A stretch of 64,000 bases of DNA, taken from Haloferax larsenii JCM 13917. Lineage in GTDB: Archaea > Halobacteriota > Halobacteria > Halobacteriales > Haloferacaceae. Both the position numbers and the translations under genes were made by a program. Below, piece after piece: positions 1 through 64,000 of this stretch; positions within the stretch are counted from its first letter, which is position 1, and each line of letters opens with the position of its first letter. The notes under the pieces are model-generated. The model saw nothing but the letters and a program-made list of their open reading frames with translations. It was not told where the DNA came from and made no database searches. The stretch is from assembly GCF_000336955.1 (NCBI RefSeq), contig NZ_AOLI01000006.1:63224-127223 (forward strand), given 5' to 3'.

Positions 1-44
1 GTAATCCGACAGAGCCATACGACGGCTACGGCTTCCACGACTAA
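1..44 (+). CDS. C-terminal end of an upstream gene (partial)
   Basis: The first bases read in one frame as a short peptide ending in GYGFHD, followed by a TAA stop at 42-44 and a T-rich stretch. This is probably the tail of a gene that begins before the window. Only 13 residues are visible, so the product cannot be named and the call could be chance. Confidence 0.4.
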   Translation, partial: NPTEPYDGYGFHD

Positions 45-180
45 GTTATTTTCTTGTATAGTTATTGTAGAAATATAGTCTCTAGCCACGGTATTCGAGG
101 GGTATTGTCTGCTACCTATGCGAACTATTCACATCGTCTAGTGGGCGGTTGTCCTACGACATTTGGAACCACCCTGCACA

Positions 181-187
181 TTTATCC
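181..187 (+). promoter_or_regulatory. TATA-like box for the acyl-CoA synthetase gene
   Basis: TTTATCC lies 28-34 bases before the ATG at 215. This is the spacing expected for a leaderless haloarchaeal gene, and it favours 215 over the upstream in-frame TTG (149) and ATG (191). Confidence 0.5.
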
Positions 188-214
188 CGAATGTTACTGA
201 AGGAAAACCCACAC

Positions 215-1825
215 ATGGAAAAACCACTTCTCGTGACCGACTTCCTCGACCGCGCTCGTCGGTACTACGCCGACGAGGAGGCGGTCGTGGCGACGACAGG
301 TGAACGCTTCTCCTACGCCGAACTCGGTGAGCGAGCAGACGGGGTCGCTGCTGCACTGCAGGCACGCGGCATCGAGAAAGGCGACCGGGTGGCGGTTCTG
401 GACCCGAACACGCATTACCACCTCGAAGCGGCCTACGGGTCGATGCAGGTGGGTGCGGTCCACATGCCGCTGAACTACCGTCTCGTTCCGGCCGACTTCG
501 AGTACATGCTGAGCGACGCCGACGTGAAGGCCATCTACGCGGACTACGCCTTCGCGGAGAAGATAGAACAGATTCGCGACGAGATTCCGACGGAGGTGTT
601 CATCACCAACGACACCGACGAGGTGGACGGCGAGTGGCTGGACTTCGACGAGGTCGTCGCCGAGTCGACCGACTACGACCGCCCGGAGATGTCCGAAGAC
701 GAAATCATCACCATCAACTACACCTCGGGGACGACGGGTGACCCGAAGGGGGTCTGTCGAACCCACCGCGCCGAGACGCTCCACGCGTACCTCATCTCCA
801 TGCATCAGGAGATTTCGGACGACGACGTCTACCTCTGGACGCTTCCGATGTTCCACGTCAACGGTTGGGGTCACATCTACGCCATCACCGGACACGGCGC
901 GAAACACGTCTGTACTCGCGGTGTCGAGGCGGCAGACGTCCTCGACGCGATTCGAACCGAGGACGTGTCGTATCTCTGTGCGGCACCGACCGTGCTCAAC
1001 ATCCTGATGAAACACTACCGCGACGAAGGCGGTGTCGAGACGACCGGGGGGAGTCCAGTTCGGGCGGCAACCGCAGGCGCGGCCCCACCAGAGGCGACGA
1101 TTCGCACCGTCGAAGACGAGTTCGGCTGGCGACTGATGCACGTCTACGGGGCGACCGAGACGGGGCCACTCATCACCACGTCGGAAGCCAAGCGCTTCCT
1201 CGACGGTGATGCGGACCGATTCTCTATCAAGAAACGACAGGGAATCGGCTACCTCGGCACCGACGTTCGTGTCGTCGACGACGACGGCGAAGACGTGCCG
1301 TGGGACGACCAGACAATCGGCGAAATCGTCGTCGCGGGCAATCAGGTGATGGACAAATACTGGAACAAGCCAGAAGAGACAGAAGAGGCGTTCACTGCGC
1401 GACGAGAGGGGTACTATCACATGGGAGACCTCGCGGTCGTCGACGAGAACGGCTTCATCAGTATTCAAGACCGAAAGAAGGACATCATCATCTCCGGCGG
1501 CGAAAACATCTCCAGCATCGAACTGGAGGACACGCTCTTCGACCACGAGCAGGTGTCTGATGTCGCGGTTATCCCGGTCCCGTCCGATGAGTGGGGTGAG
1601 TCACCGAAGGCGTTCGTCGTCCCGATTAGTGGTGACTCGGACAACCCCGGCGTGACCGAGACGGCACTTATCGACTTCTGTCGTGACCGAATCGCGACCT
1701 ACAAAGTGCCGAAAGAAATCGAGTTCGTCGAGGAACTCCCGAAAACCGCGACCGGAAAGATTCAGAAATACGAGCTACGAGAACGCGAGTGGGAAGACGA
1801 GGGTCGGATGGTCGGAGAGGGGTAG
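215..1825 (+). CDS. AMP-forming acyl-CoA synthetase
   Basis: This 536-residue protein belongs to the adenylate-forming (ANL) superfamily, which activates a carboxylic acid with ATP and joins it to CoA in the cytoplasm. The P-loop-like motif YTSGTTGDPKG, the YGATE motif, a GYYHMGDL segment and the C-terminal lysine region ELPKTATGKIQK are all readable, and the length is normal. The start at 215 is preferred because a TATA-like box sits about 30 bases upstream; an in-frame TTG at 149 and an ATG at 191 also exist. It lies just upstream of a Liv-type uptake operon in the same direction. That suggests, but does not prove, that the imported compound or a product of it is a carboxylic acid. Chain-length specificity cannot be read. 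Confidence 0.9.
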   Translation: MEKPLLVTDFLDRARRYYADEEAVVATTGERFSYAELGERADGVAAALQARGIEKGDRVAVLDPNTHYHLEAAYGSMQVGAVHMPLNYRLVPADFEYMLSDADVKAIYADYAFAEKIEQIRDEIPTEVFITNDTDEVDGEWLDFDEVVAESTDYDRPEMSEDEIITINYTSGTTGDPKGVCRTHRAETLHAYLISMHQEISDDDVYLWTLPMFHVNGWGHIYAITGHGAKHVCTRGVEAADVLDAIRTEDVSYLCAAPTVLNILMKHYRDEGGVETTGGSPVRAATAGAAPPEATIRTVEDEFGWRLMHVYGATETGPLITTSEAKRFLDGDADRFSIKKRQGIGYLGTDVRVVDDDGEDVPWDDQTIGEIVVAGNQVMDKYWNKPEETEEAFTARREGYYHMGDLAVVDENGFISIQDRKKDIIISGGENISSIELEDTLFDHEQVSDVAVIPVPSDEWGESPKAFVVPISGDSDNPGVTETALIDFCRDRIATYKVPKEIEFVEELPKTATGKIQKYELREREWEDEGRMVGEG

Positions 1826-2030
1826 TCGTCCCCATATCCCGTCAAGCGACTTTGACGGGCGTTTCAGCGATTGTATGTCGAATCGGCAGACCGTGGTAGT
1901 GTTCTAGAGGTTGTAATTTCCTGGTGAAAACATATTATCAGGGAATGTTGTTGAGTGTGGTAAGTATTATCATACCAATATGAGTCAACACCTTTGACAC
2001 ATGTTATCATTGTTGTAGGTGGTATGTACA

Positions 2031-2042
2031 TAACAATTATTA
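2031..2042 (+). promoter_or_regulatory. Probable promoter of the liv operon
   Basis: The A/T-rich sequence ACAATTATTAAC is centred about 29 bases before the ATG at 2066, as expected for a leaderless archaeal transcript. It also identifies 2066, rather than an upstream in-frame start at 1994, as the true start. Confidence 0.55.
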
Positions 2043-2065
2043 ACGAAGTATCCACCGGTAGTGCC

Positions 2066-3457
2066 ATGGCACGGGATACCAAGCCACTCAATCGGCGAGA
2101 TGTGTTGAAGGCGACCGGGGCTGTTGGTACGGCTGGTTTAACTGGGCTGGCTGGCTGTACAGGCGGCGGCGGTGGCGACGGCGGAGATGGCGGCGACGGA
2201 GGCGGTAATGGTGGCGGCGGGGGTGGTGACGACTACCCCGCATTGGGCAACTTCCCCATCGAAGGCGACAAGGCGATTTTTGGATTCAACGTCCCGCAGT
2301 CCGGACCGTACGCGTCTGAAGGTGAAGACGAACTCCGAGCGTATCAGCTCGCGGTGAAGCACCTCAACAACGGTGGCGGCTGGGTCGACTCGCAGTTCGA
2401 CGACCTCTCCGGTGACGGCGTGCTGGGCTACGAAATCGACTACGTCGACGGCGACACGGCAACCGACGCCGACCAAGCGCGGCAGTCGGCGTCCGGGATG
2501 GTCGAGCGCGACAACGCCATCATGATTTCCGGCGGGTCGTCGTCTGCGGTTGCAATCGCAGTGCAAGGGCTGTGTCAAAACGAGAAGGTCATGTTCATGG
2601 CCTGTTTGACGCACTCGAACGACACCACTGGGAAGGACTGTGTCCGCTATTCCTTCCGCGAGATGTTCAACGCCTACATGACCGGACAGGCGCTGGCACC
2701 GGTCGTCAAGGAGGCCTACGGGAGCGACCTCAAGTTCTACCAACTGTACGCCGACTACAGTTGGGGGCAAACCCAGCAAGCGTCGATGGAGCAGTTTATG
2801 ACCGAAGTTGCTGGATGGGAGCAAGTCAAATCCGTCGCGACCCCGCTCGGGACGACGGACTACTCGACGTATCTCTCGGAGGCGCAGAACTCCGGTGCAG
2901 ACGTGCTCATCCTCAACCACTACGGTCTCGACGGTGCGAACTCCGTCCAGCAGGCCGTCGACGCGGGCATCGACGAGGATATGGAGATTCTCGTCCCGCT
3001 GTACAACCGGCCGATGGCCGAGGCGGCAGGCGGCGCAATCGAGGGCGTCTACGGAACCGTCGCGTGGGACTCCCAAATCGACAACACTCCGTCTCAGGAG
3101 TTCACCGACGCGTTCAGCTCCGAGTACGACCGGACGCCGTCCGGTCCGGCACAACTCGCGTACGCTCAGACGCTCCAGTACGCTGCTGCAGTCGAGCGTG
3201 CGGGGACCTTCTACCCACCGGAGGTCATCAAGCAACTGGAGGACTACGAGTACGACAACGTCGGCATGGGCGCAGAGACCATGCGCGGGTGTGACCACCA
3301 AGCACAACGGGACGTGCCCGTCGTTCAGGGGCTTCCAGCGTCTGAACAGGAGGCCGGCAAGTACTTCGAGATTGTCAACGTCACGAGTCGCGACGACCTC
3401 GGATACGGCTGTGACGCAGGCCCGGCCGCCGAGTGTGAACTCGGGTCCTACGAGTAA
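2066..3457 (+). CDS. ABC transporter substrate-binding lipoprotein, Liv type
   Basis: This 463-residue protein is the extracellular binding component of a branched-chain-amino-acid (HAAT) type ABC importer. It begins with a twin-arginine signal (LNRRDVLKATGAVG) followed by a lipobox ending LAGC, so it should be exported folded by Tat and lipid-anchored. A glycine- and aspartate-rich linker of about 25 residues follows, then a type I periplasmic-binding fold. It is the first gene of an operon with two permeases and two ATPases. The HAAT class binds branched-chain amino acids, urea, amides or aromatic acids, and the ligand cannot be decided here. The promoter-proximal ATG at 2066 is chosen because the Tat signal starts there. 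Confidence 0.9.
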   Translation: MARDTKPLNRRDVLKATGAVGTAGLTGLAGCTGGGGGDGGDGGDGGGNGGGGGGDDYPALGNFPIEGDKAIFGFNVPQSGPYASEGEDELRAYQLAVKHLNNGGGWVDSQFDDLSGDGVLGYEIDYVDGDTATDADQARQSASGMVERDNAIMISGGSSSAVAIAVQGLCQNEKVMFMACLTHSNDTTGKDCVRYSFREMFNAYMTGQALAPVVKEAYGSDLKFYQLYADYSWGQTQQASMEQFMTEVAGWEQVKSVATPLGTTDYSTYLSEAQNSGADVLILNHYGLDGANSVQQAVDAGIDEDMEILVPLYNRPMAEAAGGAIEGVYGTVAWDSQIDNTPSQEFTDAFSSEYDRTPSGPAQLAYAQTLQYAAAVERAGTFYPPEVIKQLEDYEYDNVGMGAETMRGCDHQAQRDVPVVQGLPASEQEAGKYFEIVNVTSRDDLGYGCDAGPAAECELGSYE

Positions 3458-3584
3458 GACCTCGGTTCCCACACCGGTATCTTAATGAAAATTAACTACA
3501 GACAATTGCGCACACGTAAATGAGTATGCTTAACACACCCATGAAATCGCATGATTCGAACGACTCCAAGGGGGGTGAGAAAGT

Positions 3585-4553
3585 GTGAGCCTCTTGGCCG
3601 ACATCGTCGTCATCCTGCTCAACGGGCTTCAGCAGGGAGCGATATACGTTCTGTTGGCTGTCGGGCTCTCTATCATCTTGGGGACGCTCAAGTTCGTCAA
3701 CTTCGCCCACGGCGCGCTCTATCTCCTCGGGACGTACGCGGGGCTGTTCGTCGCGCTGAGCGTTCCGCTATCCAATGGAAAACTCCAAGAGTGGGGATTC
3801 ACGAGTTTCGGCCTCGACTGGGGATTCTTCGCCGCACTGGTGCTGGTCCCGCTCGTGGTGTTCGTCGCCGGACTCCTCATGGAACGCTTCCTCGCCCGCT
3901 CGTTTTACGACCGCCCGGACACCGACCAGATTCTGGTCACGTTCGGTCTCGCAATCGTCGTCCAAGAACTGTTCCGCGTCCTCTTCGGGAGTAACAGCCT
4001 TCCGTTCGAGCAGCCGGAACGCATCCTCTCGGTCGGGTCGTTCGCAGGGATTCCGGTCTCCGGTCCCGTTGCACTCCCCATCGTCGGCAACTTCCCGCAG
4101 TGGCGACTGTGGGTTATCGGCATCACCGCGGTACTCGTCTTGCTCGTCTACGTGCTGGTCGAGTTCACCGACTTCGGTCTCGTCGTCCGCGCCGGGACCC
4201 GTGACGCCGAGATGGTCCGACTCCTCGGCATCAAAATCACCCGTCCGTACATCGTCGTCTTCGGTATCGGTGCCGCACTCGCCGGCATCGCTGGCGTCGT
4301 GGGCGGCCCACTGAACGTCGTCAACCCGACTATCGGGACGAACATCCTCGTGCCCGCGTTCCTCACCGTCGTCATCGGCGGCGTGGGCAGTATCGCGGGG
4401 GCAGTCCTCGGCGGCGTCATCTTCGGACTCGCCACGGCGACTCTCGTCGCTTTCGCACCGGCGTGGTCGCAGGTCGGACTGTACGCGATTGCGGCTATCG
4501 TCCTCCTCACCAGGCCACAGGGACTCCTCGGTGACGAGGAGGTGGCACCATGA
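3585..4553 (+). CDS. livH: Liv-type ABC transporter permease (LivH)
   Basis: This 322-residue integral membrane protein has about eight hydrophobic segments. It contains the permease signature GLSIILGTLKFVNFAHG near residue 30, typical of the LivH family. It forms the membrane channel with LivM for solute import. The start is GTG, preceded by the purine-rich GGGGTGAGA, which could serve as a ribosome-binding site inside the operon. The next gene overlaps by four bases (ATGA), indicating translational coupling. About 125 bases separate it from the binding-protein gene, which could allow differential expression of the more abundant binding protein. Confidence 0.92.
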   Translation: MSLLADIVVILLNGLQQGAIYVLLAVGLSIILGTLKFVNFAHGALYLLGTYAGLFVALSVPLSNGKLQEWGFTSFGLDWGFFAALVLVPLVVFVAGLLMERFLARSFYDRPDTDQILVTFGLAIVVQELFRVLFGSNSLPFEQPERILSVGSFAGIPVSGPVALPIVGNFPQWRLWVIGITAVLVLLVYVLVEFTDFGLVVRAGTRDAEMVRLLGIKITRPYIVVFGIGAALAGIAGVVGGPLNVVNPTIGTNILVPAFLTVVIGGVGSIAGAVLGGVIFGLATATLVAFAPAWSQVGLYAIAAIVLLTRPQGLLGDEEVAP

Positions 4554-5716
4554 GCGAAAAGACAGACACTGCGACTGCGAGCACAGACACCACGACGAGT
4601 ACGAAGAGCGAGACCGCCTTCGGCGGGAGTCTCTCCGAGCGTTGGGAGCAACTCCGCGGCAGAGAGGGTACGGTCGTCGGGCTGACGGCAATCTTCGTGG
4701 CCGTCTTCCCGTGGCTCTTCGCCCGTGCACCGGTCATCTCTGATTTCGTGCAGGGCTACCAGAGCCTCGCGACGCTCATCCTCATCTGGGGCATCTTCGC
4801 CATCGGCTTCGACCTGCTGTTAGGCTACACCGGGCTGCTCTCGTTCGGCCACGCGGCCTTCTGGGGCGGCGCCGCCTACGCCTCGGGTATCGTCGCGAAG
4901 AACGTCTCCGGCGACCCAATCGTGATGGTCGTCTCGGGGACGCTCTTTGCCGTCCTCTTGGCGTGGGTTCTCGGATTCCTCTCGCTTCGTCGCGGTGGCA
5001 TCTACTTCGCCATCCTCACGCTGGCGTTCGCACAGATGATGTACTTCATGGCGGCGTCGCCACTTGCGTTCCTGACCAACGGTGAAAACGGTCTGACCGG
5101 CGTCGAAGTCGGGAGCCTCTTCGGGATGATTCACCTCGAAGCCGATATCCCCGCGTTCGGCGGGATGCTCCTCGGTACGTGGCTCTACGCCTTCGTCGGC
5201 CTGTTCTTCGTCGGTGCGGTGGCCGTCGCCTACCGCATCCTCAACTCGCCGTACGGGATGGTCTTCCGTGCGATTCGCGAGAACGAACAGCGCGCCGAGT
5301 TCGTCGGCCTCAACGTCTGGCGCTACAAGCTGATGGCGTTCATCATCTCGGGGGCGTTCGCCGGTGTCGCTGGCAGCCTGTTTACCATCCACGGGTCGTA
5401 CGTTCCGCTCCAGTCGCTGTTCTGGACGGAATCCGGTGACATCGTCGTCATGACCGTCCTCGGTGGCGCGGGGTCTATGTTCGGACCTGTCCTCGGCGTG
5501 GGGTTGTACCTCTACGTCGAGAACATCGTCAGTACGATTCAGGCGCTGACGATTCCCTTCACGGACATCGTGCTCATCAAGGACTTCGGGTTCTACTGGC
5601 ACCTGCTTCTGGGGGCCATCTTCCTCGTCGTCGTCTGGGTCGTTCCGGACGGCCTGTGGGGAATCCTCAGTCGTATCCGCGAGTTCGTCTCCGCCAAACT
5701 CGGGGGTGACCGCTGA
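4550..5716 (+). CDS. livM: Liv-type ABC transporter permease (LivM)
   Basis: This 388-residue membrane protein is the second channel subunit of the HAAT importer. A hydrophilic, Ser/Thr-rich N-terminal tail of about 45 residues precedes roughly ten hydrophobic segments. The LLGYTGLLSFGHAAFWG segment matches the LivM signature, and a conserved cytoplasmic loop (FRAIRENEQRAEFVGLN) should contact the ATPases. It overlaps livH by four bases and shares one base with livG, so the whole block is translated as one coupled operon. It is slightly longer than bacterial LivM because of the acidic tail, which is common in halophiles. Confidence 0.92.
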   Translation: MSEKTDTATASTDTTTSTKSETAFGGSLSERWEQLRGREGTVVGLTAIFVAVFPWLFARAPVISDFVQGYQSLATLILIWGIFAIGFDLLLGYTGLLSFGHAAFWGGAAYASGIVAKNVSGDPIVMVVSGTLFAVLLAWVLGFLSLRRGGIYFAILTLAFAQMMYFMAASPLAFLTNGENGLTGVEVGSLFGMIHLEADIPAFGGMLLGTWLYAFVGLFFVGAVAVAYRILNSPYGMVFRAIRENEQRAEFVGLNVWRYKLMAFIISGAFAGVAGSLFTIHGSYVPLQSLFWTESGDIVVMTVLGGAGSMFGPVLGVGLYLYVENIVSTIQALTIPFTDIVLIKDFGFYWHLLLGAIFLVVVWVVPDGLWGILSRIREFVSAKLGGDR

Positions 5717-6474
5717 TGCCCCTGTTAGAGACCGAAAACCTCGTCAAAGAGTTCGGCGGCCTCGTCGCCACCGACGACGTGAACCTCACCGTCGAGGAAG
5801 ACGAGCGCGTCTCTGTCATCGGCCCGAATGGGGCCGGGAAATCGACGCTCATCAATCTCATTACGCGGCGACTCGACCCGACGAGCGGCGACATCCGATT
5901 CAAAGGCGAGTCTATCGTCGGTCTCGACCCGCACGAGGTGGTCCAACTGGGCGTCTCGAAGTCGTTCCAGACGGCGTCTATCTTCCCGGACCTCACGGTC
6001 AAAGAGAACGCCGAGATTGCGGCGCTCGCTGCGGAACGCGGCGCGTTCGGGTTCGAGTTCCTGAAACACCGAAACAGCCTCACCGACGTTCACGAAGTCG
6101 CCCGCGACACGCTCGACTCGGTCGGTCTCCTCGACCGGTCGGACACCGTCGCGACCGACCTCCCGTACGGCGACAAGCGCCGACTGGAGATTGGCATCGC
6201 TCTCGCCAGCGAACCCGACTTGCTCCTCATGGACGAACCGACCGCCGGGATGTCCCCCGAGGAGACGAAATCGACGGTAGAACTCATCGAACAGGTCAAA
6301 CGTGAACACGGACTCACGTTCGTCCTCGTCGAACACGACATGGAAATCGTCTTCAGCGTCTCCGACCGCATCGTCGTCCTCAGTCGCGGTGGCATCATCG
6401 CCGAGGGGACGCCCGACGAGATTCGCGGAAACGAGGCCGTCCAAGAGGCCTACCTCGGAGGTGTCGAACTATGA
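5716..6474 (+). CDS. livG: Liv-type ABC transporter ATPase (LivG)
   Basis: This 252-residue cytoplasmic ATPase powers the importer. The Walker A motif GPNGAGKST is near residue 36. The aspartate of Walker B lies in LLLMDEPTAG, followed by the switch histidine in VLVEHDME. The ABC signature is unusual: the usual LSGG position reads LPYGDKRRLEIG, a form seen in LivG-type ATPases. It overlaps livM by one base and livF by four, and is expected to form a heterodimer with LivF. Confidence 0.92.
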   Translation: MPLLETENLVKEFGGLVATDDVNLTVEEDERVSVIGPNGAGKSTLINLITRRLDPTSGDIRFKGESIVGLDPHEVVQLGVSKSFQTASIFPDLTVKENAEIAALAAERGAFGFEFLKHRNSLTDVHEVARDTLDSVGLLDRSDTVATDLPYGDKRRLEIGIALASEPDLLLMDEPTAGMSPEETKSTVELIEQVKREHGLTFVLVEHDMEIVFSVSDRIVVLSRGGIIAEGTPDEIRGNEAVQEAYLGGVEL

Positions 6475-7214
6475 GTCTCCTCGAAATCGACCACATCGAC
6501 GCCTACTACGGCGAGAGCCACATCATCCGCGACCTCTCGATGAGCGTCGAAGAGGGCGAAATCTGTACGCTTCTCGGCCGCAACGGTGCCGGGAAGACGA
6601 CGACGCTCCGGTGTATCGCAGGGGCGACGCCGCCGGACGTTCAAGACGGCTCGATTCGGTTCAAAGGAAAGGACATCACTGGCGTTCCCGCCGAGGACGT
6701 GTCGGTAAACGGCATCTCGCTCGTCCCAGAGGAACGGCGCATCTTCCCGAATCTCTCTGTCGCGGAGAACCTTCACCTCGCGGAAGTCGTCAACAACAAG
6801 TCCAACACGTGGGGGCGGTCGCTCTCGTTCGGCCACGAGGGGATGACCACCGAAGAGGTGTACGACCAGTTCCCGCGACTGGACGAGCGGCGAGACCAGC
6901 GGGCGGGGACGCTCTCCGGTGGCGAACAGCAGATGCTCGCCATCGCCCGCGCGCTGAAACAGAATACGGACCTGTTGCTCCTCGACGAACCTTACGAGGG
7001 TCTCGCGCCGAAGATTATCGAGGACGTCGAGGACGCGGTCCAGCGCATTAGCGACGACGGGACGACCATCCTCTTGGTCGAACAGAACGCGGCGGCAGCC
7101 ATCAACCTCGCCGACCGCGCGTACGTCATCGACCAGGGTGGAATCGTCTTCGACGGAACCGCAGACGAACTGCGCGACGACGAAGAGACCCGCGAACGAT
7201 ACCTTGGTGTCTAA
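6471..7214 (+). CDS. livF: Liv-type ABC transporter ATPase (LivF)
   Basis: This 247-residue ATPase is the second nucleotide-binding subunit. Walker A (GRNGAGKTT), the signature LSGGEQQM, Walker B (LLLLDEPYEG) and the switch region (ILLVEQNAAAA, with Gln-Asn where many ATPases have His) are all present. LivF proteins characteristically carry this EQN form. It overlaps livG by four bases. One base after its stop a thioredoxin-like gene begins, so the two are probably co-transcribed. Confidence 0.92.
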   Translation: MSLLEIDHIDAYYGESHIIRDLSMSVEEGEICTLLGRNGAGKTTTLRCIAGATPPDVQDGSIRFKGKDITGVPAEDVSVNGISLVPEERRIFPNLSVAENLHLAEVVNNKSNTWGRSLSFGHEGMTTEEVYDQFPRLDERRDQRAGTLSGGEQQMLAIARALKQNTDLLLLDEPYEGLAPKIIEDVEDAVQRISDDGTTILLVEQNAAAAINLADRAYVIDQGGIVFDGTADELRDDEETRERYLGV

Positions 7215-7215
7215 C

Positions 7216-7890
7216 ATGTCGGCGACACACCCAGACCCGGAGACGGCCCTCGACACGCTCATCGCAGCCGATGCTGTCGACGAAGCACCCGACGGGACGT
7301 TGACGACGACCGAAGAGTTCGAGAAAGTACTGGCCATCTATCACGACGTCTACGGTGCGGTATCGACCGAGGAGTTCCACCAGACGGTCGTCGACCTCTT
7401 CGACGTCGACCCTGACTCCGTCGAAGCCCACCTCGAAGCGTACGACGTCGGCCGGACAGACGTCGTTGCGTATCTCGCTGCCCAGTCGTTCCTCGACGTT
7501 CCGGTCGGTCAAGACCTGCTCACCGTCATGGCCAGTTTGCTGGTCGAGATTACGCCGTCGTCGCCGGTTCCGGACCAACTCTCGGAACTCGACGACGACG
7601 CGTTCGAGGCGTTTCTCGAATCGAACCCGGACGCTGTCGTCACCGTCTGGCGACGCTTCTGCACGCCGTGCGACGAGATGAAAGACGACCTCGACGAGAT
7701 TCTCGACCGGGTCCCAGCGGACGTTGCCGTCGCTGGTCTCGACGGTGAGGCGACAGACGATTTCTGTCGACGGTACGAAGTCGACACAGCGCCGACGGTG
7801 CTGTGTTTCCGCGACGGAGAACTGCGAGAATCAGCGTCCGGCCGAACGTCGCCCGACGACGTCGAACGACTCGTCGACCGCGTGTACTAG
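7216..7890 (+). CDS. Thioredoxin-fold protein with unknown N-terminal domain
   Basis: This 224-residue soluble protein has two parts. Residues 1-130 are an acidic helical region with no family I recognise. Residues 130-224 are a thioredoxin fold with the redox motif CTPC at 149-152 and the cis-proline loop DTAPT. It probably exchanges disulfides with a protein partner in the cytoplasm; no signal peptide is visible. The start is the ATG at 7216, one base after the livF stop, so it looks like the last gene of the liv operon. Its stop abuts the stop of the convergent UspA gene with no gap. A role in the redox state of the transporter or of acyl-CoA metabolism is possible but unproven. Confidence 0.75.
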   Translation: MSATHPDPETALDTLIAADAVDEAPDGTLTTTEEFEKVLAIYHDVYGAVSTEEFHQTVVDLFDVDPDSVEAHLEAYDVGRTDVVAYLAAQSFLDVPVGQDLLTVMASLLVEITPSSPVPDQLSELDDDAFEAFLESNPDAVVTVWRRFCTPCDEMKDDLDEILDRVPADVAVAGLDGEATDDFCRRYEVDTAPTVLCFRDGELRESASGRTSPDDVERLVDRVY

Positions 7891-8292
7891 TTACGGCCGC
7901 TTCGTCTCACCCGTCACCATGACGGGGCGGTCGGAGTTCAGGATGACCGACTGCGTGACGCTGCCGAACAGTGCTTTTCCTGCAGGCGACCGCTTTCGCC
8001 CAGCGGTGACGATGAGGTCTGCGTCTTCTTTCTCTGCGAACTCGACGATGACGTCTGCAGGGTCGCCAGAGGATTCGTTCACGTCGTAGGCGATTCCGTT
8101 GTCTTCGAGGTACTCACTCGCTTCTCTGACCGAGTGCAGTTGTGTCGCGGACGCACCGCTCGGGTTGTCGGTGAAACTGTGGACGAGCGTCACCTCCTTT
8201 TCGGAGGAGTCTCCAGGAAGATTTACAACCTCCTCGACGCAGGCGAGTGCGTGTTCTGTGTCGTCGTCGACGCCGATTACGATGTGATACAT
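7891..8292 (-). CDS. Universal stress protein (UspA family)
   Basis: This 133-residue single-domain protein has the UspA alpha/beta fold, with the N-terminal strand MYHIVIGVDDD and the core ADLIVTAGRKRSPAGKAL followed by FGSVTQSVI. The nucleotide loop is not canonical: the usual G-x2-G-x9-G-S/T spacing is altered (AGRKRSPAGKALFGS), so ATP binding is uncertain. The start at 8292 (MYHIV) is preferred over an upstream ATG because UspA proteins begin at this strand. It is convergent with the thioredoxin-like gene, with zero bases between the stops. UspA proteins are small cytoplasmic stress-associated proteins; the precise role is unknown. Confidence 0.8.
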   Translation of the reverse strand: MYHIVIGVDDDTEHALACVEEVVNLPGDSSEKEVTLVHSFTDNPSGASATQLHSVREASEYLEDNGIAYDVNESSGDPADVIVEFAEKEDADLIVTAGRKRSPAGKALFGSVTQSVILNSDRPVMVTGETKRP

Positions 8293-8366
8293 ACTATCAC
8301 GTCCCACGGGCCGATATTAGTGTTTGTGCTGATTCTCGGCCCCCGACCTCGACACCGTCGTTCGAA

Positions 8367-8624
8367 TTACTCGGTCACGTCGTCTATCTCGCTGGAGACG
8401 TAGACGACCAAGAGAAGAGGAATTCCCAACACGAGTGCGATAGTCAGTGCGCCGTACGCCGCGAACCCGAGGGGAGTCGCAGGGAACGCCACGAGAAAGA
8501 GGAACTTCGGCGGTCGAAGTCCCGAGACGAACGTCCCCGTGAGAAACCCTGCGACACCGGCGACGGTGACGAGCGCCGCATACAACCCGATGACGAATCG
8601 CTGACCGCGGACGTTCGAGCTCAC
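8367..8624 (-). CDS. Small two-helix membrane protein of the oxidase cluster (DUF7520-like)
   Basis: About 85 residues form two predicted membrane segments (FVIGLYAALVTVAGVAGFL and a longer one near LTIALVLGIPLLLVVYV) separated by a proline-rich loop. From memory it resembles the haloarchaeal DUF7520 family, whose members lie beside cytochrome oxidase genes. The start is uncertain: a GTG at 8624 gives a compact protein starting VSSNVRGQRF, but further upstream starts are open. It lies downstream of coxA on the same strand, and an accessory or assembly role in the oxidase is only inferred. Confidence 0.6.
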   Translation of the reverse strand: MSSNVRGQRFVIGLYAALVTVAGVAGFLTGTFVSGLRPPKFLFLVAFPATPLGFAAYGALTIALVLGIPLLLVVYVSSEIDDVTE

Positions 8625-8714
8625 GTCTCCGGATGTGTGGGCGACGGAGTTAGCGGTTTTCGTTCGCCGCGGACACACCGATGCACCTTTCTTCGCACAC
8701 ACTAACGGTCGCGT

Positions 8715-8798
8715 ATGTCGGACACGGACATCCTCGGCATCATCCTCGGCGGAATCGCGCTCTTGATGTTTGTCGTGGGTATTCTGCTCGTCGTCTGA
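8715..8798 (+). CDS. 27-residue single-span membrane miniprotein
   Basis: An ATG at 8715 opens a 27-codon frame ending in TGA. The product begins MSDTDILG and is then one continuous hydrophobic helix ending ILLVV. The short acidic N-terminus followed by a transmembrane segment is typical of tiny membrane subunits. It lies between the DUF7520-like gene and coxA but on the opposite strand. Such miniproteins can be structural subunits of respiratory complexes; that is an inference from position only. No homologue is recalled with certainty. Confidence 0.5.
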   Translation: MSDTDILGIILGGIALLMFVVGILLVV

Positions 8799-8982
8799 GA
8801 CTCGACTCGTTTTCGGCTCGTCGTCCAACGAGCAACTGCGCTGGTCGCTGCCAGCGCCCACAGAGCGCACAGTCACCACGAGAATCGTCGCTTGCCCAGC
8901 TGCCCAGTCGCCACCAAATTCGATAGCGACCGCTCGGAACTGAGCGGTCGAAAGAAAGAAACCGAAGTGTTCGTGGCAGCGA

Positions 8983-10764
8983 TTACTCGTCGTCCGCGTC
9001 GGTGACGGTTTCGCCACCGTCGGTCGCGAGTTCTGCGTCTTCTTCCTCACCGCCGTCGGTGACAGCGGTCTGGAGCTTGCGTTCGAACCAAGTCCACTCC
9101 GCAGTGGTGAGGTTGTCCTCGCCGAGGTCCCACGGGTCGCCGTCTTCGACCTTGGGGCCTTCGAGCCACGACTGGACGAAGTTCCAGACGAAGATCATCT
9201 GACCGACGAGCAGGATGAGCGCGCCGACGGTCGCGAGCTGGTGCATCGTCGCGAACTGCGGCAGGTAGGTCGCGTAGCGACGTGGCATGCCACCGTAGCC
9301 GAGGAGCACCATCACGAAGAACGTCAGGTTGGTCCCGATCATCGACAGCCAGAAGTGCCACTTACCGAGCGTGGTCTGGTACATCCGGCCGGTGTAGATG
9401 GGGAACCAGTAGTAGAGGCCGGCGAAGCCAGCGAAGGCAATCGCGCCCATGACGATGTAGTGGAAGTGACCGACGACGTAGTACGTGTCGTGGAGGATGA
9501 GGTCGATTGGAATCGACGCGAGGAAGACCCCAGTGACGCCACCGATAATGAAGTTCGACACGAAGCCGATACAGAAGAGCATCGGCGTCGTGAGTCGAAT
9601 GTTCCCGTTCCACATCGTCGTAATCCAGTTGAACGTCTTGACTGCGCTCGGTATCGCGATAGCCAACGAGACGGCCATGAACGAGGCGCGAAGACGGGGG
9701 TCGATACCCGTCGCGAACATGTGGTGCGCCCAGACACCGAACGAGAGGACGCCGATTGCGAGCGTAGAGTACACGACGAACTTGAACCCGAAGAGGCGAC
9801 GACCCGCAAAGCGGGGGAGCACGAGGCTCACGATACCCATCGGAGGCAACACGAGAATGTACACTTCGGGGTGACCGAAGAACCAGAACAAGTGTTGCCA
9901 GAGGATTGCGCCGCCATCGACCGAGAAGAACGCCGTGCCGAAGTTCCGGTCGAGAAGCAGCATCAGAATCGCGCTACCGAGAAGCGGGAACGCGAACAGG
10001 ATGAGTCCCGACTGCGTCAGGATGGTCCACGAGAAGATGTCGAGGTTCGCCCACGTGACCTTCTCGTTGCGTTCGGTGAAGATGGTCGCGATGAAGTTGA
10101 TCGCACCCATCGTGGCCGAGACACCGGTGAGGTGCAGTCCGAGGAGCATCAGGTCGACACCCGCGTTCATCTGGTTCCCGGAGCCGACACCCGCCGAAAG
10201 CGGCGTGTACATCGTCCAGGCAGTCTGTGCCGGGATTATGTCCGGAATGGGGAAGAACCCGGCCCAGATGAGCAACGCTCCCGGTGGCAAGAGCCAGAAT
10301 GCGATAGCGTTGATACGCGGGAACGCCATGTCATCCGCGCCGATGAGAAGCGGAATAAAGTAGTTCGAGAACGCCGCGATGATGGGCGTCCCGAACAGGA
10401 ACAACATGGTTATCCCGTGGCTGGTGAGCAACGAGTTGTAAAACGTGTTCGAGAGCAGCGTCATCGAGGGGTCAGCCAGTTCGATGCGCATCGCGACGAC
10501 CATCAGGCCACCCACGGCGAACGCAATCAGCGAGTAGACGCCGTAGAGCATCCCGATGTCTTTGTGGTCGACCGTTGTCAACCAGCGGATGAGTCCTGAA
10601 GGCTTCTCCTCCGAGACGTACTGCTCTTTGGTACCTCCGACGGCCCCACCACCAGCGAGAGGGGTATACGACCGCCAATCTTCGATCCGCGCGAGCCACG
10701 CGGCGACGGCGATGAGGAAGACCCCCATGAGCACCGTCAGTGCTAACTGTCCGTTAACCTCCAT
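8983..10764 (-). CDS. coxA: Heme-copper oxidase subunit I, A type (CoxA)
   Basis: This 593-residue membrane protein is the catalytic subunit of a terminal oxidase that reduces O2 to water and pumps protons. Twelve or more hydrophobic segments are visible. The CuB and heme ligands are in GHPEVY, in WAHHMF and in GHFHY. The N-terminal motif TVDHKDIG and the full-length helix set indicate an A-type enzyme, unlike the B-type cbaA gene at 35956. An acidic tail of about 50 residues follows the last helix. No subunit II (CuA) gene lies next to it; the neighbours are small membrane proteins. A TATA-like CTTTCATTA about 30 bases upstream suggests its own promoter. Confidence 0.93.
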   Translation of the reverse strand: MEVNGQLALTVLMGVFLIAVAAWLARIEDWRSYTPLAGGGAVGGTKEQYVSEEKPSGLIRWLTTVDHKDIGMLYGVYSLIAFAVGGLMVVAMRIELADPSMTLLSNTFYNSLLTSHGITMLFLFGTPIIAAFSNYFIPLLIGADDMAFPRINAIAFWLLPPGALLIWAGFFPIPDIIPAQTAWTMYTPLSAGVGSGNQMNAGVDLMLLGLHLTGVSATMGAINFIATIFTERNEKVTWANLDIFSWTILTQSGLILFAFPLLGSAILMLLLDRNFGTAFFSVDGGAILWQHLFWFFGHPEVYILVLPPMGIVSLVLPRFAGRRLFGFKFVVYSTLAIGVLSFGVWAHHMFATGIDPRLRASFMAVSLAIAIPSAVKTFNWITTMWNGNIRLTTPMLFCIGFVSNFIIGGVTGVFLASIPIDLILHDTYYVVGHFHYIVMGAIAFAGFAGLYYWFPIYTGRMYQTTLGKWHFWLSMIGTNLTFFVMVLLGYGGMPRRYATYLPQFATMHQLATVGALILLVGQMIFVWNFVQSWLEGPKVEDGDPWDLGEDNLTTAEWTWFERKLQTAVTDGGEEEDAELATDGGETVTDADDE

Positions 10765-10835
10765 GGAAGTGGGTGAGGAGTGCAGGGTAATGAAAGGTTC
10801 GGGAACGCCCTGCGCTACAGGGGGCTTTAAGCCCG

Positions 10836-11186
10836 TTATTCAGCAGTCTCTTCCGCGTCGGCGTCGGCCGATTCTTCGAGCGCTGCTTCTGCCTTCTCTT
10901 CTTCTTCGTGCAGCGGTCCAACGCCCGGAACCGTCGCCTGCCCCGGCGGGTACACGGTGCCGGACTTCTCGGACCCTGCGATAGCTTTTCCAGAGAGGTA
11001 CGTCAGCACCGCGAGCAGCACGAACGGTGCGATGAGCAGCGTGTACTGAAGCCCGGAGGCGAGCGATTCGAACCCGAACGGGTTGACGACGGCGAAGGCC
11101 ACCACGAAGAACAGAATGATGGCCAACGGCACCATGTTGACCGTCAAGTCGAGGATGGTGTCCTTGTCGAACGTCTTGGTTGCCAT
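10836..11186 (-). CDS. Small membrane protein of the oxidase cluster (DUF6684-like)
   Basis: This 116-residue protein has two membrane segments (residues about 16-35 and 47-66) and a long acidic, alanine-rich C-terminal tail. From memory it matches the haloarchaeal DUF6684 family found beside cox genes. The ATG at 11186 is chosen because the upstream extension is hydrophilic and low-quality. It precedes coxA on the same strand by about 70 bases, so co-transcription or tight co-regulation is likely. It may be an accessory subunit, but no ligand residues for a cofactor are visible. Confidence 0.7.
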   Translation of the reverse strand: MATKTFDKDTILDLTVNMVPLAIILFFVVAFAVVNPFGFESLASGLQYTLLIAPFVLLAVLTYLSGKAIAGSEKSGTVYPPGQATVPGVGPLHEEEEKAEAALEESADADAEETAE

Positions 11187-11290
11187 ATTGGGTCTCTCGG
11201 GGAGGCTGTTCAAATAGATTGTTGGTTTCTCGCGCGGTATCGAGTCAACTGTACTCTCGTCCTGACCCCAACTGCACCTCCTGACCCGAC

Positions 11291-11656
11291 TCAGATTGCC
11301 TGTTTGTTGTCCCAAACGAACAGTTCGAACGCCACACCACCGACGAGGAGCAGCGCGGCGGCGGCAATCGTCGCGTATCCGCGAGTAACCAGATTAATTT
11401 CGGTGAACGCCAGTGCGCCGCCGAAGGCGAACAGAATCGCCGAGAGAACGACCAGCGAGCGTATCGTCGACTCGACGTACCCCGACTCTTTCAACATCCC
11501 CGCGATGCTCCCGCAGAACAACAACAGTCCGCCGACTGCGAGGGGAAAGACACCGAACAGGAGACCGAGTTCGGAGATTGGGATGCCGAGGGCGACGAAC
11601 ACTGGCCATGGGCTGGCAGTGCGGTACTGGTCAGAGAGACCCGGCGCTTCGTCCAT
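11291..11656 (-). CDS. Four-helix membrane protein (DUF7541-like)
   Basis: This 121-residue protein begins MDEAPGLSDQYRTASPWPVF and is then almost entirely hydrophobic, with four predicted spans. From memory it resembles DUF7541, another haloarchaeal family near cytochrome oxidase genes. No histidine or cysteine is placed like a metal ligand inside the helices. Its position upstream of the DUF6684-like and coxA genes on the same strand suggests a role in oxidase assembly or as a small structural subunit. The start at 11656 follows the conserved-looking acidic N-terminus; an upstream in-frame ATG at 11722 is less likely. Confidence 0.65.
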   Translation of the reverse strand: MDEAPGLSDQYRTASPWPVFVALGIPISELGLLFGVFPLAVGGLLLFCGSIAGMLKESGYVESTIRSLVVLSAILFAFGGALAFTEINLVTRGYATIAAAALLLVGGVAFELFVWDNKQAI

Positions 11657-11741
11657 ACCCGCCCCTTGGACTGTGAGATAACAAGCCCTTCGGAACTGTG
11701 ATTCGAACGCCGCTGGATACACAGGGGCGAGAGACTAGTCT

Positions 11742-11954
11742 TCAGGGGGTCGCAATACCACGCCGTGCGAGAAAGTCGCTGACGGCGCGAATCTCGACCG
11801 GACTCCCGATGATTCTACACATTCCCGGTGCGTGTTCGTAAATCGTGACGACGAACTCGGTTTCTATCTCCTCACGAATGTCTGCGAGAAGTTCGCACGG
11901 GAGGAGTATCTGGGTGCTGTCACGGAACGTACTGGGGTCCGGCATTGCCTTCAT
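11742..11954 (-). CDS. Small conserved haloarchaeal protein (VNG_1110C-like)
   Basis: About 70 residues contain PDPSTFRDSTQILLP near the start and a C-terminal IGSPVEIRAVSDFLARRG. From memory this pattern is shared by a conserved family of short, soluble haloarchaeal proteins of unknown function, sometimes called VNG_1110C-like. It is acidic, with no signal peptide, membrane segment or metal motif. Starts at 11954 (MKAMPDP) and 11945 (MPDP) are both possible. An A/T-rich element (GATTATTG) about 27 bases before 11954 supports the former. It is monocistronic on this strand, between the oxidase accessory genes and the divergent Drg GTPase gene. Confidence 0.6.
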   Translation of the reverse strand: MKAMPDPSTFRDSTQILLPCELLADIREEIETEFVVTIYEHAPGMCRIIGSPVEIRAVSDFLARRGIATP

Positions 11955-12163
11955 CGGCGCGTCGAATTCACCCACAATAATCGTGCCGAATATATTCGAA
12001 TTATATTGATGATTCTCGCGCACACGCGAGAGCGCCGAAGAAAAATATAGAGAACACGCGTCGTCGACGCGAGCAATGGACGGAGAACGCAGGTCCGGGG
12101 GTGTGCTACTCCCTCGGGTCGGAAGGAAAGGGTTTTTCGACGGACGCGGCGGAACTTGTGACG

Positions 12164-13276
12164 ATGGGACTGGAGGAAGAGATCGAAGATATCCGCGAGG
12201 AGATCGCCAACACGCCCTACAACAAGTCTACTGAGGGCCATATCGGTCGATTGAAGGCGAAACTCGCGGAGTTGAAAGAGAAACTCGAGAACCAGAGTTC
12301 GGCGGGTGGCGGCCAAGGCTATGCAGTCGAGAAGACGGGCGACGCGACCGTCGCACTCGTCGGGTTCCCCAGTGTCGGGAAGTCGACGCTTATCAATGCC
12401 CTCACCAACGCCGACAGCGAGACCGGCGAGTACGAGTTCACGACGCTCGACGTCAACCCGGGGATGTTGAAGTACAAAGGTGCGAACATTCAGATACTCG
12501 ACGTCCCGGGCCTCATCGAGGGTGCCGCTGGCGGCCGAGGTGGCGGAAAAGAAGTCCTCTCTGTCGTCCGCACCGCCGACCTCGTCGTCTTCATGCTCTC
12601 GGTGTTCGAAATCGAGCGGTACGAACGACTCTGCGAAGAACTCTACAACAACAAGATTCGACTCGACACGACGCCGCCTAATCTCTCTATCAAGAAGAAA
12701 GGGAAAGGTGGAATCAACGTCACAAAGAGCGACAGTGTCGACCTCGACGAGGACACGATAAAGGGTATCCTTCGCGAACACGGCTTCGTCAACGCCGAAG
12801 TGACGCTCCGCGGTGAGACGACTATCGACGAACTCATCGACGGCATCATGGAGAACCGCGTCTACCTGCCGTCTATCGTCGCCGTCAACAAGGCGGACCT
12901 CATCGACAAGGACTATCTCCCGACCGTCGAAGAGAACCTTCGCGACGTCGGTCTCGACCCCGACGAGGTGACGTTCATCAGCGCCGAGGCCGAGAAGGGC
13001 CTCGATTCGCTGAAAGAGGAGGTTTGGGACGCGCTCGGACTCATTCGCGTCTACATGGACAAGCCCGGACGTGGCGTCGACTACGAGGAGCCACTCGTCC
13101 TCCACGAGGGCGAAAACACCATCGACGACGCCATCCACAAACTCGGCGCGAAACTCGACGAGCGATTCCGATTCGCCCGCGTCTCTGGACCGAGTGCGAA
13201 GCACGACGACCAGCAGGTCGGCCGCGACCACGAACTGGCCGACGAAGACGTGCTCCGCATCATCGCCCAGCGGTGA
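12164..13276 (+). CDS. drg: Drg-family GTP-binding protein with TGS domain
   Basis: This 370-residue protein belongs to the OBG/DRG GTPases, which associate with ribosomes and translation factors. An N-terminal helical region (residues 1-45) precedes the G domain with G1 GFPSVGKST at 67-75, G3 DVPGLIEGA near 113 and G4 NKAD in the C-terminal half. The last 80 or so residues form a TGS domain (MDKPGRGVDYEEPLVLHEG). The start at 12164 matches the usual DRG N-terminus; the longer frame from 12101 adds an unlikely extension. It overlaps the following membrane-protein gene by four bases (GTGA), so the two are translationally coupled. Confidence 0.93.
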   Translation: MGLEEEIEDIREEIANTPYNKSTEGHIGRLKAKLAELKEKLENQSSAGGGQGYAVEKTGDATVALVGFPSVGKSTLINALTNADSETGEYEFTTLDVNPGMLKYKGANIQILDVPGLIEGAAGGRGGGKEVLSVVRTADLVVFMLSVFEIERYERLCEELYNNKIRLDTTPPNLSIKKKGKGGINVTKSDSVDLDEDTIKGILREHGFVNAEVTLRGETTIDELIDGIMENRVYLPSIVAVNKADLIDKDYLPTVEENLRDVGLDPDEVTFISAEAEKGLDSLKEEVWDALGLIRVYMDKPGRGVDYEEPLVLHEGENTIDDAIHKLGAKLDERFRFARVSGPSAKHDDQQVGRDHELADEDVLRIIAQR

Positions 13277-13737
13277 CTTCCCAACCCACCGACGGCTCTT
13301 CTTCAGCTCCCGACGACTCTCGCTTCGGTCGATTCCTTCTCGTCTTCTTCGCCGGTGTCGCTCCGTGGTCCATCCAGACGTACGCGTCCGGGTCGATTAC
13401 GTTCCTCTTTGCGTGGGGACTCTTCACACCGTCTCCGGTGAGCCTCACCACGATTACCGACTTCTTCTTCCGATTCACGCGGGGACTCCCAGAGTACATT
13501 CTCGTGTGGCCGCTGGGCGTCGCCTGTTATCTCGTCGCACTTGCTGGCGTCTCTTCAGGGCTGTTCTTCGACCGTGAAGATGTCCGGCTTACTGTCGCTG
13601 GACTCGTCTGTGCCGGGCTTACCCAACTCGAAGTCGCGAGAGGCTTTTCCGTGCAACCGGGACGAACTGCGTGGCCACTCGGGACAGTACTCCTGTGGGC
13701 CGTCGCGGGGTTCCTGTACTGGTCGCGTGACCGGTGA
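13273..13737 (+). CDS. Membrane protein of unknown function (TIGR04206-like)
   Basis: This 154-residue protein starts with GTG overlapping the drg stop. It has a short polar N-terminus and then four or five hydrophobic segments, with a central loop containing FFFRFTRGLPEYI. From memory it resembles the haloarchaea-specific TIGR04206 family. No catalytic residues are visible. Coupling to drg through a four-base overlap suggests coordinated synthesis, although function need not be shared. The stop is one base from the end of the convergent MATE gene. Confidence 0.7.
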   Translation: MTSQPTDGSSSAPDDSRFGRFLLVFFAGVAPWSIQTYASGSITFLFAWGLFTPSPVSLTTITDFFFRFTRGLPEYILVWPLGVACYLVALAGVSSGLFFDREDVRLTVAGLVCAGLTQLEVARGFSVQPGRTAWPLGTVLLWAVAGFLYWSRDR

Positions 13738-13738
13738 T

Positions 13739-15181
13739 TCAGTCGCCCGCTGGTGACTCTGGGCGGTAGTCCCGACTGACCGCTTTCCACGTTCCCGTTT
13801 GGAACCGATAGTAGTTGAGCGTCGCCGGAATCGTCGTCTCGGCGACGAACGCGAGGTAGAGGCCGACGAGACCGAGCGACGTGACAGAGCCGATGTACGC
13901 AAGCGGAATCGACCCCAAGAACATCCCGACGAACTGGCTCCCAAACGTCCATCGGGTGTCGCCACTGGCGTCGAGTGGGCCTGCCGACCCACCGGACACC
14001 CCCTGCAGAATGACGGCGAGACACGCGACGTGTACGAGGTCGACCGCGATAGGGACCGCTGAACTCGTCGGGTCGTTGACGAAGCCAAGAACGATGGGTC
14101 GTGCGAACACCGCGACGATGAGTGCGGAGACGAGGTACGTCGCCACGGCGAACCGGATGACTTCGTGCCCGTATATTTCCGCCGTCCGTTCGTCGTCTTT
14201 CCCGAGTGCTTGTCCGACGAGACTCGACGACGCTAGTCCGAAGCCCCAACCGGGCGTGTTCATGAGGCCCCAGATACGCCGTGCGATGACGAACGCCGCG
14301 ACGACGTCGGGGCCGAAACTGTCGACGATAGCGAGCATCGGGAACTCTGCGACCGTCCACACCAACCCGCGTCCCATCACTGGCAGGCCGATGTCGACGA
14401 GGTCGCGGAGCGTCTCCGGGTCGACAAACTGGCCGAAGGGGTCGATAGTGACTGGGAACGCTCCGACACCCGGGAGTCGTCCGCGAGACAAGCCGATAAC
14501 GAATGCACTCGTTACGACCACGTTCGAGAGGACGGTCCCCAGTGCCGCGCCGAGGACGCCTAAACCGAGTCCGAAGATGAGCACCGCGTTGATGCCGATG
14601 TTGATGACGGCCCCGCTCCCGCGCAGTGTCATCGCGGTGTAGGCGTCGTCGGCACCGACGAGGACGCGGCTTCCGATAAGGTTGAGTCCCGCGAATGGAA
14701 CGCCCAGTCCGACGATTTTGAGGTATTCCGCGCCGAGTCTGATAGCATCAGGCTTGTCGGTCAAAAGCGACAACAGTTCGGTCGGGAACATCCAGAACAC
14801 CGCCGTGACGGGGAGTGTCGCCACGACGGTCAAGAACGCGCTCGACCGCACTGCCAGCCCCAACTCGTGCAGTGCGTCGGCCCCGTATCGTTGTGAGACG
14901 AGTGCGATAGTCCCGCCCGCGATACCGCCACCGAGGGCGAATGCGAGTCCCCAGAACGGTCCCGCGAATCCAACACCGGTGATTGCGACGGTCCCAGATG
15001 CAAGCCCAACCATCGCAACGTCCACGGCGTTCTTCGACATGCGGGCGATGCCCGTTACGATGCGAGGCCACGCGAGGTCGGTCGTACGGACCGCTCGCTC
15101 GCGGTCGACGAGGCCGAGCCGAGAGAGGGCGAGGCCGATACCGAGGATGAGAAGCCGCACTGGATTGGGGAGGGCAGACAC
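13739..15181 (-). CDS. MATE-family multidrug/metabolite efflux transporter
   Basis: This protein of about 480 residues has twelve predicted membrane helices arranged as two similar halves. The signature GLASGTVAITGVGF near the start and IGLPVMGRGLVWTVAEF in the middle point to the MATE/DinF fold. Such proteins export cationic drugs or metabolites in exchange for Na+ or H+. The start is uncertain. GTG at 15181 (VSALPNPVRLLILG) gives a compact N-terminus with an A/T-rich CATAAGTAC box about 30 bases before it. An upstream ATG at 15262 would add a polar extension. Confidence 0.88.
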   Translation of the reverse strand: MSALPNPVRLLILGIGLALSRLGLVDRERAVRTTDLAWPRIVTGIARMSKNAVDVAMVGLASGTVAITGVGFAGPFWGLAFALGGGIAGGTIALVSQRYGADALHELGLAVRSSAFLTVVATLPVTAVFWMFPTELLSLLTDKPDAIRLGAEYLKIVGLGVPFAGLNLIGSRVLVGADDAYTAMTLRGSGAVINIGINAVLIFGLGLGVLGAALGTVLSNVVVTSAFVIGLSRGRLPGVGAFPVTIDPFGQFVDPETLRDLVDIGLPVMGRGLVWTVAEFPMLAIVDSFGPDVVAAFVIARRIWGLMNTPGWGFGLASSSLVGQALGKDDERTAEIYGHEVIRFAVATYLVSALIVAVFARPIVLGFVNDPTSSAVPIAVDLVHVACLAVILQGVSGGSAGPLDASGDTRWTFGSQFVGMFLGSIPLAYIGSVTSLGLVGLYLAFVAETTIPATLNYYRFQTGTWKAVSRDYRPESPAGD

Positions 15182-15316
15182 GACTATGGTATTCCGATGG
15201 CGGGTACTTATGCGGCACGTCTTGAGCGACACACCACCGGCTAGACACCGTGTGAACGACATTCGAAGGCTTCCGGGTCCGGTATGCTTTTCGACAGTGA
15301 GTTACACCACTCGGGT

Positions 15317-16096
15317 ATGTCCGGAACCCTCGACCACGTGATGCTCCGCGTCGAAGACCTCGACGAATCGCTCGACTGGTATACAACCCACCTCGGTTAC
15401 GAGGAGAAAGGTCGGTGGGAAGCCGAGACGTTCACCAACGTCTATCTCGGCCCGGAAGACCTGCACGAGGATGGTGCGGTCCTCGAACTCACGTACAACC
15501 ACGGCGACCACACCTACGAGCTGGGTGACGCGTGGGGACACATCGCCGTTCGCGTCCCCGAGGGAGAACTCGAAGACGCCTACCAGCAACTCATGGACGA
15601 GGGCGTCGAAGACTACCGCGACCCCGAGTCGTGTGGCGGTCGCTACGCGTTCGTGAAAGACCCGGATGGCCACGAAGTCGAAATCGTCCAGCGGAATCAG
15701 GGCGCTAAGTGGAGTCTCGACCACACGATGATTCGAGTCGAGGACGCCGACCAAGCACTCGGATTCTGGACGCGGAAGTTCGAGTACGAACACACCGGTC
15801 GCTGGGAGTCCGACACCTTCGCGAACTACTTCATGAAGCCGAAGGACGCCGCAGAGGAGGCGATGGCTGTCGAGCTTACGTACAACTACGACGGTCGAAC
15901 CTACGATATGGGCGACGCGTGGGGCCACCTTGCCGTCCGTACTGACGACCTCGGCGACTACTGGGAGGCGCTGATGGAACGAGAAGCCGAAGACTACCGC
16001 GACCCAGCGTCCTGTGACGACCGGTACGCCTTCACGAAGGACCCCGACGGCCACGAGATAGAGATTCTGCCGTCGGACTTCGAATCGCCTGAATAA
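15317..16096 (+). CDS. Two-domain VOC/glyoxalase-family protein
   Basis: This 259-residue protein is an internal duplication of the vicinal-oxygen-chelate fold, with residues 1-127 and 130-254 clearly homologous. Each half keeps a full set of potential metal ligands: His7, Glu57, His75, Glu122 and His136, Glu186, His204, Glu249. These are the H-E-H-E positions of glyoxalase I, so two metal sites are possible. Lactoylglutathione-lyase-like or dioxygenase activity is plausible, but haloarchaea use gamma-glutamylcysteine rather than glutathione, so the substrate is open. The start at 15317 (MSGTLDHV) is where the first domain begins. It is transcribed toward the S-layer gene, 249 bases upstream of it. 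Confidence 0.85.
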   Translation: MSGTLDHVMLRVEDLDESLDWYTTHLGYEEKGRWEAETFTNVYLGPEDLHEDGAVLELTYNHGDHTYELGDAWGHIAVRVPEGELEDAYQQLMDEGVEDYRDPESCGGRYAFVKDPDGHEVEIVQRNQGAKWSLDHTMIRVEDADQALGFWTRKFEYEHTGRWESDTFANYFMKPKDAAEEAMAVELTYNYDGRTYDMGDAWGHLAVRTDDLGDYWEALMEREAEDYRDPASCDDRYAFTKDPDGHEIEILPSDFESPE

Positions 16097-16165
16097 CTAG
16101 TACTAGCTTCACTCCGGCGTTCGGCACCAAACAATCTCTGGCACTTATTTTCATCTAGACAACAG

Positions 16166-16219
16166 TATTTATCTCTGGAGTGTATTGTTACCAATAGAAT
16201 ACACAAAGCATTTATATCC
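16166..16219 (+). promoter_or_regulatory. Double TATA-like promoter region of the S-layer gene
   Basis: Two A/T boxes precede the S-layer gene: TATTTATC at 16166-16173 and TTTATATCC at 16211-16219. The nearer box predicts a transcript start near 16243, giving a leader of about 100 bases, long for a haloarchaeal mRNA. Dual promoters and a leader fit a very highly expressed gene, but the start sites are inferred. Confidence 0.55.
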
Positions 16220-16345
16220 CCTTGAGATAGGTCCGGGTGTACCCCTACCCAAGGTGATTCCAGCGAGTAACCCCGCGCCCTGACCTACCCCTGGGCGTAT
16301 TTGGGACGAAAGCTGCTTCGCCGCTTGCAGAAACATCTCTAAACA

Positions 16346-18964
16346 ATGACACGCAACAAACAGATTCGCGCAGTTCTGCTCTCTGCGCTGATGGTTCTCT
16401 CGGTCTTCGCCGGTTCCATCGCGTTCACGGGCACGGCTGCTGCTGCGGCTAACAGTGTAGACGTGGATAACACGTCTAGCCCTGACGTCTTCAACAACGG
16501 TGACACCACCGTGCTGGAGAACGTTGAGGTTGACGACGCGGCTGACTCTAACCCCGGCTACACTGTTTTCGTTGACGAGAACGGAAACGACAAGTACGAC
16601 CCTGATGAGGCATTCGCCAACAACTCCAGTGCCTACACCGACGGTGGCACGGTTGCTATGGAGAATCTCTCGATCAGCGGGCTTGAAGAAGGAACGTACA
16701 CGGTCTACGCGATTGAGACCAACTCGTTCGATTCGAGCACCCAGTCTTCGGACGTTTCGTCCAACGGAAAGGGAACGTTCACGGTTGACAACACCGCCCC
16801 GTCCCTCCTCTCCGCCATCCACTACCAGAACGGTAGCGCAAAGGCTGACGGTGAGGTTGAGGTCGCGTTCGACGAGAACGTCAAGATCAACTCCATCAAC
16901 CTGACCGATGGTGAGGACTTCAGCGTCACGAGCGAAGACATCAACGACAACGGTCGCGTTGTCTTCCAGCTCAGCGACGTCTACACGCAGGACCTCGAAG
17001 TTGAGTACACGGTCGAAGACGATGCTGGTAACGAAGTCTCCGGCACCGAAGACGTCACGTTCGCGCCTGTCTACGTGAGCGGCACCAACAACAACACGGC
17101 CTACAAGGGCTCCACTGTTGCTGTCGTCTCGAACAGCACGAACGAAGACGTTGCAGTCGAAGCAGTCGACGAAGACAACGACTACGTGTTCGACGGTTCC
17201 ACCGGCACGAACAGTAAGGTCTTCCTCTTCGACACGTCCGACCGCGAACTCGACTCCTACGAGTTCGAATTCGACAGCCAGACGTCCTCCGTCGACGTCC
17301 GTGACCTCGGTCTCGAAGTCTCTGTCGACGACCTCAACATCACGGATGAAGACGCTCTCGAAGGCTCGATCACGGCTAACGCCGACGGTCGTACCGTCGA
17401 CGTCGTCGCGCTCGACGATGACGGTGACGAAGTCGACGGCGCTTCCCAGACCCTCACGCTCGACGGTCAGGGTGAAGCCGACTTCGACCTGGGCTCCCTG
17501 GACGCCGGCGACTACACCGTCGAAGTGACGGACACCTTCTCCGGTGTCACCGTCGAATCTGACACGGTCTCGGTCTCGAAGGCCAAGGACTCCACGTCCA
17601 ACTTCGGTACCTCCGTCGTCACCGAACAGGTCGGCGACATCGCTGAGATCACCGTGACCATGGAAGGCACGGACGAAGTCGACGTCATGATCGGCGGCGA
17701 CAACCTCGGTTACACCGCGAACGCAACCGTCGAAGACGGTAACGACGACGGCGAAGTTATCCTCCTGTTCAACACGTACGACGCTGACGACGCTGACTCG
17801 TTCAGTGTCGACGACAGCGACGACAGTGTCACCATCGAGGACGCGAACATCACGACGGGCGTCACGACCACGCTCGACGCTGGTGACTACGACCTCGAAG
17901 TCTCGACGGGCGGCGACGCCGACAACGTCGGCACGCTTGTCCTCGAAGAACGCAGCACGACGTCTCAGAAGATCTGGACGGCCCCGACGGGCGCAGACCT
18001 CACTGAGACCGAAGACGTCTACGACGCCATCGACAACGGCAACCTGACGGAATCCGACGCTGTCGCTAACGGCGACTTCGTCGTCCAGCAGGTCTCCGCC
18101 ACGGGTCTCGAAGGCGCATTCGACGAGTCTGACTTCGACGCCCTCACGGGCTCGCAGTTCAACGTCACGGTCGAGCAGACCAACCCTGGTCCGAACCGCG
18201 AAGCAAAGGTTCTGGGCATCAACAGCTCCAGCGCCACGGTCATCGCTGACGGCGACAACGACACGTACTTCATCGCCTACGACCTCGACGACGTCTCGTC
18301 CTCGCGTACGGACTACTACGACAGCAACGCCGACCAGTTCGCTGTTGAAGACGACGACGCGTTCAACGCGACGTTCACCGTCCTCGAAGACGGCGACCTC
18401 GCCGAGGACGATGAATCCGTCTCCGCAGAGTACGAAGTTGTCGAGCCGACGCTCGACCTTGACCAGGACGAATTCGGTGTCGCGGCTGCTGCTGATCAGA
18501 CCGTCTCCGGTACGGCTTCGGTCGCACCCGGTACGGCTCTCACCATCCGCGTGAAGTCCGACGGTGACACCCAGCCGCGCTTCCTGAAGACCTCGACGGC
18601 CTACGTCCAGGCTGACGGAACGTTCTCGTCCACGTTCGACTTCTCCGAGCAGAACGAGAACGACACGTTCGAAGTGACCGTCTCCGTCGACTCCGGCTCC
18701 GCTGAGGACGCCTCCGCTGACGGCGTCGTTGGCGCTGCTGCTGAGCAGACGACCAGCACGCCTGCAGAGACGACGGACGCTACGGAAACCGCTACGGCAA
18801 CGCCGACGGCAACCGCCACGGCAACGCCGACGGCAACCGCTACGGAAGCCGCGACTGAGGAACCCGCAGAAGAGACCACTGAATCCAGCACGCCTGGCTT
18901 CGGTATCGCTGTGGCCCTCGTCGCCCTCGTCGCTGCGGCACTCCTCGCAGTCCGCCGCGACTAA
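16346..18964 (+). CDS. csg: S-layer glycoprotein with PGF-CTERM tail
   Basis: This 872-residue acidic surface protein should form the cell-wall lattice. A signal peptide (MTRNKQIRAVLLSALMVLSV start, cleavage after about residue 34) resembles the halobacterial S-layer leader. The mature part is beta-rich and Asp/Thr/Ser-rich, with about 17 N-glycosylation sequons. Near the C-terminus is a Thr/Ala/Pro repeat spacer suited to O-glycosylation, then STPGFG, a hydrophobic helix and RRD: a PGF-CTERM signal recognised by archaeosortase A. The artA gene is the next gene downstream. A terminator-like hairpin follows the stop. The sequence differs clearly from my memory of H. volcanii Csg outside the ends, consistent with rapid S-layer divergence. 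Confidence 0.93.
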   Translation: MTRNKQIRAVLLSALMVLSVFAGSIAFTGTAAAAANSVDVDNTSSPDVFNNGDTTVLENVEVDDAADSNPGYTVFVDENGNDKYDPDEAFANNSSAYTDGGTVAMENLSISGLEEGTYTVYAIETNSFDSSTQSSDVSSNGKGTFTVDNTAPSLLSAIHYQNGSAKADGEVEVAFDENVKINSINLTDGEDFSVTSEDINDNGRVVFQLSDVYTQDLEVEYTVEDDAGNEVSGTEDVTFAPVYVSGTNNNTAYKGSTVAVVSNSTNEDVAVEAVDEDNDYVFDGSTGTNSKVFLFDTSDRELDSYEFEFDSQTSSVDVRDLGLEVSVDDLNITDEDALEGSITANADGRTVDVVALDDDGDEVDGASQTLTLDGQGEADFDLGSLDAGDYTVEVTDTFSGVTVESDTVSVSKAKDSTSNFGTSVVTEQVGDIAEITVTMEGTDEVDVMIGGDNLGYTANATVEDGNDDGEVILLFNTYDADDADSFSVDDSDDSVTIEDANITTGVTTTLDAGDYDLEVSTGGDADNVGTLVLEERSTTSQKIWTAPTGADLTETEDVYDAIDNGNLTESDAVANGDFVVQQVSATGLEGAFDESDFDALTGSQFNVTVEQTNPGPNREAKVLGINSSSATVIADGDNDTYFIAYDLDDVSSSRTDYYDSNADQFAVEDDDAFNATFTVLEDGDLAEDDESVSAEYEVVEPTLDLDQDEFGVAAAADQTVSGTASVAPGTALTIRVKSDGDTQPRFLKTSTAYVQADGTFSSTFDFSEQNENDTFEVTVSVDSGSAEDASADGVVGAAAEQTTSTPAETTDATETATATPTATATATPTATATEAATEEPAEETTESSTPGFGIAVALVALVAAALLAVRRD
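18787..18855 (+). repeat. Tandem repeats encoding the Thr/Ala/Pro spacer of the S-layer protein
   Basis: Short repeats built from ACGGCAACGCCGACGGCAAC occur about three times in tandem and encode TATATPTATATATPTATAT. They form the threonine-rich spacer just before the membrane-proximal tail. The repeat is likely to change in copy number between strains. Confidence 0.6.
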
Positions 18965-18982
18965 CTCCGATAGCTAACTACC

Positions 18983-19020
18983 ACCGGGAACTTCCCCGGT
19001 CCCCTCAACGTTCTTTTATT
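18983..19020 (+). terminator. Hairpin plus T-rich tract after the S-layer gene
   Basis: ACCGGG (18983-18988) pairs perfectly with CCCGGT (18995-19000) across a six-base loop, followed by a T-rich stretch (TTCTTTTATT). This resembles a terminator and would isolate the abundant S-layer transcript from artA. Confidence 0.55.
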
Positions 19021-19146
19021 GGCCTCGTCTCGCGAGCGATAGCGCCAGGCTCCGTTCGCACAGAAGGTCACCCACCCCAACCGGTCGAGCGCACTGGGCG
19101 CACGCAACGACAAGGGATTTAGTGACTGCACGACATCCCAACACGT

Positions 19147-20079
19147 ATGCCCGGACTGCTCTCTGATATCCTCGCTTGGGTGGTCATTGCGACCTTCGTG
19201 GCAGGTGTGGTTGCGACCGGTCGTGACCGCGGACTCGGCCGCAACGTGATGACTGCTGGGTGGGTTCTCTTTGCACTCTTTTGGCTCCAACTCATTCCGC
19301 ACTTCACGCTCGTTCACAAGAGCTACATCGAGGGGCTGTTGACTATCGCCGCTGTTCCAGCATCGCTCTATGCTGGGTGGCTCCTCTACAGCGGACGAGA
19401 CTCACTCTTCGTCCTCTCGCGCGCCGTTGCAGCCATGGGTGTGGTCTACTTGCCCTTCGAGACGATACCAGCGTTGGCGCTTCTCGGAACGACGGTTCCT
19501 GCACCGCGTGGAGTACTGATGGAGACCGTCGCCGCACAGACGAACTTCCTCATCGAGTCGCTCGGTTACTCGACGACGATGATTACTGGCGACGAAGGCT
19601 ATCTGAATACCTTCTTGTGGATGCAGGGCTCCCACCGAATCGAGGTCTCGGTCGTTCTCGCATGCACTGGCCTCGGAAGTATCGCCATCTTCGCTGGCCT
19701 CATCGCGGCAGTTGACGCACCGATTCGTCGCAAGGCCCGTGGTCTCGCGATTGCGGTTCCCATTATATACGCCCTGAACCTGCTTCGGACGACGTTTATC
19801 ACCATCTCGGTCGGCAAGCAGTACTTCCACCTGTTCGTCGACGAGATTCTCTTCTTGTTTGGGTCGTCTGACCCCTACATGGTCTCGTTTTTCATCTCCG
19901 ACCGAATCATCAGCCAAGTGCTCGCTGTGGTTGCACTCATCGGAATCACGTACTTGGTCGTCCGAGAGGTGCCAGAACTGCTCACCATCATCGAAGACGT
20001 CCTCTATATGATCACTGGTGAAGAACACGACCTGCGCGCCGAGCTCGGCATCGACGTCCCGGACGACCGGCGAGCATAG
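19147..20079 (+). CDS. artA: Archaeosortase A
   Basis: This 310-residue membrane enzyme processes proteins with a PGF-CTERM tail, removing the C-terminal helix and promoting lipid attachment at the cell surface. About eight hydrophobic segments are visible. The catalytic residues are Cys173 (in ACTGLGS), Arg214 (in NLLRTTF) and Arg253 (in ISDRIIS), the same positions known for the H. volcanii enzyme. A likely substrate, the S-layer glycoprotein, is encoded directly upstream. A TATA-like GATTTAG about 30 bases before the ATG suggests its own promoter. Dph5 lies convergently downstream, 36 bases away. Confidence 0.95.
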   Translation: MPGLLSDILAWVVIATFVAGVVATGRDRGLGRNVMTAGWVLFALFWLQLIPHFTLVHKSYIEGLLTIAAVPASLYAGWLLYSGRDSLFVLSRAVAAMGVVYLPFETIPALALLGTTVPAPRGVLMETVAAQTNFLIESLGYSTTMITGDEGYLNTFLWMQGSHRIEVSVVLACTGLGSIAIFAGLIAAVDAPIRRKARGLAIAVPIIYALNLLRTTFITISVGKQYFHLFVDEILFLFGSSDPYMVSFFISDRIISQVLAVVALIGITYLVVREVPELLTIIEDVLYMITGEEHDLRAELGIDVPDDRRA

Positions 20080-20115
20080 TCTGGGCGGCGACGAGTTTCG
20101 CGGAACTAATCCTTT

Positions 20116-20922
20116 TTAGAAGTCGTCGAAGCGGTCCGCTGGTGCCCCACCGAGAGCCATCAACGCGTCGGCTTCGACGTGGTGGACTTCTCCGGGGATG
20201 ATGAGCATGTGAAGCGGCTCACCGAAGTCACGCTCGGCGAGTGCTTCGAGTCGGTCCGCGGCGACGACAGGGTTCGGACTGCCGGCTCGGCAGACAGCCA
20301 CGCCGAGTGCGTCGGGGTCCCAGTGCTCGGCGAACAACTCAGCTGCGTAGTCGGCCGTCATGTATTCGTCGTCGTCGATTTCGACGCCGCGGCGGCCCTC
20401 CCATTCGACTTTGATATCGAGATACACGAGCGTGTGGAGGCCGCGCTCGCGGTTCGCTTCGAGGGAGTCGACGACGCTCTGTGGGACGGGGTCGCCCCCG
20501 TGGACGAAGGGGAACGGAAGCGTGACTGCTTTTCCGAAGCGGTAGTTCTGGAGGCCGGTGAGACCGCTTGCGGCTGACTGGGCCGTCACACCGTGGACAA
20601 GTCTCGTCTCGATACCGCGTTCTTCGGCGCGGAGTCGAAGGTCGACGTGCGTCGTCGAAATCATCGTGTCACCGGCGGTGAGGAAGGCGACGTGTTCGTC
20701 TTCGGCAGCATCGAGAATCTCCTCGGGGTCCTGTTCGACGCCGGCGCGGTCGCGTACCTCGATGTCGATGTCGTGGTACGATTCGAGATCGGAGACACTC
20801 GCGCCGACGAGGTGACTGGTGTAGAACTCTGCGAACGCGCGGTCGGCGGCTTCGAGGGCTTCCGCCCCCTCGACTGTGATTGACCGCTCGTCGTACAGAC
20901 CGAGTCCGATGAAGGTGAGCAT
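20116..20922 (-). CDS. dph5: Diphthine synthase (Dph5)
   Basis: This 268-residue SAM-dependent methyltransferase of the tetrapyrrole-methylase fold makes the diphthamide precursor on elongation factor 2. The N-terminal MLTFIGLGLYDERSIT, the SAM-binding TAGDTMISTTHVDLR and VHGVTAQSAA are family signatures. The start at 20922 coincides with the conserved MLTFIGLGL. The longer upstream frame lacks family features. It is convergent with artA and divergent from the DoxX gene, so it is probably monocistronic. Confidence 0.95.
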   Translation of the reverse strand: MLTFIGLGLYDERSITVEGAEALEAADRAFAEFYTSHLVGASVSDLESYHDIDIEVRDRAGVEQDPEEILDAAEDEHVAFLTAGDTMISTTHVDLRLRAEERGIETRLVHGVTAQSAASGLTGLQNYRFGKAVTLPFPFVHGGDPVPQSVVDSLEANRERGLHTLVYLDIKVEWEGRRGVEIDDDEYMTADYAAELFAEHWDPDALGVAVCRAGSPNPVVAADRLEALAERDFGEPLHMLIIPGEVHHVEADALMALGGAPADRFDDF

Positions 20923-21032
20923 GCTGGTGCTCTGTCGTCGGCGATGATAAACAGCGTGACCTTCGTTGTCTCTCTTAATGTGTGAGAATGACAGCCACGT
21001 TATTTTGGCTTGAGGGTCGTACGTCCACCAGT

Positions 21033-21608
21033 ATGGCAACGAGTAGTCGCACACTAGAGACTGAAATGTTCGGACAGAGCGTACGGTTCGAGTATTCGGA
21101 GCGGTGGGTCGGATATTCGCTGTTCCTCCTCCGAGTCGTGATGGGATGGACACTGTTCCAAGGGGGCGTCACGAAACTCGTCACGTACCTCGACGCCGAC
21201 CCGTCGAACAACTGGACCGCCGCGGGATTCCTTGCGAATGCGATTCCCCCGGGGAACCCACTGATGGGGCTGTGGAGTTCGATGGCTGGAAGTCCGCTTA
21301 TCGACATGCTGAACATGTGGGGGCTGACCCTCACCGGGTTGGCACTCATCCTTGGCGCGTTCGTCCGATGGAGTGCGTTCTGGGGTGCGGTGATGATGCT
21401 GTTCTACTGGGCGGCATCGCTACAGGGCGGTCTCCTCGCGGGTCTGCCCCTCGCCCACGGGTGGGTTGTAGACGACCACATGGTCTACGCGGTGCTCCTG
21501 TTCGGCCTCGGCGCATTCGGTGCGGGCCGCATCCTCGGAGTCGACGCGTACCTCGAAGAGTTGGAGTTCGTCCGTCGGAACCGCTGGATGTCGCTCGTCA
21601 TGGGCTGA
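21033..21608 (+). CDS. DoxX-family membrane protein
   Basis: This 191-residue protein has four or five hydrophobic segments. It carries a DoxX-type core beginning RWVGYSLFLLRVVMGWTLFQGG and ending YAVLLFGLGAFGAGRILGVDAYLE. DoxX proteins are small integral membrane proteins linked in some organisms to thiosulfate:quinone oxidation, but many have unknown roles. The start at 21033 is chosen because an A/T-rich box (TTATTTTG) sits about 28 bases upstream. The promoter region is shared with the divergent dph5 gene. Confidence 0.82.
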   Translation: MATSSRTLETEMFGQSVRFEYSERWVGYSLFLLRVVMGWTLFQGGVTKLVTYLDADPSNNWTAAGFLANAIPPGNPLMGLWSSMAGSPLIDMLNMWGLTLTGLALILGAFVRWSAFWGAVMMLFYWAASLQGGLLAGLPLAHGWVVDDHMVYAVLLFGLGAFGAGRILGVDAYLEELEFVRRNRWMSLVMG

Positions 21609-21714
21609 CGACCGCGGGACCGTCGGACCTCATTTTAGTGGACGAACTCCCCAGACCGCACATCTAACAGCATGTTCGACGCAATTATCTCGATGGGTGT
21701 GCTCTATTCGGACA

Positions 21715-21915
21715 ATGACGACTCCTCGTGCGACGGTTCGCTGTCCGGATTGTGAGCTCGAAGAGACCTTCGAAAAGCTCGCCGCAGCACGGCAACGAAT
21801 CGAGGCCCATCGCGAGGAGACGGGCCACGACCCAGACTGGAAGTTGGGTCGGTTCGCACCCGGCGTGGAGCGGATGGGCGACGAGGCGGGCGTGTGCGGC
21901 CTAGGCGACTACTGA
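21715..21915 (+). CDS. Small zinc-ribbon-like protein
   Basis: This 66-residue soluble protein begins MTTPRATVRCPDCELEETF. It has one CPDC knuckle, followed by a helical arginine/glutamate-rich segment with His75-like spacing (EAHREETGHDP) and a C-terminal cysteine (VCGLGDY). Zn binding through the two knuckle cysteines plus histidine is plausible. It resembles several conserved haloarchaeal small zinc-finger proteins without known function. The start at 21715 is the only ATG close to the domain. It follows the DoxX gene by about 100 bases. Confidence 0.68.
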   Translation: MTTPRATVRCPDCELEETFEKLAAARQRIEAHREETGHDPDWKLGRFAPGVERMGDEAGVCGLGDY

Positions 21916-22017
21916 ACTGCTGTCTGCCGTTTTAGTCCGTTACAACCGATTTTTGAGCTCGATTGGACGGATTCTATGAGACTCATTACAATACGATAGT
22001 CAGTGGAACGCGAGTGT

Positions 22018-22137
22018 ATGAGATGTGAACGATGCGGAGCCGACACCACGGTGACCGGGCATACGGTCGATGGGTTCACGGGATACCTCTGCCGAGAGTG
22101 CCACGCTGTCTGGGACCGACTGTTCGACTCGGCGTGA
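22018..22137 (+). CDS. 39-residue two-CxxC zinc-finger protein
   Basis: The ATG at 22018 opens a 39-codon frame with MRCERCGADTTV near the start and GYLCRECHAVWDRLF near the end. Two CxxC knuckles 21 residues apart are the classic arrangement for a four-cysteine zinc ribbon. Haloarchaea encode many such mini zinc-finger proteins, some tied to metabolic adaptation or biofilm formation. Nothing specific can be said about the role here. It lies between another small zinc protein and an AsnC-C-terminal-like protein, all on the same strand. Confidence 0.65.
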   Translation: MRCERCGADTTVTGHTVDGFTGYLCRECHAVWDRLFDSA

Positions 22138-22218
22138 GAGAACGCGAGTGTTCGGGTCATCCGATGGTTGCTCACAGTCGGACGTAAATTTATACTTGCT
22201 GACAGGCTACATTCACGA

Positions 22219-22449
22219 ATGGTCGAGGCATACGTCACCATCCAGACCGGTGCAGGAACCGCGCGGGATGTCGTCGAGCAGCTACGCACACTCGACAACG
22301 TCGTGAAAGCGAGTATCGTCGCTGGCGAATTCGATATCGTCGCCGAGGTCGAAGCCGACTCGGAGCGCGACCTGCTCGGACTCATCTCCGACGACATCCA
22401 ACAGTTCGAAGGCGTCGGCCGGACGAGCACGTGTATCGTTCTTGGGTGA
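22219..22449 (+). CDS. Stand-alone Lrp/AsnC ligand-binding (RAM) domain protein
   Basis: This 76-residue protein consists only of the RAM domain of Lrp/AsnC regulators, without a DNA-binding helix-turn-helix. The beta-alpha-beta pattern VEAYVTIQTGAGTARDVVEQL, then VVKASIVAGEFDIVAEVEAD, is characteristic. Such stand-alone domains oligomerise and may sense amino acids or modulate full-length Lrp proteins. A clear TATA-like box (AATTTATAC near 22187-22195) sits about 27 bases before the ATG, so the gene is leaderless and has its own promoter. Confidence 0.85.
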   Translation: MVEAYVTIQTGAGTARDVVEQLRTLDNVVKASIVAGEFDIVAEVEADSERDLLGLISDDIQQFEGVGRTSTCIVLG

Positions 22450-22519
22450 GCCGACTGAGGAGTTGAAGCCGTATCCTAACGTCGGCCGGTTCCGGAGGCT
22501 GACGCACCAGAACCCCCGT

Positions 22520-23215
22520 TCAGAGACCGAAGTGTGAATCGCGCTCGACGACTGTGTACCCTTGCACCGACAGCGCCTCGCCGCGGTATCGCTCCGCGAT
22601 GAACTGCTGCGGGACACGTCGCAGTCCGAATCGCCGATTCGACGTGTACTCGATGTCGATAGTCGTCTGGCCGTCGCTGTTGTCGGTGCTCCCGCTGGCA
22701 TCGCTGCCGTTGGTTCCGTCGTCGCCCTCGATTGTCGCGAGATACGTCGCCCACGGCTGGTCGTTCACTGTCACCTCGACGGTGGCTCGGTGTGCACCGT
22801 CTGGCGTCGGCTCCGCTTGTGTCTGGAGGGTCAGTTCGGCAGTGCGCAACCCGAACAGATACGAAATCGTGTACGTTACCTCTCCGTCTCCCGTCGTTAC
22901 CTCGTCCGCGACGCCCCACTGAAACGCGAGCATCGGTGGCGTCGGGCTGGCGAACGCGTCGACGACAGTCGCCGGAGCGTCGTCAGACCGGAGTCGAACC
23001 GTCCCGTACGACTGTAGAATTGGCGCGCGGGCGACGACCACCAAGATTGCAGCGACGACGACTGCGGGCAGCAGTGACGTCAGCAGGTAGCTCCCGAGGA
23101 ACAAGGACGTGACGAGTGCGACGACGAGGGTACTCAACAGACGCTCGCGCCTGTAATATCGCTGTGCGACTGCGAGCACTTCCTGTGGTCGTTCGATGTC
23201 GTTCGTGGAGGGCAT
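22520..23215 (-). CDS. Membrane-anchored protein of unknown function
   Basis: This 231-residue protein has a soluble N-terminus, two adjacent hydrophobic segments (LLSTLVVALVTSLFLGSYLL and LLPAVVVAAILVVVARA), then a large beta-rich soluble domain ending with ERDSHFGL. A Ser/Gly/Asp-rich linker lies near residues 170-190. I do not recognise the family. No enzyme motif or metal site is visible. The ATG at 23215 is chosen because upstream sequence in this frame is non-conserved-looking and proline/serine rich. It is on the same strand as the tRNA-Thr gene further upstream. Confidence 0.6.
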   Translation of the reverse strand: MPSTNDIERPQEVLAVAQRYYRRERLLSTLVVALVTSLFLGSYLLTSLLPAVVVAAILVVVARAPILQSYGTVRLRSDDAPATVVDAFASPTPPMLAFQWGVADEVTTGDGEVTYTISYLFGLRTAELTLQTQAEPTPDGAHRATVEVTVNDQPWATYLATIEGDDGTNGSDASGSTDNSDGQTTIDIEYTSNRRFGLRRVPQQFIAERYRGEALSVQGYTVVERDSHFGL

Positions 23216-23393
23216 CGTGTGGACTGCTTCTCGCCCGGTAATTAGTTCCGTTGAAAATAGTGGTGTGTTGGGTTGAAGGGTGTAGTACGGTGGTGGTGGA
23301 GAGGATTGTGAACCACAGTCGCTCCTTGCAGTCGCTCCTTTGTTCAAATTCCTCCACGCGAGGCTCTCCAACCTCACTGTGTTCGGTAGAAAG

Positions 23394-23466
23394 AGCCGGT
23401 GGAGGGATTTGAACCCTCGGCCTATTCCTTACGAAGGAATCGCTCTGCCAGCTGAGCTACACCGGC
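23394..23466 (-). tRNA. tRNA-Thr (CGU anticodon)
   Basis: Read on the minus strand, a full cloverleaf forms. The acceptor stem GCCGGTG pairs with CACCGGC, the D-arm is GCTC/GAGC, the anticodon stem is ATTCC/GGAAT with loop TTCGTAA (anticodon CGT at 23431-23433), and the T-arm is GAGGG/CCCTC with loop TTCAAAT. The length is 73 bases without CCA, there is no intron, and the discriminator base is U. Confidence 0.95.
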
Positions 23467-23567
23467 GCGGTGGGCTTTCGAACGCATTCTTCCGTACCCC
23501 GGTTACGTAATTAAGGCTTGCGAATCACCGTGGTGTCTGGTGGTCGCCAGCACGCCGCTCGACTGTC

Positions 23568-24554
23568 CTACTGCCGTCTCGTCAGGCGAACGTCGAGACA
23601 CACGTTGTACTCGTGAGGCGCGTACGACCGGACGACTTTCTCTTCGAGCACTTCCACCTCGAACGCCGGTTCGGCGGCGTCTCGAATCGCATCGAGTCCG
23701 GGACCGAACGGGTCGTCCTCGTGCTGGATATCGTAGAAGTGAACGACACACTCGTCGGCGGCGAGTTTGACCGCAGTCTCGACGAACTCGTTTGCGCTGT
23801 GCGGGAGGTTCATGACGAGTCGCTCCGCCCACCCTTCGTAGTCGGCGGCGACTTCGCGCACGTCGCCCTGAATCGCGGTGATGCGGTCGGAGACGTCGTT
23901 GCGGTCGGCGTTCTCCCGGAGATACTCGATAGCCGATTCGTTCAGGTCGCACGCGACCACCTCGGCACCGGTGGCCGCCGCGGGAATTGCGAAGGGACCG
24001 ACCCCGGCGAACATGTCGAAGACGTGTTCGCCCGGTCGAATCTGCTCGACGACGCGATGGCGCTCGGTGGCGAGGCGAGGTGAGAAGTAGACCGACGCGA
24101 TGTCGAGATGGAACTCGTGGCCGTACTCCCGGTGGACCGTCTCCGTGGAGTCACCGACGAGCACGTCCCAGTCCCGAACGCGGAGTTCGCCCTTGATTTT
24201 GGACGCGCGGTTGACGACCGTCTCGGCGCGGAGGTCCGAGGCGACGATAGCGTCTGCAATCTCGCGGGCGCGTTTGTCGTCGTCTTCGTCGAGGATGACC
24301 ACGTCGCCGAGCCGCTCGTAGGACGGCTCGAATCCGAGGATGTCGGCGGGGTTCGTCTGTGTGTCTCGGTCGGGTGCTTCGTACTCGACAACCTCGAATT
24401 CCGATGGCACGGCGTCGGCGTCGACGACCGGGATGTAGAGGTCCCCGTCGACGACCGAAATCTGGTGGTCGTGGTCCAGCAGGTCAGCGTCGGCGAGTTG
24501 CTTCCGCGTCTCTTCACCCGATTCCCGAGGGACGCGGACGCACGGCACGTTCAT
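23568..24554 (-). CDS. trm5: tRNA (guanine(37)-N1)-methyltransferase Trm5
   Basis: This 328-residue SAM-dependent methyltransferase makes m1G37 next to the anticodon, preventing frameshifting. The SAM-binding segment VFDMFAGVGPFAIPAA and the catalytic-region motif VMNLPHSANEF are typical of archaeal Trm5. The N-terminal part fits the TRAM/D1-type region (VPCVRVPRESGEETRKQL). The start at 24554 gives MNVPCVRV, the normal N-terminus. It lies next to a tRNA gene, though that adjacency need not mean co-regulation. Confidence 0.93.
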   Translation of the reverse strand: MNVPCVRVPRESGEETRKQLADADLLDHDHQISVVDGDLYIPVVDADAVPSEFEVVEYEAPDRDTQTNPADILGFEPSYERLGDVVILDEDDDKRAREIADAIVASDLRAETVVNRASKIKGELRVRDWDVLVGDSTETVHREYGHEFHLDIASVYFSPRLATERHRVVEQIRPGEHVFDMFAGVGPFAIPAAATGAEVVACDLNESAIEYLRENADRNDVSDRITAIQGDVREVAADYEGWAERLVMNLPHSANEFVETAVKLAADECVVHFYDIQHEDDPFGPGLDAIRDAAEPAFEVEVLEEKVVRSYAPHEYNVCLDVRLTRRQ

Positions 24555-24818
24555 ACCCTCACCAATCGTGCCCACCGAGTAAGGGTGACGCTTCGCCACT
24601 GGTATAAAACAGCCTGACCAATCAGGGAGCACGTATACGTCGGTGGCACGTGAACGACTCGATGCCCACAAACTCGACCGGCATCCGTCGTGCCAGTGGG
24701 CATGCCTCTGACACTGTGGATCTTGCCCGGGTCCACATTTCGGTTCTCCGCATTCACTTCTCGACATTCGAGTTCCAAATGTGAAATTTTACGCATCAGG
24801 GGTGCGGGATACTAATAG

Positions 24819-25514
24819 ATGAGTTGTATCGCGGAGTTTACGATTCGAAGTTGGGACCTCCCGTTGATGGGAGCCTTCGAGCGAGCACCCGAGATGCGAC
24901 TCGACGTGGAACAGACGATTACCACGGAGTCGGGACGACCGGTGCTCTTCGTCTGGGCCGACAGCGGCGACTTCGACGCCTTCGAGGCTGGCTTGGACGA
25001 CGACGAGACAGTCGTCGACCCCACACTGATGGAGTCCTTGCCCGAACAGCGCCTCTATCGTCTGTTCGTCGCCGACGATGCAGACACGACAGTGTTTCCG
25101 ACCGACGCCGAAGTCGGGGCGTCTCGACTCGATGCCTCGTTCACCGTCGACGGTCTCCACACCCGGATGCGATTCCCCGACCGCGACGCGCTGCGCTGCT
25201 ACCGGCAGCGGTGTGCCGAACGTGACGTAGAGATGTCCGTCCACCGAATCTACCGCGGTGACACGACCGACCAAAACGGCTACGGACTCAGCCCCAAACA
25301 ACGCCAAGTCCTGTCACTCGCCGCGAAACGTGGGTACTTCGAGGTTCCGAGAGAGGCCTCACTGACGGAACTCGCCGACGAGTTGGATATCTCGGCGCAG
25401 TCCACGTCCGAACGCCTCCGCCGAGGCGTCGACCAACTCGTCAGTGCGACGCTCGCTCCGGAGTCGAACCTCGATACCGGACCCGATTCGCCTTCGCTTC
25501 GGGACGGCGAGTAA
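24819..25514 (+). CDS. Bat-type helix-turn-helix transcriptional regulator
   Basis: This 231-residue protein combines an N-terminal sensory-like region (residues 1-150, starting MSCIAEFTIRSWDLPL) with the C-terminal HTH_10 domain of the bacterio-opsin activator family (LSPKQRQVLSLAAKRGYFEVPREASLTELADELDISAQS). Bat-type proteins are common haloarchaeal activators with unknown ligands. No cysteine cluster or PAS motif is evident. The 264 bases upstream contain no gene. It is followed 48 bases later by a UspA gene on the same strand, a possible target or partner. Confidence 0.85.
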   Translation: MSCIAEFTIRSWDLPLMGAFERAPEMRLDVEQTITTESGRPVLFVWADSGDFDAFEAGLDDDETVVDPTLMESLPEQRLYRLFVADDADTTVFPTDAEVGASRLDASFTVDGLHTRMRFPDRDALRCYRQRCAERDVEMSVHRIYRGDTTDQNGYGLSPKQRQVLSLAAKRGYFEVPREASLTELADELDISAQSTSERLRRGVDQLVSATLAPESNLDTGPDSPSLRDGE

Positions 25515-25562
25515 CGTGCATTCTGGGCCGGTTTTATCGCTCAGTCGTGCGTTTGATTCGAT

Positions 25563-26006
25563 ATGTTCGACCACATTCTCGTTCCGACAGACGGGAGCCG
25601 GCACGCGCTGCGGGCGGCCGAGTACGCGGGTGACCTTGCGGCGACCTACGGGGCAACGCTCCACGTCCTCTACGTCGTCGACGTCCGAACCACGCACGCC
25701 GACATGCCGCTCGACGATTCCGAGTCGCAGACACGTGGCCAGAAAGCTGTCCAAGCGGTCGCAGACATCGCGGCCGACCACGACGTGCCCGTCGAGACGG
25801 AGATTCGGGTTGGGGTTCCACACCAGGCCATCGTGGGATACAGCGACGAGCGCGACGTCGACCTCGTCGTGATGGGAACCCACGGAACCAGCGGACTGGA
25901 GCGGTACCTCATCGGGAGCGTCGCAGAACGAGTGATTCGTCTCTCTGACGTTCCGGTCATGTGTGTACCGCCTGCCGGTGCCGAGGACACGGCAAAAGAC
26001 GAGTAA
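25563..26006 (+). CDS. Universal stress protein (UspA family)
   Basis: This 147-residue protein begins MFDHILVPTDGS and carries the canonical nucleotide-binding loop GTHGTSGLERYLIGS (G-x2-G-x9-G-S). It is therefore probably an ATP-binding UspA protein. It is the best conserved of the five UspA-like genes in the window. Its tail faces another UspA gene on the opposite strand, and the 57 bases between the two stops include most of an 18-base triple repeat. A role in stress survival is inferred from the family. Confidence 0.9.
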   Translation: MFDHILVPTDGSRHALRAAEYAGDLAATYGATLHVLYVVDVRTTHADMPLDDSESQTRGQKAVQAVADIAADHDVPVETEIRVGVPHQAIVGYSDERDVDLVVMGTHGTSGLERYLIGSVAERVIRLSDVPVMCVPPAGAEDTAKDE

Positions 26007-26026
26007 CCGACTGCGAGAAGACTGCA

Positions 26027-26080
26027 GTCAGCGAGCGGTAGTCGGTCAGCAAACGGGAGTCAGTCAGCGAACGATAGTCA
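26027..26080. repeat. Three tandem 18-base repeats spanning a UspA stop codon
   Basis: Units at 26027-26044, 26045-26062 and 26063-26080 share GTCAGC, then AAACG- or GAGCG-like, then AGTC. The third unit overlaps the end of the minus-strand UspA gene and contains its stop codon. The other two copies lie beyond the stop and also contain TGA on that strand. Confidence 0.7.
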
Positions 26081-26507
26081 CGCTGACCGGCGCGCGCGTC
26101 GCGACGAGTTCGGCCACGCTCCCGAGGAGGAGATTCGTCTCTCCGGAGCGTCCGTGGCTCCCGACGTAAATCGCGTCCACGTCGGTGTCCCGAGCGTACT
26201 CGACGATAGCCCGAGCGGGGTCGCCGCGACGTGTCTCTGTCTCGACGTCGACACCGGTCCCGTCGGCGAGGGCGGTGAGTTCTTCGAATATTTCGTCGGC
26301 AATCTGCTCGGCTTTCTCGTACCACTCCGAGGACCCATGCAGTGGTTCGAGACTCACGTCTACGTCCAGCGGTGCGCTGTACCCGGGGTCGGACGGGTCG
26401 ATGACGTGGAAGGCGATGACAGTCGATTCGGCGTCGCCGAGCGCCTCCTCGAAGGCACGCTTCGAAAGTGGTGAGCCATCGACGGGAACGAGAATGGTGT
26501 CTGCCAT
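26064..26507 (-). CDS. Universal stress protein (UspA family)
   Basis: This 147-residue protein begins MADTILVPVDGSPLSKRAF and has the ATP-type loop GSHGRSGETNLLLGS. It is cytoplasmic, with no signal peptide. The start at 26507 is chosen because UspA proteins begin here; a 12-residue upstream extension is possible. It is convergent with another UspA gene and divergent from the TVP38-type gene, with 55 bases between them, so the two may share a control region. Confidence 0.9.
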   Translation of the reverse strand: MADTILVPVDGSPLSKRAFEEALGDAESTVIAFHVIDPSDPGYSAPLDVDVSLEPLHGSSEWYEKAEQIADEIFEELTALADGTGVDVETETRRGDPARAIVEYARDTDVDAIYVGSHGRSGETNLLLGSVAELVATRAPVSVTIVR

Positions 26508-26562
26508 GTGCGTAATTACGCTCTCTCGACACAAAAGCACTCCTGCGACTGGGTTTTTCTCG

Positions 26563-27291
26563 GTGGCGCGAGACGTGACACGCGTGGTTCGTGTCCCAAC
26601 ACTCTTCGAATCTCCCCGCGACCGATGGCGGACGCTCGTCCTCGTAAGTGTCCTCGTCGCCGCGGCAGTCGTCGGTGGGTCGCTCGTCGTCGAGCGCGTC
26701 CCGATTCTCGCCGACCCGCGAGCACTCCGTGCGTGGCTCCTTGACTTCGGTCCGCTCGCGCCGCTCGCGTTCGTCGGCGTCCAGATACTCCAGATTCTGG
26801 TCGCCCCGATTCCGGGACAGGCACTCGGCTTCGCCAGTGGCTATCTCTTCGGGGCGGCGCTGGGGACGCTGTACAGTATGATTGGTATCGTCGTCGGAAC
26901 GGCACTCGCCGTCGCACTCTCGCGGCACTTTGGCCGCCCCTACGTCGAACGAGTCGTCGCCACGGACACGCTCGACCGCTTCGACGGGCTCGTTGCAAAC
27001 CACGGCCTCGCAGTGCTGTTTCTGTTCTTTCTCGTCCCGGGGCTACCGGACGACGCGCTCTGTTTCGTCGCAGGGCTGACCGACATCCCCGTCCGACGTA
27101 TCGTCGCAGTCGCCGCCGTCGGACGACTCCCGGGCTTCCTTCTCGTGAACATCGCTGGCTCGGCGGCGGCCGACGCGAACGGGCCGCTTCTCGCCGTCGC
27201 CATCGGACTCCTCGCCGCCGCGTCGGTGTTCGGCTACCTCTATCGGACGCGACTCCTCGGCCTCGTCACCGACCGAACAGCCACTCGTTGA
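26563..27291 (+). CDS. TVP38/TMEM64 (DedA-like) membrane protein
   Basis: This protein of about 242 residues has five or six hydrophobic segments and the SNARE-associated/VTT core (GQALGFASGYLFGAALGTLYS, followed by FLVPGLPDDALCFVAGLTDI). VTT proteins act in lipid scrambling and membrane homeostasis in other organisms; the archaeal role is unknown. The start is uncertain because GTG codons occur at 26563, 26575 and 26584. Its last 26 bases overlap the end of the convergent Ca2+-ATPase gene. Confidence 0.82.
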   Translation: MARDVTRVVRVPTLFESPRDRWRTLVLVSVLVAAAVVGGSLVVERVPILADPRALRAWLLDFGPLAPLAFVGVQILQILVAPIPGQALGFASGYLFGAALGTLYSMIGIVVGTALAVALSRHFGRPYVERVVATDTLDRFDGLVANHGLAVLFLFFLVPGLPDDALCFVAGLTDIPVRRIVAVAAVGRLPGFLLVNIAGSAAADANGPLLAVAIGLLAAASVFGYLYRTRLLGLVTDRTATR

Positions 27292-29971
27292 CTCGGAAGA
27301 CCACGAGGTTCGCGAGGAGGAACGGGACGAACGCGCCCGCAACCCACCCCCACTCGCGGAGGCCGAGCGGAACGACGCCGAACGCGCCTGCGATGGGCGT
27401 GTAGAGAAGCAGCATGTGAAGCGCCAGCGAGAGACCGACCGCACCGACGAGCCACAGATTCGACAGTACCGAGAGTCGGTAGCGGAGCCTAACCGACTGC
27501 GTGCGAACCAACTCGGCGGTCACGAGGAACGTAAACAGGACCGTCTGTGCGACGACGAGGCTCCCGGATTCCGCGAGCGCATAGAAGAACGCGCCCAGTC
27601 CGGTCACGGTGAGCGCAACGCCGATACCGACGATAGACGCGATGGTCCGGTCGTCGAGGACGCCTTCGTCTCGTGGGCGCGGCGGGCGCTTCATGACGTC
27701 ACCCGACTTCGGGTCGGCACCGAGCGCGAGCGCCGGGAAGCCGTCGGTGACGAGATTGAGCCACAGCAGGGCAACCGGCGTGATGACGAGTCCAGACCCT
27801 GTGCCGAACACGTCCGGGAACAACAGTGCGCCGAGCAACGTTCCGAGGAAGACGACGAGCACTTCTCCGGCGTTGGCGGACAGGAGGTAGTTGACGAACT
27901 TGCGGACGTTGTCGAAGATTCCCCGGCCTTCGGCGATGGCGTCTCGGATGGTGACGAAGTTGTCGTCGCGGAGGACCACGTCTGACGCCCCCTGTGCGAC
28001 CTGCGTCCCGCGTTCGCCCATCGAGATACCCACGTCTGCGTTCCCGAGCGCCGGTGCGTCGTTGACGCCGTCTCCAGTCATCGCCACGGTGTAACCCACG
28101 TCTTGGAGCGCCCGAAGGATACGGACCTTGTGCTCGGGTTCGACGCGAGCGAACACGTGGGTCTCCTCGATTGCGTGGTGCAGCTCTGACTCGCTCATCT
28201 GGGCGATATCGCTGCCCGTGAGAACCGCGTCGGCGTCGATACCGACCTGCGTGGCGATGGCGCGAGCCGTCTGTGCGGTGTCGCCCGTGGCCATCGTGAC
28301 CTGAATACCTGCAGACTGGCAATCGGAGACGGCGGCGGCGACCCCCTCTCTCGGCGGGTCGGTCATCCCCTGCAGTCCGAGGAAGACCAACCCGGATTCG
28401 AGCGTCTCCCCGTCGGCGTCGGGGTCGACCGCGGGCGCGTACGCGAACCCCAACACGCGAAGCGCGTCGTCGGCGAACGAGGCCGTCGCAGCCTCGATTT
28501 CACTGCGGTACTCTTCGGTCAACGGTTCGATGTCGCCGTCGACAAGAATGCGGTCACAGCGGTCGAGGACGACTTCCGGACCGCCTTTCATGAGTGCGAC
28601 CGGACCGTCTCCCGGAGCGTCGAACTCGTCGACGACGACGGTCATTCGACGCCGCTCCGACGTGAACGGAACCTCGCTGAGTCTGTCGTCGACACCGTCG
28701 ACACCGGCGCTTTTAGCAGCCGCGAGAAGCGCGATTTCGGTCGGGTCGCCGCGATGCGTGCCATCGTCGAGAACCGTCGCGTCGTTACACGTCACGCCGC
28801 AGGCGAGAAGGGCGCTGAGTGCAGGGTCCATCTCGGTGGATTCACCGCCGAATTCGACAGCCCGTCTTCCCGGCACCCACGCTCTCGTGACCGTCATTCG
28901 GTTCTCGGTCAGCGTCCCCGTCTTGTCGGTGACGACGAAGTCAACCGCCCCGAGGCTCTGGACCACAGAGAGGTTGCGAACGAGCGCGTTTCGTTCGAGC
29001 AGCGTCCGCGACCCGAGTGCGAGCGTGAGCGTGACGACAGCGGGCAACCCTTCGGGGACGGCGGCAACCGCGAGCGTGACCGCGACGAGGAGGACGACAA
29101 CCGGGTCCGTCGCCGTGACGAACAACTGGATGAGCGCGATGACGACGATGAGTGCGACGATGCCGACGCCGATTCGCCGCCCGAGTCGGTCGACCTCGCG
29201 CTCGAACGGTGTCTTGCGCTGCCGGACGTTTTCGAGTTGGTCTGCGATGTCTCCGAGTTCGGTGTCCATGGCAGTACCGACGACGACCGCTTCGGCCCGC
29301 CCCCGAACGACTGTCGTGCCCGCGTGGAGGACACTCCGGTGTTCGGCGAGTGGTGTCGCTTCCGCGACCGATGCAGGTCCCTTCTCGACGGGAGTGCTCT
29401 CACCGGTTAGCGTCGATTCGTCTGCTCGGCAGTCGGCGGTGTCGAGAATCCGAGCGTCAGCGGGCACGGCGTCACCCGAATCGAGGATGAGGACGTCACC
29501 GGGGACGATGTCTTCCGCGGAAACCTCACGAAGCGACCCGCCACGGCGGACAGTCGTACTCGGCAGTGTGAGTTCCTTGAGTGCTTCGAGCGCCTTCTCA
29601 GCGCGGTAGTCCTGAATGAATCCGAAGATGCCGTTGCCGAACACGATGAGAAAGATGAGCGCGGCGTCGGTGTACTCCGGTTCGCGCCCCGGAAGCAGGC
29701 CGACCGCGAGCGAGAGGCCCGCAGCGACGAACAACAGGAGGATGAGCGGCCCGGTGAACTGTGAGACCAAAAGCGACAGTGGAGAGACGGACTCGTCTTC
29801 GACGAGTTTGTTTGGCCCGTAGCGTTCGAGTCGGCGTTCGGCCTCGTCGCTGTCGAGACCATCGGCACTGCTGTCGAGTCGAGAGAGCGCCGCATCTGGT
29901 TCGAGTGCGTGCCACGAGACGTCCGTCGCCTCTCCGTCGAGTGGTCGTTCACGCGTCGCCTGCTCGTGCAC
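27266..29971 (-). CDS. P-type Ca2+-transporting ATPase
   Basis: This 901-residue P2-type ATPase uses a phospho-aspartate intermediate to pump cations, most probably Ca2+ out of the cell. The actuator TGES is at 189-192, the phosphorylation motif DKTGT at 349-353, and the hinge TGDGVNDAPAL near 640. The transport sites match SERCA: PEGLP (306-310) in M4, NYLLSANAGEV in M5 and NLVTDGFPA in M6, which together can supply two Ca2+ sites. The N-terminal cation-ATPase domain starts near residue 18. It is monocistronic and overlaps the TVP38 gene tail by 26 bases. Mn2+ or another divalent ion cannot be excluded. Confidence 0.93.
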   Translation of the reverse strand: MHEQATRERPLDGEATDVSWHALEPDAALSRLDSSADGLDSDEAERRLERYGPNKLVEDESVSPLSLLVSQFTGPLILLLFVAAGLSLAVGLLPGREPEYTDAALIFLIVFGNGIFGFIQDYRAEKALEALKELTLPSTTVRRGGSLREVSAEDIVPGDVLILDSGDAVPADARILDTADCRADESTLTGESTPVEKGPASVAEATPLAEHRSVLHAGTTVVRGRAEAVVVGTAMDTELGDIADQLENVRQRKTPFEREVDRLGRRIGVGIVALIVVIALIQLFVTATDPVVVLLVAVTLAVAAVPEGLPAVVTLTLALGSRTLLERNALVRNLSVVQSLGAVDFVVTDKTGTLTENRMTVTRAWVPGRRAVEFGGESTEMDPALSALLACGVTCNDATVLDDGTHRGDPTEIALLAAAKSAGVDGVDDRLSEVPFTSERRRMTVVVDEFDAPGDGPVALMKGGPEVVLDRCDRILVDGDIEPLTEEYRSEIEAATASFADDALRVLGFAYAPAVDPDADGETLESGLVFLGLQGMTDPPREGVAAAVSDCQSAGIQVTMATGDTAQTARAIATQVGIDADAVLTGSDIAQMSESELHHAIEETHVFARVEPEHKVRILRALQDVGYTVAMTGDGVNDAPALGNADVGISMGERGTQVAQGASDVVLRDDNFVTIRDAIAEGRGIFDNVRKFVNYLLSANAGEVLVVFLGTLLGALLFPDVFGTGSGLVITPVALLWLNLVTDGFPALALGADPKSGDVMKRPPRPRDEGVLDDRTIASIVGIGVALTVTGLGAFFYALAESGSLVVAQTVLFTFLVTAELVRTQSVRLRYRLSVLSNLWLVGAVGLSLALHMLLLYTPIAGAFGVVPLGLREWGWVAGAFVPFLLANLVVFRVNEWLFGR

Positions 29972-30033
29972 GTTTCACGTGGACGACACGCGAGAAGGTA
30001 TGTCCACCGGCGATTCTCACAGACTTGTGGTAG

Positions 30034-30474
30034 TTACCGCGCCGTCTCCCGACCCGTCAACTCGTCGAAGTCGAGTTCGACCAGATGAACCTGAAGGTCG
30101 TCGATTTCTTCGTCGAAGATACGGACGCCACCGAACAGTTCGTTGATGGTGGCGTCGTCGGGAACCTCGTCGTCTGGAAGCGTTCGAACCGACCCGCGGG
30201 CCATGATGCTCCAAGAGTCCTTTCCGGCGTCTTCGTAACAGACGAACGTCGCTTCGGTCGTCGCCTCGACGAAGTCGAACTTCTCGCTGTCGCCGTCGTC
30301 GGTCAGGCGAAAGAGGAGTCGCCCACCCCCCGCGTCGTACGCGACGTGAACCGGGACGCCGTAGGCTCTCCCGTCGTCGGCGAGTGAGAGAATTCCCGAC
30401 GAGGCGTTCGCCAGTCGCTCGGCGACCTCGTCGTCGTCCAACCCGACCGTGTAGACGTACCTGATATCGTCCAT
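30034..30474 (-). CDS. Pyridoxamine-5'-phosphate-oxidase-like flavoprotein
   Basis: This 146-residue protein has the split-barrel fold of the PNPOx-like/F420 or flavin-dependent family. Visible segments are LSLADDGRAYGVPVHVAYD, a strand LLFRLTDDGDSEKFDFV and SWSIMARGSVRTL. Proteins of this type bind FMN, F420 or heme and reduce small molecules. The substrate is unknown. The start at 30474 (MDDIRYVYTVG) fits family length; an upstream ATG would add nine Cys/Arg-rich residues. Short repeats lie just upstream, between it and the next UspA-like gene. Confidence 0.8.
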   Translation of the reverse strand: MDDIRYVYTVGLDDDEVAERLANASSGILSLADDGRAYGVPVHVAYDAGGGRLLFRLTDDGDSEKFDFVEATTEATFVCYEDAGKDSWSIMARGSVRTLPDDEVPDDATINELFGGVRIFDEEIDDLQVHLVELDFDELTGRETAR

Positions 30475-30500
30475 ACCGGTCGGTTCGCGCCGCCGACACA

Positions 30501-30569
30501 TGAATGGGCTGCCGAGTTGGTGAGGCGAATCGGCTGCCGAGTGAGTGAGAGACTGAATGGGCTGCCGAG
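30501..30569. repeat. Dispersed 16-base repeats at a gene end
   Basis: TGAATGGGCTGCCGAG occurs at 30501-30516 and again at 30554-30569, with a partial copy near 30527-30541. The block lies between the PNPOx-like gene and the stop of the downstream-reading UspA-like gene. Confidence 0.65.
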
Positions 30570-30591
30570 GAGAATATGGGGTGGGTCTCCG

Positions 30592-31071
30592 TCAGTCGGT
30601 GAAGTAGAAGTCAGATTTGGGCAGCCGCTCTCGAACGTTCGGCGGTGCGTGTCGGACGATGTGCACGTCGTAGGTCTTGCCGCTCGCGACGTTGCCGCCG
30701 ACGCTGGCGAGTGGCGTGACGACGCGGCCCGCGTTTTCGCTCCCGACGAAGACGACATCCGCGTCTTCGTTGTGAGCCACTCGCTTGAGTTTCCCGACGA
30801 TTTCGCCGGGGGCCGGGAATCGACCCGCAGCGAGTGACCGAAACGATGCTCTCGGTGCGATTTTCACCGCGGTGCGGTGGAGTTCGCTGACGATGTCGTC
30901 TCGGTCGAAGTCGTCTTTCGACGGTATCCACCCCTGCTCGACGGCGTACTCTGCATCCTCGGGAACGACGGCGACCGCGAGAACGTCGTCGCCGGTCTGC
31001 TTCGCGTAGGTCGCGGCTCGATGGAGCGCTGCATTCGACAGCTGTGACCCGTTGTAGGCGACGATGTACAT
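30592..31071 (-). CDS. Divergent universal-stress-like protein
   Basis: This 159-residue protein starts MYIVAYNGSQLSNAALHRAA, the typical UspA first strand and helix. Its C-terminal half keeps the ADVVFVGSENAG strand but lacks the standard G-x2-G-x9-G-S loop, so it is probably not an ATP binder of the usual kind. A long middle region (residues 60-105) is extended relative to normal UspA. It is followed by a repeat-containing gap and precedes the PNPOx-like gene on the same strand. Confidence 0.75.
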   Translation of the reverse strand: MYIVAYNGSQLSNAALHRAATYAKQTGDDVLAVAVVPEDAEYAVEQGWIPSKDDFDRDDIVSELHRTAVKIAPRASFRSLAAGRFPAPGEIVGKLKRVAHNEDADVVFVGSENAGRVVTPLASVGGNVASGKTYDVHIVRHAPPNVRERLPKSDFYFTD

Positions 31072-31100
31072 ACCGGCTAGTTCGGCAGGAACCTGATAAG

Positions 31101-31430
31101 TCAGTCGTTGGCGAACGATTCGAGTTCAGATTCCAGTGACCCACCGAGACGGTCGAGCGCGTCCTGTGCGGCCGCCGCGACAGCCTCGGGGTCTCGAAAC
31201 GAATCGCCGAGCCCGGTCTCGCGGCGGTGCCACTCGCCGCCCGCCCGGGCGAAGATATCGACCCACCAGTAGAGTGTGAGTCCGCGTGAGAACTCCGTGA
31301 TAGTGACACGGAAGCGACTGTCTGGCGACTCGTAGACGACTTGCGACCGGGGGTCGTCGACGCTCGCGTCCACGTCGAGTTCGACTGTCCACCCCTCCGG
31401 CAGCGAGAGCGAGAAGGGGTCGTCTGTCAT
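31101..31430 (-). CDS. Small soluble protein of unknown function
   Basis: This 109-residue acidic protein begins MTDDPFSLSLPEGWTVELDV and contains TITEFSRGLTLYWWVDIFARAGGEWHRRETGL. A beta-strand-rich N-terminal half and a helical C-terminus ending SELESFAND are predicted. I do not recognise the family beyond being haloarchaeal in composition. The start at 31430 is the ATG nearest the conserved-looking region. It lies between the divergent UspA-like gene and the copper-ATPase gene, all on the minus strand and closely spaced, so it may be part of the same transcription unit. Confidence 0.65.
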   Translation of the reverse strand: MTDDPFSLSLPEGWTVELDVDASVDDPRSQVVYESPDSRFRVTITEFSRGLTLYWWVDIFARAGGEWHRRETGLGDSFRDPEAVAAAAQDALDRLGGSLESELESFAND

Positions 31431-31480
31431 CGTTCGTGAACGAACGACACGCAGTGACTTGACTAATGCGCTCGCGGCAG

Positions 31481-33958
31481 TTAGTCGAGCGACCGAGACG
31501 AGTTGGCGACGACGAGCAGACTCGACGTTCCCATGGCGATGGCGGCGAAAAGCGGGTTGAGGACGCCGAGCACCGCGAGCGGAATGGCGACCGCGTTGTA
31601 GCCGAACGCCCACGTCAGGTTCCCGCGAATACGGTGGTTCACCCCGGCCGACAGCGAGAATACGTCGGGAACCGCGTCGATGTCGCGGCCGACCAGCACC
31701 GCGTCTGCGGCGTCTCCAGCGATGTCCGTCCCGGTGCCGAGTGCGATACCGATGTCGGCGGCCGCGAGCGCCGGGGCGTCGTTACTCCCGTCGCCGACCA
31801 TCGCCACCGTCCCGCGACTCCGGAGGCGGTCGACCGTCTCGGCTTTCGCCTCCGGGGGCACGCCCGCGAACACGTCGGTCACGTCCGGGTGGTCACGGAA
31901 GCGGCGCGCGGCGCGCTCGGAATCGCCAGTCAGGACGACCACGTCGCGTCGGCCGTCGTCGGCGACGGCGGCGACGACGTCGTCCCACTCGTCTCGCGGT
32001 TCGTCGCCGACCACGAGGACGGCCTGTGCGCTGTCTCCCCGGCCGACGACGATGGGGACCGCACCCTCCTCGCGGGCGGCATCGATTGCCGCGGCGAGGT
32101 CGTCGCCGATGGCCATTCCCTCGTCTCGAAGGAGTGCCGGGTGGCCCACGACGACTCGTTCGCTCTCGGCGACTCCCGTGTCGCTCTCGGCACCTTCGAC
32201 GGTTCCCGTGTCGTCTTCGGACCCTTCGACGACGCCCGAGACTCCCCTGTCGTGGACAGTTACGGCGTCGGCGGGGAGGTCGGGTATGTCGAGTTCGCGC
32301 TCCTCGGCCGCCTCGACGACGGCCGTCGCGAGCGGGTGCGCAGAGAAGCGTTCCAGCGCGGCGGCCGCTTCGAGGGCAGAATCGGTGTCGCAATCCTCGG
32401 CGGACTCGACCCGCAGCACCGCCATGTCGCCGTCAGTCAGCGTCCCCGTCTTGTCGAAGACGACCACGTCGACGTCCGGGACGGCCTCGAAGACGGCTTC
32501 CGAGGCGACGACGATGCCGCGGCTCGCAGCGGTCTTGATACCCGAGGCGACCGCCAGCGGGGTTGCGAGTCCCAGCGCACACGGACACGAGACGATGAGC
32601 ACCGTGAGGCCGACGAGGAGTGCCGCGGTCGCCGACTGGCCGCCGTAGAGCGTCACGCCGAAGGCGACCACCGCGAGGACGAGCACCGTCGGGACGAAGA
32701 TGGTCGCCAGTTTGTCTGCGAGGCGCTGGACGCCCGAGCGAGCGCTCTGGATGTCCCAGAGCAGTTCGACCAGTCGGTCGAGCGTGCTGGTGGCGTCCTC
32801 GCCGACTTCGACGACCAGCGGGCGGTCGGTGACGACGGTCCCGCCGAGGACTTCGTCGCCGGGGCGTTTGGTTCGCGGCATCGACTCGCCCGTGACGAGT
32901 GCTTCGTCGACCGCGGCGGTCCCCTCGGCGATGGTCCCATCGACTGGGACGCGCTCGCCGGGGCGGACCTCGACTGAGTCACCGGGTTCGAGGGCGTCCA
33001 CGGGGACTGTCTCGACACCCTCCGCAGTGCGACGGCGAGCTTCTGAGACGCGAGACGCCGCGAGGTCCGAGAGCATACCGGCCGCCTTGCGCTTGATACG
33101 GTCTTCGTAGTAGTTGCCGAGCGTCACGACGAGGATGATGGCGACGGTCACGTCGAAGTAGACGTGGCTCTCACCGAGGACGACAGCGGCGGTCGAGTAG
33201 ACGTACGCGCTGGTCGCCGCGAGTGAGACGAGCAAGTCCATGTTCGGTTGGCCCGCGCGGAGGCTGACGACGGCCCCGCGAAGGATGGGAAAGCCCGTAT
33301 AGAACAGGACGATAGAGGTCATGAGCCAGATGTTGCCGAGGATGTACATCCCATCGAAGAAGCCGAGTTCGACGACCGGCGAGATGCCGACGTACGTCGG
33401 GTAGAGAAACAGGACGTACCACATCATCACCATCATCCCGAAGACGCCGCCGCCGATGACGAAGCGCGCGACCTGATTGTCGCTTCGCTCGGCAGCCGCT
33501 CGTTCTTCGGGGTCGCGGGTGCCGTACCCGTAGCGTGCGAGTGTCGACGAGAGGTCGTCGAGGTCGGTCTGCTCCGGGTCGTACGAGACCCGAACCATGT
33601 CGCTGGCGTAGCTCGCGTCGGCGGCGTAGACACCCTCGCAGTTCCGGGCCGTCCCGGAGACGAACGCCTCGCAGGTCGCACAGTGCATCCCGTCGACGGC
33701 CATGTAGGTTCGTTCGGCTCCGTCGGGGACGGTCTCTTCTTCCCCGGCGAGTTCGCGTTCGACCGTCTCGGGGTCTGCCGTGGCAGCATCCCCGAGCGTA
33801 CGCGTGATTTCGAGACACCCGCGGCAACAGAACGCCCCGTCTACGTCGTCGCCCGTAATCGGCGGTGACGGTGTCGGGAGGCCACAGAGGTCGCAGCCGT
33901 CGGTATCGGCGTCACCTGACTGGCCAGCAGACCGACGGGGCTGCGTTTTGGTCGCCAT
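31481..33958 (-). CDS. Copper-type heavy-metal P1B ATPase
   Basis: This 825-residue ATPase has the CPC metal motif at 458-460 and the phosphorylation motif DKTGT at 502-506. The N-terminus is cysteine-rich (CDLC at 22-25, CCRGC at 44-48), followed by an HMA domain with CATC at 93-96. This architecture resembles CcoI/FixI proteins, which supply copper for heme-copper oxidase assembly, more than simple CopA detoxification pumps. It is two bases downstream of a SafE-like gene and near the ba3 oxidase operon, which supports that reading. The start at 33958 gives MATKT; the much longer upstream frame overlaps the neighbour and is not real. Confidence 0.9.
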   Translation of the reverse strand: MATKTQPRRSAGQSGDADTDGCDLCGLPTPSPPITGDDVDGAFCCRGCLEITRTLGDAATADPETVERELAGEEETVPDGAERTYMAVDGMHCATCEAFVSGTARNCEGVYAADASYASDMVRVSYDPEQTDLDDLSSTLARYGYGTRDPEERAAAERSDNQVARFVIGGGVFGMMVMMWYVLFLYPTYVGISPVVELGFFDGMYILGNIWLMTSIVLFYTGFPILRGAVVSLRAGQPNMDLLVSLAATSAYVYSTAAVVLGESHVYFDVTVAIILVVTLGNYYEDRIKRKAAGMLSDLAASRVSEARRRTAEGVETVPVDALEPGDSVEVRPGERVPVDGTIAEGTAAVDEALVTGESMPRTKRPGDEVLGGTVVTDRPLVVEVGEDATSTLDRLVELLWDIQSARSGVQRLADKLATIFVPTVLVLAVVAFGVTLYGGQSATAALLVGLTVLIVSCPCALGLATPLAVASGIKTAASRGIVVASEAVFEAVPDVDVVVFDKTGTLTDGDMAVLRVESAEDCDTDSALEAAAALERFSAHPLATAVVEAAEERELDIPDLPADAVTVHDRGVSGVVEGSEDDTGTVEGAESDTGVAESERVVVGHPALLRDEGMAIGDDLAAAIDAAREEGAVPIVVGRGDSAQAVLVVGDEPRDEWDDVVAAVADDGRRDVVVLTGDSERAARRFRDHPDVTDVFAGVPPEAKAETVDRLRSRGTVAMVGDGSNDAPALAAADIGIALGTGTDIAGDAADAVLVGRDIDAVPDVFSLSAGVNHRIRGNLTWAFGYNAVAIPLAVLGVLNPLFAAIAMGTSSLLVVANSSRSLD

Positions 33959-33960
33959 CG

Positions 33961-34758
33961 TCACCCCAACGGTTGGTAGAAGGGAACGTGAAGGTGTGGG
34001 ACCGCGACGCCGAGAAGCATCAGCCCGTGGGAAAGCGGGATGTACCCGAGAACGAGGAACGACGCACCCAGTGCGCGGTGGAGCGTCTTGCGCCGCCGCG
34101 CAGACACCTGTCCGAGGAGCGTCCCGTAGAGGAACAGCGTCGGTATCGTCCCGAGGCCGAGCAGTCCGAGCAGGGCGGCCGACCGGGCCGGCGCACCCGT
34201 CGCGAACGCATAGAGATACGCCGGATAGATGATTGGACACGGGAGCAAGCCGTGTATCGCACCGAGTCCGAGGATTCGCGGTCCGCCGACGAGACGGTCG
34301 ACGCGGGCTGTCGCCCACCCACTGATGCGACCGAAGAGACGGGTGACGGGAGCCGGCGTGAATCGGTCCATCGCGCTCGACCGCCCGGCGAGATAGCCGA
34401 CGCCGGTGAGGATGATGGCGCTCCCGACGAGCAGGCCCATCGTTCCGCGAACACCGGTTCCGAAGAGCGAAAGCGCGTCGACCGCGCCGAAAATCAGGCT
34501 TCCGGCGAGGGCGAAGGCGGCACCGAGTGCCGCGTAGCTCAGCGCCCGACCGACGTTGAACAGGGCGTGCTGTCGAACCTGAAAGAGCGTGAGTGAGTCA
34601 GTCTGCTCGCGCTCGCTCAGTCTGTCGGCGTAGACGCTCACGAGCGGCCCGCACATCCCCAGACAGTGCGCACCGCCGAGCAGTCCGACGAAGAGGAACG
34701 CAACCGCTTCCGGCGACTCTGCGACCCACGTGGGGGCGGTGATGCCACCGTCCATCAT
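33961..34758 (-). CDS. SafE/TauE- or DsbD-like membrane protein
   Basis: This 265-residue protein has six or more hydrophobic segments with GGAHCLGMCGPL near the start and HGLLPCPIIYP in the middle, giving paired CxxxC and proline-cysteine motifs. It belongs to the SafE/CcdA-like group that accompanies copper ATPases in oxidase assembly clusters. The start at 34758 gives MMDGGITAPTW. It is separated from the copper-ATPase gene by two bases, so the two form a tight operon. Sulfite export, thiol transfer and copper handling all remain possible. Confidence 0.82.
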   Translation of the reverse strand: MMDGGITAPTWVAESPEAVAFLFVGLLGGAHCLGMCGPLVSVYADRLSEREQTDSLTLFQVRQHALFNVGRALSYAALGAAFALAGSLIFGAVDALSLFGTGVRGTMGLLVGSAIILTGVGYLAGRSSAMDRFTPAPVTRLFGRISGWATARVDRLVGGPRILGLGAIHGLLPCPIIYPAYLYAFATGAPARSAALLGLLGLGTIPTLFLYGTLLGQVSARRRKTLHRALGASFLVLGYIPLSHGLMLLGVAVPHLHVPFYQPLG

Positions 34759-34812
34759 GCTCCTGCCCTCTCGAAGCACAGGCGGCTCCCGACCACCATT
34801 CTCCCGGCCATC

Positions 34813-35031
34813 TCAGGCTGCGTGTTCGTGTTCGTGGTCCGAGTCGTGGTCACTCTCGTGTCCGTGTCCTCCCTCTGTCGGACTCATAAGCAGGTAGATG
34901 ACAGTAGAGATGATGAGGACGTTGATGGCCGTGACGACCCCTGCGAGGGGGTTTTTCGTCACGCCGAAGACGATTGCTGGCAGGAGCGCGACCAGTGCGA
35001 CCGTTCCGGCACGGCGCGGAGTGAGTTCCAT
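34813..35031 (-). CDS. Small membrane protein with His/Asp-rich tail
   Basis: This 72-residue protein has two hydrophobic segments (residues about 10-24 and 31-48) followed by a tail containing GGHGHESDHDSDHEHEHAA. The histidine-rich tail could bind copper or other divalent metals. It is the first gene of the minus-strand set leading into the SafE-like and copper-ATPase genes. It is divergent from the ba3 oxidase operon, so the region between them at 35032-35130 may control both. A metal-storage or chaperone role is inferred only. Confidence 0.72.
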   Translation of the reverse strand: MELTPRRAGTVALVALLPAIVFGVTKNPLAGVVTAINVLIISTVIYLLMSPTEGGHGHESDHDSDHEHEHAA

Positions 35032-35130
35032 ATCAGTGAGTTACTGTGGGTACTGTTTCGGATTTCGCCGATTCTAACACCGTGAGAATAGGGTCTTATC
35101 TTGAAGTCTCGGTCATACCCAACACCGGGT

Positions 35131-35421
35131 ATGGCCGTTGATTCGACAACAGAGGGGAGCACCGCGTCCCCTACCTCTGACGACTCCGAGTTGGTCGGAG
35201 ATGGAGGGGTAAACGTGGTGGACCAGAGCGGCTCTGAGCCGCCTACTGATTCTATCGTCGGGACGGCCGACGACAGCATCGTCCGCGAAATTGGGCACGA
35301 CGAATTCGACCCAGTTGGGACGCTCATACTCGTCCTCATCTACATGGCCATCCTCCTGGGGATGTGGGTGTTCATGTACTTCGTCGAGTTCCTGGGTCGC
35401 GGCGTGACGGTGGTGGGCTGA
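35131..35421 (+). CDS. cbaD: ba3-type oxidase small subunit (CbaD-like)
   Basis: This 96-residue protein has an acidic, Ser/Thr-rich N-terminus and one C-terminal membrane helix (TLILVLIYMAILLGMWVFMYFV). It is the first gene of the oxidase operon and sits one base before cbaB. Small single-helix subunits like this occur in haloarchaeal ba3 oxidases. The start at 35131 is chosen from position and length; an ATG-less extension is also open upstream. The symbol is by analogy with the Natronomonas cba operon. Confidence 0.7.
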   Translation: MAVDSTTEGSTASPTSDDSELVGDGGVNVVDQSGSEPPTDSIVGTADDSIVREIGHDEFDPVGTLILVLIYMAILLGMWVFMYFVEFLGRGVTVVG

Positions 35422-35422
35422 G

Positions 35423-35956
35423 ATGGAGATTCACGCCTACGAGAAACTCTGGTTGGCGCTGGCACTCGTGCTCATCGTCGGCTTCATCGGCACCATCACC
35501 TACGGTGCCGCCGGCGCGGGTATCGAGATGATAGACGACAAGGGTGGCACCGTCGACCCGGCGACGCTCGACGACCACCCGAAGTTCGGTGACCCCGGTA
35601 TCGAGAAGACCGGCGAGAACAGCTACGACGTGTATCTCGTCGCTCGCCAGTTCGTCTTCGAGCCCGGAACGTCCGAACCGCTCCGCGTTCCCGCGGGAAG
35701 CACCGTCACGTTCCACGTGACCGCTGCTGACGTCATCCACGGATTCGACGTCGTCGGGACGAACGCCAACACGATGGCGATTCCCGGGCAGGTCGCCGAG
35801 TTCACCGTTCGGTTCGAAGAACCGGGGGAGTACGGGATTGTGTGTAACGAATACTGTGGGTCGGGCCACCACGTGATGGAAGGGTCCATAGTCGTGATGG
35901 AACAGAGTGAATTCGACAGTTGGTACGCAGAACAAAATCAGGAGGGTGAGAACTGA
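35423..35956 (+). CDS. cbaB: ba3-type oxidase subunit II with CuA site (CbaB)
   Basis: This 177-residue protein has one N-terminal membrane anchor (residues 9-33) and an extracellular cupredoxin domain. The CuA ligands are visible: His in DVIHGF and the block CNEYCGSGHHVM (C-x3-C-x3-H-x2-M). It accepts electrons from a blue-copper donor such as halocyanin and passes them to subunit I. It follows cbaD by one base and shares one base with cbaA, so the operon is translationally coupled. No halocyanin gene lies beside it. Confidence 0.93.
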   Translation: MEIHAYEKLWLALALVLIVGFIGTITYGAAGAGIEMIDDKGGTVDPATLDDHPKFGDPGIEKTGENSYDVYLVARQFVFEPGTSEPLRVPAGSTVTFHVTAADVIHGFDVVGTNANTMAIPGQVAEFTVRFEEPGEYGIVCNEYCGSGHHVMEGSIVVMEQSEFDSWYAEQNQEGEN

Positions 35957-37728
35957 TGGCGACCGCAGCTGGTAACGAACCGCTGTTCGTCGAGCGGTTC
36001 CCCGACGAGGCAGCCGTCGCGAAAGCGAACCTGCTCGTCGCGTTCGTCGCCCTCGGTATCGGGGCGTTCTTCGGTCTCGTACAGGCGCTCCACCGGACCG
36101 ACATTCTCCGAATCATCGACTCGGCAGACTACTACACGCTGTTGACCGGCCACGGCGTGCTCTTGGCCATCGTGTTTACTATCTTCGGCCTCGCGGCGTT
36201 CTTCCACTGGGCGACCGCGCGGAGTCTCGACCAACCCGCGGTGAGTACTCTCTTCTCGTGGGCGTGGTTCGGACTGATGACGACTGGGTCGCTTCTCGCC
36301 TCAGTTGCCATCCTCGGTGGACTGGTCCCGAACCTCGGGATTAGCGCAGACGTGCTGTTTACCTTCTATGCGCCACTGCAGGCACACCCGATATTCTACA
36401 TCGGACTGGCGATGTTCATCGTCGGAACGTGGCTTTCGGGTGCCGACTGGTTCCTCTCGTACCGCGCGTGGCGTGAAGACAACCCCGACGAGCGAATCCC
36501 ACTACAGGCCTTCATGGTGCTGACCACGATGATTATGTGGTACATCGCCACCGTCGGCGTGGCCGTGTCGGTGGTGTTCTTCCTCATCCCGTGGTCGCTT
36601 GGCCTCATCGAGAGCGTCAACCCGCTTTTGACCAGAACTCTGTTTTGGTTCTTCGGTCACCCTATCGTGTACTTCTGGCTCATGCCGGCGTACATGATGT
36701 GGTACACTGTCCTGCCGAAGCTCGCTGGCGGTCGCCTGTTCAGTGACCCGCTCGCACGCGTGGTGTTCCTGTTGTTCCTCCTGCTTTCGACCCCGGTCGG
36801 CATCCACCACCAGTATCTCGACCCGGGTATCGCAGAGGGCTTCAAGTTCATCGCCATGACGAACACGATGTTCCTCCTGCTCCCGTCGCTTCTGACGGCG
36901 TTCACCGCAGTTGCGAGCATCGAACACGGTGCGCGACAGCGTGGCGGTGAGGGCTATCTCCGCTGGCTCGGTGCGCTCCCGTGGCGTGACCCCGCGTTCG
37001 CCGGAATGGCGTTCGCCGGCCTCATCTTCGCCGCCGGTGGCTTCTCGGGCATGATCAACGCCGGGATGAACATCAACTACCTCATCCACAACTCGCTTTG
37101 GGTCCCCGGCCACTTCCACATGACCGTCGGAACGGCGGTCGCGCTGACCTTCATGGCCGCGGCGTACTGGCTCGTCCCGCAACTCACGGGGACGAAGCTC
37201 TACAGCCGTCCGATTGGACTCTTGCAGGTCGTCCTGTGGTTCGTCGGCATGGTCTTCATGTCGAACGCGATGCACCGCGCCGGTCTCGCCGGTATTCCGC
37301 GGCGGACCGCCGAACCGCAGTACCAGAACTTCGACTTCGTGACGCCCATCGGCAGCATCTTCGAGCTTCGCGTCCAGATTGCCTTCGGCGGGCTGCTGTT
37401 GTTCCTGTCGGTGGTGTTGTTCCTCTTCAACATGCTCCTGACCGCGTTCGGTGAGAAGTCCGAGCGCCCGGTCGACGAGTTCCTCCCGGCACCCCTCTCT
37501 GGACCGGAGGGAAGCCCGCGCGTCCTCGACAACCTCGGACTGTGGACCGGTATCGCCGTCGTCCTCGTCATCCTCGCCTACACGCTCCCCATCGCGGGAA
37601 TCATCCAAAACGGCGGAGGACTGTTCGGCGGTGGGTTACCCGTCCCAGTTACGGTGTTCCCCGACGTAGAGTTAGTGAAGACAGTTCTCGCAGGTGCGCT
37701 TGCCGCGCTCGCGGGGGTGTTACTATGA
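35956..37728 (+). CDS. cbaA: ba3-type (B-type) oxidase subunit I (CbaA)
   Basis: This 590-residue membrane protein is the catalytic subunit of a B-type heme-copper oxidase. Ligand motifs are GHGVLL, FGHPIVYFW, GIHHQYLDPG and PGHFHMTVGT. The sequence is clearly distant from the A-type coxA at 8983, so this organism has two terminal oxidases of different families. B-type enzymes usually have high oxygen affinity and lower proton-pumping stoichiometry, which suits low-O2 brines. It overlaps cbaB by one base and cbaC by four. The copper-delivery genes lie divergently upstream. Confidence 0.94.
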   Translation: MATAAGNEPLFVERFPDEAAVAKANLLVAFVALGIGAFFGLVQALHRTDILRIIDSADYYTLLTGHGVLLAIVFTIFGLAAFFHWATARSLDQPAVSTLFSWAWFGLMTTGSLLASVAILGGLVPNLGISADVLFTFYAPLQAHPIFYIGLAMFIVGTWLSGADWFLSYRAWREDNPDERIPLQAFMVLTTMIMWYIATVGVAVSVVFFLIPWSLGLIESVNPLLTRTLFWFFGHPIVYFWLMPAYMMWYTVLPKLAGGRLFSDPLARVVFLLFLLLSTPVGIHHQYLDPGIAEGFKFIAMTNTMFLLLPSLLTAFTAVASIEHGARQRGGEGYLRWLGALPWRDPAFAGMAFAGLIFAAGGFSGMINAGMNINYLIHNSLWVPGHFHMTVGTAVALTFMAAAYWLVPQLTGTKLYSRPIGLLQVVLWFVGMVFMSNAMHRAGLAGIPRRTAEPQYQNFDFVTPIGSIFELRVQIAFGGLLLFLSVVLFLFNMLLTAFGEKSERPVDEFLPAPLSGPEGSPRVLDNLGLWTGIAVVLVILAYTLPIAGIIQNGGGLFGGGLPVPVTVFPDVELVKTVLAGALAALAGVLL

Positions 37729-37922
37729 GATTCACCAAAGCACAAGCGCTCATACTGATCGCGTTCAGCATTCCGGTCGCAATCGAACTCCGCACGGTCG
37801 CAGGATTCTTCAACTACGACCTCCCCCTCATCGGGGTCGTCGTAATCGAGTTCCTGTTCCTCGCCCTGCTGTTCGTCCTGTACGGGCTGTACGGCGAGAA
37901 GTCAACTCCCGCAGCTCAATAA
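37725..37922 (+). CDS. cbaC: ba3-type oxidase small subunit (CbaC-like)
   Basis: This 65-residue protein has two membrane helices (ALILIAFSIPVAIELRTVAG and LIGVVVIEFLFLALLFVLYG) and a polar tail. The start overlaps the cbaA stop by four bases (ATGA), so it is part of the operon. Small subunits of this size appear at this position in haloarchaeal cba operons. It is the last gene of the oxidase operon; 243 non-coding bases follow. Confidence 0.8.
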   Translation: MRFTKAQALILIAFSIPVAIELRTVAGFFNYDLPLIGVVVIEFLFLALLFVLYGLYGEKSTPAAQ

Positions 37923-38134
37923 CTGGCCTCGGAGTTCGACCTCCGTTCTGTCCCGTCCGGAGCCGACTCACCCTGACCCGTCTCACCTCGCGGAGTCGGG
38001 GCTGGCGTCGAAGACGACCATTTTTCTGACATCAGTCGCCGACAGCGACTGCTGTCAACTGTCTTCTTCGGTCAGTCACTGCATGAGAACTATCCGAAGG
38101 TCGATATTTTCCCGCACTCTGGGAACCAGTCTGC

Positions 38135-38142
38135 GTATATAT
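38135..38142 (+). promoter_or_regulatory. TATA box of a small membrane-protein gene
   Basis: GTATATAT lies 24-31 bases before the ATG at 38166, which fits a leaderless transcript. Confidence 0.55.
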
Positions 38143-38165
38143 GGGTTGTTCTGGACTACGTATAG

Positions 38166-38390
38166 ATGACCATGAAGCTCGACGTGATGAAGGTCGGAAT
38201 CGGCGTTGCGGTCGTCATCGGACTCGTCCTGACGGGCGTCGCCGGATACGCACTGTTCGCAACGGTCGGCGGTATCTCGGGGCTGACTATCGCGCCAGAA
38301 CTGTTCGTGAGCATCGTCTTCGGCGTGCTGCTGCTCGCGGCCGCCGCCAGCGTCTCGAAGATTGCACCGACGCCGCGGACCCGCGTCTAA
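38166..38390 (+). CDS. Small membrane protein
   Basis: This 74-residue protein starts MTMKLDVMKVGIGVAVVIG and has two hydrophobic segments joined by a short glycine-rich loop (ATVGGISGLTIAPE). It ends in a basic tail (KIAPTPRTRV). The family is unknown to me. A good TATA box about 27 bases upstream supports a real, leaderless gene separate from the cba operon. Its position between the oxidase operon and a UspA gene suggests stress or respiratory association, but this is only location. Confidence 0.68.
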   Translation: MTMKLDVMKVGIGVAVVIGLVLTGVAGYALFATVGGISGLTIAPELFVSIVFGVLLLAAAASVSKIAPTPRTRV

Positions 38391-38495
38391 CGCCGCCGAA
38401 AGCACGTCCGTACCCTCCATTCTCCGCGACCCGACTCACCGACTGGTGCCGACTCGGTCGTCACAGCAATGACACTGCCAGACCAATCCTCAGCT

Positions 38496-38927
38496 ATGTA
38501 CGAAACAGTCCTCGTTCCGACCGACGGGAGTGCTCGGTCGCGCGCCGTCGCCCGTCGCGCTATCGACCTCGCGGCGACCTACGGTGCCACGATTCAGGCC
38601 CTCTCGGTCATCGACGCCAGCGACCTCGGCCTGTGGACGTCTGCCGACGTTCCAGTCGACCGAGTACAGGCCAGCCTCAGAGACGCTGCCGAGATGGCGG
38701 TCGAAGAAATCGACATCCTCGCAGCAGAGTCCGACGTTCCCTGCGAGACGACAATCCGAATCGGCGTCCCGCATCGAGAGATACTGGACGCTGTCGAGGA
38801 GGGCGGTGCCGACATCGTCGTGATGGCGACCCACGGCCGAACGGGGTTAGAACACGCCCTCCTCGGCAGTACGACAGAGCGAGTCGTCCGACTCGCCGAC
38901 GTGCCCGTGTTGACCGTCCGGGAGTAA
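38496..38927 (+). CDS. Universal stress protein (UspA family)
   Basis: This 143-residue protein begins MYETVLVPTDGSARSRAVAR and has the loop ATHGRTGLEHALLGST. The first glycine of G-x2-G-x9-G-S/T is replaced by alanine, a mild change that still resembles ATP-binding UspA proteins. The start at 38496 is the usual UspA first strand; an ATG at 38469 adds nine residues. It is convergent with the HtrA-like protease gene (24 bases apart). Confidence 0.88.
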   Translation: MYETVLVPTDGSARSRAVARRAIDLAATYGATIQALSVIDASDLGLWTSADVPVDRVQASLRDAAEMAVEEIDILAAESDVPCETTIRIGVPHREILDAVEEGGADIVVMATHGRTGLEHALLGSTTERVVRLADVPVLTVRE

Positions 38928-38951
38928 CGCCGGGCCTGCTGAATCGACTCA

Positions 38952-39986
38952 CTACTCGATTGGAATTCGACTCCCACCGTCGCCGTCACGGTCGCGGCCG
39001 CCAGCGACGGGTCGCTCGTCGAGTTCGACCACGAGCGTCGCCGGGTCGCCGTCGCGGTAGACATCCACAGCGACGGGCTCTCCGGGCCGCGTCTCGGTGA
39101 TGAGATAGCGCATCAACTCCTCGTGCGTCCGAACTGGGTTGCCTTCGATTGCGACGATAACGTCGCCGCCGACGGGAATCTCGGCACCGCGGTGGGCAAC
39201 TGCCTCGTGGCAACCGTTCAGGAACGCCTCACCGCCGTCCGGCCCGACCGCGTTCACGACGAGGACACCCCGAGGCGCGTCGAGACCGTTCGCTTCGGCC
39301 ACTGTCGGCGTCACGTCGAGGGTGCGAGCGCGGAGGTAGGAGTGTCGATACCGACCCTCGGCGACGAGGTCCGGGACAATGCGCGAGGCGATTGCCGGGG
39401 AGATGGCGAACCCGATGTTGTCGCCCTGTTTCGCGCGATTGACGCCGACGACTTCGTACGCCGGGTCGCTCTCTTCATCGGCGATACGACCCACGAGCGG
39501 CCCGCCGGAGTTTCCGGGGTTGATTGGCGCGTCTGTCTGGACGACGTCGGGGATTGCGAAGCCGTTCGAAGTCGGAAGCGAGCGATTCGACCCGGAGACG
39601 ATGCCGGCCGAGATGGAACCATCGAGTCCGAGAGGGTTGCCAAGCGCGGCGACCTGCCGACCGGGTGCGGGGTTCTGCGTAGCGAGTGGAAGCGAGCCAA
39701 CGTCGGCGGGGAGGTCGTCGACGGCGACGACTGCGAGGTCGGTGTAGGCGTCCGTGCCGACCACGTCGCCGACGCGCCACGACCCGTCTGCGAACCGGAG
39801 TTCGACGCGGCCCGTGTCGCTGCCGTCGGCCAGTCGAGCGACGTGCTCGTTGGTCACGAGATGCTGGTCGTCGTAGACGAAGGCACTTCCCGCACCGCCA
39901 GCGCGTCGCTGGCCGCCGACGTAGACGGAGACGACCGATGGAATCACGTCGCGATACAGTCCTTCGAAGTCGATGGGTGTGGACAT
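38952..39986 (-). CDS. HtrA/DegP-like serine protease
   Basis: This 344-residue protein has the trypsin-like protease domain with the catalytic triad His48 (TNEHVA), Asp83 (YTDLAV) and Ser160 (PGNSGGP). A PDZ domain follows (PRGVLVVNAVGPDGGEAF and PVGGDVIVAIEGNPV). No signal peptide or membrane helix is visible, unlike most bacterial DegP, so it may act in the cytoplasm. HtrA proteins degrade or refold damaged proteins. An arginine/glycine/aspartate-rich tail ends the protein. It is on the opposite strand to the neighbouring UspA and aldolase genes. Confidence 0.9.
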   Translation of the reverse strand: MSTPIDFEGLYRDVIPSVVSVYVGGQRRAGGAGSAFVYDDQHLVTNEHVARLADGSDTGRVELRFADGSWRVGDVVGTDAYTDLAVVAVDDLPADVGSLPLATQNPAPGRQVAALGNPLGLDGSISAGIVSGSNRSLPTSNGFAIPDVVQTDAPINPGNSGGPLVGRIADEESDPAYEVVGVNRAKQGDNIGFAISPAIASRIVPDLVAEGRYRHSYLRARTLDVTPTVAEANGLDAPRGVLVVNAVGPDGGEAFLNGCHEAVAHRGAEIPVGGDVIVAIEGNPVRTHEELMRYLITETRPGEPVAVDVYRDGDPATLVVELDERPVAGGRDRDGDGGSRIPIE

Positions 39987-40141
39987 GGTGAGGCGTCGAT
40001 AGAGCGGCATCTCGCCGTCTCGACCGGCGCTTACCTCGGGTTAGTGTCCGACGGATTTGAGACTGTCGCGTGGTGGCAATGTACAAGGACGTTGCGCAGA
40101 CAGGACGCTGCACCCGGCCACAATTCGGCCGCCACCGCCCT

Positions 40142-40149
40142 TTTTAATA
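40142..40149 (+). promoter_or_regulatory. TATA box of the KDPG aldolase gene
   Basis: TTTTAATA lies 27-34 bases before the ATG at 40176, preceded by a C/G-rich BRE-like region. This fits a leaderless transcript. Confidence 0.6.
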
Positions 40150-40175
40150 CCATCTGTAGTAAATATCGGGTCGAA

Positions 40176-40835
40176 ATGGTCGCACTCGACGTACACGAGG
40201 ACATGCAACGAATCGCCGACAGCGGCGTCGTCGCCGTGATGCGAGGCGCGGACGCGGACACCATCATCCAGGTCGCAGACGCCCTATACGAAGGCGGCGT
40301 CACCGCCTACGAAATCACCGCCGACAACCCCGACGCGATGGACCTCATCAGCGAGGTGTCGGCGTCGTTCTCGGACGACGAAGCAATCGTCGGCGCGGGG
40401 ACGGTCCTCGACGCACCGACCGCCAACGCGGCGATTCAGGCCGGTGCGGAGTTCGTCGTCGGCCCGAACTTCGACGAGGGCGTCGTCGAGACGTGCAACC
40501 GCTACGGGACCATCGTCGCGCCGGGAATCATGACACCGACCGAAGCCGTCACCGCCTACGAAGCGGGCGCGGACCTCGTGAAGGTCTTCCCGGCGTCGTC
40601 GCTCGGTCCCGGCCACCTCAAGAGCATGAAGGGTCCGCTTCCGCAGATTCCGATGATGCCGACCGGCGGCGTCGGCCTCGACAACGCTGCGGACTACATC
40701 GAAGCCGGTGCGGTCGTCGTCGGCGCGGGCGGCGCGCTCATGGACGACGAAGCTATCGAAAACGGCGACTTCGAATCGATTACCGAGACGGCCCGCGAAT
40801 TCTCGCAGATTATCGACGACGCACGAGCCGAGTAA
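40176..40835 (+). CDS. kdpgA: 2-keto-3-deoxy-6-phosphogluconate aldolase (class I)
   Basis: This 219-residue class I aldolase of the bacterial KDPG/KHG family cleaves KDPG to pyruvate and glyceraldehyde-3-phosphate, the last specific step of the semi-phosphorylative Entner-Doudoroff pathway in haloarchaea. The Schiff-base lysine is Lys136 in DLVKVFPA. Glu46 (YEITADNP) and Arg23 (VMRGAD) match catalytic and phosphate-binding positions, and a phosphate-binding loop MPTGGVG follows. It is monocistronic with its own promoter. It lies 39 bases from the convergent carbonic anhydrase gene, separated by a repeat-containing gap. Confidence 0.93.
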   Translation: MVALDVHEDMQRIADSGVVAVMRGADADTIIQVADALYEGGVTAYEITADNPDAMDLISEVSASFSDDEAIVGAGTVLDAPTANAAIQAGAEFVVGPNFDEGVVETCNRYGTIVAPGIMTPTEAVTAYEAGADLVKVFPASSLGPGHLKSMKGPLPQIPMMPTGGVGLDNAADYIEAGAVVVGAGGALMDDEAIENGDFESITETAREFSQIIDDARAE

Positions 40836-40882
40836 CCGAGTCGGGGCTTCGGGCTACCGAGTCGAGTCGTCGGATTACCGAA
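40833..40882. repeat. Degenerate repeats at the convergent ends of the aldolase and carbonic anhydrase genes
   Basis: Copies of TAACCGAGTCG, CTACCGAGTCG and TTACCGAATCG occur in this gap. Each contains a stop codon on one strand or the other, and the first and last copies include the real stops of the two genes. Confidence 0.6.
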
Positions 40883-41570
40883 TCGATTTCACGCGGTCGG
40901 CGAACTCGTCTGGGACCCACTCGACGATGGTTTCGGGGTCCGAATCACCGTTCGCGGCGACGAGGTACGCCGCCCCGTCGTCGTCGCCGTAGGCGCGCTG
41001 GAAGTCGTAGACGAAGCCCCAGCAGTCGGTCGATTCGGGAATCTCGTCACTCTCGGTGAGGAACTCTACTTGTCTGACGACGGCGTACTCGACCAGACGG
41101 TTGACGGCGTCATCGGTCGGCGTCTCTTCGTCGAAGATTCCCAATTCTCGCGCCTCTTCGACGAGCGGAACGAGACGCGAAACAGCGGCTTCGACGGCCA
41201 CCGGAAGGTCGTTCGCGTCGTCACCGACGACGTACTCGTAGGCTGCTGTGATTCCACCGCACCCCGTGTGTCCGAGGACGACGATATCTGAGACGCCGAG
41301 CGAGGTGACTGCGTAGCCGACGACGTCGTTGACGACGAGTCGGCCGTCGACTTCGGTCCACACCTGATTGGCGACGTTGACCGATTTGAAGAGTTCCCCC
41401 GCCTTGTCGGTGTTCCAGAGTGCTTCGACTGGAACGCGAGAGTCCGAGCACCCGACGGTGACGACGTGTGGCGTTTGCCTGTCTCGAAGCCCCTCGAAGT
41501 AATCTGCGTCGAGGTGCTCGACGTGGTATTTGTTTCCAGCCACGAGCGATTCCAGAACCGAATTCGACAT
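40875..41570 (-). CDS. Beta-class carbonic anhydrase
   Basis: This 231-residue enzyme interconverts CO2 and bicarbonate. The zinc ligands Cys41, His101 and Cys104 and the Asp43/Arg45 dyad (GCSDSR and GHTGCGG) are all present, typical of beta-carbonic anhydrase. It is cytoplasmic. The DabA and DabB genes for inorganic-carbon uptake lie directly upstream on the same strand, 96 bases away. A perfect inverted repeat overlaps its promoter. Together this suggests it helps set the cytoplasmic CO2/HCO3- balance of an inorganic-carbon accumulation module. Confidence 0.93.
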   Translation of the reverse strand: MSNSVLESLVAGNKYHVEHLDADYFEGLRDRQTPHVVTVGCSDSRVPVEALWNTDKAGELFKSVNVANQVWTEVDGRLVVNDVVGYAVTSLGVSDIVVLGHTGCGGITAAYEYVVGDDANDLPVAVEAAVSRLVPLVEEARELGIFDEETPTDDAVNRLVEYAVVRQVEFLTESDEIPESTDCWGFVYDFQRAYGDDDGAAYLVAANGDSDPETIVEWVPDEFADRVKSIR

Positions 41571-41605
41571 TACGTCATACTAACGCTCTTCTGACGTAAA
41601 TAGCT
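41571..41605 (-). promoter_or_regulatory. Inverted repeat in the carbonic anhydrase promoter
   Basis: TACGTCA at 41571-41577 and TGACGTA at 41592-41598 form a perfect 7-base inverted repeat with a 14-base spacer. It lies between a TATA-like GCTATTTA (minus strand, near 41598-41605) and the start codon. This position would let a regulator block transcription initiation. Confidence 0.55.
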
Positions 41606-41666
41606 TCGACGGGTGAACAGTCACCGCAGGCCATCGCTGCCGAACAGACGCCCGGCAGCCACCCAA

Positions 41667-44159
41667 TCAGTCGTCTGCGGCGGGTGGCGCGGCGCGTTCG
41701 GCAGTCAGTTCGGGCTCTTCGGCCGCGTCGCGTCCGTGTTTGTCTGCCGTTTCAGCAGCGACCCACGTCAGATTCTCGTCGTACTCGAACGCGGTATCGT
41801 TCTGCGTCGGGTCCACCACAGTCAGCGAGAGCCAGCCGTTGTCCAGGAGTTCGGTGACGGCGGCATTCGCTTCGAGGACGGACGTCACACGGTCGACCGG
41901 GGCGTGAATCACCGTCGAGAGACGGAGTGGTTGGTGGAATGGGTCGTCGTCGGCCGCCTTGACTGACTGGAGCGGCAGCCCCGTCATCAGGTCGCCACCG
42001 TTCCCTTGGTAGACGCCGACGTTACCGACCGGGTTGTGGGTAATCTTCGACCCGCTCCCGTAGACTGCGTTGTCCACGGTCGAGAAGTAGTACTGCATGT
42101 TTATCCACTGAGTGACGACCATGGGACCGGACACGATGGCCGCGAGGGCCTCACCAGAGTCGTCGTCTCGCCAGTCGTAGGAGTGGAGGAACGACCGACC
42201 GTCGAGGTCGAGACCCTCCGTCAGCGACCGAGGACCGATGACGAAGCCCGCGTTGCCGGCGAGTCCCCATTCGGGGCGCGTCTCGGCCCAGTCCGCGGCG
42301 CGGCGTTCGGCCTCCCGAGTTCCCGGAGCAGACGCGTCCATCGACTCTGTCCGTTCCGCGGCGGCACCCTCCCGGGCCGTTTCGAGGTCCGAACGGAGCT
42401 GTTCGAGGTCTTCCTCGTGACTTTCGGGAACAGGCCCGGTAAAGAGCGTCACCTCGTCCGTCGTCGTGTTGTGCTCGCCCGCGACGAAGACGGTGTCCGA
42501 CGGGATGTCGAACCCGCGGTCGCGGAGTTCGGCCTTGACCTCGTCGTCGTTGCAGATGGCCGCGAGGACACGAGCACTCGGGCCGCCAGCGTTGCCGGCA
42601 CAGGCACCGCAGTCGAGGCTGGACTCGAACGGGTTGTTCGCAGTCTGGCTGGCGTGGCCGACGAACGCGACGATGCGCGCGAACTCGTCCCAACCCATCA
42701 GTTCGAACGCGGTCTCGGCGTACTCGACTCTCTCTGCCGTAGACAGCCCTTGTGGCAGGTCGCTGTCGGCGGTCGAGTCCCCATCGAGTGCCGGTTCGCA
42801 GAAGTCTGCGTCGGAGGGAACCCACTCTGACGCGCCGGTGAGGAAGTCGTACACGCGCGACGGGAAGAGCGTCCGCGCCGTGAGGGCGGCCCCGTAACCG
42901 ACGCCGGTGCTTTCGACGAAACTGAACACGGTCGCCGCGTTCGAGGTGAGTGATTTGAGGACGTTTCCGGCGGCACTGGTCGTGTTCGTCCACGTGTCGT
43001 AGCGGTCGTGTTCGTGGTCGCACCCCTCGGCCGGGCGGTCGGCGACGTAGTGTTGGGCGTCGAGAATCGGCGGGCAGGCGTCTATCGCGACGTTGGAGTC
43101 GTAGGCCTCGTAGCGCATCGGAATCCCAAAGAAGCCCGCGTAGCCGTAAGTCTCGTAGGCACCGGCGTCCTCGATATGCCGGCGGATGACCTCCGAGCGC
43201 GTGTCGATACAGAAGACGAGTTGTGCGTCCGGGCGACCACCGTCTTCAAGGGCGATGGCTGGCTGGCTCCCTTCGGCCGCGGCTGGCGATTGCTTTTGGT
43301 CGGCAATCGCCTCGACCAGTTCGGTGCGGTAGGTGGCCTCCCACGCGTCCAGCCAGATTTCGGGAAGCGGGACTTTCTCGTCGTGTTGGAGGTTGCGTTC
43401 AGACTGCGTCGATTCTACCGCACCATCCGTCGGGCCGAGCGGCGCATCGAAGAGGTCCGTGAGAACCATCCTGACGGCCAGATACTCCGTGAGCGTGATG
43501 GGGTAGGTAGCCTGCCAGTCGCCACCGTTTTCAGCCCGCTGTTTGATGAACCCGGTCCACCCCGGCAGCCGTCCGAGATGGAACTCGAAGAGGTCCACCA
43601 GCTGGTCCCGCGGATACGCGGAGACGACCTGGTCGATTGCCTCCGTCGGGTCGTCGGGGTAGGTGGCGACGGCGCTCGGGTCAGGAAGCGACCCATCGTG
43701 GCGCGCCACGGACTGAAACGCGGCGTAGAACCCGCGTTCACGGTTCGGCATCGGCCACGAAGCGTGCCCCTCGTCGAGGAATGCGGCGAGCCACTTCGTC
43801 AAGGCCGTATCGACGACGTCGTGTTGACTCGACTCGGCGTCCTCGGTGGCCGACTCCGCTTGGGTCTCCATGCGCGCCAAGAGAGTCGAGAGGTCCTTCT
43901 CGTAGCCGTGGTCGCGCAGTTCGCGCCGAAGCGTCTCCCGGTCGATTTGCCCCGTTTCGAGCGCGGCGCGAAACACGTCCGCACTCGGGTAGCCGCGACC
44001 GCCGAACAGGTGTTCGGCCTGTTCGACGGCCTCGTGGAACGGGCGGTCTTCGAACCCGCTGAGTGGATTGGCCGTCACGAAGGAGTGAAGCGGCCAGACC
44101 GACCCGACGCTGGTTGCTGCCTGTTCGATGGTGTCGCGAATCGTCTCGTTAGTACTCAT
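41667..44159 (-). CDS. dabA: Inorganic-carbon accumulation protein DabA (DUF2309)
   Basis: This 830-residue soluble protein belongs to the DUF2309/UPF0753 family, the DabA subunit of the DAB inorganic-carbon accumulation system. Its zinc site resembles beta-carbonic anhydrase: Cys317 and Asp319 in VFCIDTRSE, His502 in GHASQT and Cys517 in DCGACAG. The C-to-D and H-to-C spacings match the known DabA enzyme. DabA with DabB is thought to couple cation flow to one-way CO2 hydration inside the cell. It overlaps dabB by 11 bases, showing tight coupling. Confidence 0.93.
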   Translation of the reverse strand: MSTNETIRDTIEQAATSVGSVWPLHSFVTANPLSGFEDRPFHEAVEQAEHLFGGRGYPSADVFRAALETGQIDRETLRRELRDHGYEKDLSTLLARMETQAESATEDAESSQHDVVDTALTKWLAAFLDEGHASWPMPNRERGFYAAFQSVARHDGSLPDPSAVATYPDDPTEAIDQVVSAYPRDQLVDLFEFHLGRLPGWTGFIKQRAENGGDWQATYPITLTEYLAVRMVLTDLFDAPLGPTDGAVESTQSERNLQHDEKVPLPEIWLDAWEATYRTELVEAIADQKQSPAAAEGSQPAIALEDGGRPDAQLVFCIDTRSEVIRRHIEDAGAYETYGYAGFFGIPMRYEAYDSNVAIDACPPILDAQHYVADRPAEGCDHEHDRYDTWTNTTSAAGNVLKSLTSNAATVFSFVESTGVGYGAALTARTLFPSRVYDFLTGASEWVPSDADFCEPALDGDSTADSDLPQGLSTAERVEYAETAFELMGWDEFARIVAFVGHASQTANNPFESSLDCGACAGNAGGPSARVLAAICNDDEVKAELRDRGFDIPSDTVFVAGEHNTTTDEVTLFTGPVPESHEEDLEQLRSDLETAREGAAAERTESMDASAPGTREAERRAADWAETRPEWGLAGNAGFVIGPRSLTEGLDLDGRSFLHSYDWRDDDSGEALAAIVSGPMVVTQWINMQYYFSTVDNAVYGSGSKITHNPVGNVGVYQGNGGDLMTGLPLQSVKAADDDPFHQPLRLSTVIHAPVDRVTSVLEANAAVTELLDNGWLSLTVVDPTQNDTAFEYDENLTWVAAETADKHGRDAAEEPELTAERAAPPAADD

Positions 44160-45636
44160 TGTACTCCTCTCTGGTTGTTACGGTCGTTCCCGGCGCAGGC
44201 CGCGTCGCATTCACGAGTGCCATGTACAATCGGGTGCTGCGCCGGTAGACGCCGCTCTCGATGGTGGCGTACGCCAAGACGAACGCCGCGGCGACGACGA
44301 CGTGAACGAGCGTCAGTTCGGTGGGGGCCGTGACGAACGGCACCCCGACTAAGGCGTGTTCGATAGTCTTGTAGACAAACGCGTACATCCCGATTGCCGG
44401 CAGGAACACGAGCGGAATCGCTCCGAACCGAAGGAACGTCGGAAGCGCCGCGTGGCGTATCGTCTCACGAGTGGCGTGCATCGTGGTCAGCACGACGAGT
44501 CCCGCGAGCAGCAATCCGCTATCGAAGGCGGTTCCCTCTCCGGTCGTGACGGCGAACAGGGCACCCCCCGCGAGTGCCGTCAGGACAGTCACCACGAATC
44601 CGGTGACTCCCACCGATTGTTTCGCGGCGAACTTCCCATCGGGGCTTCCCTGTTCGACGGTGCCTCCCGCGGACAGGAACTGGTACGCTTTGTAGAATCC
44701 GTGGAGGATGAGGTGGGTGATGGCGGCACCGAAAAATCCGAGTCCCGCCTGCATGAACATGAACCCCATCTGTCCGACGGTCGAACAGCCGAGTTTCCCC
44801 TTGACGTCCGTCTGGACCGTCTTGAGGAGCTTTCCGAGGAGGGCACTCGTCGCGCCCACGACCACGATTGCCAGCATGAAGCCGCGGTCGACAGTGACGA
44901 CCGGTGCGAACCGGAGTAACAGGATACCGCCCGCGTTGACGAATCCCGCGTGCATCAGTGCCGACGCGGGCGTCGGTGCTGTCATCGACGACAGCAACCA
45001 CGTGTGGAACGGGAGTAGCGCGGACTGAATCATCGCCGCCAGCAGGAGCATCGCAACCGCAAACAGAACGGTCCCGGTAGGTGCAATCTCCGCCGAGGCG
45101 ACGGCGGAGACAGTCGACGCGCCGGTTTCCCACCACAGCGTCGCGAAGGCGACTGCCAGCAGTGCACTGCTTCCCGCAAAGTACCGACGTGCGTGGGCGG
45201 CCGCCGTACGCGCGTGGCGCCAAGAGTCGACGTGGCCGATGAGGTTGGCCATCACGAGGCCCATCGTCAGCCACAGCACCGCGAACACGGCAAGCGAGTC
45301 CGTCGCGACCAGTACCATCACGACGAGCGTGAACGCGAAGACGTTGCCGAAGAATTTGTTGAGCGCGCTATCTCCGGCCATGTAGCGCCGCGAGTAGCTG
45401 TGGACGATTCCGCTGAAGAACGTCACGACGACCCACATCACGACTGTCAGCCCATCGACGGAGAACAGTCCCAGAAGCGACCAGTTCTCGGAACCGGACA
45501 GTCGGAGGGAGGCTACCACGAGACTCGCCACCCACAGAAGCCACACGACTCGCGTGAGAACCTGCGGGAGTTGCGGCGTCGCCGTCGTCGTCTTCGGTAG
45601 CGATCCGACCCGAGTGAATCTCGTCTCGTCTGTCAT
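44149..45636 (-). CDS. dabB: Inorganic-carbon accumulation membrane subunit DabB (NuoL-like)
   Basis: This 495-residue membrane protein with about 12-14 helices is related to the proton-translocating NuoL/MrpA antiporter subunits. The core GIVHSYSRRYMAGDSALNKFF and GFVNAGGILLLRFAPV match the proton-conducting membrane transporter family. Its pairing with dabA, overlapping by 11 bases, identifies it as DabB rather than a complex I subunit. It should supply H+ (or Na+) flux to drive DabA. A 400-base non-coding region upstream contains an inverted repeat around a TATA-like box, so control of dabB-dabA probably acts there. Confidence 0.92.
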   Translation of the reverse strand: MTDETRFTRVGSLPKTTTATPQLPQVLTRVVWLLWVASLVVASLRLSGSENWSLLGLFSVDGLTVVMWVVVTFFSGIVHSYSRRYMAGDSALNKFFGNVFAFTLVVMVLVATDSLAVFAVLWLTMGLVMANLIGHVDSWRHARTAAAHARRYFAGSSALLAVAFATLWWETGASTVSAVASAEIAPTGTVLFAVAMLLLAAMIQSALLPFHTWLLSSMTAPTPASALMHAGFVNAGGILLLRFAPVVTVDRGFMLAIVVVGATSALLGKLLKTVQTDVKGKLGCSTVGQMGFMFMQAGLGFFGAAITHLILHGFYKAYQFLSAGGTVEQGSPDGKFAAKQSVGVTGFVVTVLTALAGGALFAVTTGEGTAFDSGLLLAGLVVLTTMHATRETIRHAALPTFLRFGAIPLVFLPAIGMYAFVYKTIEHALVGVPFVTAPTELTLVHVVVAAAFVLAYATIESGVYRRSTRLYMALVNATRPAPGTTVTTREEYNEY

Positions 45637-46036
45637 CGTTTTGGGCTATGGCAGTCCGTGAGTCCCTCTCGACGGGAGTGGGCCAATCACTGACTGTCCT
45701 CTTCTCGCCTATAGAACGAACACATTCACTATTAAAATCTTCTATCCGAACAATTCGTTCTCTAGATTACCCATGAAAGAACATTATGGTCTGTGGTGAC
45801 AAGTACCAAACCAGTGCGAGAACCCAGACGAGAAACGCTGTTCACCGGCTACACACCGTCTCACCCTCGTTCGTCGTCTAACGTCATCCGTGCCGGATTT
45901 CGCGACTAGTTCTGAGTTCACAAACAGTTCGAGACCTGGCGCGATTTCAAGCAAATCGTTCGTCGGACACGGACAGAGGTGAAAACGCAGTCGTGTGCTG
46001 TGGCGCTGTGCGGTTACTCCGCGCGACCAGCCACAG
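45637..46036. promoter_or_regulatory. 400-base non-coding region upstream of dabB-dabA
   Basis: No open frame longer than a few dozen codons fills this gap between the Lrp regulator and dabB. It contains the perfect inverted repeat AGAACGAA/TTCGTTCT described separately and a TATA-like ATTTTAAT (minus strand). The outer part nearest the regulator holds no clear motif. Confidence 0.5.
45713..45761 (-). promoter_or_regulatory. Inverted repeat flanking the dabB-dabA promoter
   Basis: AGAACGAA at 45713-45720 and TTCGTTCT at 45754-45761 form a perfect 8-base inverted repeat with a 33-base spacer. The TATA-like ATTTTAAT (minus strand) lies at its centre. A TATA at that point predicts a transcript start near 45708 and a leader of about 70 bases. 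Confidence 0.55.
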
Positions 46037-46519
46037 TCACTCGGTCGTCGAGGACTCGTCGCCCTTGAACCCGCCGAAGGGCGTCGTCTTGTGGCTCCGA
46101 ACGAGTACCTCGTCGGCGACGGTCAACCCAAGGTCAAGCAGTTCCTGTGCGACCGGTGTGACGTCGTCGTCGTTTTCGCCGATGACGGTGACGAGGAGGT
46201 TCTTCTCGCCCGTGACGAGTTCCTGCACCGAGACGACGCCGTCGATAGCGAGGATGTCGTCGATGATGGCCCCGCGTTCGGGTATCGGAGCGGTACAGAA
46301 CAACAGCATCCGAAGCGGGTAGCCGGAGGCCTGATAGTCGATTTCGGCGCGGTATCCCTTGATGACAGACCGGTCTTCGAGGCGCTGGATTCGCTTTCGG
46401 ACCGTGCTGCCCGAGGTCCCCGCCCGTTCGGCGATGTCGCCGGACGACATGTTTCGAGCGTCCTCCTGCAGCGCGTGGAGGATTGCGCTGTCCACGTCGT
46501 CGATGTCGTTTTTGGCCAT
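46037..46519 (-). CDS. Lrp/AsnC-family transcriptional regulator
   Basis: This 160-residue regulator has an N-terminal helix-turn-helix (AILHALQEDARNMSSGDIAE then AGTSGSTVRKRIQRLED) and a C-terminal RAM domain (residues about 65-140). Such proteins bind DNA as dimers or octamers and respond to amino acids or other metabolites. It is on the same strand and directly upstream of the dab operon, separated by 400 bases, and may regulate it. The predicted HTH would suit a palindromic site such as the one at 45713-45761, but binding is only hypothesised. Confidence 0.87.
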   Translation of the reverse strand: MAKNDIDDVDSAILHALQEDARNMSSGDIAERAGTSGSTVRKRIQRLEDRSVIKGYRAEIDYQASGYPLRMLLFCTAPIPERGAIIDDILAIDGVVSVQELVTGEKNLLVTVIGENDDDVTPVAQELLDLGLTVADEVLVRSHKTTPFGGFKGDESSTTE

Positions 46520-46564
46520 GTCAGTACGTACGCAGGACCGGAGAAAGGCATTTTGCTCCGCTGG

Positions 46565-48367
46565 TCAACGGTCGTCCGAATCGGTGCCCGAGCGGTCTTC
46601 GACAGCAGCCTCGTTTTCTTCGTCGGGAGTCTCCACGGCGTCGCCCCAGACGAAGGAGTCGTCTGTGTCCGGCGACTCAGTGGAGGAATCGTCTGTGTCC
46701 GGCGACTCGGTGGAGGAATCGTCTGAGCCCGCCGACTCGGTGTAGGAATCGTCTGAGCCCGCCGACTCGGTGGGCGTCTCTGCCACTCCGTCGTCGGTCG
46801 ACGCCTCCGTCGCCTCGTCGTCGTCCGGTTCAGATACGTCCGGCGCGTCGACGGTGACGCCTAGGGCGGCCTGTCGTGCACGGCGGCGCTCTTCGCGGCG
46901 TTCCGCGAGGGCATCTCTGAGCCTGTCGTTCAACGTCTCACGCAGGCCAACCGCGTCGTCAGCACCGATATCGACGGCCGCGGCGTCGCCACCGACGAGC
47001 GAGAGGCTGCCTGCGGTGTCTGCGGTCACGGTGGCGACGCGCCAGCGACGCTGGAAGATGGTTCGGGTGTCGATAATCGTCTGAATCCGATAGTACGGGA
47101 CGAAACGCGTCTCGCGCTTCCAGAAGCCGTTTCGGGTGACCACGTGGTCGTCGGTCAGTCCGTAGCCGCGATGTCGCCACTGATAGACTCCAGCGACGAT
47201 AGCGACCGGAACGAGCGCGAGTGGGACGTACCACGGAATCGCTCTGTCGAGGAGCGTGTTCGCACCGAACAGGGCGAGCGCGATTGCTCCGAGGGCGAGC
47301 GAGTAACGGACGGCGTACCGGCGGCGGATTCGTTTCGGTGGGCGCTCGTAGGTCGGTTCGGCCACGCCTTCGAGGTCGTCTACGAGCGAGCGGACGCGCT
47401 CGCGCCGGGCGAGGGGAATCGCCGCTTCCGACCCGCGACCGACGCTCGACCCGTTTCGGCTGTCGCCGCTGGGGGCGTATCCCGCGGTTTCGATGAGGAG
47501 CGTCGCGAATCCGAAGTGCCGCTTGAGCGGGTTGTCCTCGATGGTGAGTGTCTGGAGTTTGTCGAGCGGAATCGACCCGTTGTAGCGCTGGAGGAGGCCG
47601 CGTTCGTACTGGAGTTCGTCGCCGACGCGAGTCAGTCGGAAGTCGTAGTAGTTGACCACGGCGCGGACGAATCCGGCACCCCACGAGACGAGCGCCACGA
47701 GGAGGACCAGCCCCCCGAGTCCGAGTGCCGTGGCGACGACCCCGCTGGTCGGGAGGGGAACGTCGATATACGACGACGCGACGGGAAACGCGGACGTGAC
47801 GAAGACGAAGACGAGACCGGGCAGTCGCAAGTCGAACGAGAGGGCACCGACGATACCCAGTTCTCGCGGGGCCAACTCGAACAGGACTTCGCGGTCGGGT
47901 TCGGTCGCCTCCCCCGCCGTCTCACCGCGCTTCAGTCGGGCGACTTCCGTCTGGATTCGGAGCGCCTCGTCGTACGAGACGAATCGGAGACTGCCTTCGG
48001 TTTCGCCGCCGCCGGCGGTTTCGAGGTTCACCGCCGCGATGCCGAAGAGACGTTGGGCGACGTTCCGCGAGATATCGACGTTCTGGATGCGACGATAGGG
48101 AATCTCGCGGTTTCGACGGCCGAAGACGCCGGAGCGAATGTCGAAGGTGTCGGGCGTGAGTTCGTACTCGAATCGTTGGTAGTAGGCGAGTTCGTAGCCC
48201 GCAATGGCGAGTACGAGCGAGCCGAGGAGGATGATGCCGCCGAACGCACCCAGGAAGCCGCCGAAGGCCGCCCCGCCGGAGAAGACGAAGAAGGCGACGG
48301 CGAACACGATGCTGACGCTTCGCTGGGCCGCGCGGTACGGAACAGAGAGTGGCGACAGATGGCTCAT
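46565..48367 (-). CDS. PH-domain (YdbT-like) membrane protein
   Basis: This 600-residue protein has several membrane segments and three PH-like (bPH2/DUF304) segments, with recurring phrases such as VPYYRIQTIIDTRTIFQRRW, IPYRRIQNVDISRNVAQRLF and IPLDKLQTLTIEDNPLKRHF. These are typical of YdbT-type proteins of unknown function in bacteria and archaea. The C-terminal tail (about 100 residues) is acidic and includes four tandem repeats. It overlaps the smaller YdbS-like gene by four bases, so the two form an operon. Confidence 0.85.
   Translation of the reverse strand: MSHLSPLSVPYRAAQRSVSIVFAVAFFVFSGGAAFGGFLGAFGGIILLGSLVLAIAGYELAYYQRFEYELTPDTFDIRSGVFGRRNREIPYRRIQNVDISRNVAQRLFGIAAVNLETAGGGETEGSLRFVSYDEALRIQTEVARLKRGETAGEATEPDREVLFELAPRELGIVGALSFDLRLPGLVFVFVTSAFPVASSYIDVPLPTSGVVATALGLGGLVLLVALVSWGAGFVRAVVNYYDFRLTRVGDELQYERGLLQRYNGSIPLDKLQTLTIEDNPLKRHFGFATLLIETAGYAPSGDSRNGSSVGRGSEAAIPLARRERVRSLVDDLEGVAEPTYERPPKRIRRRYAVRYSLALGAIALALFGANTLLDRAIPWYVPLALVPVAIVAGVYQWRHRGYGLTDDHVVTRNGFWKRETRFVPYYRIQTIIDTRTIFQRRWRVATVTADTAGSLSLVGGDAAAVDIGADDAVGLRETLNDRLRDALAERREERRRARQAALGVTVDAPDVSEPDDDEATEASTDDGVAETPTESAGSDDSYTESAGSDDSSTESPDTDDSSTESPDTDDSFVWGDAVETPDEENEAAVEDRSGTDSDDR
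46659..46778. repeat. Four tandem 30-base repeats in the PH-protein tail
   Basis: Units at 46659-46688, 46689-46718, 46719-46748 and 46749-46778 encode SDDS-x-TES-containing decapeptides at the protein C-terminus. The first two and last two are nearly identical, indicating recent duplication; copy number is likely to vary. Confidence 0.75.
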
Positions 48368-48858
48368 ACCGCGTCGTCGCCCTCGGCGCGGATGGCGAGT
48401 CGCTTCAGTCGTTCCTGCAGGTCTTCAGCGCCGTCTGGCGTGAGACCGGGAATAGACACGTCGGCACCGCGGGACCCGGCAGTGTAGACGATGGTCGAGG
48501 CCAACCCGGCGAGCCGTTCGATTGGGCCGCGGGCGGAGTCGACGTGCTGGATGCGGACGAACGGGACGACAGTGTTGACTTTGGTGAAGACGCCGCGTTG
48601 GAGATACAGCGAGTCGTCGCGGAGTTCGTACCGCCACGCTCGGTACCGAAGCAAGGCAAAGCCGACGCCAGTGACGAGGAAGAACCCGCCGGTGACGACG
48701 GGTGCGTAGATGGGAATCGAAAACGGGGCGAACAGGACTGCAGCACTCGTGAGACCGCCGACGACGAGCGCAAACACGACTGCGCGGGCGACCCAGAGAA
48801 GACGAATACGAGGATGGAGACGGTTCACAGAGACACCTCCACGAGCGAGAGCATACAC
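48364..48858 (-). CDS. PH-domain (YdbS-like) membrane protein
   Basis: This 164-residue protein has two hydrophobic segments followed by a PH-like domain (VNTVVPFVRIQHVDSARGPIERL). It is the YdbS-type partner normally encoded with YdbT. It overlaps the YdbT-like gene by four bases. The ATG at 48858 is supported by a GATATTTA box about 30 bases upstream; a shorter start at the GTG near residue 11 is possible. Function in bacteria and archaea is unknown, though a role in membrane or secretion homeostasis is often suggested. Confidence 0.82.
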   Translation of the reverse strand: MYALARGGVSVNRLHPRIRLLWVARAVVFALVVGGLTSAAVLFAPFSIPIYAPVVTGGFFLVTGVGFALLRYRAWRYELRDDSLYLQRGVFTKVNTVVPFVRIQHVDSARGPIERLAGLASTIVYTAGSRGADVSIPGLTPDGAEDLQERLKRLAIRAEGDDAV

Positions 48859-48902
48859 TCAGGCGTAGTCGTGTGACGCTAAATATCTGTGGCCGAATCG
48901 GC

Positions 48903-49667
48903 CTACGGTGTCGCGGCGAGGCGTCTCTCGACCCGTCGAAGCGCCTCGGATAGCGTCTCGCCGACCGCCGCCAACGTCGAGAGGATCGGGTACCGAACGG
49001 ACAGGTCTTGATAGAGGTACTCGGCGACGTCCGGCACCAGTGACGACAAGTCCCGTCTGTGGTCGGTAATCGTCTGCTGACGAGTGGCCGCAAGCTCGTC
49101 GACTCGGGTCTGGACTCGACAAACGTTCTCGCGGACCGCCAGCAGTTCGTTGAAGCCGCGCTCAGACACCGGTTTGTCGTCGAGGAACGAAAGGCGGTCA
49201 CAGAGCGTCGAAATCTCGTCGGCCATCGATTCGACCGATTCGAACTCCCCGTCGACGATGTCGACGAACTGCATTCGTTCGGCGACTGCTTCTGTCGCAG
49301 CAGAGGTAACGGTCTGTCGGAGCGCGGGCGAGAAGACGGTCGCCGACTGGAACGCGGCAGCGACGTCCGGTCCGAACTCTGCTGTGAGACTGTCCGCAAA
49401 CGAGTCGTCGTACTCGTCGTCGTAATGCGGTACCGACATCACAGTTCGTTCGTACGCCCGTCGGACGCGCGTGAGCGACCCGTCGGTCGCCTGCTGGTGT
49501 CCGATGAGTGGGGGCGTCGGGGCCGACGAGGCTGTCGGAGCCGTGGCTTTCAGCTTTCCGACCTCACGTTTGAACGCGCGGAACGCCTCTCTCTCGTCGA
49601 CACAGCGCCGACGTTCGCGTCGGAGCGCCCGCTTTGCGGCCTCCAGACTGTCGAGGTTTACCGCCAT
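48903..49667 (-). CDS. DUF7260-like haloarchaeal protein
   Basis: This 254-residue acidic protein begins MAVNLDSLEAAKRALRRERR and is largely helical, with a long middle stretch (residues 70-200) containing MSVPHYDDEYDDSFADSL. From memory it resembles the DUF7260 family, which has no assigned function. It is soluble, with no cysteines in clusters and no signal peptide. The ATG at 49667 is chosen; the upstream frame is arginine/serine-rich and unlikely. A small ORF lies about 130 bases upstream on the same strand and may be co-transcribed. Confidence 0.65.
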   Translation of the reverse strand: MAVNLDSLEAAKRALRRERRRCVDEREAFRAFKREVGKLKATAPTASSAPTPPLIGHQQATDGSLTRVRRAYERTVMSVPHYDDEYDDSFADSLTAEFGPDVAAAFQSATVFSPALRQTVTSAATEAVAERMQFVDIVDGEFESVESMADEISTLCDRLSFLDDKPVSERGFNELLAVRENVCRVQTRVDELAATRQQTITDHRRDLSSLVPDVAEYLYQDLSVRYPILSTLAAVGETLSEALRRVERRLAATP

Positions 49668-49797
49668 CGAACGCCTCTCACGACTACCGACTCGCCGACT
49701 CGACTCGGTAGTGGTCGTTTGTCGCCGTCGAGGCGAGTCGGCACGCGTGAGACCGGACGACCGAGACCCGGACCCGGCGTGTGCGGGTGGGCGGTTC

Positions 49798-49926
49798 TCA
49801 TCGGTCGATTGTCCGCGTGTAGGTCCCGAGTTCGGTCGCACGGTGCACGCGGATACGTCCCGATTCCCGACACAGCTCGATTTGCAGTGACGTTTCGAGG
49901 ACGTCGGTCACATCGTCCGCAGACAT
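49798..49926 (-). CDS. Putative 42-residue protein
   Basis: The minus-strand ATG at 49926 opens a 42-codon frame starting MSADDVTDVLETSLQIELC and ending TRTIDR. The product is soluble and charged, with one cysteine. A strong A/T-rich stretch (ATATATTTTATAC) lies about 40-50 bases upstream, suggesting a short leader and active transcription. It precedes the DUF7260-like gene. Being so short, it could also be untranslated leader sequence. Confidence 0.4.
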   Translation of the reverse strand: MSADDVTDVLETSLQIELCRESGRIRVHRATELGTYTRTIDR

Positions 49927-50073
49927 ACACGATACCCATTCGAGGCAGGGTAGTAAACATATCGTATAAAATATATATTTTAGAACGTAGCTATTGATAG
50001 ACTACGTAGTACTACAGAGACTGGTGTAGAGCGCGACCGAGAAGCGTCTGAAAACGAAGGTCGTGGGGTCCGA

Positions 50074-50520
50074 TTAGGAGACGAGGAGACCGGCGATGAC
50101 GAGCAAGGCGACAGCGACGAACGCGGCACCGAGATAGAACGGCGCAGCGTCTTCTGCCGGGGTTCTGACTTTCTTCTCGGCGAGCCCGCTTTTTGCCTTG
50201 CTGCCGCCGATTTCGACGAGTCCAGTCACGACGAGCCAGAGGCCGAGCATCCCCAGGACGAGGTGCCCGCGAGACGACCCGAGCAACGTTTCGACGGTGT
50301 AGCGCGTCCCGGCGAGGTGGCCGCCGGTGACGAACATCAGGAGGGCACCGACGCGGGACCCCATCGTCAGTCGGGAGATAACAGACTCGAATGCTGCGGC
50401 GCGGATGTTTCCGGCCCGAGCGGTCGGGAGCACGCCGACGGCGAAAAAGAGGACGCTCCCCATCCAGAGGCCGCCGACGAGCATGTGGACTGTGGCCATC
50501 ACAGTGTCGATAAGTGCCAT
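50074..50520 (-). CDS. CopD-like four-helix membrane protein
   Basis: This 148-residue protein has four hydrophobic segments, with an N-terminal MATVHMLVGGLWMGSVLFF and conserved histidines near the membrane (VHMLVGG and GHLAGTR). This resembles the CopD copper-resistance membrane domain and the related DUF families. Copper transport or heme/copper storage is possible but not shown. It is divergent from the S9 peptidase gene with a 143-base region between them containing TATA-like sequence for the peptidase. Confidence 0.72.
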   Translation of the reverse strand: MALIDTVMATVHMLVGGLWMGSVLFFAVGVLPTARAGNIRAAAFESVISRLTMGSRVGALLMFVTGGHLAGTRYTVETLLGSSRGHLVLGMLGLWLVVTGLVEIGGSKAKSGLAEKKVRTPAEDAAPFYLGAAFVAVALLVIAGLLVS

Positions 50521-50663
50521 GTCCGACGGGTTAGTTCACCGAGTCTTGAAGATTTCACCTTCGATTCGGTTCCGTGTCGTCTCAGAACCGGCAGACGGTG
50601 TGGGCGTCGTGGACTTCGCCGACGCAAACATATTTCACGGTCGTCCGTGAGATAGGTCAATAT

Positions 50664-52823
50664 ATGTCAGGCGAACTTCCTGTCGAGTCTTTCTACGACC
50701 TCTCCCGCCCGACGGATGTTGCGGTGTCCCCGGACGGTCAGACAGTCGCCTTCACGGTGGCCGAGTCCGACCCAGACGAGGACGAGCGCGTCGCGTCGCT
50801 CTACGTCGTTCCGACAGACGGGTCTCGCGAGCCGCATCGACTCACCCGTCTTCCGGGTGCGTCGTCGCCGACGTGGTCACCGGACGGAAGCCGACTCGCC
50901 TTCGTCGCCGCGCGCGACGAGGACGTGTCGCGTCGCGTCGGTCGCCAAGACGACGATTCGGCTGACGAAGACGAGGGCGAAGCCGACGCGAGTGCGGAGT
51001 CAGACGGCGACGACGGGGGGGATGGCGAAGACGAGGCGGATGGCGACGACGATTCCGACGAATCGACAGCCGGGCCAAACGGCGACGAACCGAAACCGCA
51101 GGTGTGGTGTTTCGACCTCGAACTCGGCGGCGATGCGACCCAGCTCACGTCGCTCGACGAAGGCGTCTCGGAGTTCGACTGGTCGCCCGACGGCGACCGA
51201 CTCGTCGTCTCTTCGCGCGACCCCACCGAGGAGGAACAGGAGTATCTCGAACAGCGCAAGGACGGCGGGCCAATCGAGACCGAACGCCTCCAACACAAGG
51301 TAAACGGTGTCGGCTGGACCGACGAGGTGACGACCTACCTGTTCGTGGTCGACCTCGACACCGGCGAGACGGAGCGATTGGACGAGGCGACCGCAGCAGG
51401 GCCAATGTCTGACGCTTCGGGGCTTCAGCCCGCGTGGGGACCGAACGACCGCATCGCGTACGTCACGTCGGACGCCGACGAACCCGACGATACGTTCGTC
51501 ACGGACCTGTTCCTCATCGACCCCGACGGCTCGAACGTGGAGAAAGTGACCGCTGGCGACCGATTCCTCGGCGGCCCGAAGTGGAGTCCGGACGGAACGC
51601 AAGTCGCCTTCGTGAGCGGCGAAGCCGAAAACTGGTACGCCCCCAGTGAAATCCACGTCGCCGACCTCGACACCGACGAACTGCGGTCGCTCTCCGAATC
51701 ACTCGACCGGACGGTTGCGATGGGCGCAGGTCCTCAGTGGGCGTCGGACGAAGAACTCTACACGCTCGTCGCGGACGAGGGGAAGTCCAGACTCGTCCGT
51801 CTCACGCCCGACGCCGACGCACCAAAGCGAGTGTTCGAAGCACAGGGAGACTATCGTGCGATTCAGGCACTCGACGTCGGCGGCGACCACGCGGGGTTCG
51901 TGGTCTCGGACCCGAACGAGGGTTGGGACATCTACGGCCTCTCGCTCGATGATATCGACGCCACCGACGAGGCGGAGGCCGAGTCGTTCAAACGTCTCTC
52001 TGCGCTCAACACCGAAATCACAGACGAATACGGGATGCCGCAGACGAAGCGCGTGACTTTCGAGAGCGACGGCTGGGAAGTCGAAGGCATCGTCTACGCG
52101 CCCGCCGACTTCGACTTCGACGACCCGGACCCGCTGCCGACTGTCGTCGCCATCCACGGCGGGCCGATGTCCTACGACGAACCCGAGTTCAGATTCGAAC
52201 ACCCGGCGTTCACCTCGCGTGGCTACCTCGTCTTCCGGCCGAACTACCGCGGCGGCACCTCGTACGGCCGGGAGTTCGCCGAGGAACTCCGCGGCCAGTG
52301 GGGGACGGTCGAAGTCGACGACATCGTCGCGGGCGTCGAGGACCTCGCCGACCGTGGCTGGACCGACCCGGACCGCGTCTTCGGCCATGGGTTCTCCTAC
52401 GGCGGCATCGCACAGGGGTATCTCGTGACCCAAACCGACTTGTTGACCGCCGCCGTGCCGGAACACGGTATCTACGACCTTGGCTCGGATTACGGAACCG
52501 GGGACAGTCGACTCTGGACCGAACACGAGTTCGGCACCCCGTGGGAGAATCCCGACACAATCGACGCCGCGTCGGCAATCACGGACGCTGGCAACATCGA
52601 CACGCCGCTTCTCGTCATGGCTGGCGGGCAGGACTGGCGGTGTCCGCCCACGCAGTCCGAACAGCTTTACACCGCCGCGAAATCACAGGGCGTCGATGCG
52701 AAACTCGTGGTCTATCCCGACGAACACCACGCCGTCAGCAACCCCGAGCGTGCGACTCACCGTCTCGAACAGATTCTCGACTGGTACGAGCGTCACGACC
52801 CGGCCGTCGAAGTCGAGGAGTGA
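50664..52823 (+). CDS. S9-family serine peptidase (acylaminoacyl-peptidase-like)
   Basis: This 719-residue protein combines an N-terminal beta-propeller (residues about 15-440, with repeated SPDG/WSPDG motifs) and a C-terminal alpha/beta-hydrolase domain. The catalytic residues are Ser578 (HGFSYGG), Asp657 (GGQDWRCPP) and His688 or His689 (DEHHAV). It resembles acylaminoacyl- or prolyl-oligopeptidase enzymes that cleave short peptides in the cytoplasm. An acidic low-complexity insertion (about residues 98-148) is a halophilic loop. The start at 50664 has a CATATTTC box about 27 bases upstream. Confidence 0.9.
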   Translation: MSGELPVESFYDLSRPTDVAVSPDGQTVAFTVAESDPDEDERVASLYVVPTDGSREPHRLTRLPGASSPTWSPDGSRLAFVAARDEDVSRRVGRQDDDSADEDEGEADASAESDGDDGGDGEDEADGDDDSDESTAGPNGDEPKPQVWCFDLELGGDATQLTSLDEGVSEFDWSPDGDRLVVSSRDPTEEEQEYLEQRKDGGPIETERLQHKVNGVGWTDEVTTYLFVVDLDTGETERLDEATAAGPMSDASGLQPAWGPNDRIAYVTSDADEPDDTFVTDLFLIDPDGSNVEKVTAGDRFLGGPKWSPDGTQVAFVSGEAENWYAPSEIHVADLDTDELRSLSESLDRTVAMGAGPQWASDEELYTLVADEGKSRLVRLTPDADAPKRVFEAQGDYRAIQALDVGGDHAGFVVSDPNEGWDIYGLSLDDIDATDEAEAESFKRLSALNTEITDEYGMPQTKRVTFESDGWEVEGIVYAPADFDFDDPDPLPTVVAIHGGPMSYDEPEFRFEHPAFTSRGYLVFRPNYRGGTSYGREFAEELRGQWGTVEVDDIVAGVEDLADRGWTDPDRVFGHGFSYGGIAQGYLVTQTDLLTAAVPEHGIYDLGSDYGTGDSRLWTEHEFGTPWENPDTIDAASAITDAGNIDTPLLVMAGGQDWRCPPTQSEQLYTAAKSQGVDAKLVVYPDEHHAVSNPERATHRLEQILDWYERHDPAVEVEE

Positions 52824-52900
52824 GTGTCGGCTGTCGGAGGCGACGAGTGAGTGTCGCCTGTTGCAGCCGTCGTGAACACCGCCTGTCGGAGGCGACGAGC
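52824..52900. repeat. Direct repeats after the S9 peptidase gene
   Basis: CTGTCGGAGGCGACGAG occurs at 52831-52847 and 52883-52899, and GAGTGAGTGTCG, which contains the gene's stop, is repeated once about 27 bases later. The block overlaps the end of the peptidase gene. Confidence 0.7.
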
Positions 52901-52916
52901 GCCGCACTCGACGTAA

Positions 52917-53603
52917 CTACCGGAGAATCTTCGGCGGTTCGGCCGTCACCCTGAGGTCGCCCGCGTAGTGGACCAGCGGGTTGCCACCGGGGTGGTCGAA
53001 CCCGCAGGCTTCGAACATCGTGTTTTCGCGTATCTCGACGTCGGCGTCCTGAATCGGCCACGGGTCGTGGTGGATGTCGCCGATAACGACCGGCCAGTCG
53101 TCGGTGTAGAACCGGTAGTTCTCGACCAGAAATGCGTCGAGCGACCCCGGTTCGACCTGTTCGACGTCTCCCGTCGGTCGATAGGTCACGTCGAACCGTG
53201 CACCCGGCGATTTCCCGAAGGCGGGTCGGTGACTCCGGAACTCGACCTCGCCGTCGCGTTCTTGGACCGAAATCGAGGCATAGCTGTAGGGTAGGTGGTA
53301 TCCGAGTCGGGCCATCGTCACACCCAGTCGGTCGGCCGCTTCGAGTGTGAAGAAGTAGACGCCGCGTTTGCCCCCGTCTGCGGGCTCGACGTAGGTTCGG
53401 AGGTTCACCTCGGGAAACGCGAGACCCAGTGGTGACCCGCGGGGACGAATCTCCTCCATGTCGAACGAGACGACACCGAGCCACGCCCGCCCGTCGGCCG
53501 TCGCGACCGAAAGCTTGTCTGGGAGATGCGGTTCGACGACCGCTGGGTCGACCGACCAGTGCAGAAACAGCGTGTGTCGCCACCGCATCGAGAGCAGGTC
53601 CAT
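52917..53603 (-). CDS. DUF2071 / acetoacetate-decarboxylase-like protein
   Basis: This 228-residue protein belongs to the DUF2071 family, related to the acetoacetate decarboxylase fold. Typical phrases are RWRHTLFLHWSVDPAVVEPHLP, then LGVVSFDMEEIRPRG and FPEVNLRTYV. Enzymatic function is not established. It is on the opposite strand to the S9 peptidase gene and convergent with it, 93 bases apart. The start at 53603 is the ATG before the conserved region; the upstream extension is arginine-rich and unlikely. Confidence 0.82.
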   Translation of the reverse strand: MDLLSMRWRHTLFLHWSVDPAVVEPHLPDKLSVATADGRAWLGVVSFDMEEIRPRGSPLGLAFPEVNLRTYVEPADGGKRGVYFFTLEAADRLGVTMARLGYHLPYSYASISVQERDGEVEFRSHRPAFGKSPGARFDVTYRPTGDVEQVEPGSLDAFLVENYRFYTDDWPVVIGDIHHDPWPIQDADVEIRENTMFEACGFDHPGGNPLVHYAGDLRVTAEPPKILR

Positions 53604-53748
53604 ACGAGACAGTTGGGCCGACAGGGGGTGTCGGTTTCGGCCGGGAGATAGTTCGTCTCGGTGTGAGACCAAGGAATGGTTCGTCTCGGTGTTTGCGGCG
53701 AGGAAGGTCGCCGAAACGACCACCTTGTTGGCTGTCTATCAGGAACGT

Positions 53749-54597
53749 ATGGTACTCGACAATGCGAGCGGCACGTTCGACATCGGCGGCGACCTGACCG
53801 TTCACCGACTCGGCTTTGGTGCGATGCGACTCACCGGCGACGACATCATCGGCGAACCGGACGACGTACAGAACGCGAAGCAGGTTCTCCACGAGGCCAT
53901 CGCCCGCGGAGTCGATTTCATCGACACGGCGGATTCCTACGGACCTGCTGTCTCGGAGCGACTCATCGGCGAGGCGCTCGCGCCGTATCCATCGGACCTC
54001 GTCGTCGCCACGAAAGGCGGCCTCCTTCGGAACACCGAGGGGGACTGGAAGCCCAGCGGCTCTCCCGACTACCTCCGCAACGCCGTGCTCGGAAGTCTCG
54101 ACAGACTTCGGGTTGACACTATCGACCTCTATCAACTCCACCGCCCCGACCCGCACGTCGATTTCGAAGACTCGGTCCACGCGCTCGCCGAGATGCGCGA
54201 CGAGGGACAGATTCGGCACGTCGGGCTCTCGAACGTCTCCGTCGAACAACTCGACGAAGCGCGCGATATCGTGGACATCGCGACGGTGCAGAACCAATAC
54301 AACGTCGGAAACCGAGAGTCCGAGGAGGTGCTCAACGCTTGCGAAACGTACGATATCGGGTTCATTCCGTGGTTCCCGCTCGGTGCGGGCGACCTGGATG
54401 AGAAAGCCGACGCGGTGGCTGCGGTCGCAGAGAAACACAACGCGACACCCGAGCAAATCGCACTCGCGTGGTTGCTCCACCGGTCCGACGTCATGCTCCC
54501 GATTCCGGGCACGTCGAGCGTGTCGCACCTCCGTGACAACGTCGCGGCCTCGCACATCGGGCTCGACCGCGACGATATGGCGCGATTGGAGGAGTGA
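53749..54597 (+). CDS. Aldo/keto reductase
   Basis: This 282-residue NADPH-dependent oxidoreductase has the AKR TIM-barrel features: GFGAMRL near the start, the catalytic tyrosine in DTADSYGP, the lysine in VATKGGL, the histidine in YQLHRPDP and the cofactor region IPGTSSVSHLRDNVAAS. It reduces an aldehyde or ketone, but the substrate is unknown. The start at 53749 is the ATG before the barrel. It is followed two bases later by a macro-domain gene, so the two are co-transcribed. Confidence 0.9.
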   Translation: MVLDNASGTFDIGGDLTVHRLGFGAMRLTGDDIIGEPDDVQNAKQVLHEAIARGVDFIDTADSYGPAVSERLIGEALAPYPSDLVVATKGGLLRNTEGDWKPSGSPDYLRNAVLGSLDRLRVDTIDLYQLHRPDPHVDFEDSVHALAEMRDEGQIRHVGLSNVSVEQLDEARDIVDIATVQNQYNVGNRESEEVLNACETYDIGFIPWFPLGAGDLDEKADAVAAVAEKHNATPEQIALAWLLHRSDVMLPIPGTSSVSHLRDNVAASHIGLDRDDMARLEE

Positions 54598-54599
54598 CG

Positions 54600-55103
54600 A
54601 TGGAGTTCACAGTCATCCAGGGAGATATCGCGGCCCAATCGGCAGACGCGCTCGTGAACGCCGCCGGAACGAGCCTCAGGATGGGGTCGGGCGTCGCGGG
54701 CGCGCTCCGCCGGGGCGGTGGCGACGAACTCAACCAGACGGCGATGGCGAAGGGTCCAATCGACCTCGGCGACGTCGCCGTGACTGACGCCTTCGACCTC
54801 GACGCCGACTACGTGATTCACGCCGCCGCGATGCCGCACTACGGCGACGGGCAGGCGACGGCCGAAAGCATCCGCGACGCCACCGAGAACGCGCTTCAGA
54901 CCGCGGACGAACGCGGTTGCGAATCACTCGTCCTTCCCGCACTCGGGTGTGGTGTCGCCGGGTTCGACCTCGAAGACGGCGCGCGAATCATCTGCGAGGC
55001 GATTCGCGCGTTCGACCCGACTACCCTCCGCGACGTTCGGTTCGTCGCCTACGCCGACGACGAGTACGAGACGATTTCGCGAGTCACCGAGGAGACGACG
55101 TAG
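54600..55103 (+). CDS. Macro-domain protein (ADP-ribose-binding)
   Basis: This 167-residue protein is a macro domain with the ADP-ribose-binding signatures IQGDIAAQSADALVNAAGTS, RMGSGVAGALRRGGG and PALGCGVAGFD. It probably hydrolyses or binds ADP-ribosyl adducts or O-acetyl-ADP-ribose in the cytoplasm. The ATG at 54600 follows the aldo/keto reductase stop by two bases; an overlapping GTG at 54594 is also possible. Pairing of a macro domain with an aldo/keto reductase is unusual and may reflect detoxification of ADP-ribose-derived aldehydes, an inference only. Confidence 0.88.
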   Translation: MEFTVIQGDIAAQSADALVNAAGTSLRMGSGVAGALRRGGGDELNQTAMAKGPIDLGDVAVTDAFDLDADYVIHAAAMPHYGDGQATAESIRDATENALQTADERGCESLVLPALGCGVAGFDLEDGARIICEAIRAFDPTTLRDVRFVAYADDEYETISRVTEETT

Positions 55104-55115
55104 CATCCGCCCCGC

Positions 55116-55162
55116 GACAATAGTCAAAATAATAGAACAATTATTTAGACAATAGTTTTGAC
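55116..55162 (+). promoter_or_regulatory. Repeat-rich promoter of the short-chain dehydrogenase gene
   Basis: GACAATAGT occurs twice (55116-55124 and 55148-55156), 32 bases or about three helical turns apart. GTCAAAATAAT (55123-55133) and ATTATTTAGAC (55140-55150) form a 10/11-base inverted repeat. ATTATTTAG at 55140-55148 is the TATA-like box for the ATG at 55176. This looks like an operator/promoter overlap. Confidence 0.5.
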
Positions 55163-55175
55163 AGTTACGACTGCA

Positions 55176-55946
55176 ATGGGCGCGCTGAATGCGAAGACAG
55201 CAGTCGTAACGGGTGGCGCAAGTGGAATCGGACGGGCGATTTCGATGGCGTTCGCACGCGAAGGATGCGATGTCGTCGTCGCGGACCGCCGGTCGGAACC
55301 GCGAACGGGCGGGACCCCGACACACGACCACATCGAGTCGGAGACGGATGCGCGGGCGGCGTTCGTCGAGTGCGACGTGGGCGACGTCGACCAACTCCGG
55401 TCGGCTGTCGACGCCGCAGACGAGTTCGGCGGCGTCGACGTGATGGTGAACAACGCCGGGGTCTTCCGCGAACAGAACTTCTTCGAGGTGACTGAGTCCG
55501 ACTTCGACCACACGATGGACGTGAACCTCAAGGCGGTCTACTTCGGCGCACAGGCCGCCGCAAAGAAGATGGTCGAAGGCGACGGCGGCGACATCATCAA
55601 CATCTCCAGCGTCTCGGGACTCCGCGGCTCGCCGGGGTTTTCGGTGTACGACGCGTCGAAGGGCGCGGTGAAGCTCCTGACGTACTCGCTGGCGGCCGAA
55701 CTCGGGCCACAGGGAATCAGCGTCAACGCGATTCACCCCGGACTCACAGACACGAAGATGACGACCGAGGACGTTCCAATCCTCGGCACCGAGTCCGAAG
55801 AACTGTTCATGCAGAGTATCCCCGCGCGCCGTCCCGGCACGCCGGACGACGTTGCGGACGCCACCGTGTTCCTCGCGAGCGACCGCTCGGACTACGTCAA
55901 CGGCGAGTCCTTGGTCGTCGATGGTGGAATGAGCAGTTCGCTCTGA
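55176..55946 (+). CDS. Short-chain dehydrogenase/reductase
   Basis: This 256-residue SDR enzyme has the NAD(P)-binding motif VTGGASGIGRA, the structural NNAG, and the catalytic YxxxK (VYDASKGAV) with the preceding serine in INISSVSGL. The C-terminal VVDGGMS is family-typical. It oxidises or reduces an alcohol/ketone, substrate unknown. The start at 55176 has a TATA-like box about 27 bases upstream. It is transcribed independently from the macro-domain gene just before it. Confidence 0.93.
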   Translation: MGALNAKTAVVTGGASGIGRAISMAFAREGCDVVVADRRSEPRTGGTPTHDHIESETDARAAFVECDVGDVDQLRSAVDAADEFGGVDVMVNNAGVFREQNFFEVTESDFDHTMDVNLKAVYFGAQAAAKKMVEGDGGDIINISSVSGLRGSPGFSVYDASKGAVKLLTYSLAAELGPQGISVNAIHPGLTDTKMTTEDVPILGTESEELFMQSIPARRPGTPDDVADATVFLASDRSDYVNGESLVVDGGMSSSL

Positions 55947-56015
55947 CGGACTGGCTCTGCGGCCGTCTCTCGCACCGCCGGTTCGATTAACGTCGTTCGT
56001 TCCCTACGTGTCGCT

Positions 56016-57362
56016 ATGGCTTCCCCTCGGGTGGACGACCCGCTCGACCTCGGCGGCATCACGCTTCGGAACCGTCTGTATCGAGCGCCGCTTCTCGAAT
56101 GTGCGGGCAACGGACCCGACGCGGCAGCAGTGCTCGCCGAAGAACTCGAACCCGCGGCGCGGGCCGGGGCAGGACTCATCTGTCAGGGTGCGACTATCGT
56201 CCGCGAGTCGGGCGGCTGCGCCGCCCCGAATATGACCTCCGTCGCCGACCCCGAGTTCGTCGCATCGCTTTCGACGGTGACAGACCGGGTTCACGAGCAC
56301 GGGTCGGCCATCGCCATCCAGTTGGAACACGGCGGCCTGCGGAGCATGGAGACGTGGCACGCTGGCTACCGCGACGACCACCCGGACCTCCAGCAACTCG
56401 CGGTGTCGCGGCCGCCGCGACTGCTTCGCCTCCTCGACAGACTCGGCTTTCTGGACTACGACGCCCGCGTCCTCTCGACCGACGAGGTGTACGACCTCGC
56501 CGCCGACTTCGGCCGGTCTGCGGCGATGACGACCGACGCCGGGTACGACGTTATCCACCTTGCGGGGGCGAATATGGGACTCATCCACCAGTTTCTCTCG
56601 CCGTTCTACAATCGACGCGACGACGAGTTCGGTGACGGCGTCCGCTTTCTCGAAGTCGTCTACGACGAGATTCGCGCACAGGCCGGGGACGTGCCGGTGA
56701 TGACCAAAGTCCCCGCCGAGACGGCCGCTCCGCCGGGAATCCGTCGGCACCTCACGGAAGACGACGCGGTCGATATCTGTCGCCGACTCGCCGACTACGG
56801 GTTCGATGCGCTGGTTCCGGTCTCCGGGTCGGTGTTTTGGGACGCGAGCATCGTTCGCGGGTCGTATCCCAAGCGCGCGTGGTCCGACGAGCAGTACCAA
56901 GCGGGATACGCCGCGGCGTTCGGCGGCCCGCTTCGCGCGCGACTCGTCGCACTCGGAAACCGTATCGAGGCCGCGTGGTACGATTTCGACCCGGCGTGGA
57001 ACGAACGCCTCTGTCGTCGCGTCAGAGATGTCGTGTCGGTTCCCGTGCTCTGTGAGGGCGGGATTCGAGAGCGCGGTCACATCGACCGACTGCTCGGCGA
57101 CGCGTGCGACGCCGTCGGAATGGCGCGGCCCTTCTACGCCGAACCCGAACTCCCCGCGCGACTCCTCGGGCGCGACGTTGCGGACGACACGCGCGCCGTC
57201 TGCGAGAGTTGCAACAACTGCGCGGTGCCGCAGGTGACTGGTGCCGGAGGCGTCTGTCGGACGCCGTCGGTCCTCCGCGCCGCCGGGGCCCTTAAAAAAG
57301 AGGGTGCGTATAATCGACCGCCCGAACCACCGGAAGCGGATGGTGGCGACCCGGAGCGTTAA
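56016..57362 (+). CDS. NADH:flavin oxidoreductase (Old Yellow Enzyme family)
   Basis: This 448-residue TIM-barrel flavoprotein belongs to the Old Yellow Enzyme/2,4-dienoyl-CoA-reductase family. The N-terminal LDLGGITLRNRLYRAPLLEC and the flavin-binding DAVGMARPFYAEPEL region are visible. A C-terminal cluster CESCNNC followed by GVC provides four cysteines that could hold a 4Fe-4S cluster, as in 2,4-dienoyl-CoA reductases. Enoate or dienoyl reduction is plausible. The start at 56016 is the ATG before the barrel. No operon partner is obvious. Confidence 0.85.
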   Translation: MASPRVDDPLDLGGITLRNRLYRAPLLECAGNGPDAAAVLAEELEPAARAGAGLICQGATIVRESGGCAAPNMTSVADPEFVASLSTVTDRVHEHGSAIAIQLEHGGLRSMETWHAGYRDDHPDLQQLAVSRPPRLLRLLDRLGFLDYDARVLSTDEVYDLAADFGRSAAMTTDAGYDVIHLAGANMGLIHQFLSPFYNRRDDEFGDGVRFLEVVYDEIRAQAGDVPVMTKVPAETAAPPGIRRHLTEDDAVDICRRLADYGFDALVPVSGSVFWDASIVRGSYPKRAWSDEQYQAGYAAAFGGPLRARLVALGNRIEAAWYDFDPAWNERLCRRVRDVVSVPVLCEGGIRERGHIDRLLGDACDAVGMARPFYAEPELPARLLGRDVADDTRAVCESCNNCAVPQVTGAGGVCRTPSVLRAAGALKKEGAYNRPPEPPEADGGDPER

Positions 57363-57389
57363 TAAGGCTGTCGGCGGAGAAACACGGTA

Positions 57390-57764
57390 ATGGCGCGCGA
57401 CCGGTCCGCGATGGAGTCGGCCGAACTAACAGCGGTGCTCGAAGCGCTCGACGACGCGGACGCACGAGCCATCATCAGAGGACTCGAAGAACCCATGACG
57501 GCAAGCGAGATATCAGAGACGTGTGACATCCCCCTTTCGACGACGTATCGGAAGTTGGACCTGCTCACGGACGCGGCCCTCCTCACCGAAGGGACGCAGA
57601 TTCGGGCGGATGGTCACCACGCGACGACCTACGAAGTATCGTTCGACGAGGTTCGGATTGCCCTCACGGAAGACCGGGACTTCTCCGTGAACGTCGGGCG
57701 ACCCGAACGCAGACCGGAGGACCGTATCGCGGATATCTGGTCGCAGGTCCGGAGGGAGACGTAG
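57390..57764 (+). CDS. Winged-helix transcriptional regulator
   Basis: This 124-residue protein is mostly a winged helix (EALDDADARAIIRGLEEPMT, then ASEISETCDIPLSTTYRKLD), of the ArsR/TrmB-like type common in haloarchaea. The C-terminal part (residues 70-124) is charged, with no cysteine metal site. It is followed directly, with no gap, by a small membrane-protein gene. Such HTH/membrane-protein pairs recur in haloarchaea and may act as a membrane-linked switch. Confidence 0.82.
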   Translation: MARDRSAMESAELTAVLEALDDADARAIIRGLEEPMTASEISETCDIPLSTTYRKLDLLTDAALLTEGTQIRADGHHATTYEVSFDEVRIALTEDRDFSVNVGRPERRPEDRIADIWSQVRRET

Positions 57765-58058
57765 ATGGGTCACCTCACCACGTCGCCGACGATTGCGACG
57801 TTCATCATCGTCGTCAAGACCGGGATTCTCATCCTCGGCGGCCTCATCACGTACTTCAGCTACAAGGCCTACCGGCGGACGCGCTCGCCGGCGCTCCGAG
57901 CGCTCGCGCTCGGATTCGGTATCGTCACCTTCGGCGCACTGCTCGCGGGGGCGTTCGACGTGCTCCTCAACATCGACCTCGCGACCGGCGTCCTCATCGA
58001 CGCGATACTGACGTTCATCGGGTTTGCGGTCATCACCTACTCCCTGTACGTCGAGTAA
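57765..58058 (+). CDS. Three-helix membrane protein (DUF7521-like)
   Basis: This 97-residue protein has three hydrophobic segments (TFIIVVKTGILILGGLITYF, then LALGFGIVTFGALLAGAF and ILTFIGFAVITYSLYV). From memory it resembles the DUF7521 family. Its start codon follows the regulator's stop immediately. No function is known. The pairing suggests that the membrane protein controls, or is controlled by, the HTH protein. Confidence 0.78.
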   Translation: MGHLTTSPTIATFIIVVKTGILILGGLITYFSYKAYRRTRSPALRALALGFGIVTFGALLAGAFDVLLNIDLATGVLIDAILTFIGFAVITYSLYVE

Positions 58059-58284
58059 CTGCCTTTTGCGAATCAGACCCGGCGCGTCGCCTCGGGTTCA
58101 ATTGTGCTGTCGTTCTTGGGCTGACTATTCTTTCGCCGCTTGTACTGCTCTCCGGTGAGAGTGTACGGCGGCGGTCTCTCGTCTCGTTGTCTTCGGGGAC
58201 CCAGTTTTGTCACGGACCAACACACGCCCTATATTGCCCAAAAATCACAAAACCATTATTACGATGGGGCCAGTACGGATAGGT

Positions 58285-58710
58285 ATGTCCGACGACGAAA
58301 TCGAAGAAATCCGCCAGCAGAAACGCGCCCAACTCGAATCCGAGATTCGCGGAGATGGTGCTGGAACTGTCGAAGAAGCCAGTGAACCACCGTCGGAGCC
58401 GATGTATGTGAACGGTGTCTCTGAGCTGAACGACACCGTCTCGAAGTACGACGTCGTGCTGGTCGACTTCTACGCGGACTGGTGTGGACCATGCAAGATG
58501 CTCGAACCGACGGTGGAGCAACTCGCCGCCAACACCGATGCGGCAATCGTCAAAGTCGACGTCGACAAGAATCAGGAACTCGCTGCCCAGTATCAGGTTC
58601 GCGGCGTTCCGACGCTCCTCCTGTTCGCCGACGGCGAGCCAGCGGAACAGATTGTCGGCGTCCGCGGCTACGACGACCTCGAAGGCCTCATCGACGCCCA
58701 CCTCGCGTAA
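58285..58710 (+). CDS. trxA: Thioredoxin
   Basis: This 141-residue protein has the classic thioredoxin core with WCGPC at 66-70 and the cis-proline loop VRGVPTLLLF. The N-terminal 40 residues are an acidic extension not found in E. coli thioredoxin. It should reduce disulfides in the cytoplasm. The ATG at 58285 is preferred because an A/T-rich ATTATTAC lies about 27 bases upstream. It lies just upstream of deoA, but with its own promoter and 87 bases between them. Confidence 0.92.
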   Translation: MSDDEIEEIRQQKRAQLESEIRGDGAGTVEEASEPPSEPMYVNGVSELNDTVSKYDVVLVDFYADWCGPCKMLEPTVEQLAANTDAAIVKVDVDKNQELAAQYQVRGVPTLLLFADGEPAEQIVGVRGYDDLEGLIDAHLA

Positions 58711-58769
58711 CCGGTCTCCCGTCTCCAGTCCTCCGTTTTCTTGTCAGTGAGTGGTAACGCGGGTGTCGC

Positions 58770-58777
58770 TTATACCG
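58770..58777 (+). promoter_or_regulatory. TATA box of the AMP phosphorylase gene
   Basis: TTATACCG lies 21-28 bases before the ATG at 58798, as expected for a leaderless haloarchaeal gene. Confidence 0.55.
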
Positions 58778-58797
58778 TTCTCGCGCCAATCCCAGCT

Positions 58798-60276
58798 ATG
58801 GAACTCGTCGCCGACCCGGTCGATATCGGAACTCGCGCGCCCACGGTTCTTCTCAACGAGGCGGACGCGGCGGAACTCGGTGTTCACGCGCTCGAACGCG
58901 TGCAACTCCGGCGCGACGGCCGGACCACCATCGGCATCGTCGAACTCACCGACGAACTCGTCGAGCCCGGAACACTCGGGGTGACGCGTCGACTCGGCCA
59001 CATCGAAGGCTCGGTCGAGGTGTCGGTCGCACCGCAACCGAACTCGGTGTACTACATTCGGAAGAAACTCGATGGTATCGAACTCGAAGCGGACGAAATC
59101 GAGCGTATCGTCCGCGACATCTACGAGGACCGACTCGCGGACGCGGAGCTCAGCGCCTACGTCTCCGCCTCGTACACACAGGGACTGTCGATGGAAGAGA
59201 CGATGCACCTCACCGAGTGTATGGCCAACATCGGCGAGCGTATGTCGTGGTCCGAGGACATCGTCGCCGACAAGCACTCTATCGGGGGCGTCGCGGGCAA
59301 CCGCGTCACGCCGATTCTCGTTCCAATCGTCGCCGCGGCGGGACTGAAGATTCCGAAGACCTCGTCGCGGGCGGTCACGTCCGCGGCCGGGACCGCCGAC
59401 ACGATGGAAGTGCTGTGCGACGTCGACTTCTCTATCGACGAGATTCGAGACATCGTCGACGAGACCGGCGGCTGTCTCGTCTGGGGCGGCGCAGTGAACC
59501 TCTCGCCGGTCGACGACCGAATCATCCGGGTCGAGACCCCGCTTTCTATCGACCCGCGCGGGCAACTCATCGCGTCGGTCCTCTCGAAGAAAGAAAGCGC
59601 CGGCTCGACGCACGTCGTCGTCGATATCCCCTACGGAGAAGGGGCGAAAGTGGCGAGTCTCGCCGAGGCACGCGAACTCGCCGAGGACTTCAAACGCGTC
59701 GGCAGTCACCTCGGCATGTCCATCGAATGCGCCATCACGAACGGCGCGGCACCCGTGGGGCGCGGTGTCGGCCCTATCCTCGAAGCCCGCGACGTGCTCG
59801 CCACTCTCGCAGGCGACGGCCCCAACGACTTGCGAGTGAAGTCGATACGACTCGCCGAGCTCCTGTTCGAGTGTGCCGGTATCGACGCGGACGCGACCGA
59901 AATCCTCGACTCGGGGCAGGCCCGCGAGACGTTCCGAGAGATAATCGCCGCGCAGAACGGCGACCCTGACGTGGCGGCGTCCGACCTCTCGCCGGGCCGC
60001 CACACTCACACCGTCCGCTCCGACAACAACGGCGTGGTCACGCACATCAACAACCGCCTCGTCAACGAAGTCGCCAGACGCGCCGGCGCACCCAAGGACG
60101 CAGGGGCGGGTATCGACCTCCACTGTCGCGTCGGTGAGACGGCCGCAGTCGGCGACGCGCTCTTTACTATCCACGCGGAGTCCCCCGACAAACTCACAGA
60201 CGCCGAGGATTTGGTTGGTCGCGTGGATACCGTGAGAGTTCGACATCCCGACGAGGCGCTCGTCGACCGGGTCTGA
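58798..60276 (+). CDS. deoA: AMP phosphorylase (DeoA family)
   Basis: This 492-residue enzyme is the archaeal DeoA that phosphorolyses AMP (and CMP/UMP) to the base and ribose-1,5-bisphosphate. The phosphate-binding DKHSIGGVAGNR is at 158-169, with KTSSRAVTSAAGTADTMEV following. The archaeal N-terminal extension of about 85 residues is present and distinguishes it from bacterial thymidine phosphorylase. Ribose-1,5-bisphosphate then goes to the isomerase encoded 100 bases downstream. The start at 58798 has a TATA box about 27 bases upstream. Confidence 0.93.
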   Translation: MELVADPVDIGTRAPTVLLNEADAAELGVHALERVQLRRDGRTTIGIVELTDELVEPGTLGVTRRLGHIEGSVEVSVAPQPNSVYYIRKKLDGIELEADEIERIVRDIYEDRLADAELSAYVSASYTQGLSMEETMHLTECMANIGERMSWSEDIVADKHSIGGVAGNRVTPILVPIVAAAGLKIPKTSSRAVTSAAGTADTMEVLCDVDFSIDEIRDIVDETGGCLVWGGAVNLSPVDDRIIRVETPLSIDPRGQLIASVLSKKESAGSTHVVVDIPYGEGAKVASLAEARELAEDFKRVGSHLGMSIECAITNGAAPVGRGVGPILEARDVLATLAGDGPNDLRVKSIRLAELLFECAGIDADATEILDSGQARETFREIIAAQNGDPDVAASDLSPGRHTHTVRSDNNGVVTHINNRLVNEVARRAGAPKDAGAGIDLHCRVGETAAVGDALFTIHAESPDKLTDAEDLVGRVDTVRVRHPDEALVDRV

Positions 60277-60375
60277 ACCGAGTGGGTCGATTCGAGTGGC
60301 TCCCTCTCCGCGTCGCGGGGTGGCCACCCCTCACCTCGGCAACCATTTTTCCCCACTACCTGCGTACCCCAAGGT

Positions 60376-61329
60376 ATGGACGAGCGCGTACACCCCGAGG
60401 TCCGACGCGTCGCGGCGGACATCGACACGATGGAAGTTCGCGGTGCGGCGACCATCGCGGACGCGGTGGCTCGGGCCCTCAGAACACAGGCCGAAGAGAG
60501 CGACGCGACCGACCCGGAGGCGTTCCGCGCCGAACTCCGCGCGGCGGCCCGTGCGCTCCACGAGACGCGACCAACAGCGGTCAGTCTCCCCAACGCGCTC
60601 CGGTACGTCCTGCGCGGCATGTCGAGTACGACCGTCGAGGGTCTCCGGCAGGACATCGTCAAGTCGGCAGACGACTTCTGCCAGCGACTCGACAGAGCGC
60701 AGGCGGACCTCGGTAAGGTCGGTGCGAACCGCCTCCGAGACGGCGACGTCATCATGACGCACTGTCATTCGACGGACGCCCTCGCGTGCGTCGAGGCGGC
60801 CGTCGAACAGGGCAAACACATCGAAGCTATCGTCAAGGAGACGCGACCGCGAAACCAGGGCCACATCACCGCGGAAGAACTCGCCGACATGGGCGTTCCC
60901 GTGACGCTCATCGTCGATTCGGCGGCCCGGCGCTACCTCAACGACGTGGACCACGTCCTCGTCGGCGCTGACGCCGTCGCCGCCGACGGGAGCGTCATCA
61001 ACAAAATCGGGACGAGTGGTCTCGCGGTCAACGCCCGCGACAGAGGAACGCCAATCATGGTCGCCTCGCAGACGCTCAAACTCCACCCGGGGACGCTCAC
61101 CGGCCACACAGTCGATATCGAGATGCGAGACACCGAGGAGATTATCGACGAGGAACGGCGCGAAGAAATCGGCAGTCCGAAGGTCGTCAACCCGGCGTTC
61201 GACGTGACGCCGCCGCGCTACGTCGACGCCATCGTCACCGAGCGGGGACAGTTCCCGCCCGAGAGCATCGTCACGCTGATGCGCGAACTCTTCGGTGAGG
61301 GAACGTCGGAGCCGTGGGCCGAACCCTGA
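60376..61329 (+). CDS. e2b2: Ribose-1,5-bisphosphate isomerase
   Basis: This 317-residue protein is homologous to eIF2B-like sugar-phosphate isomerases and converts ribose-1,5-bisphosphate to ribulose-1,5-bisphosphate, the RuBisCO substrate. Cys130 (THCHSTDA) and Asp199 (GADAVAADG) match the catalytic pair of the Thermococcus enzyme with the same 69-residue spacing. It follows deoA on the same strand and precedes the regulator and RuBisCO region, completing an AMP degradation route. It has no partner eIF2B gene here. Confidence 0.93.
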   Translation: MDERVHPEVRRVAADIDTMEVRGAATIADAVARALRTQAEESDATDPEAFRAELRAAARALHETRPTAVSLPNALRYVLRGMSSTTVEGLRQDIVKSADDFCQRLDRAQADLGKVGANRLRDGDVIMTHCHSTDALACVEAAVEQGKHIEAIVKETRPRNQGHITAEELADMGVPVTLIVDSAARRYLNDVDHVLVGADAVAADGSVINKIGTSGLAVNARDRGTPIMVASQTLKLHPGTLTGHTVDIEMRDTEEIIDEERREEIGSPKVVNPAFDVTPPRYVDAIVTERGQFPPESIVTLMRELFGEGTSEPWAEP

Positions 61330-61330
61330 G

Positions 61331-61363
61331 GGCGAGCGGACGGCGAGCGGACGGCGAGCTGAC
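61331..61363. repeat. Three tandem 11-base repeats after the isomerase gene
   Basis: GGCGAGCGGAC at 61331-61341 and 61342-61352, and GGCGAGCTGAC at 61353-61363. They begin two bases after the e2b2 stop and lie between it and the convergent Bat-type regulator gene. Confidence 0.8.
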
Positions 61364-61386
61364 GACGACCGACAACTGACGGCTGT

Positions 61387-62049
61387 CTACGGGTGGCCAA
61401 CGAGTTCGGACATCACTTTCATCTCGGCCTTTCGCAGGTGCTCTGCGGCGGTACTCGTCGAGCAGTCGAGTCGCTCCGCAACGTCTGCGACCGACCCCAA
61501 TCGCGGTTCTCGATAGTAGCCACACTCCACAGCAGCCTCGACGGCTTCCCGCTGTCGCGGTGAGAGCGACCCCGGCGACACGTCTGCCGGCCCCGAGTAC
61601 GGGCGGATTTTCAGAATCTCCACGTCGATGCCGTCGGGCGTGTCCTCGACCGCCGACTGGAGGGCATTGTCGGTGCCGACGAGCGTCACCGAAATCGAGC
61701 CGTCGCCGTCGAAGATGACCGGCGGAACGACGATGAGGTCGCCTTGGGTAATCGCCGCCGTCTGTCGCGCCCCCTTGGCGTCGAGTCGCTCGTTGACGAC
61801 GATGAAAAAGGAGTCGCCGGGCATCTGTTTCACCTCGTACGAGAGAATACCCGGCGTCGCCGCCAGCGCCTCCTCGTAGGCGTCGATATCGGAGCCGACG
61901 ATTTCGAAGATGATGGTGTTTTTGTCGGTCACCGTCGGGTTCCAGTGGTGCAACTTCGTCCGCTCGAACGCCTCGTGTTCGACGACGAACTCGTGCATCG
62001 GGTGCATCTGCTCGTCGTCCGGCTTGAATCGGAGTCCGACCGATTTCAT
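61387..62049 (-). CDS. Bat-type helix-turn-helix regulator
   Basis: This 220-residue protein has a C-terminal HTH_10 domain (LSPRQREAVEAAVECGYYREPRLG and then VADVAERLDCSTSTAAEHLRKAE) and an N-terminal sensory region (residues 1-155). It is convergent with e2b2 and divergent from nuoCD. Its promoter contains the strong TATA TTTTTATA at 62072-62079 (minus strand), so it is leaderless. Its position inside the AMP/RuBisCO region makes it a candidate regulator of those genes or of nuoCD, but no binding site is known. Confidence 0.87.
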   Translation of the reverse strand: MKSVGLRFKPDDEQMHPMHEFVVEHEAFERTKLHHWNPTVTDKNTIIFEIVGSDIDAYEEALAATPGILSYEVKQMPGDSFFIVVNERLDAKGARQTAAITQGDLIVVPPVIFDGDGSISVTLVGTDNALQSAVEDTPDGIDVEILKIRPYSGPADVSPGSLSPRQREAVEAAVECGYYREPRLGSVADVAERLDCSTSTAAEHLRKAEMKVMSELVGHP

Positions 62050-62071
62050 GTCCGGGTGTAATCAGATGGAG

Positions 62072-62079
62072 TATAAAAA
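62072..62079 (-). promoter_or_regulatory. Strong TATA box of the Bat-type regulator gene
   Basis: On the minus strand TTTTTATA lies 23-30 bases before the ATG at 62049, preceded by a G/C-rich BRE-like region (CGGCCGC). It is one of the best promoter matches in the window. Confidence 0.65.
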
Positions 62080-62144
62080 GCGGCCGCACTTGTGAGGCAG
62101 AATTCTGAATCGCGTCTTCGGAGAAACGTGACGTAATTCCACCA

Positions 62145-63824
62145 ATGTCTCTCGAATCTCCACAAACCGCGACCGATTCGGATGCCGCCGGTGTCGCCAC
62201 CACCGACGTCGACGCCGACGTGGTACGAAAGGTGCTCGGCGATTCTATCCTCGACCTCGACCAGCACGTCCACGCTCCCGAGGTGACGATTCGCCCCGAC
62301 GAAGTCCAAGCGGTCCTCTCGACGCTCCGAACCGACCTCGGGTTGGACCACCTCTCGTGTGTCACCGCACAGGAGTACGAAGACCGCTACGAGTCTATCT
62401 ACCACCTGAAATCGTACGACGACCCGACGCGCGAACTGAGTGTGGTCGTTCCCACGTCGCGGTCGGACCCCGTCAGCGAGTCGGCCGCGCCCGTCTTCGA
62501 GACGGCTGGCTGGCACGAGCGCGAGGCGTACGACCTCGTCGGCATCCACTACGACGACCATCCGGACCTGCGCCGTATTCTTCTGCCAGAGACGTGGCAA
62601 GGTCATCCACTCGGACGGGACTACGACCAGCGACGCCCGCAAATCGTGAAATACGACGAGAACGCGAATCCACTCCACAAAGACGGGTGGAGCGAGGACA
62701 ACACGATGCTTCTCAACATCGGGCCGCATCATCCCGCGACCCACGGCGTGATGCACCTCCAAGTCGTCCTCGACGGGGAGCAAGTCGTCGACGTGGAACC
62801 CGATATCGGGTACATCCATCGCTGCGAAGAGCAGATGTGCCAGCAGGGGACCTACCGACACCAGATTATGCCGTATCCCGACCGCTGGGACTGGGGTGGC
62901 GGCGGCCTGCTGAACGAGTGGGCCTACGCCCGCACCGCGGAGGAGTTAGCCGATATCGAGGTGCCGGAGTACGCACAGGTCGTTCGGACGATGGCGGCCG
63001 AGTTGAGTCGCATCCTCTCACACATGCTCGCGCTCGGTGCCTACGCGCTCGACGTCATCGGCGACTTCACCGCGACGTTCATGTACGCCATGCGGGACCG
63101 CGAACTCGTCCAGAACATCCTCGAAGACCTCACCGGACAGCGACTCATGTTCAACTACTTCCGGCTCGGTGGCGTCGTCTGGGACATTCCCGAACCGCGC
63201 GAGGCGTTCTTCGAGAAGGTTCGTGACTTCGTCGACGGACTCCCCGAAAAGCTCGAAGAGTACCACAACCTCCTCACGGCCAACGAGATTCTGCAGGCGC
63301 GAACGCTCGATACGGGCGTCCTTCCACCGGAGGTTGCCAAGAGCTACGGTGTGACTGGGCCAGTCGCCCGCGGGTCTGGCATCGACTACGACATCCGCCG
63401 CGACGACCCCTACGGCTACTACGACGAACTCGACTGGAACGTCGTCGTCGAAGACGACTGCGACAACTTCTCGCGCCTGCTCGTCCGGATGCGTGAGGTC
63501 GAGGAGTCAGCCAAGATTATCGACCAGTGTGCCGACCTGCTCGAAGACTGGCCGGAAGACGAACGGAACATCCAGGCGAACGTCCCCCGGACCATCAAGC
63601 CAGAGGAAGACACCGAAATCTACCGTGCCGTCGAGGCCGCGAAGGGCGAACTCGGTATCTACATCCGCGCCGACGGCACCGACAAACCGGCGCGCTTCAA
63701 GATTCGCGGCCCCTCGTTTTCGAACTTGCAGGCGCTTCCCGAGATGGCCGAAGGCGAGTACATCCCCGACCTCATCGCGGCTCTCGGCAGTCTCGACACG
63801 ATTATGGGCGAAGTCGACCGCTGA
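62145..63824 (+). CDS. nuoCD: Fused complex I subunit NuoCD
   Basis: This 559-residue protein fuses the NuoC (residues about 1-185) and NuoD subunits of NADH-quinone-oxidoreductase-like complex I. The NuoC signature WHEREAYDLVGIHYDDHPD at 123-141 and the NuoD quinone-site segment GPHHPATHG at 193-201 are visible, with GYIHRCEEQM close by. In the usual haloarchaeal order nuoCD lies between nuoB and nuoH, but here it stands alone: divergent from the Bat gene and convergent with a RuBisCO gene. It may be an extra copy or a split cluster. The overall sequence looks functional. Confidence 0.92.
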   Translation: MSLESPQTATDSDAAGVATTDVDADVVRKVLGDSILDLDQHVHAPEVTIRPDEVQAVLSTLRTDLGLDHLSCVTAQEYEDRYESIYHLKSYDDPTRELSVVVPTSRSDPVSESAAPVFETAGWHEREAYDLVGIHYDDHPDLRRILLPETWQGHPLGRDYDQRRPQIVKYDENANPLHKDGWSEDNTMLLNIGPHHPATHGVMHLQVVLDGEQVVDVEPDIGYIHRCEEQMCQQGTYRHQIMPYPDRWDWGGGGLLNEWAYARTAEELADIEVPEYAQVVRTMAAELSRILSHMLALGAYALDVIGDFTATFMYAMRDRELVQNILEDLTGQRLMFNYFRLGGVVWDIPEPREAFFEKVRDFVDGLPEKLEEYHNLLTANEILQARTLDTGVLPPEVAKSYGVTGPVARGSGIDYDIRRDDPYGYYDELDWNVVVEDDCDNFSRLLVRMREVEESAKIIDQCADLLEDWPEDERNIQANVPRTIKPEEDTEIYRAVEAAKGELGIYIRADGTDKPARFKIRGPSFSNLQALPEMAEGEYIPDLIAALGSLDTIMGEVDR

Positions 63825-63860
63825 CTGGCAAAAAACAGGTTCGTTGCGGACGCGGCGTGC

Positions 63861-64000
63861 TTACCGCGGCGTCTCGGTGCCCCACTTGTCGAGGGCGACC
63901 GCGAGTTCCGGCGTCTCGTCTGCGACTTCTTGGATGGACTTGCCGTCGACGTAGCCGTCGATGGCGGCCCGAAGCGCGACTGCTCCGGCGCGGGTGCCGT
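63861..64000 (-). CDS. rbcL: C-terminus of ribulose-1,5-bisphosphate carboxylase large subunit (partial)
   Basis: The minus strand ends in a frame reading GTRAGAVALRAAIDGYVDGK then SIQEVADETPELAVALDKWG, with a TAA stop at 63861-63863. This matches the C-terminal helices of RuBisCO large subunits of the archaeal (type III-like) form. Only about 45 codons are inside the window, and the active-site residues lie outside. The placement beside deoA and e2b2 supports a role in the AMP pathway. A 36-base gap separates it from nuoCD. Confidence 0.72.
   Translation of the reverse strand, partial: GTRAGAVALRAAIDGYVDGKSIQEVADETPELAVALDKWGTETPR

Follow-up and report, generated by a model that had tools for sequence, protein, structure and literature searches.

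Among the known DAB inorganic-carbon systems closest to the present one is DAB2 of Halothiobacillus neapolitanus. The cryo-EM structure of its DabA2 subunit showed a zinc ion held by two cysteines, one histidine and a water molecule, with Asp353 pairing with Arg355 and holding the zinc-bound water. Mutants carrying alanine at the DAB2 ion-pair residues still complement, with a growth yield lower by 30-60%. Presence of DAB in haloarchaea is already published: it was noted there in 2017 (PMC5700660), dabAB was annotated in Haloferax volcanii in 2021 (PMC8305020), and the system was stated for the class Halobacteria in 2024 (PMC10880623). In a survey of about 195 related genomes of the order, Hfx. 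volcanii lying outside the set, DAB was found in 90 of 195 (46%) and 92 DAB loci were sampled. The sequence-only reading of the present locus had called DAB noteworthy in a heterotrophic haloarchaeon, a claim weakened by both the literature and this frequency.

The window analyzed here is a 64,000-nucleotide stretch from a Haloferax near Hfx. elongans. The computed results concern the identities of the genes, how far catalytic residues and the operator are conserved, the co-occurrence of the regulator with DAB, and where the cassette sits. Four genes lie on the minus strand: an Lrp/AsnC-type regulator (46037-46519, 160 aa; HTH_AsnC-type, 49 bits), dabB for the NuoL-like membrane subunit (44149-45636, 495 aa; Proton_antipo_M, 122 bits), dabA for the cytoplasmic β-carbonic anhydrase-like subunit (41667-44159, 830 aa; PF10070, 877 bits) and a β-carbonic anhydrase (CA; 40875-41570, 231 aa; Pfam Pro_CA, 88 bits). 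The profile matches agree with the four identities and the coordinates first assigned from the letters, and the DAB identification is fully supported. The 11-base overlap of dabB and dabA (44149-44159) is likewise confirmed; no other overlap length is as frequent in the order (48 loci). Beyond lrp, on the same strand, lies a gene for a PH-domain protein (bPH_2, 46565-48367), which adjoins the CA gene in a congener without the lrp-dabBA block there.

DabA matches PF10070 over the full length of the model (positions 1-747 of 747) and is 34% identical to DabA2 of PDB ID: 9rd0. In an alignment to that structure, Cys317, Asp319, His502 and Cys517 correspond to Cys351, Asp353, His524 and Cys539. All four residues that had been read as zinc ligands are thus in place, but according to the cryo-EM study the aspartate is the partner of an arginine, which leaves three ligands (Cys317, His502, and Cys517) and an Asp319-Arg321 dyad; Glu416 belongs to the proton path. 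The spacing of the known enzyme is kept in the C-x-D and H-x14-C motifs but not in the stretch between them, 183 residues here versus 171 in H. neapolitanus. Every DabA residue shown to be important in that study, including those tested by mutation, is retained, and all 91 haloarchaeal DabA proteins in the alignment, from which one relative with a stop codon was left out, have the same active-site residues. An AlphaFold model of DabA, meant as a check on the zinc site, was of low confidence (pLDDT 56, pTM 0.38) and was not used.

DabB, likewise matched over its full length, keeps the proton-path residues Ser225, His229, Lys279, Ser285, His308, His312 and Lys316, which, together with Glu416 of DabA, are invariant in about 91 haloarchaeal pairs. 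It is devoid of the ion-pair residues of TM5 and TM7: Arg182, Asp185 and Lys235 of DabB2 are replaced by Ala, Ser and Gln, respectively. The glutamine at the Lys235 position (Gln204 here) recurs in 90 of 91 haloarchaeal DabB proteins. Absence of these residues from haloarchaeal DabB, as read from the alignments, is apparently previously undescribed. As the DAB2 alanine mutants still complement, the ion pairs are regarded as a variable trait rather than a condition of family membership; their loss could alter coupling. One explanation would be that sodium powers the complex in haloarchaea and enters together with bicarbonate, the loss of the ion pairs reflecting sodium use. The molar sodium of the habitat, the replacement of the charged TM5/TM7 residues by Ser or Gln in nearly all haloarchaea sampled, and the argument that staphylococcal MpsAB runs on sodium are all consistent with such a mode. 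It is nevertheless unlikely, given that neither the proposed proton path nor the CO2-hydrating zinc site varies at any residue and that DAB2 itself does not need sodium.

The neighboring CA has the residues of its class, as judged by alignment to solved β-CAs: the Cys-x-Asp-x-Arg motif (Cys41, Asp43-Arg45), the His-x2-Cys motif (His101, Cys104) and the transition-state glutamine (Gln32). It does follow dabA directly on the same strand, as had been claimed, its start lying 96 bp past the dabA end. However, a TATA-like box, TATTTAC (41596-41602, minus strand), probably marking a promoter of its own, precedes the CA start by 32 nt; it is conserved in four Haloferax relatives sharing the layout, and a congener without DAB at the CA site has TATATAG at -30. 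Because of the gap and the conserved box, the CA gene need not belong to the dab operon. That CA and DAB form a single co-regulated operon, and one machine, in the present genome is suggested by their proximity and by the 29 of 92 sampled loci, spread over 15 genera and four arrangements, where a canonical CA is no more than 8 kb away from DAB. This is a rather improbable reading, since the CA gene has its own TATA box and lacks the operator found at dabB, no CA is close by at the majority of DAB loci, and the congener G126 has the CA gene at the same site, with the same neighbors, while its DAB genes lie on another contig. In the present lineage, the lrp-dabB-dabA block adjoins a CA gene whose neighbors recur in G126; the DAB site of that congener, looked up in the present genome, is occupied by unrelated genes, so the two do not constitute a clean donor/empty-site pair.

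The lrp gene precedes dabB, as proposed, but the two are separated by 400 bp, and a promoter element of dabB itself lies in the gap. The predicted core of this promoter/operator (45713-45762, minus strand) has the form GAAC-N35-GTTC: palindromic half-sites, GAAC at 45757-45760 and GTTC at 45718-45721, flank the TATA box TTTTAATA (45730-45737). An upstream element, ACCATAATGTTCTTTCAT (45773-45790, minus strand), contains a third GTTC and is kept in most relatives. The exact spacing recurs in 80 of 92 loci, where dinucleotide shuffles yield an expectation of 0.9. When the operator model is run against the whole genome, its best match is dabB (E = 6.6e-9), the next one reaching only E = 0.39; placement of the CA gene under the dabB operator was rejected, dabB being the sole significant site and CA keeping its own TATA box. 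With just this one significant match genome-wide, the operator suggests that the Lrp acts as a local switch for this system alone, putatively binding at dabB. The strictly spaced motif is apparently a previously undescribed candidate operator.

The AsnC-type HTH and a RAM-like C-terminal domain place the regulator in the Lrp/AsnC family. The latter domain gave no match to its Pfam model, but a predicted structure (pLDDT 71) has the β-α-β-β-α-β order, and Foldseek with this model retrieves Lrp/AsnC structures (E = 1e-9). The Lrp ortholog is present in 88 of 90 DAB genomes versus 1 of 105 without DAB (Fisher 3e-52, from genome counts that ignore kinship), and the loci of the two exceptions are at contig ends. 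It is nearly always immediately upstream of dabB, occurs at 80 of 80 named loci, and remains linked to dabB despite varied insertions between the two genes; second DAB copies in which the gene order is reversed lack both the regulator and the operator. The description of the locus as a complete module holds for the near-obligate Lrp, but not for the CA, which is close by at a minority of loci. No DAB-Lrp link in archaea was found in the literature covered, from which most subscription journals were absent, and the co-occurrence is apparently previously undescribed. Amino acids are the usual ligands of Lrp/AsnC proteins, haloarchaea have about ten such paralogs each, and one genome encodes the DAB-linked ortholog without DAB, so the protein might control something else (e.g., amino-acid metabolism), with a passive linkage to DAB; such a role is very improbable, as the presence of the regulator tracks DAB almost perfectly, the 50-nt operator is found at dabB only, and the linkage outlasts differing insertions.

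At the far end of the window lies the 3' end of a gene for a RuBisCO large subunit of type III (63861-64000, minus strand; TIGR03326, 657 bits, cut-off 497), which runs past the window end. It is part of an AMP-salvage set with AMP phosphorylase (58741-60276, plus strand; TIGR03327, 626 bits, cut-off 535) and ribose-1,5-bisphosphate isomerase (60376-61329, plus strand; TIGR00511, 489 bits, cut-off 314). That DAB is a CO2-concentrating device feeding this RuBisCO, about 20 kb from dabA here and in Hfx. mucosum, is extremely improbable and was rejected: the enzyme is of the AMP-salvage type rather than a Calvin-cycle RuBisCO served by an autotrophic mechanism, the two systems are not associated over the 195 genomes (RuBisCO in 33/90 with DAB vs 32/105 without; Fisher p = 0.37), and in G126 the CA and RuBisCO genes hold the same place with DAB on another contig. 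The sequence-only reading had offered RuBisCO or anaplerotic carboxylases as recipients, and carboxylase supply is the better half of that proposal. Genomes without β-CA are enriched for DAB (17/21 vs 68/148, p = 0.004, kinship ignored); therefore, DAB most likely feeds housekeeping carboxylases and not a photosynthesis-like CO2 fixation.

Taken as a whole, the locus is probably a self-contained lrp-dabB-dabA cassette, in which DAB supplies bicarbonate to housekeeping carboxylases under a dedicated local Lrp, with the CA gene transcribed separately. For the DAB activity, the coupling ion, and the DNA binding, signal and regulatory sign of the Lrp, we infer the following scheme. DabB would let protons (or some other cation) move down the membrane potential, and DabA, plugged into DabB by a membrane finger, would couple this flow to one-way CO2 hydration at its buried zinc site. 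The cytoplasm would fill with bicarbonate for use by housekeeping enzymes such as acetyl/propionyl-CoA carboxylase, PEP or pyruvate carboxylase, and carbamoyl-phosphate synthetase, with no CO2-fixing cycle involved. The Lrp may bind the repeated GAAC/GTTC half-sites straddling the dabB TATA box and switch dabBA according to inorganic-carbon supply, while the separately transcribed β-CA might interconvert CO2 and bicarbonate under ample CO2 supply. A bolder and only tentative extension is that the Lrp linked to DAB serves archaea as a dedicated regulator responding to inorganic carbon, sensing CO2/bicarbonate or a metabolite of carboxylation demand and acting through half-sites that clasp the TATA box; that regulator, operator and pump move between haloarchaeal lineages as a unit; and that a pump without the bacterial ion pairs works beside CA. 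Little work has addressed how archaea detect and obtain inorganic carbon, and a regulator tracking its pump almost exactly, together with a strictly spaced, genome-unique operator, opens the question to direct tests in a genus amenable to genetics.

Compared with DAB2 of H. neapolitanus (DabA2/DabB2, PDB ID: 9rd0), the present system shares both subunits, the zinc site, the Asp-Arg dyad, the leucine replacing the CA glutamine, the DabA glutamate for the proton path, and all tested DabB proton-path residues. It differs in sequence (34%/28% identity), in the replacement of Arg182, Asp185 and Lys235, and in the type III nature of the local RuBisCO. Its regulator is of the Lrp type, whereas the proteobacterial plasmid DAB copies inspected have a LysR-type neighbor. 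The dabAB genes of Hfx. volcanii (HVO_2410/HVO_2411), whose annotation predicts a CO2 transporter (PMC8305020), are of the same family and genus; in Hfx. gibbonsii, prahovense, sulfurifontis and massiliensis, DabA is of a different lineage, with about 63% identity, and is encoded at a different locus. The Lrp beside glnA in Hfx. mediterranei and CsmR of Hfx. volcanii belong to the same Lrp/AsnC family with a similar fold, but they have other genomic partners, and the literature covered reports no link to DAB. MpsAB of Staphylococcus aureus likewise represents a DAB-family bicarbonate supply in a heterotroph, exchangeable with CA (PMC6689103, PMC8552792), but it is argued to be sodium-linked, and the literature covered describes no Lrp partner for it. 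Joint operation of a bicarbonate transporter and a CA is reported to bring no benefit in staphylococci (PMC8552792), yet β-CA is also encoded in 69 of the 90 haloarchaeal genomes with DAB, an observation that runs against the preferred explanation. CA and MpsAB are seldom found together there, whereas CA and DAB usually are in haloarchaea, which challenges the notion, derived from Firmicutes, that DAB and carbonic anhydrase are alternatives; the locus as a whole supports the view that heterotrophic archaea use DAB to supply bicarbonate for housekeeping.

The locus of the DAB system, which is predicted to convert CO2 to bicarbonate, has four genes on the minus strand, in transcription order lrp (46037-46519), coding for an Lrp/AsnC-type regulator, dabB (44149-45636), dabA (41667-44159) and a beta-carbonic anhydrase (CA) gene (40875-41570). 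The host genome (Haloferax, 3.7 Mb, 99.9% complete) contains one DabA and one beta-CA, and the closest named relatives at the locus are Hfx. elongans (protein identity 95-99%) and Hfx. mucosum. The pump itself, including its presence in haloarchaea, has already been described in print. The DabB variant appears to be undescribed, and so does the combination of Lrp and its operator as a regulatory unit, of which no earlier account was found in the open-access literature.

DabA and DabB share 34% and 28% identity, respectively, with the DAB2 subunits of Halothiobacillus neapolitanus (PDB ID: 9rd0). Positions tested or described in the DAB2 cryo-EM paper (PMC13144422) were placed on both proteins. 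DabA retains the zinc ligands Cys317, His502 and Cys517, the Asp319-Arg321 dyad, the relay residues Ser322, His563 and Asp568, the membrane-finger residue Glu416 and Leu633, which stands where CA has its glutamine; three of the four zinc ligands proposed by the sequence-only reading thus stand, whereas Asp319 pairs with Arg321. Cys317, Asp319, Arg321, Glu416, His502, Cys517, His563 and Leu633 are invariant among 91 haloarchaeal DabA sequences, and all seven DabB proton-path residues are present in 91/91. Residue conservation and homology argue strongly for membership in the DAB family, to which the predicted DabA structure, a weak model, adds no weight.

The Lrp-type regulator is the most informative element of the sequence-only reading. 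In 195 genomes of the order, Lrp matches separate into orthologues (identity of at least 66%) and paralogues (at most 52%); an orthologue occurs in 88/90 genomes with DabA versus 1/105 without it. In the two DabA genomes missing from the count, lrp is cut by a contig end (G025) or a contig ends immediately upstream of dabB (G011). Every one of 80 named loci in a second, partially overlapping set has Lrp encoded ahead of dabB in the same orientation, and the linkage persists despite intervening genes; in one genome (G051) lrp lies 56 kb from DAB. The sole DAB-free genome with an orthologue, G010, also lacks beta-CA. Its locus (L214, C1:1797000-1815000; 6517-13506) comprises NarK-like MFS, UspA and lrp genes, then convergent genes for a CooC-like ATPase and CooS, an anaerobic CO dehydrogenase (TIGR01702, 611 bits), with a weak operator match (16 bits) upstream of the MFS gene.

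The intervening genes are of two kinds. An amidohydrolase-like gene with the motif VNAHTHxGD occupies the lrp-dabB gap at L111 (5070-6161, minus strand) and at about 20 further loci; it lies on the opposite strand, divergent from the dabB promoter. At about 10 loci in 8 genera (e.g., L062, L071, L072, L081 and L067) the gap holds, on the dabB strand, a beta-CA-like gene that keeps the His-x2-Cys motif and lacks the Cys-x-Asp-x-Arg dyad (CSM instead in several); it is possibly a sensor or a remnant.

Upstream of dabB, GAAC and GTTC are separated by exactly 35 positions in 80/92 loci, versus a mean of 2.5 and a maximum of 8 loci for other spacings (10-60), and a mean of 0.9 and a maximum of 3 for dinucleotide shuffles. 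The dabB TATA box sits between the half-sites. The inner site is in many copies a CGAAC-N5-GTTCG palindrome, the type bound by Lrp proteins, and most loci have a third GTTC farther upstream. Across the genome, a 50-position operator model has a single significant match, the dabB site (E 6.6e-9; runner-up 0.39), and in relatives, which include its own source sequences, essentially one per locus. Two second-copy loci of dabA-dabB order lack both Lrp and operator; these copies (L070 in G062, L075 in G070) represent a second haloarchaeal DAB type. From the association of Lrp, operator and DAB we infer that the DAB-linked Lrp binds the predicted dabB operator. Upstream of lrp itself, words such as ACGTACAA and GTAAAGTG recur in many relatives' loci; they vary and differ from the dabB operator.

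The beta-CA of the window shows the canonical active-site residues (Cys41, Asp43, Arg45, His101, Cys104 and Gln32), and its gene has a TATA-like box at -32, kept in four relatives with the same layout. A canonical CA lies within 8 kb of DAB in 29/92 loci (15 genera, four arrangements). With one or two CA genes per genome of about 3.5 Mb, this is far more than chance would give, which makes a functional link between the two probable. In the congener G126 the same CA gene directly adjoins a PH-domain gene, the roughly 5-kb lrp-dabBA block is missing there, and DAB lies on a different contig. Haloferax DabA falls into two separate lineages: the one that includes the window's protein groups with Halogeometricum limi (support 0.998), and the second groups with Halorubrum/Natronomonas. 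Therefore, lrp-dabB-dabA appears to have moved as one unit, in one direction or the other; in Haloarcula it is carried on megaplasmids.

Supply of RuBisCO, one of two roles initially suggested, finds no support in the order-wide distribution: RuBisCO is present in 33/90 DAB genomes and 32/105 DAB-free genomes (p 0.37, relatedness uncorrected). In the window, the RuBisCO gene is of type III and belongs with those for AMP phosphorylase and R15P isomerase to a nucleotide-salvage set (58741-64000) near a NuoCD-like gene. The other suggestion, anaplerotic carboxylases, fares better. DAB occurs in 17/21 genomes without beta-CA versus 68/148 with it (p 0.004, relatedness uncorrected); of the four genomes that lack both, two are less than 90% complete, and the enrichment is therefore, if anything, stronger. 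Bicarbonate supply to ordinary carboxylases would thus be the likeliest role.

This proposed role resembles that of the staphylococcal DAB-family system, which provides bicarbonate for ordinary carboxylases (PMC6689103, PMC8552792). The neighbouring regulator gene differs from that in the proteobacterial plasmid loci inspected, where dabB has a LysR regulator beside it in place of Lrp, as also recorded by COGNAT. DabB differs as well: DabB2 has the NuoL-type ion-pair residues Arg182, Asp185 and Lys235 (PMC13144422), and five plasmid-borne bacterial sequences keep Arg182 and an acidic residue at 185, while at 235 three have Lys, one Arg and one Ala. Haloarchaeal DabB mostly has an aliphatic residue at 182 and Ser/Gly/Thr at 185; residue 235 is Gln in 90/91 sequences and Arg in one. 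Alanine at the DAB2 ion-pair positions lowers growth without abolishing it (PMC13144422), which makes it plausible that the haloarchaeal complex works, with a coupling different from that of its bacterial counterparts.
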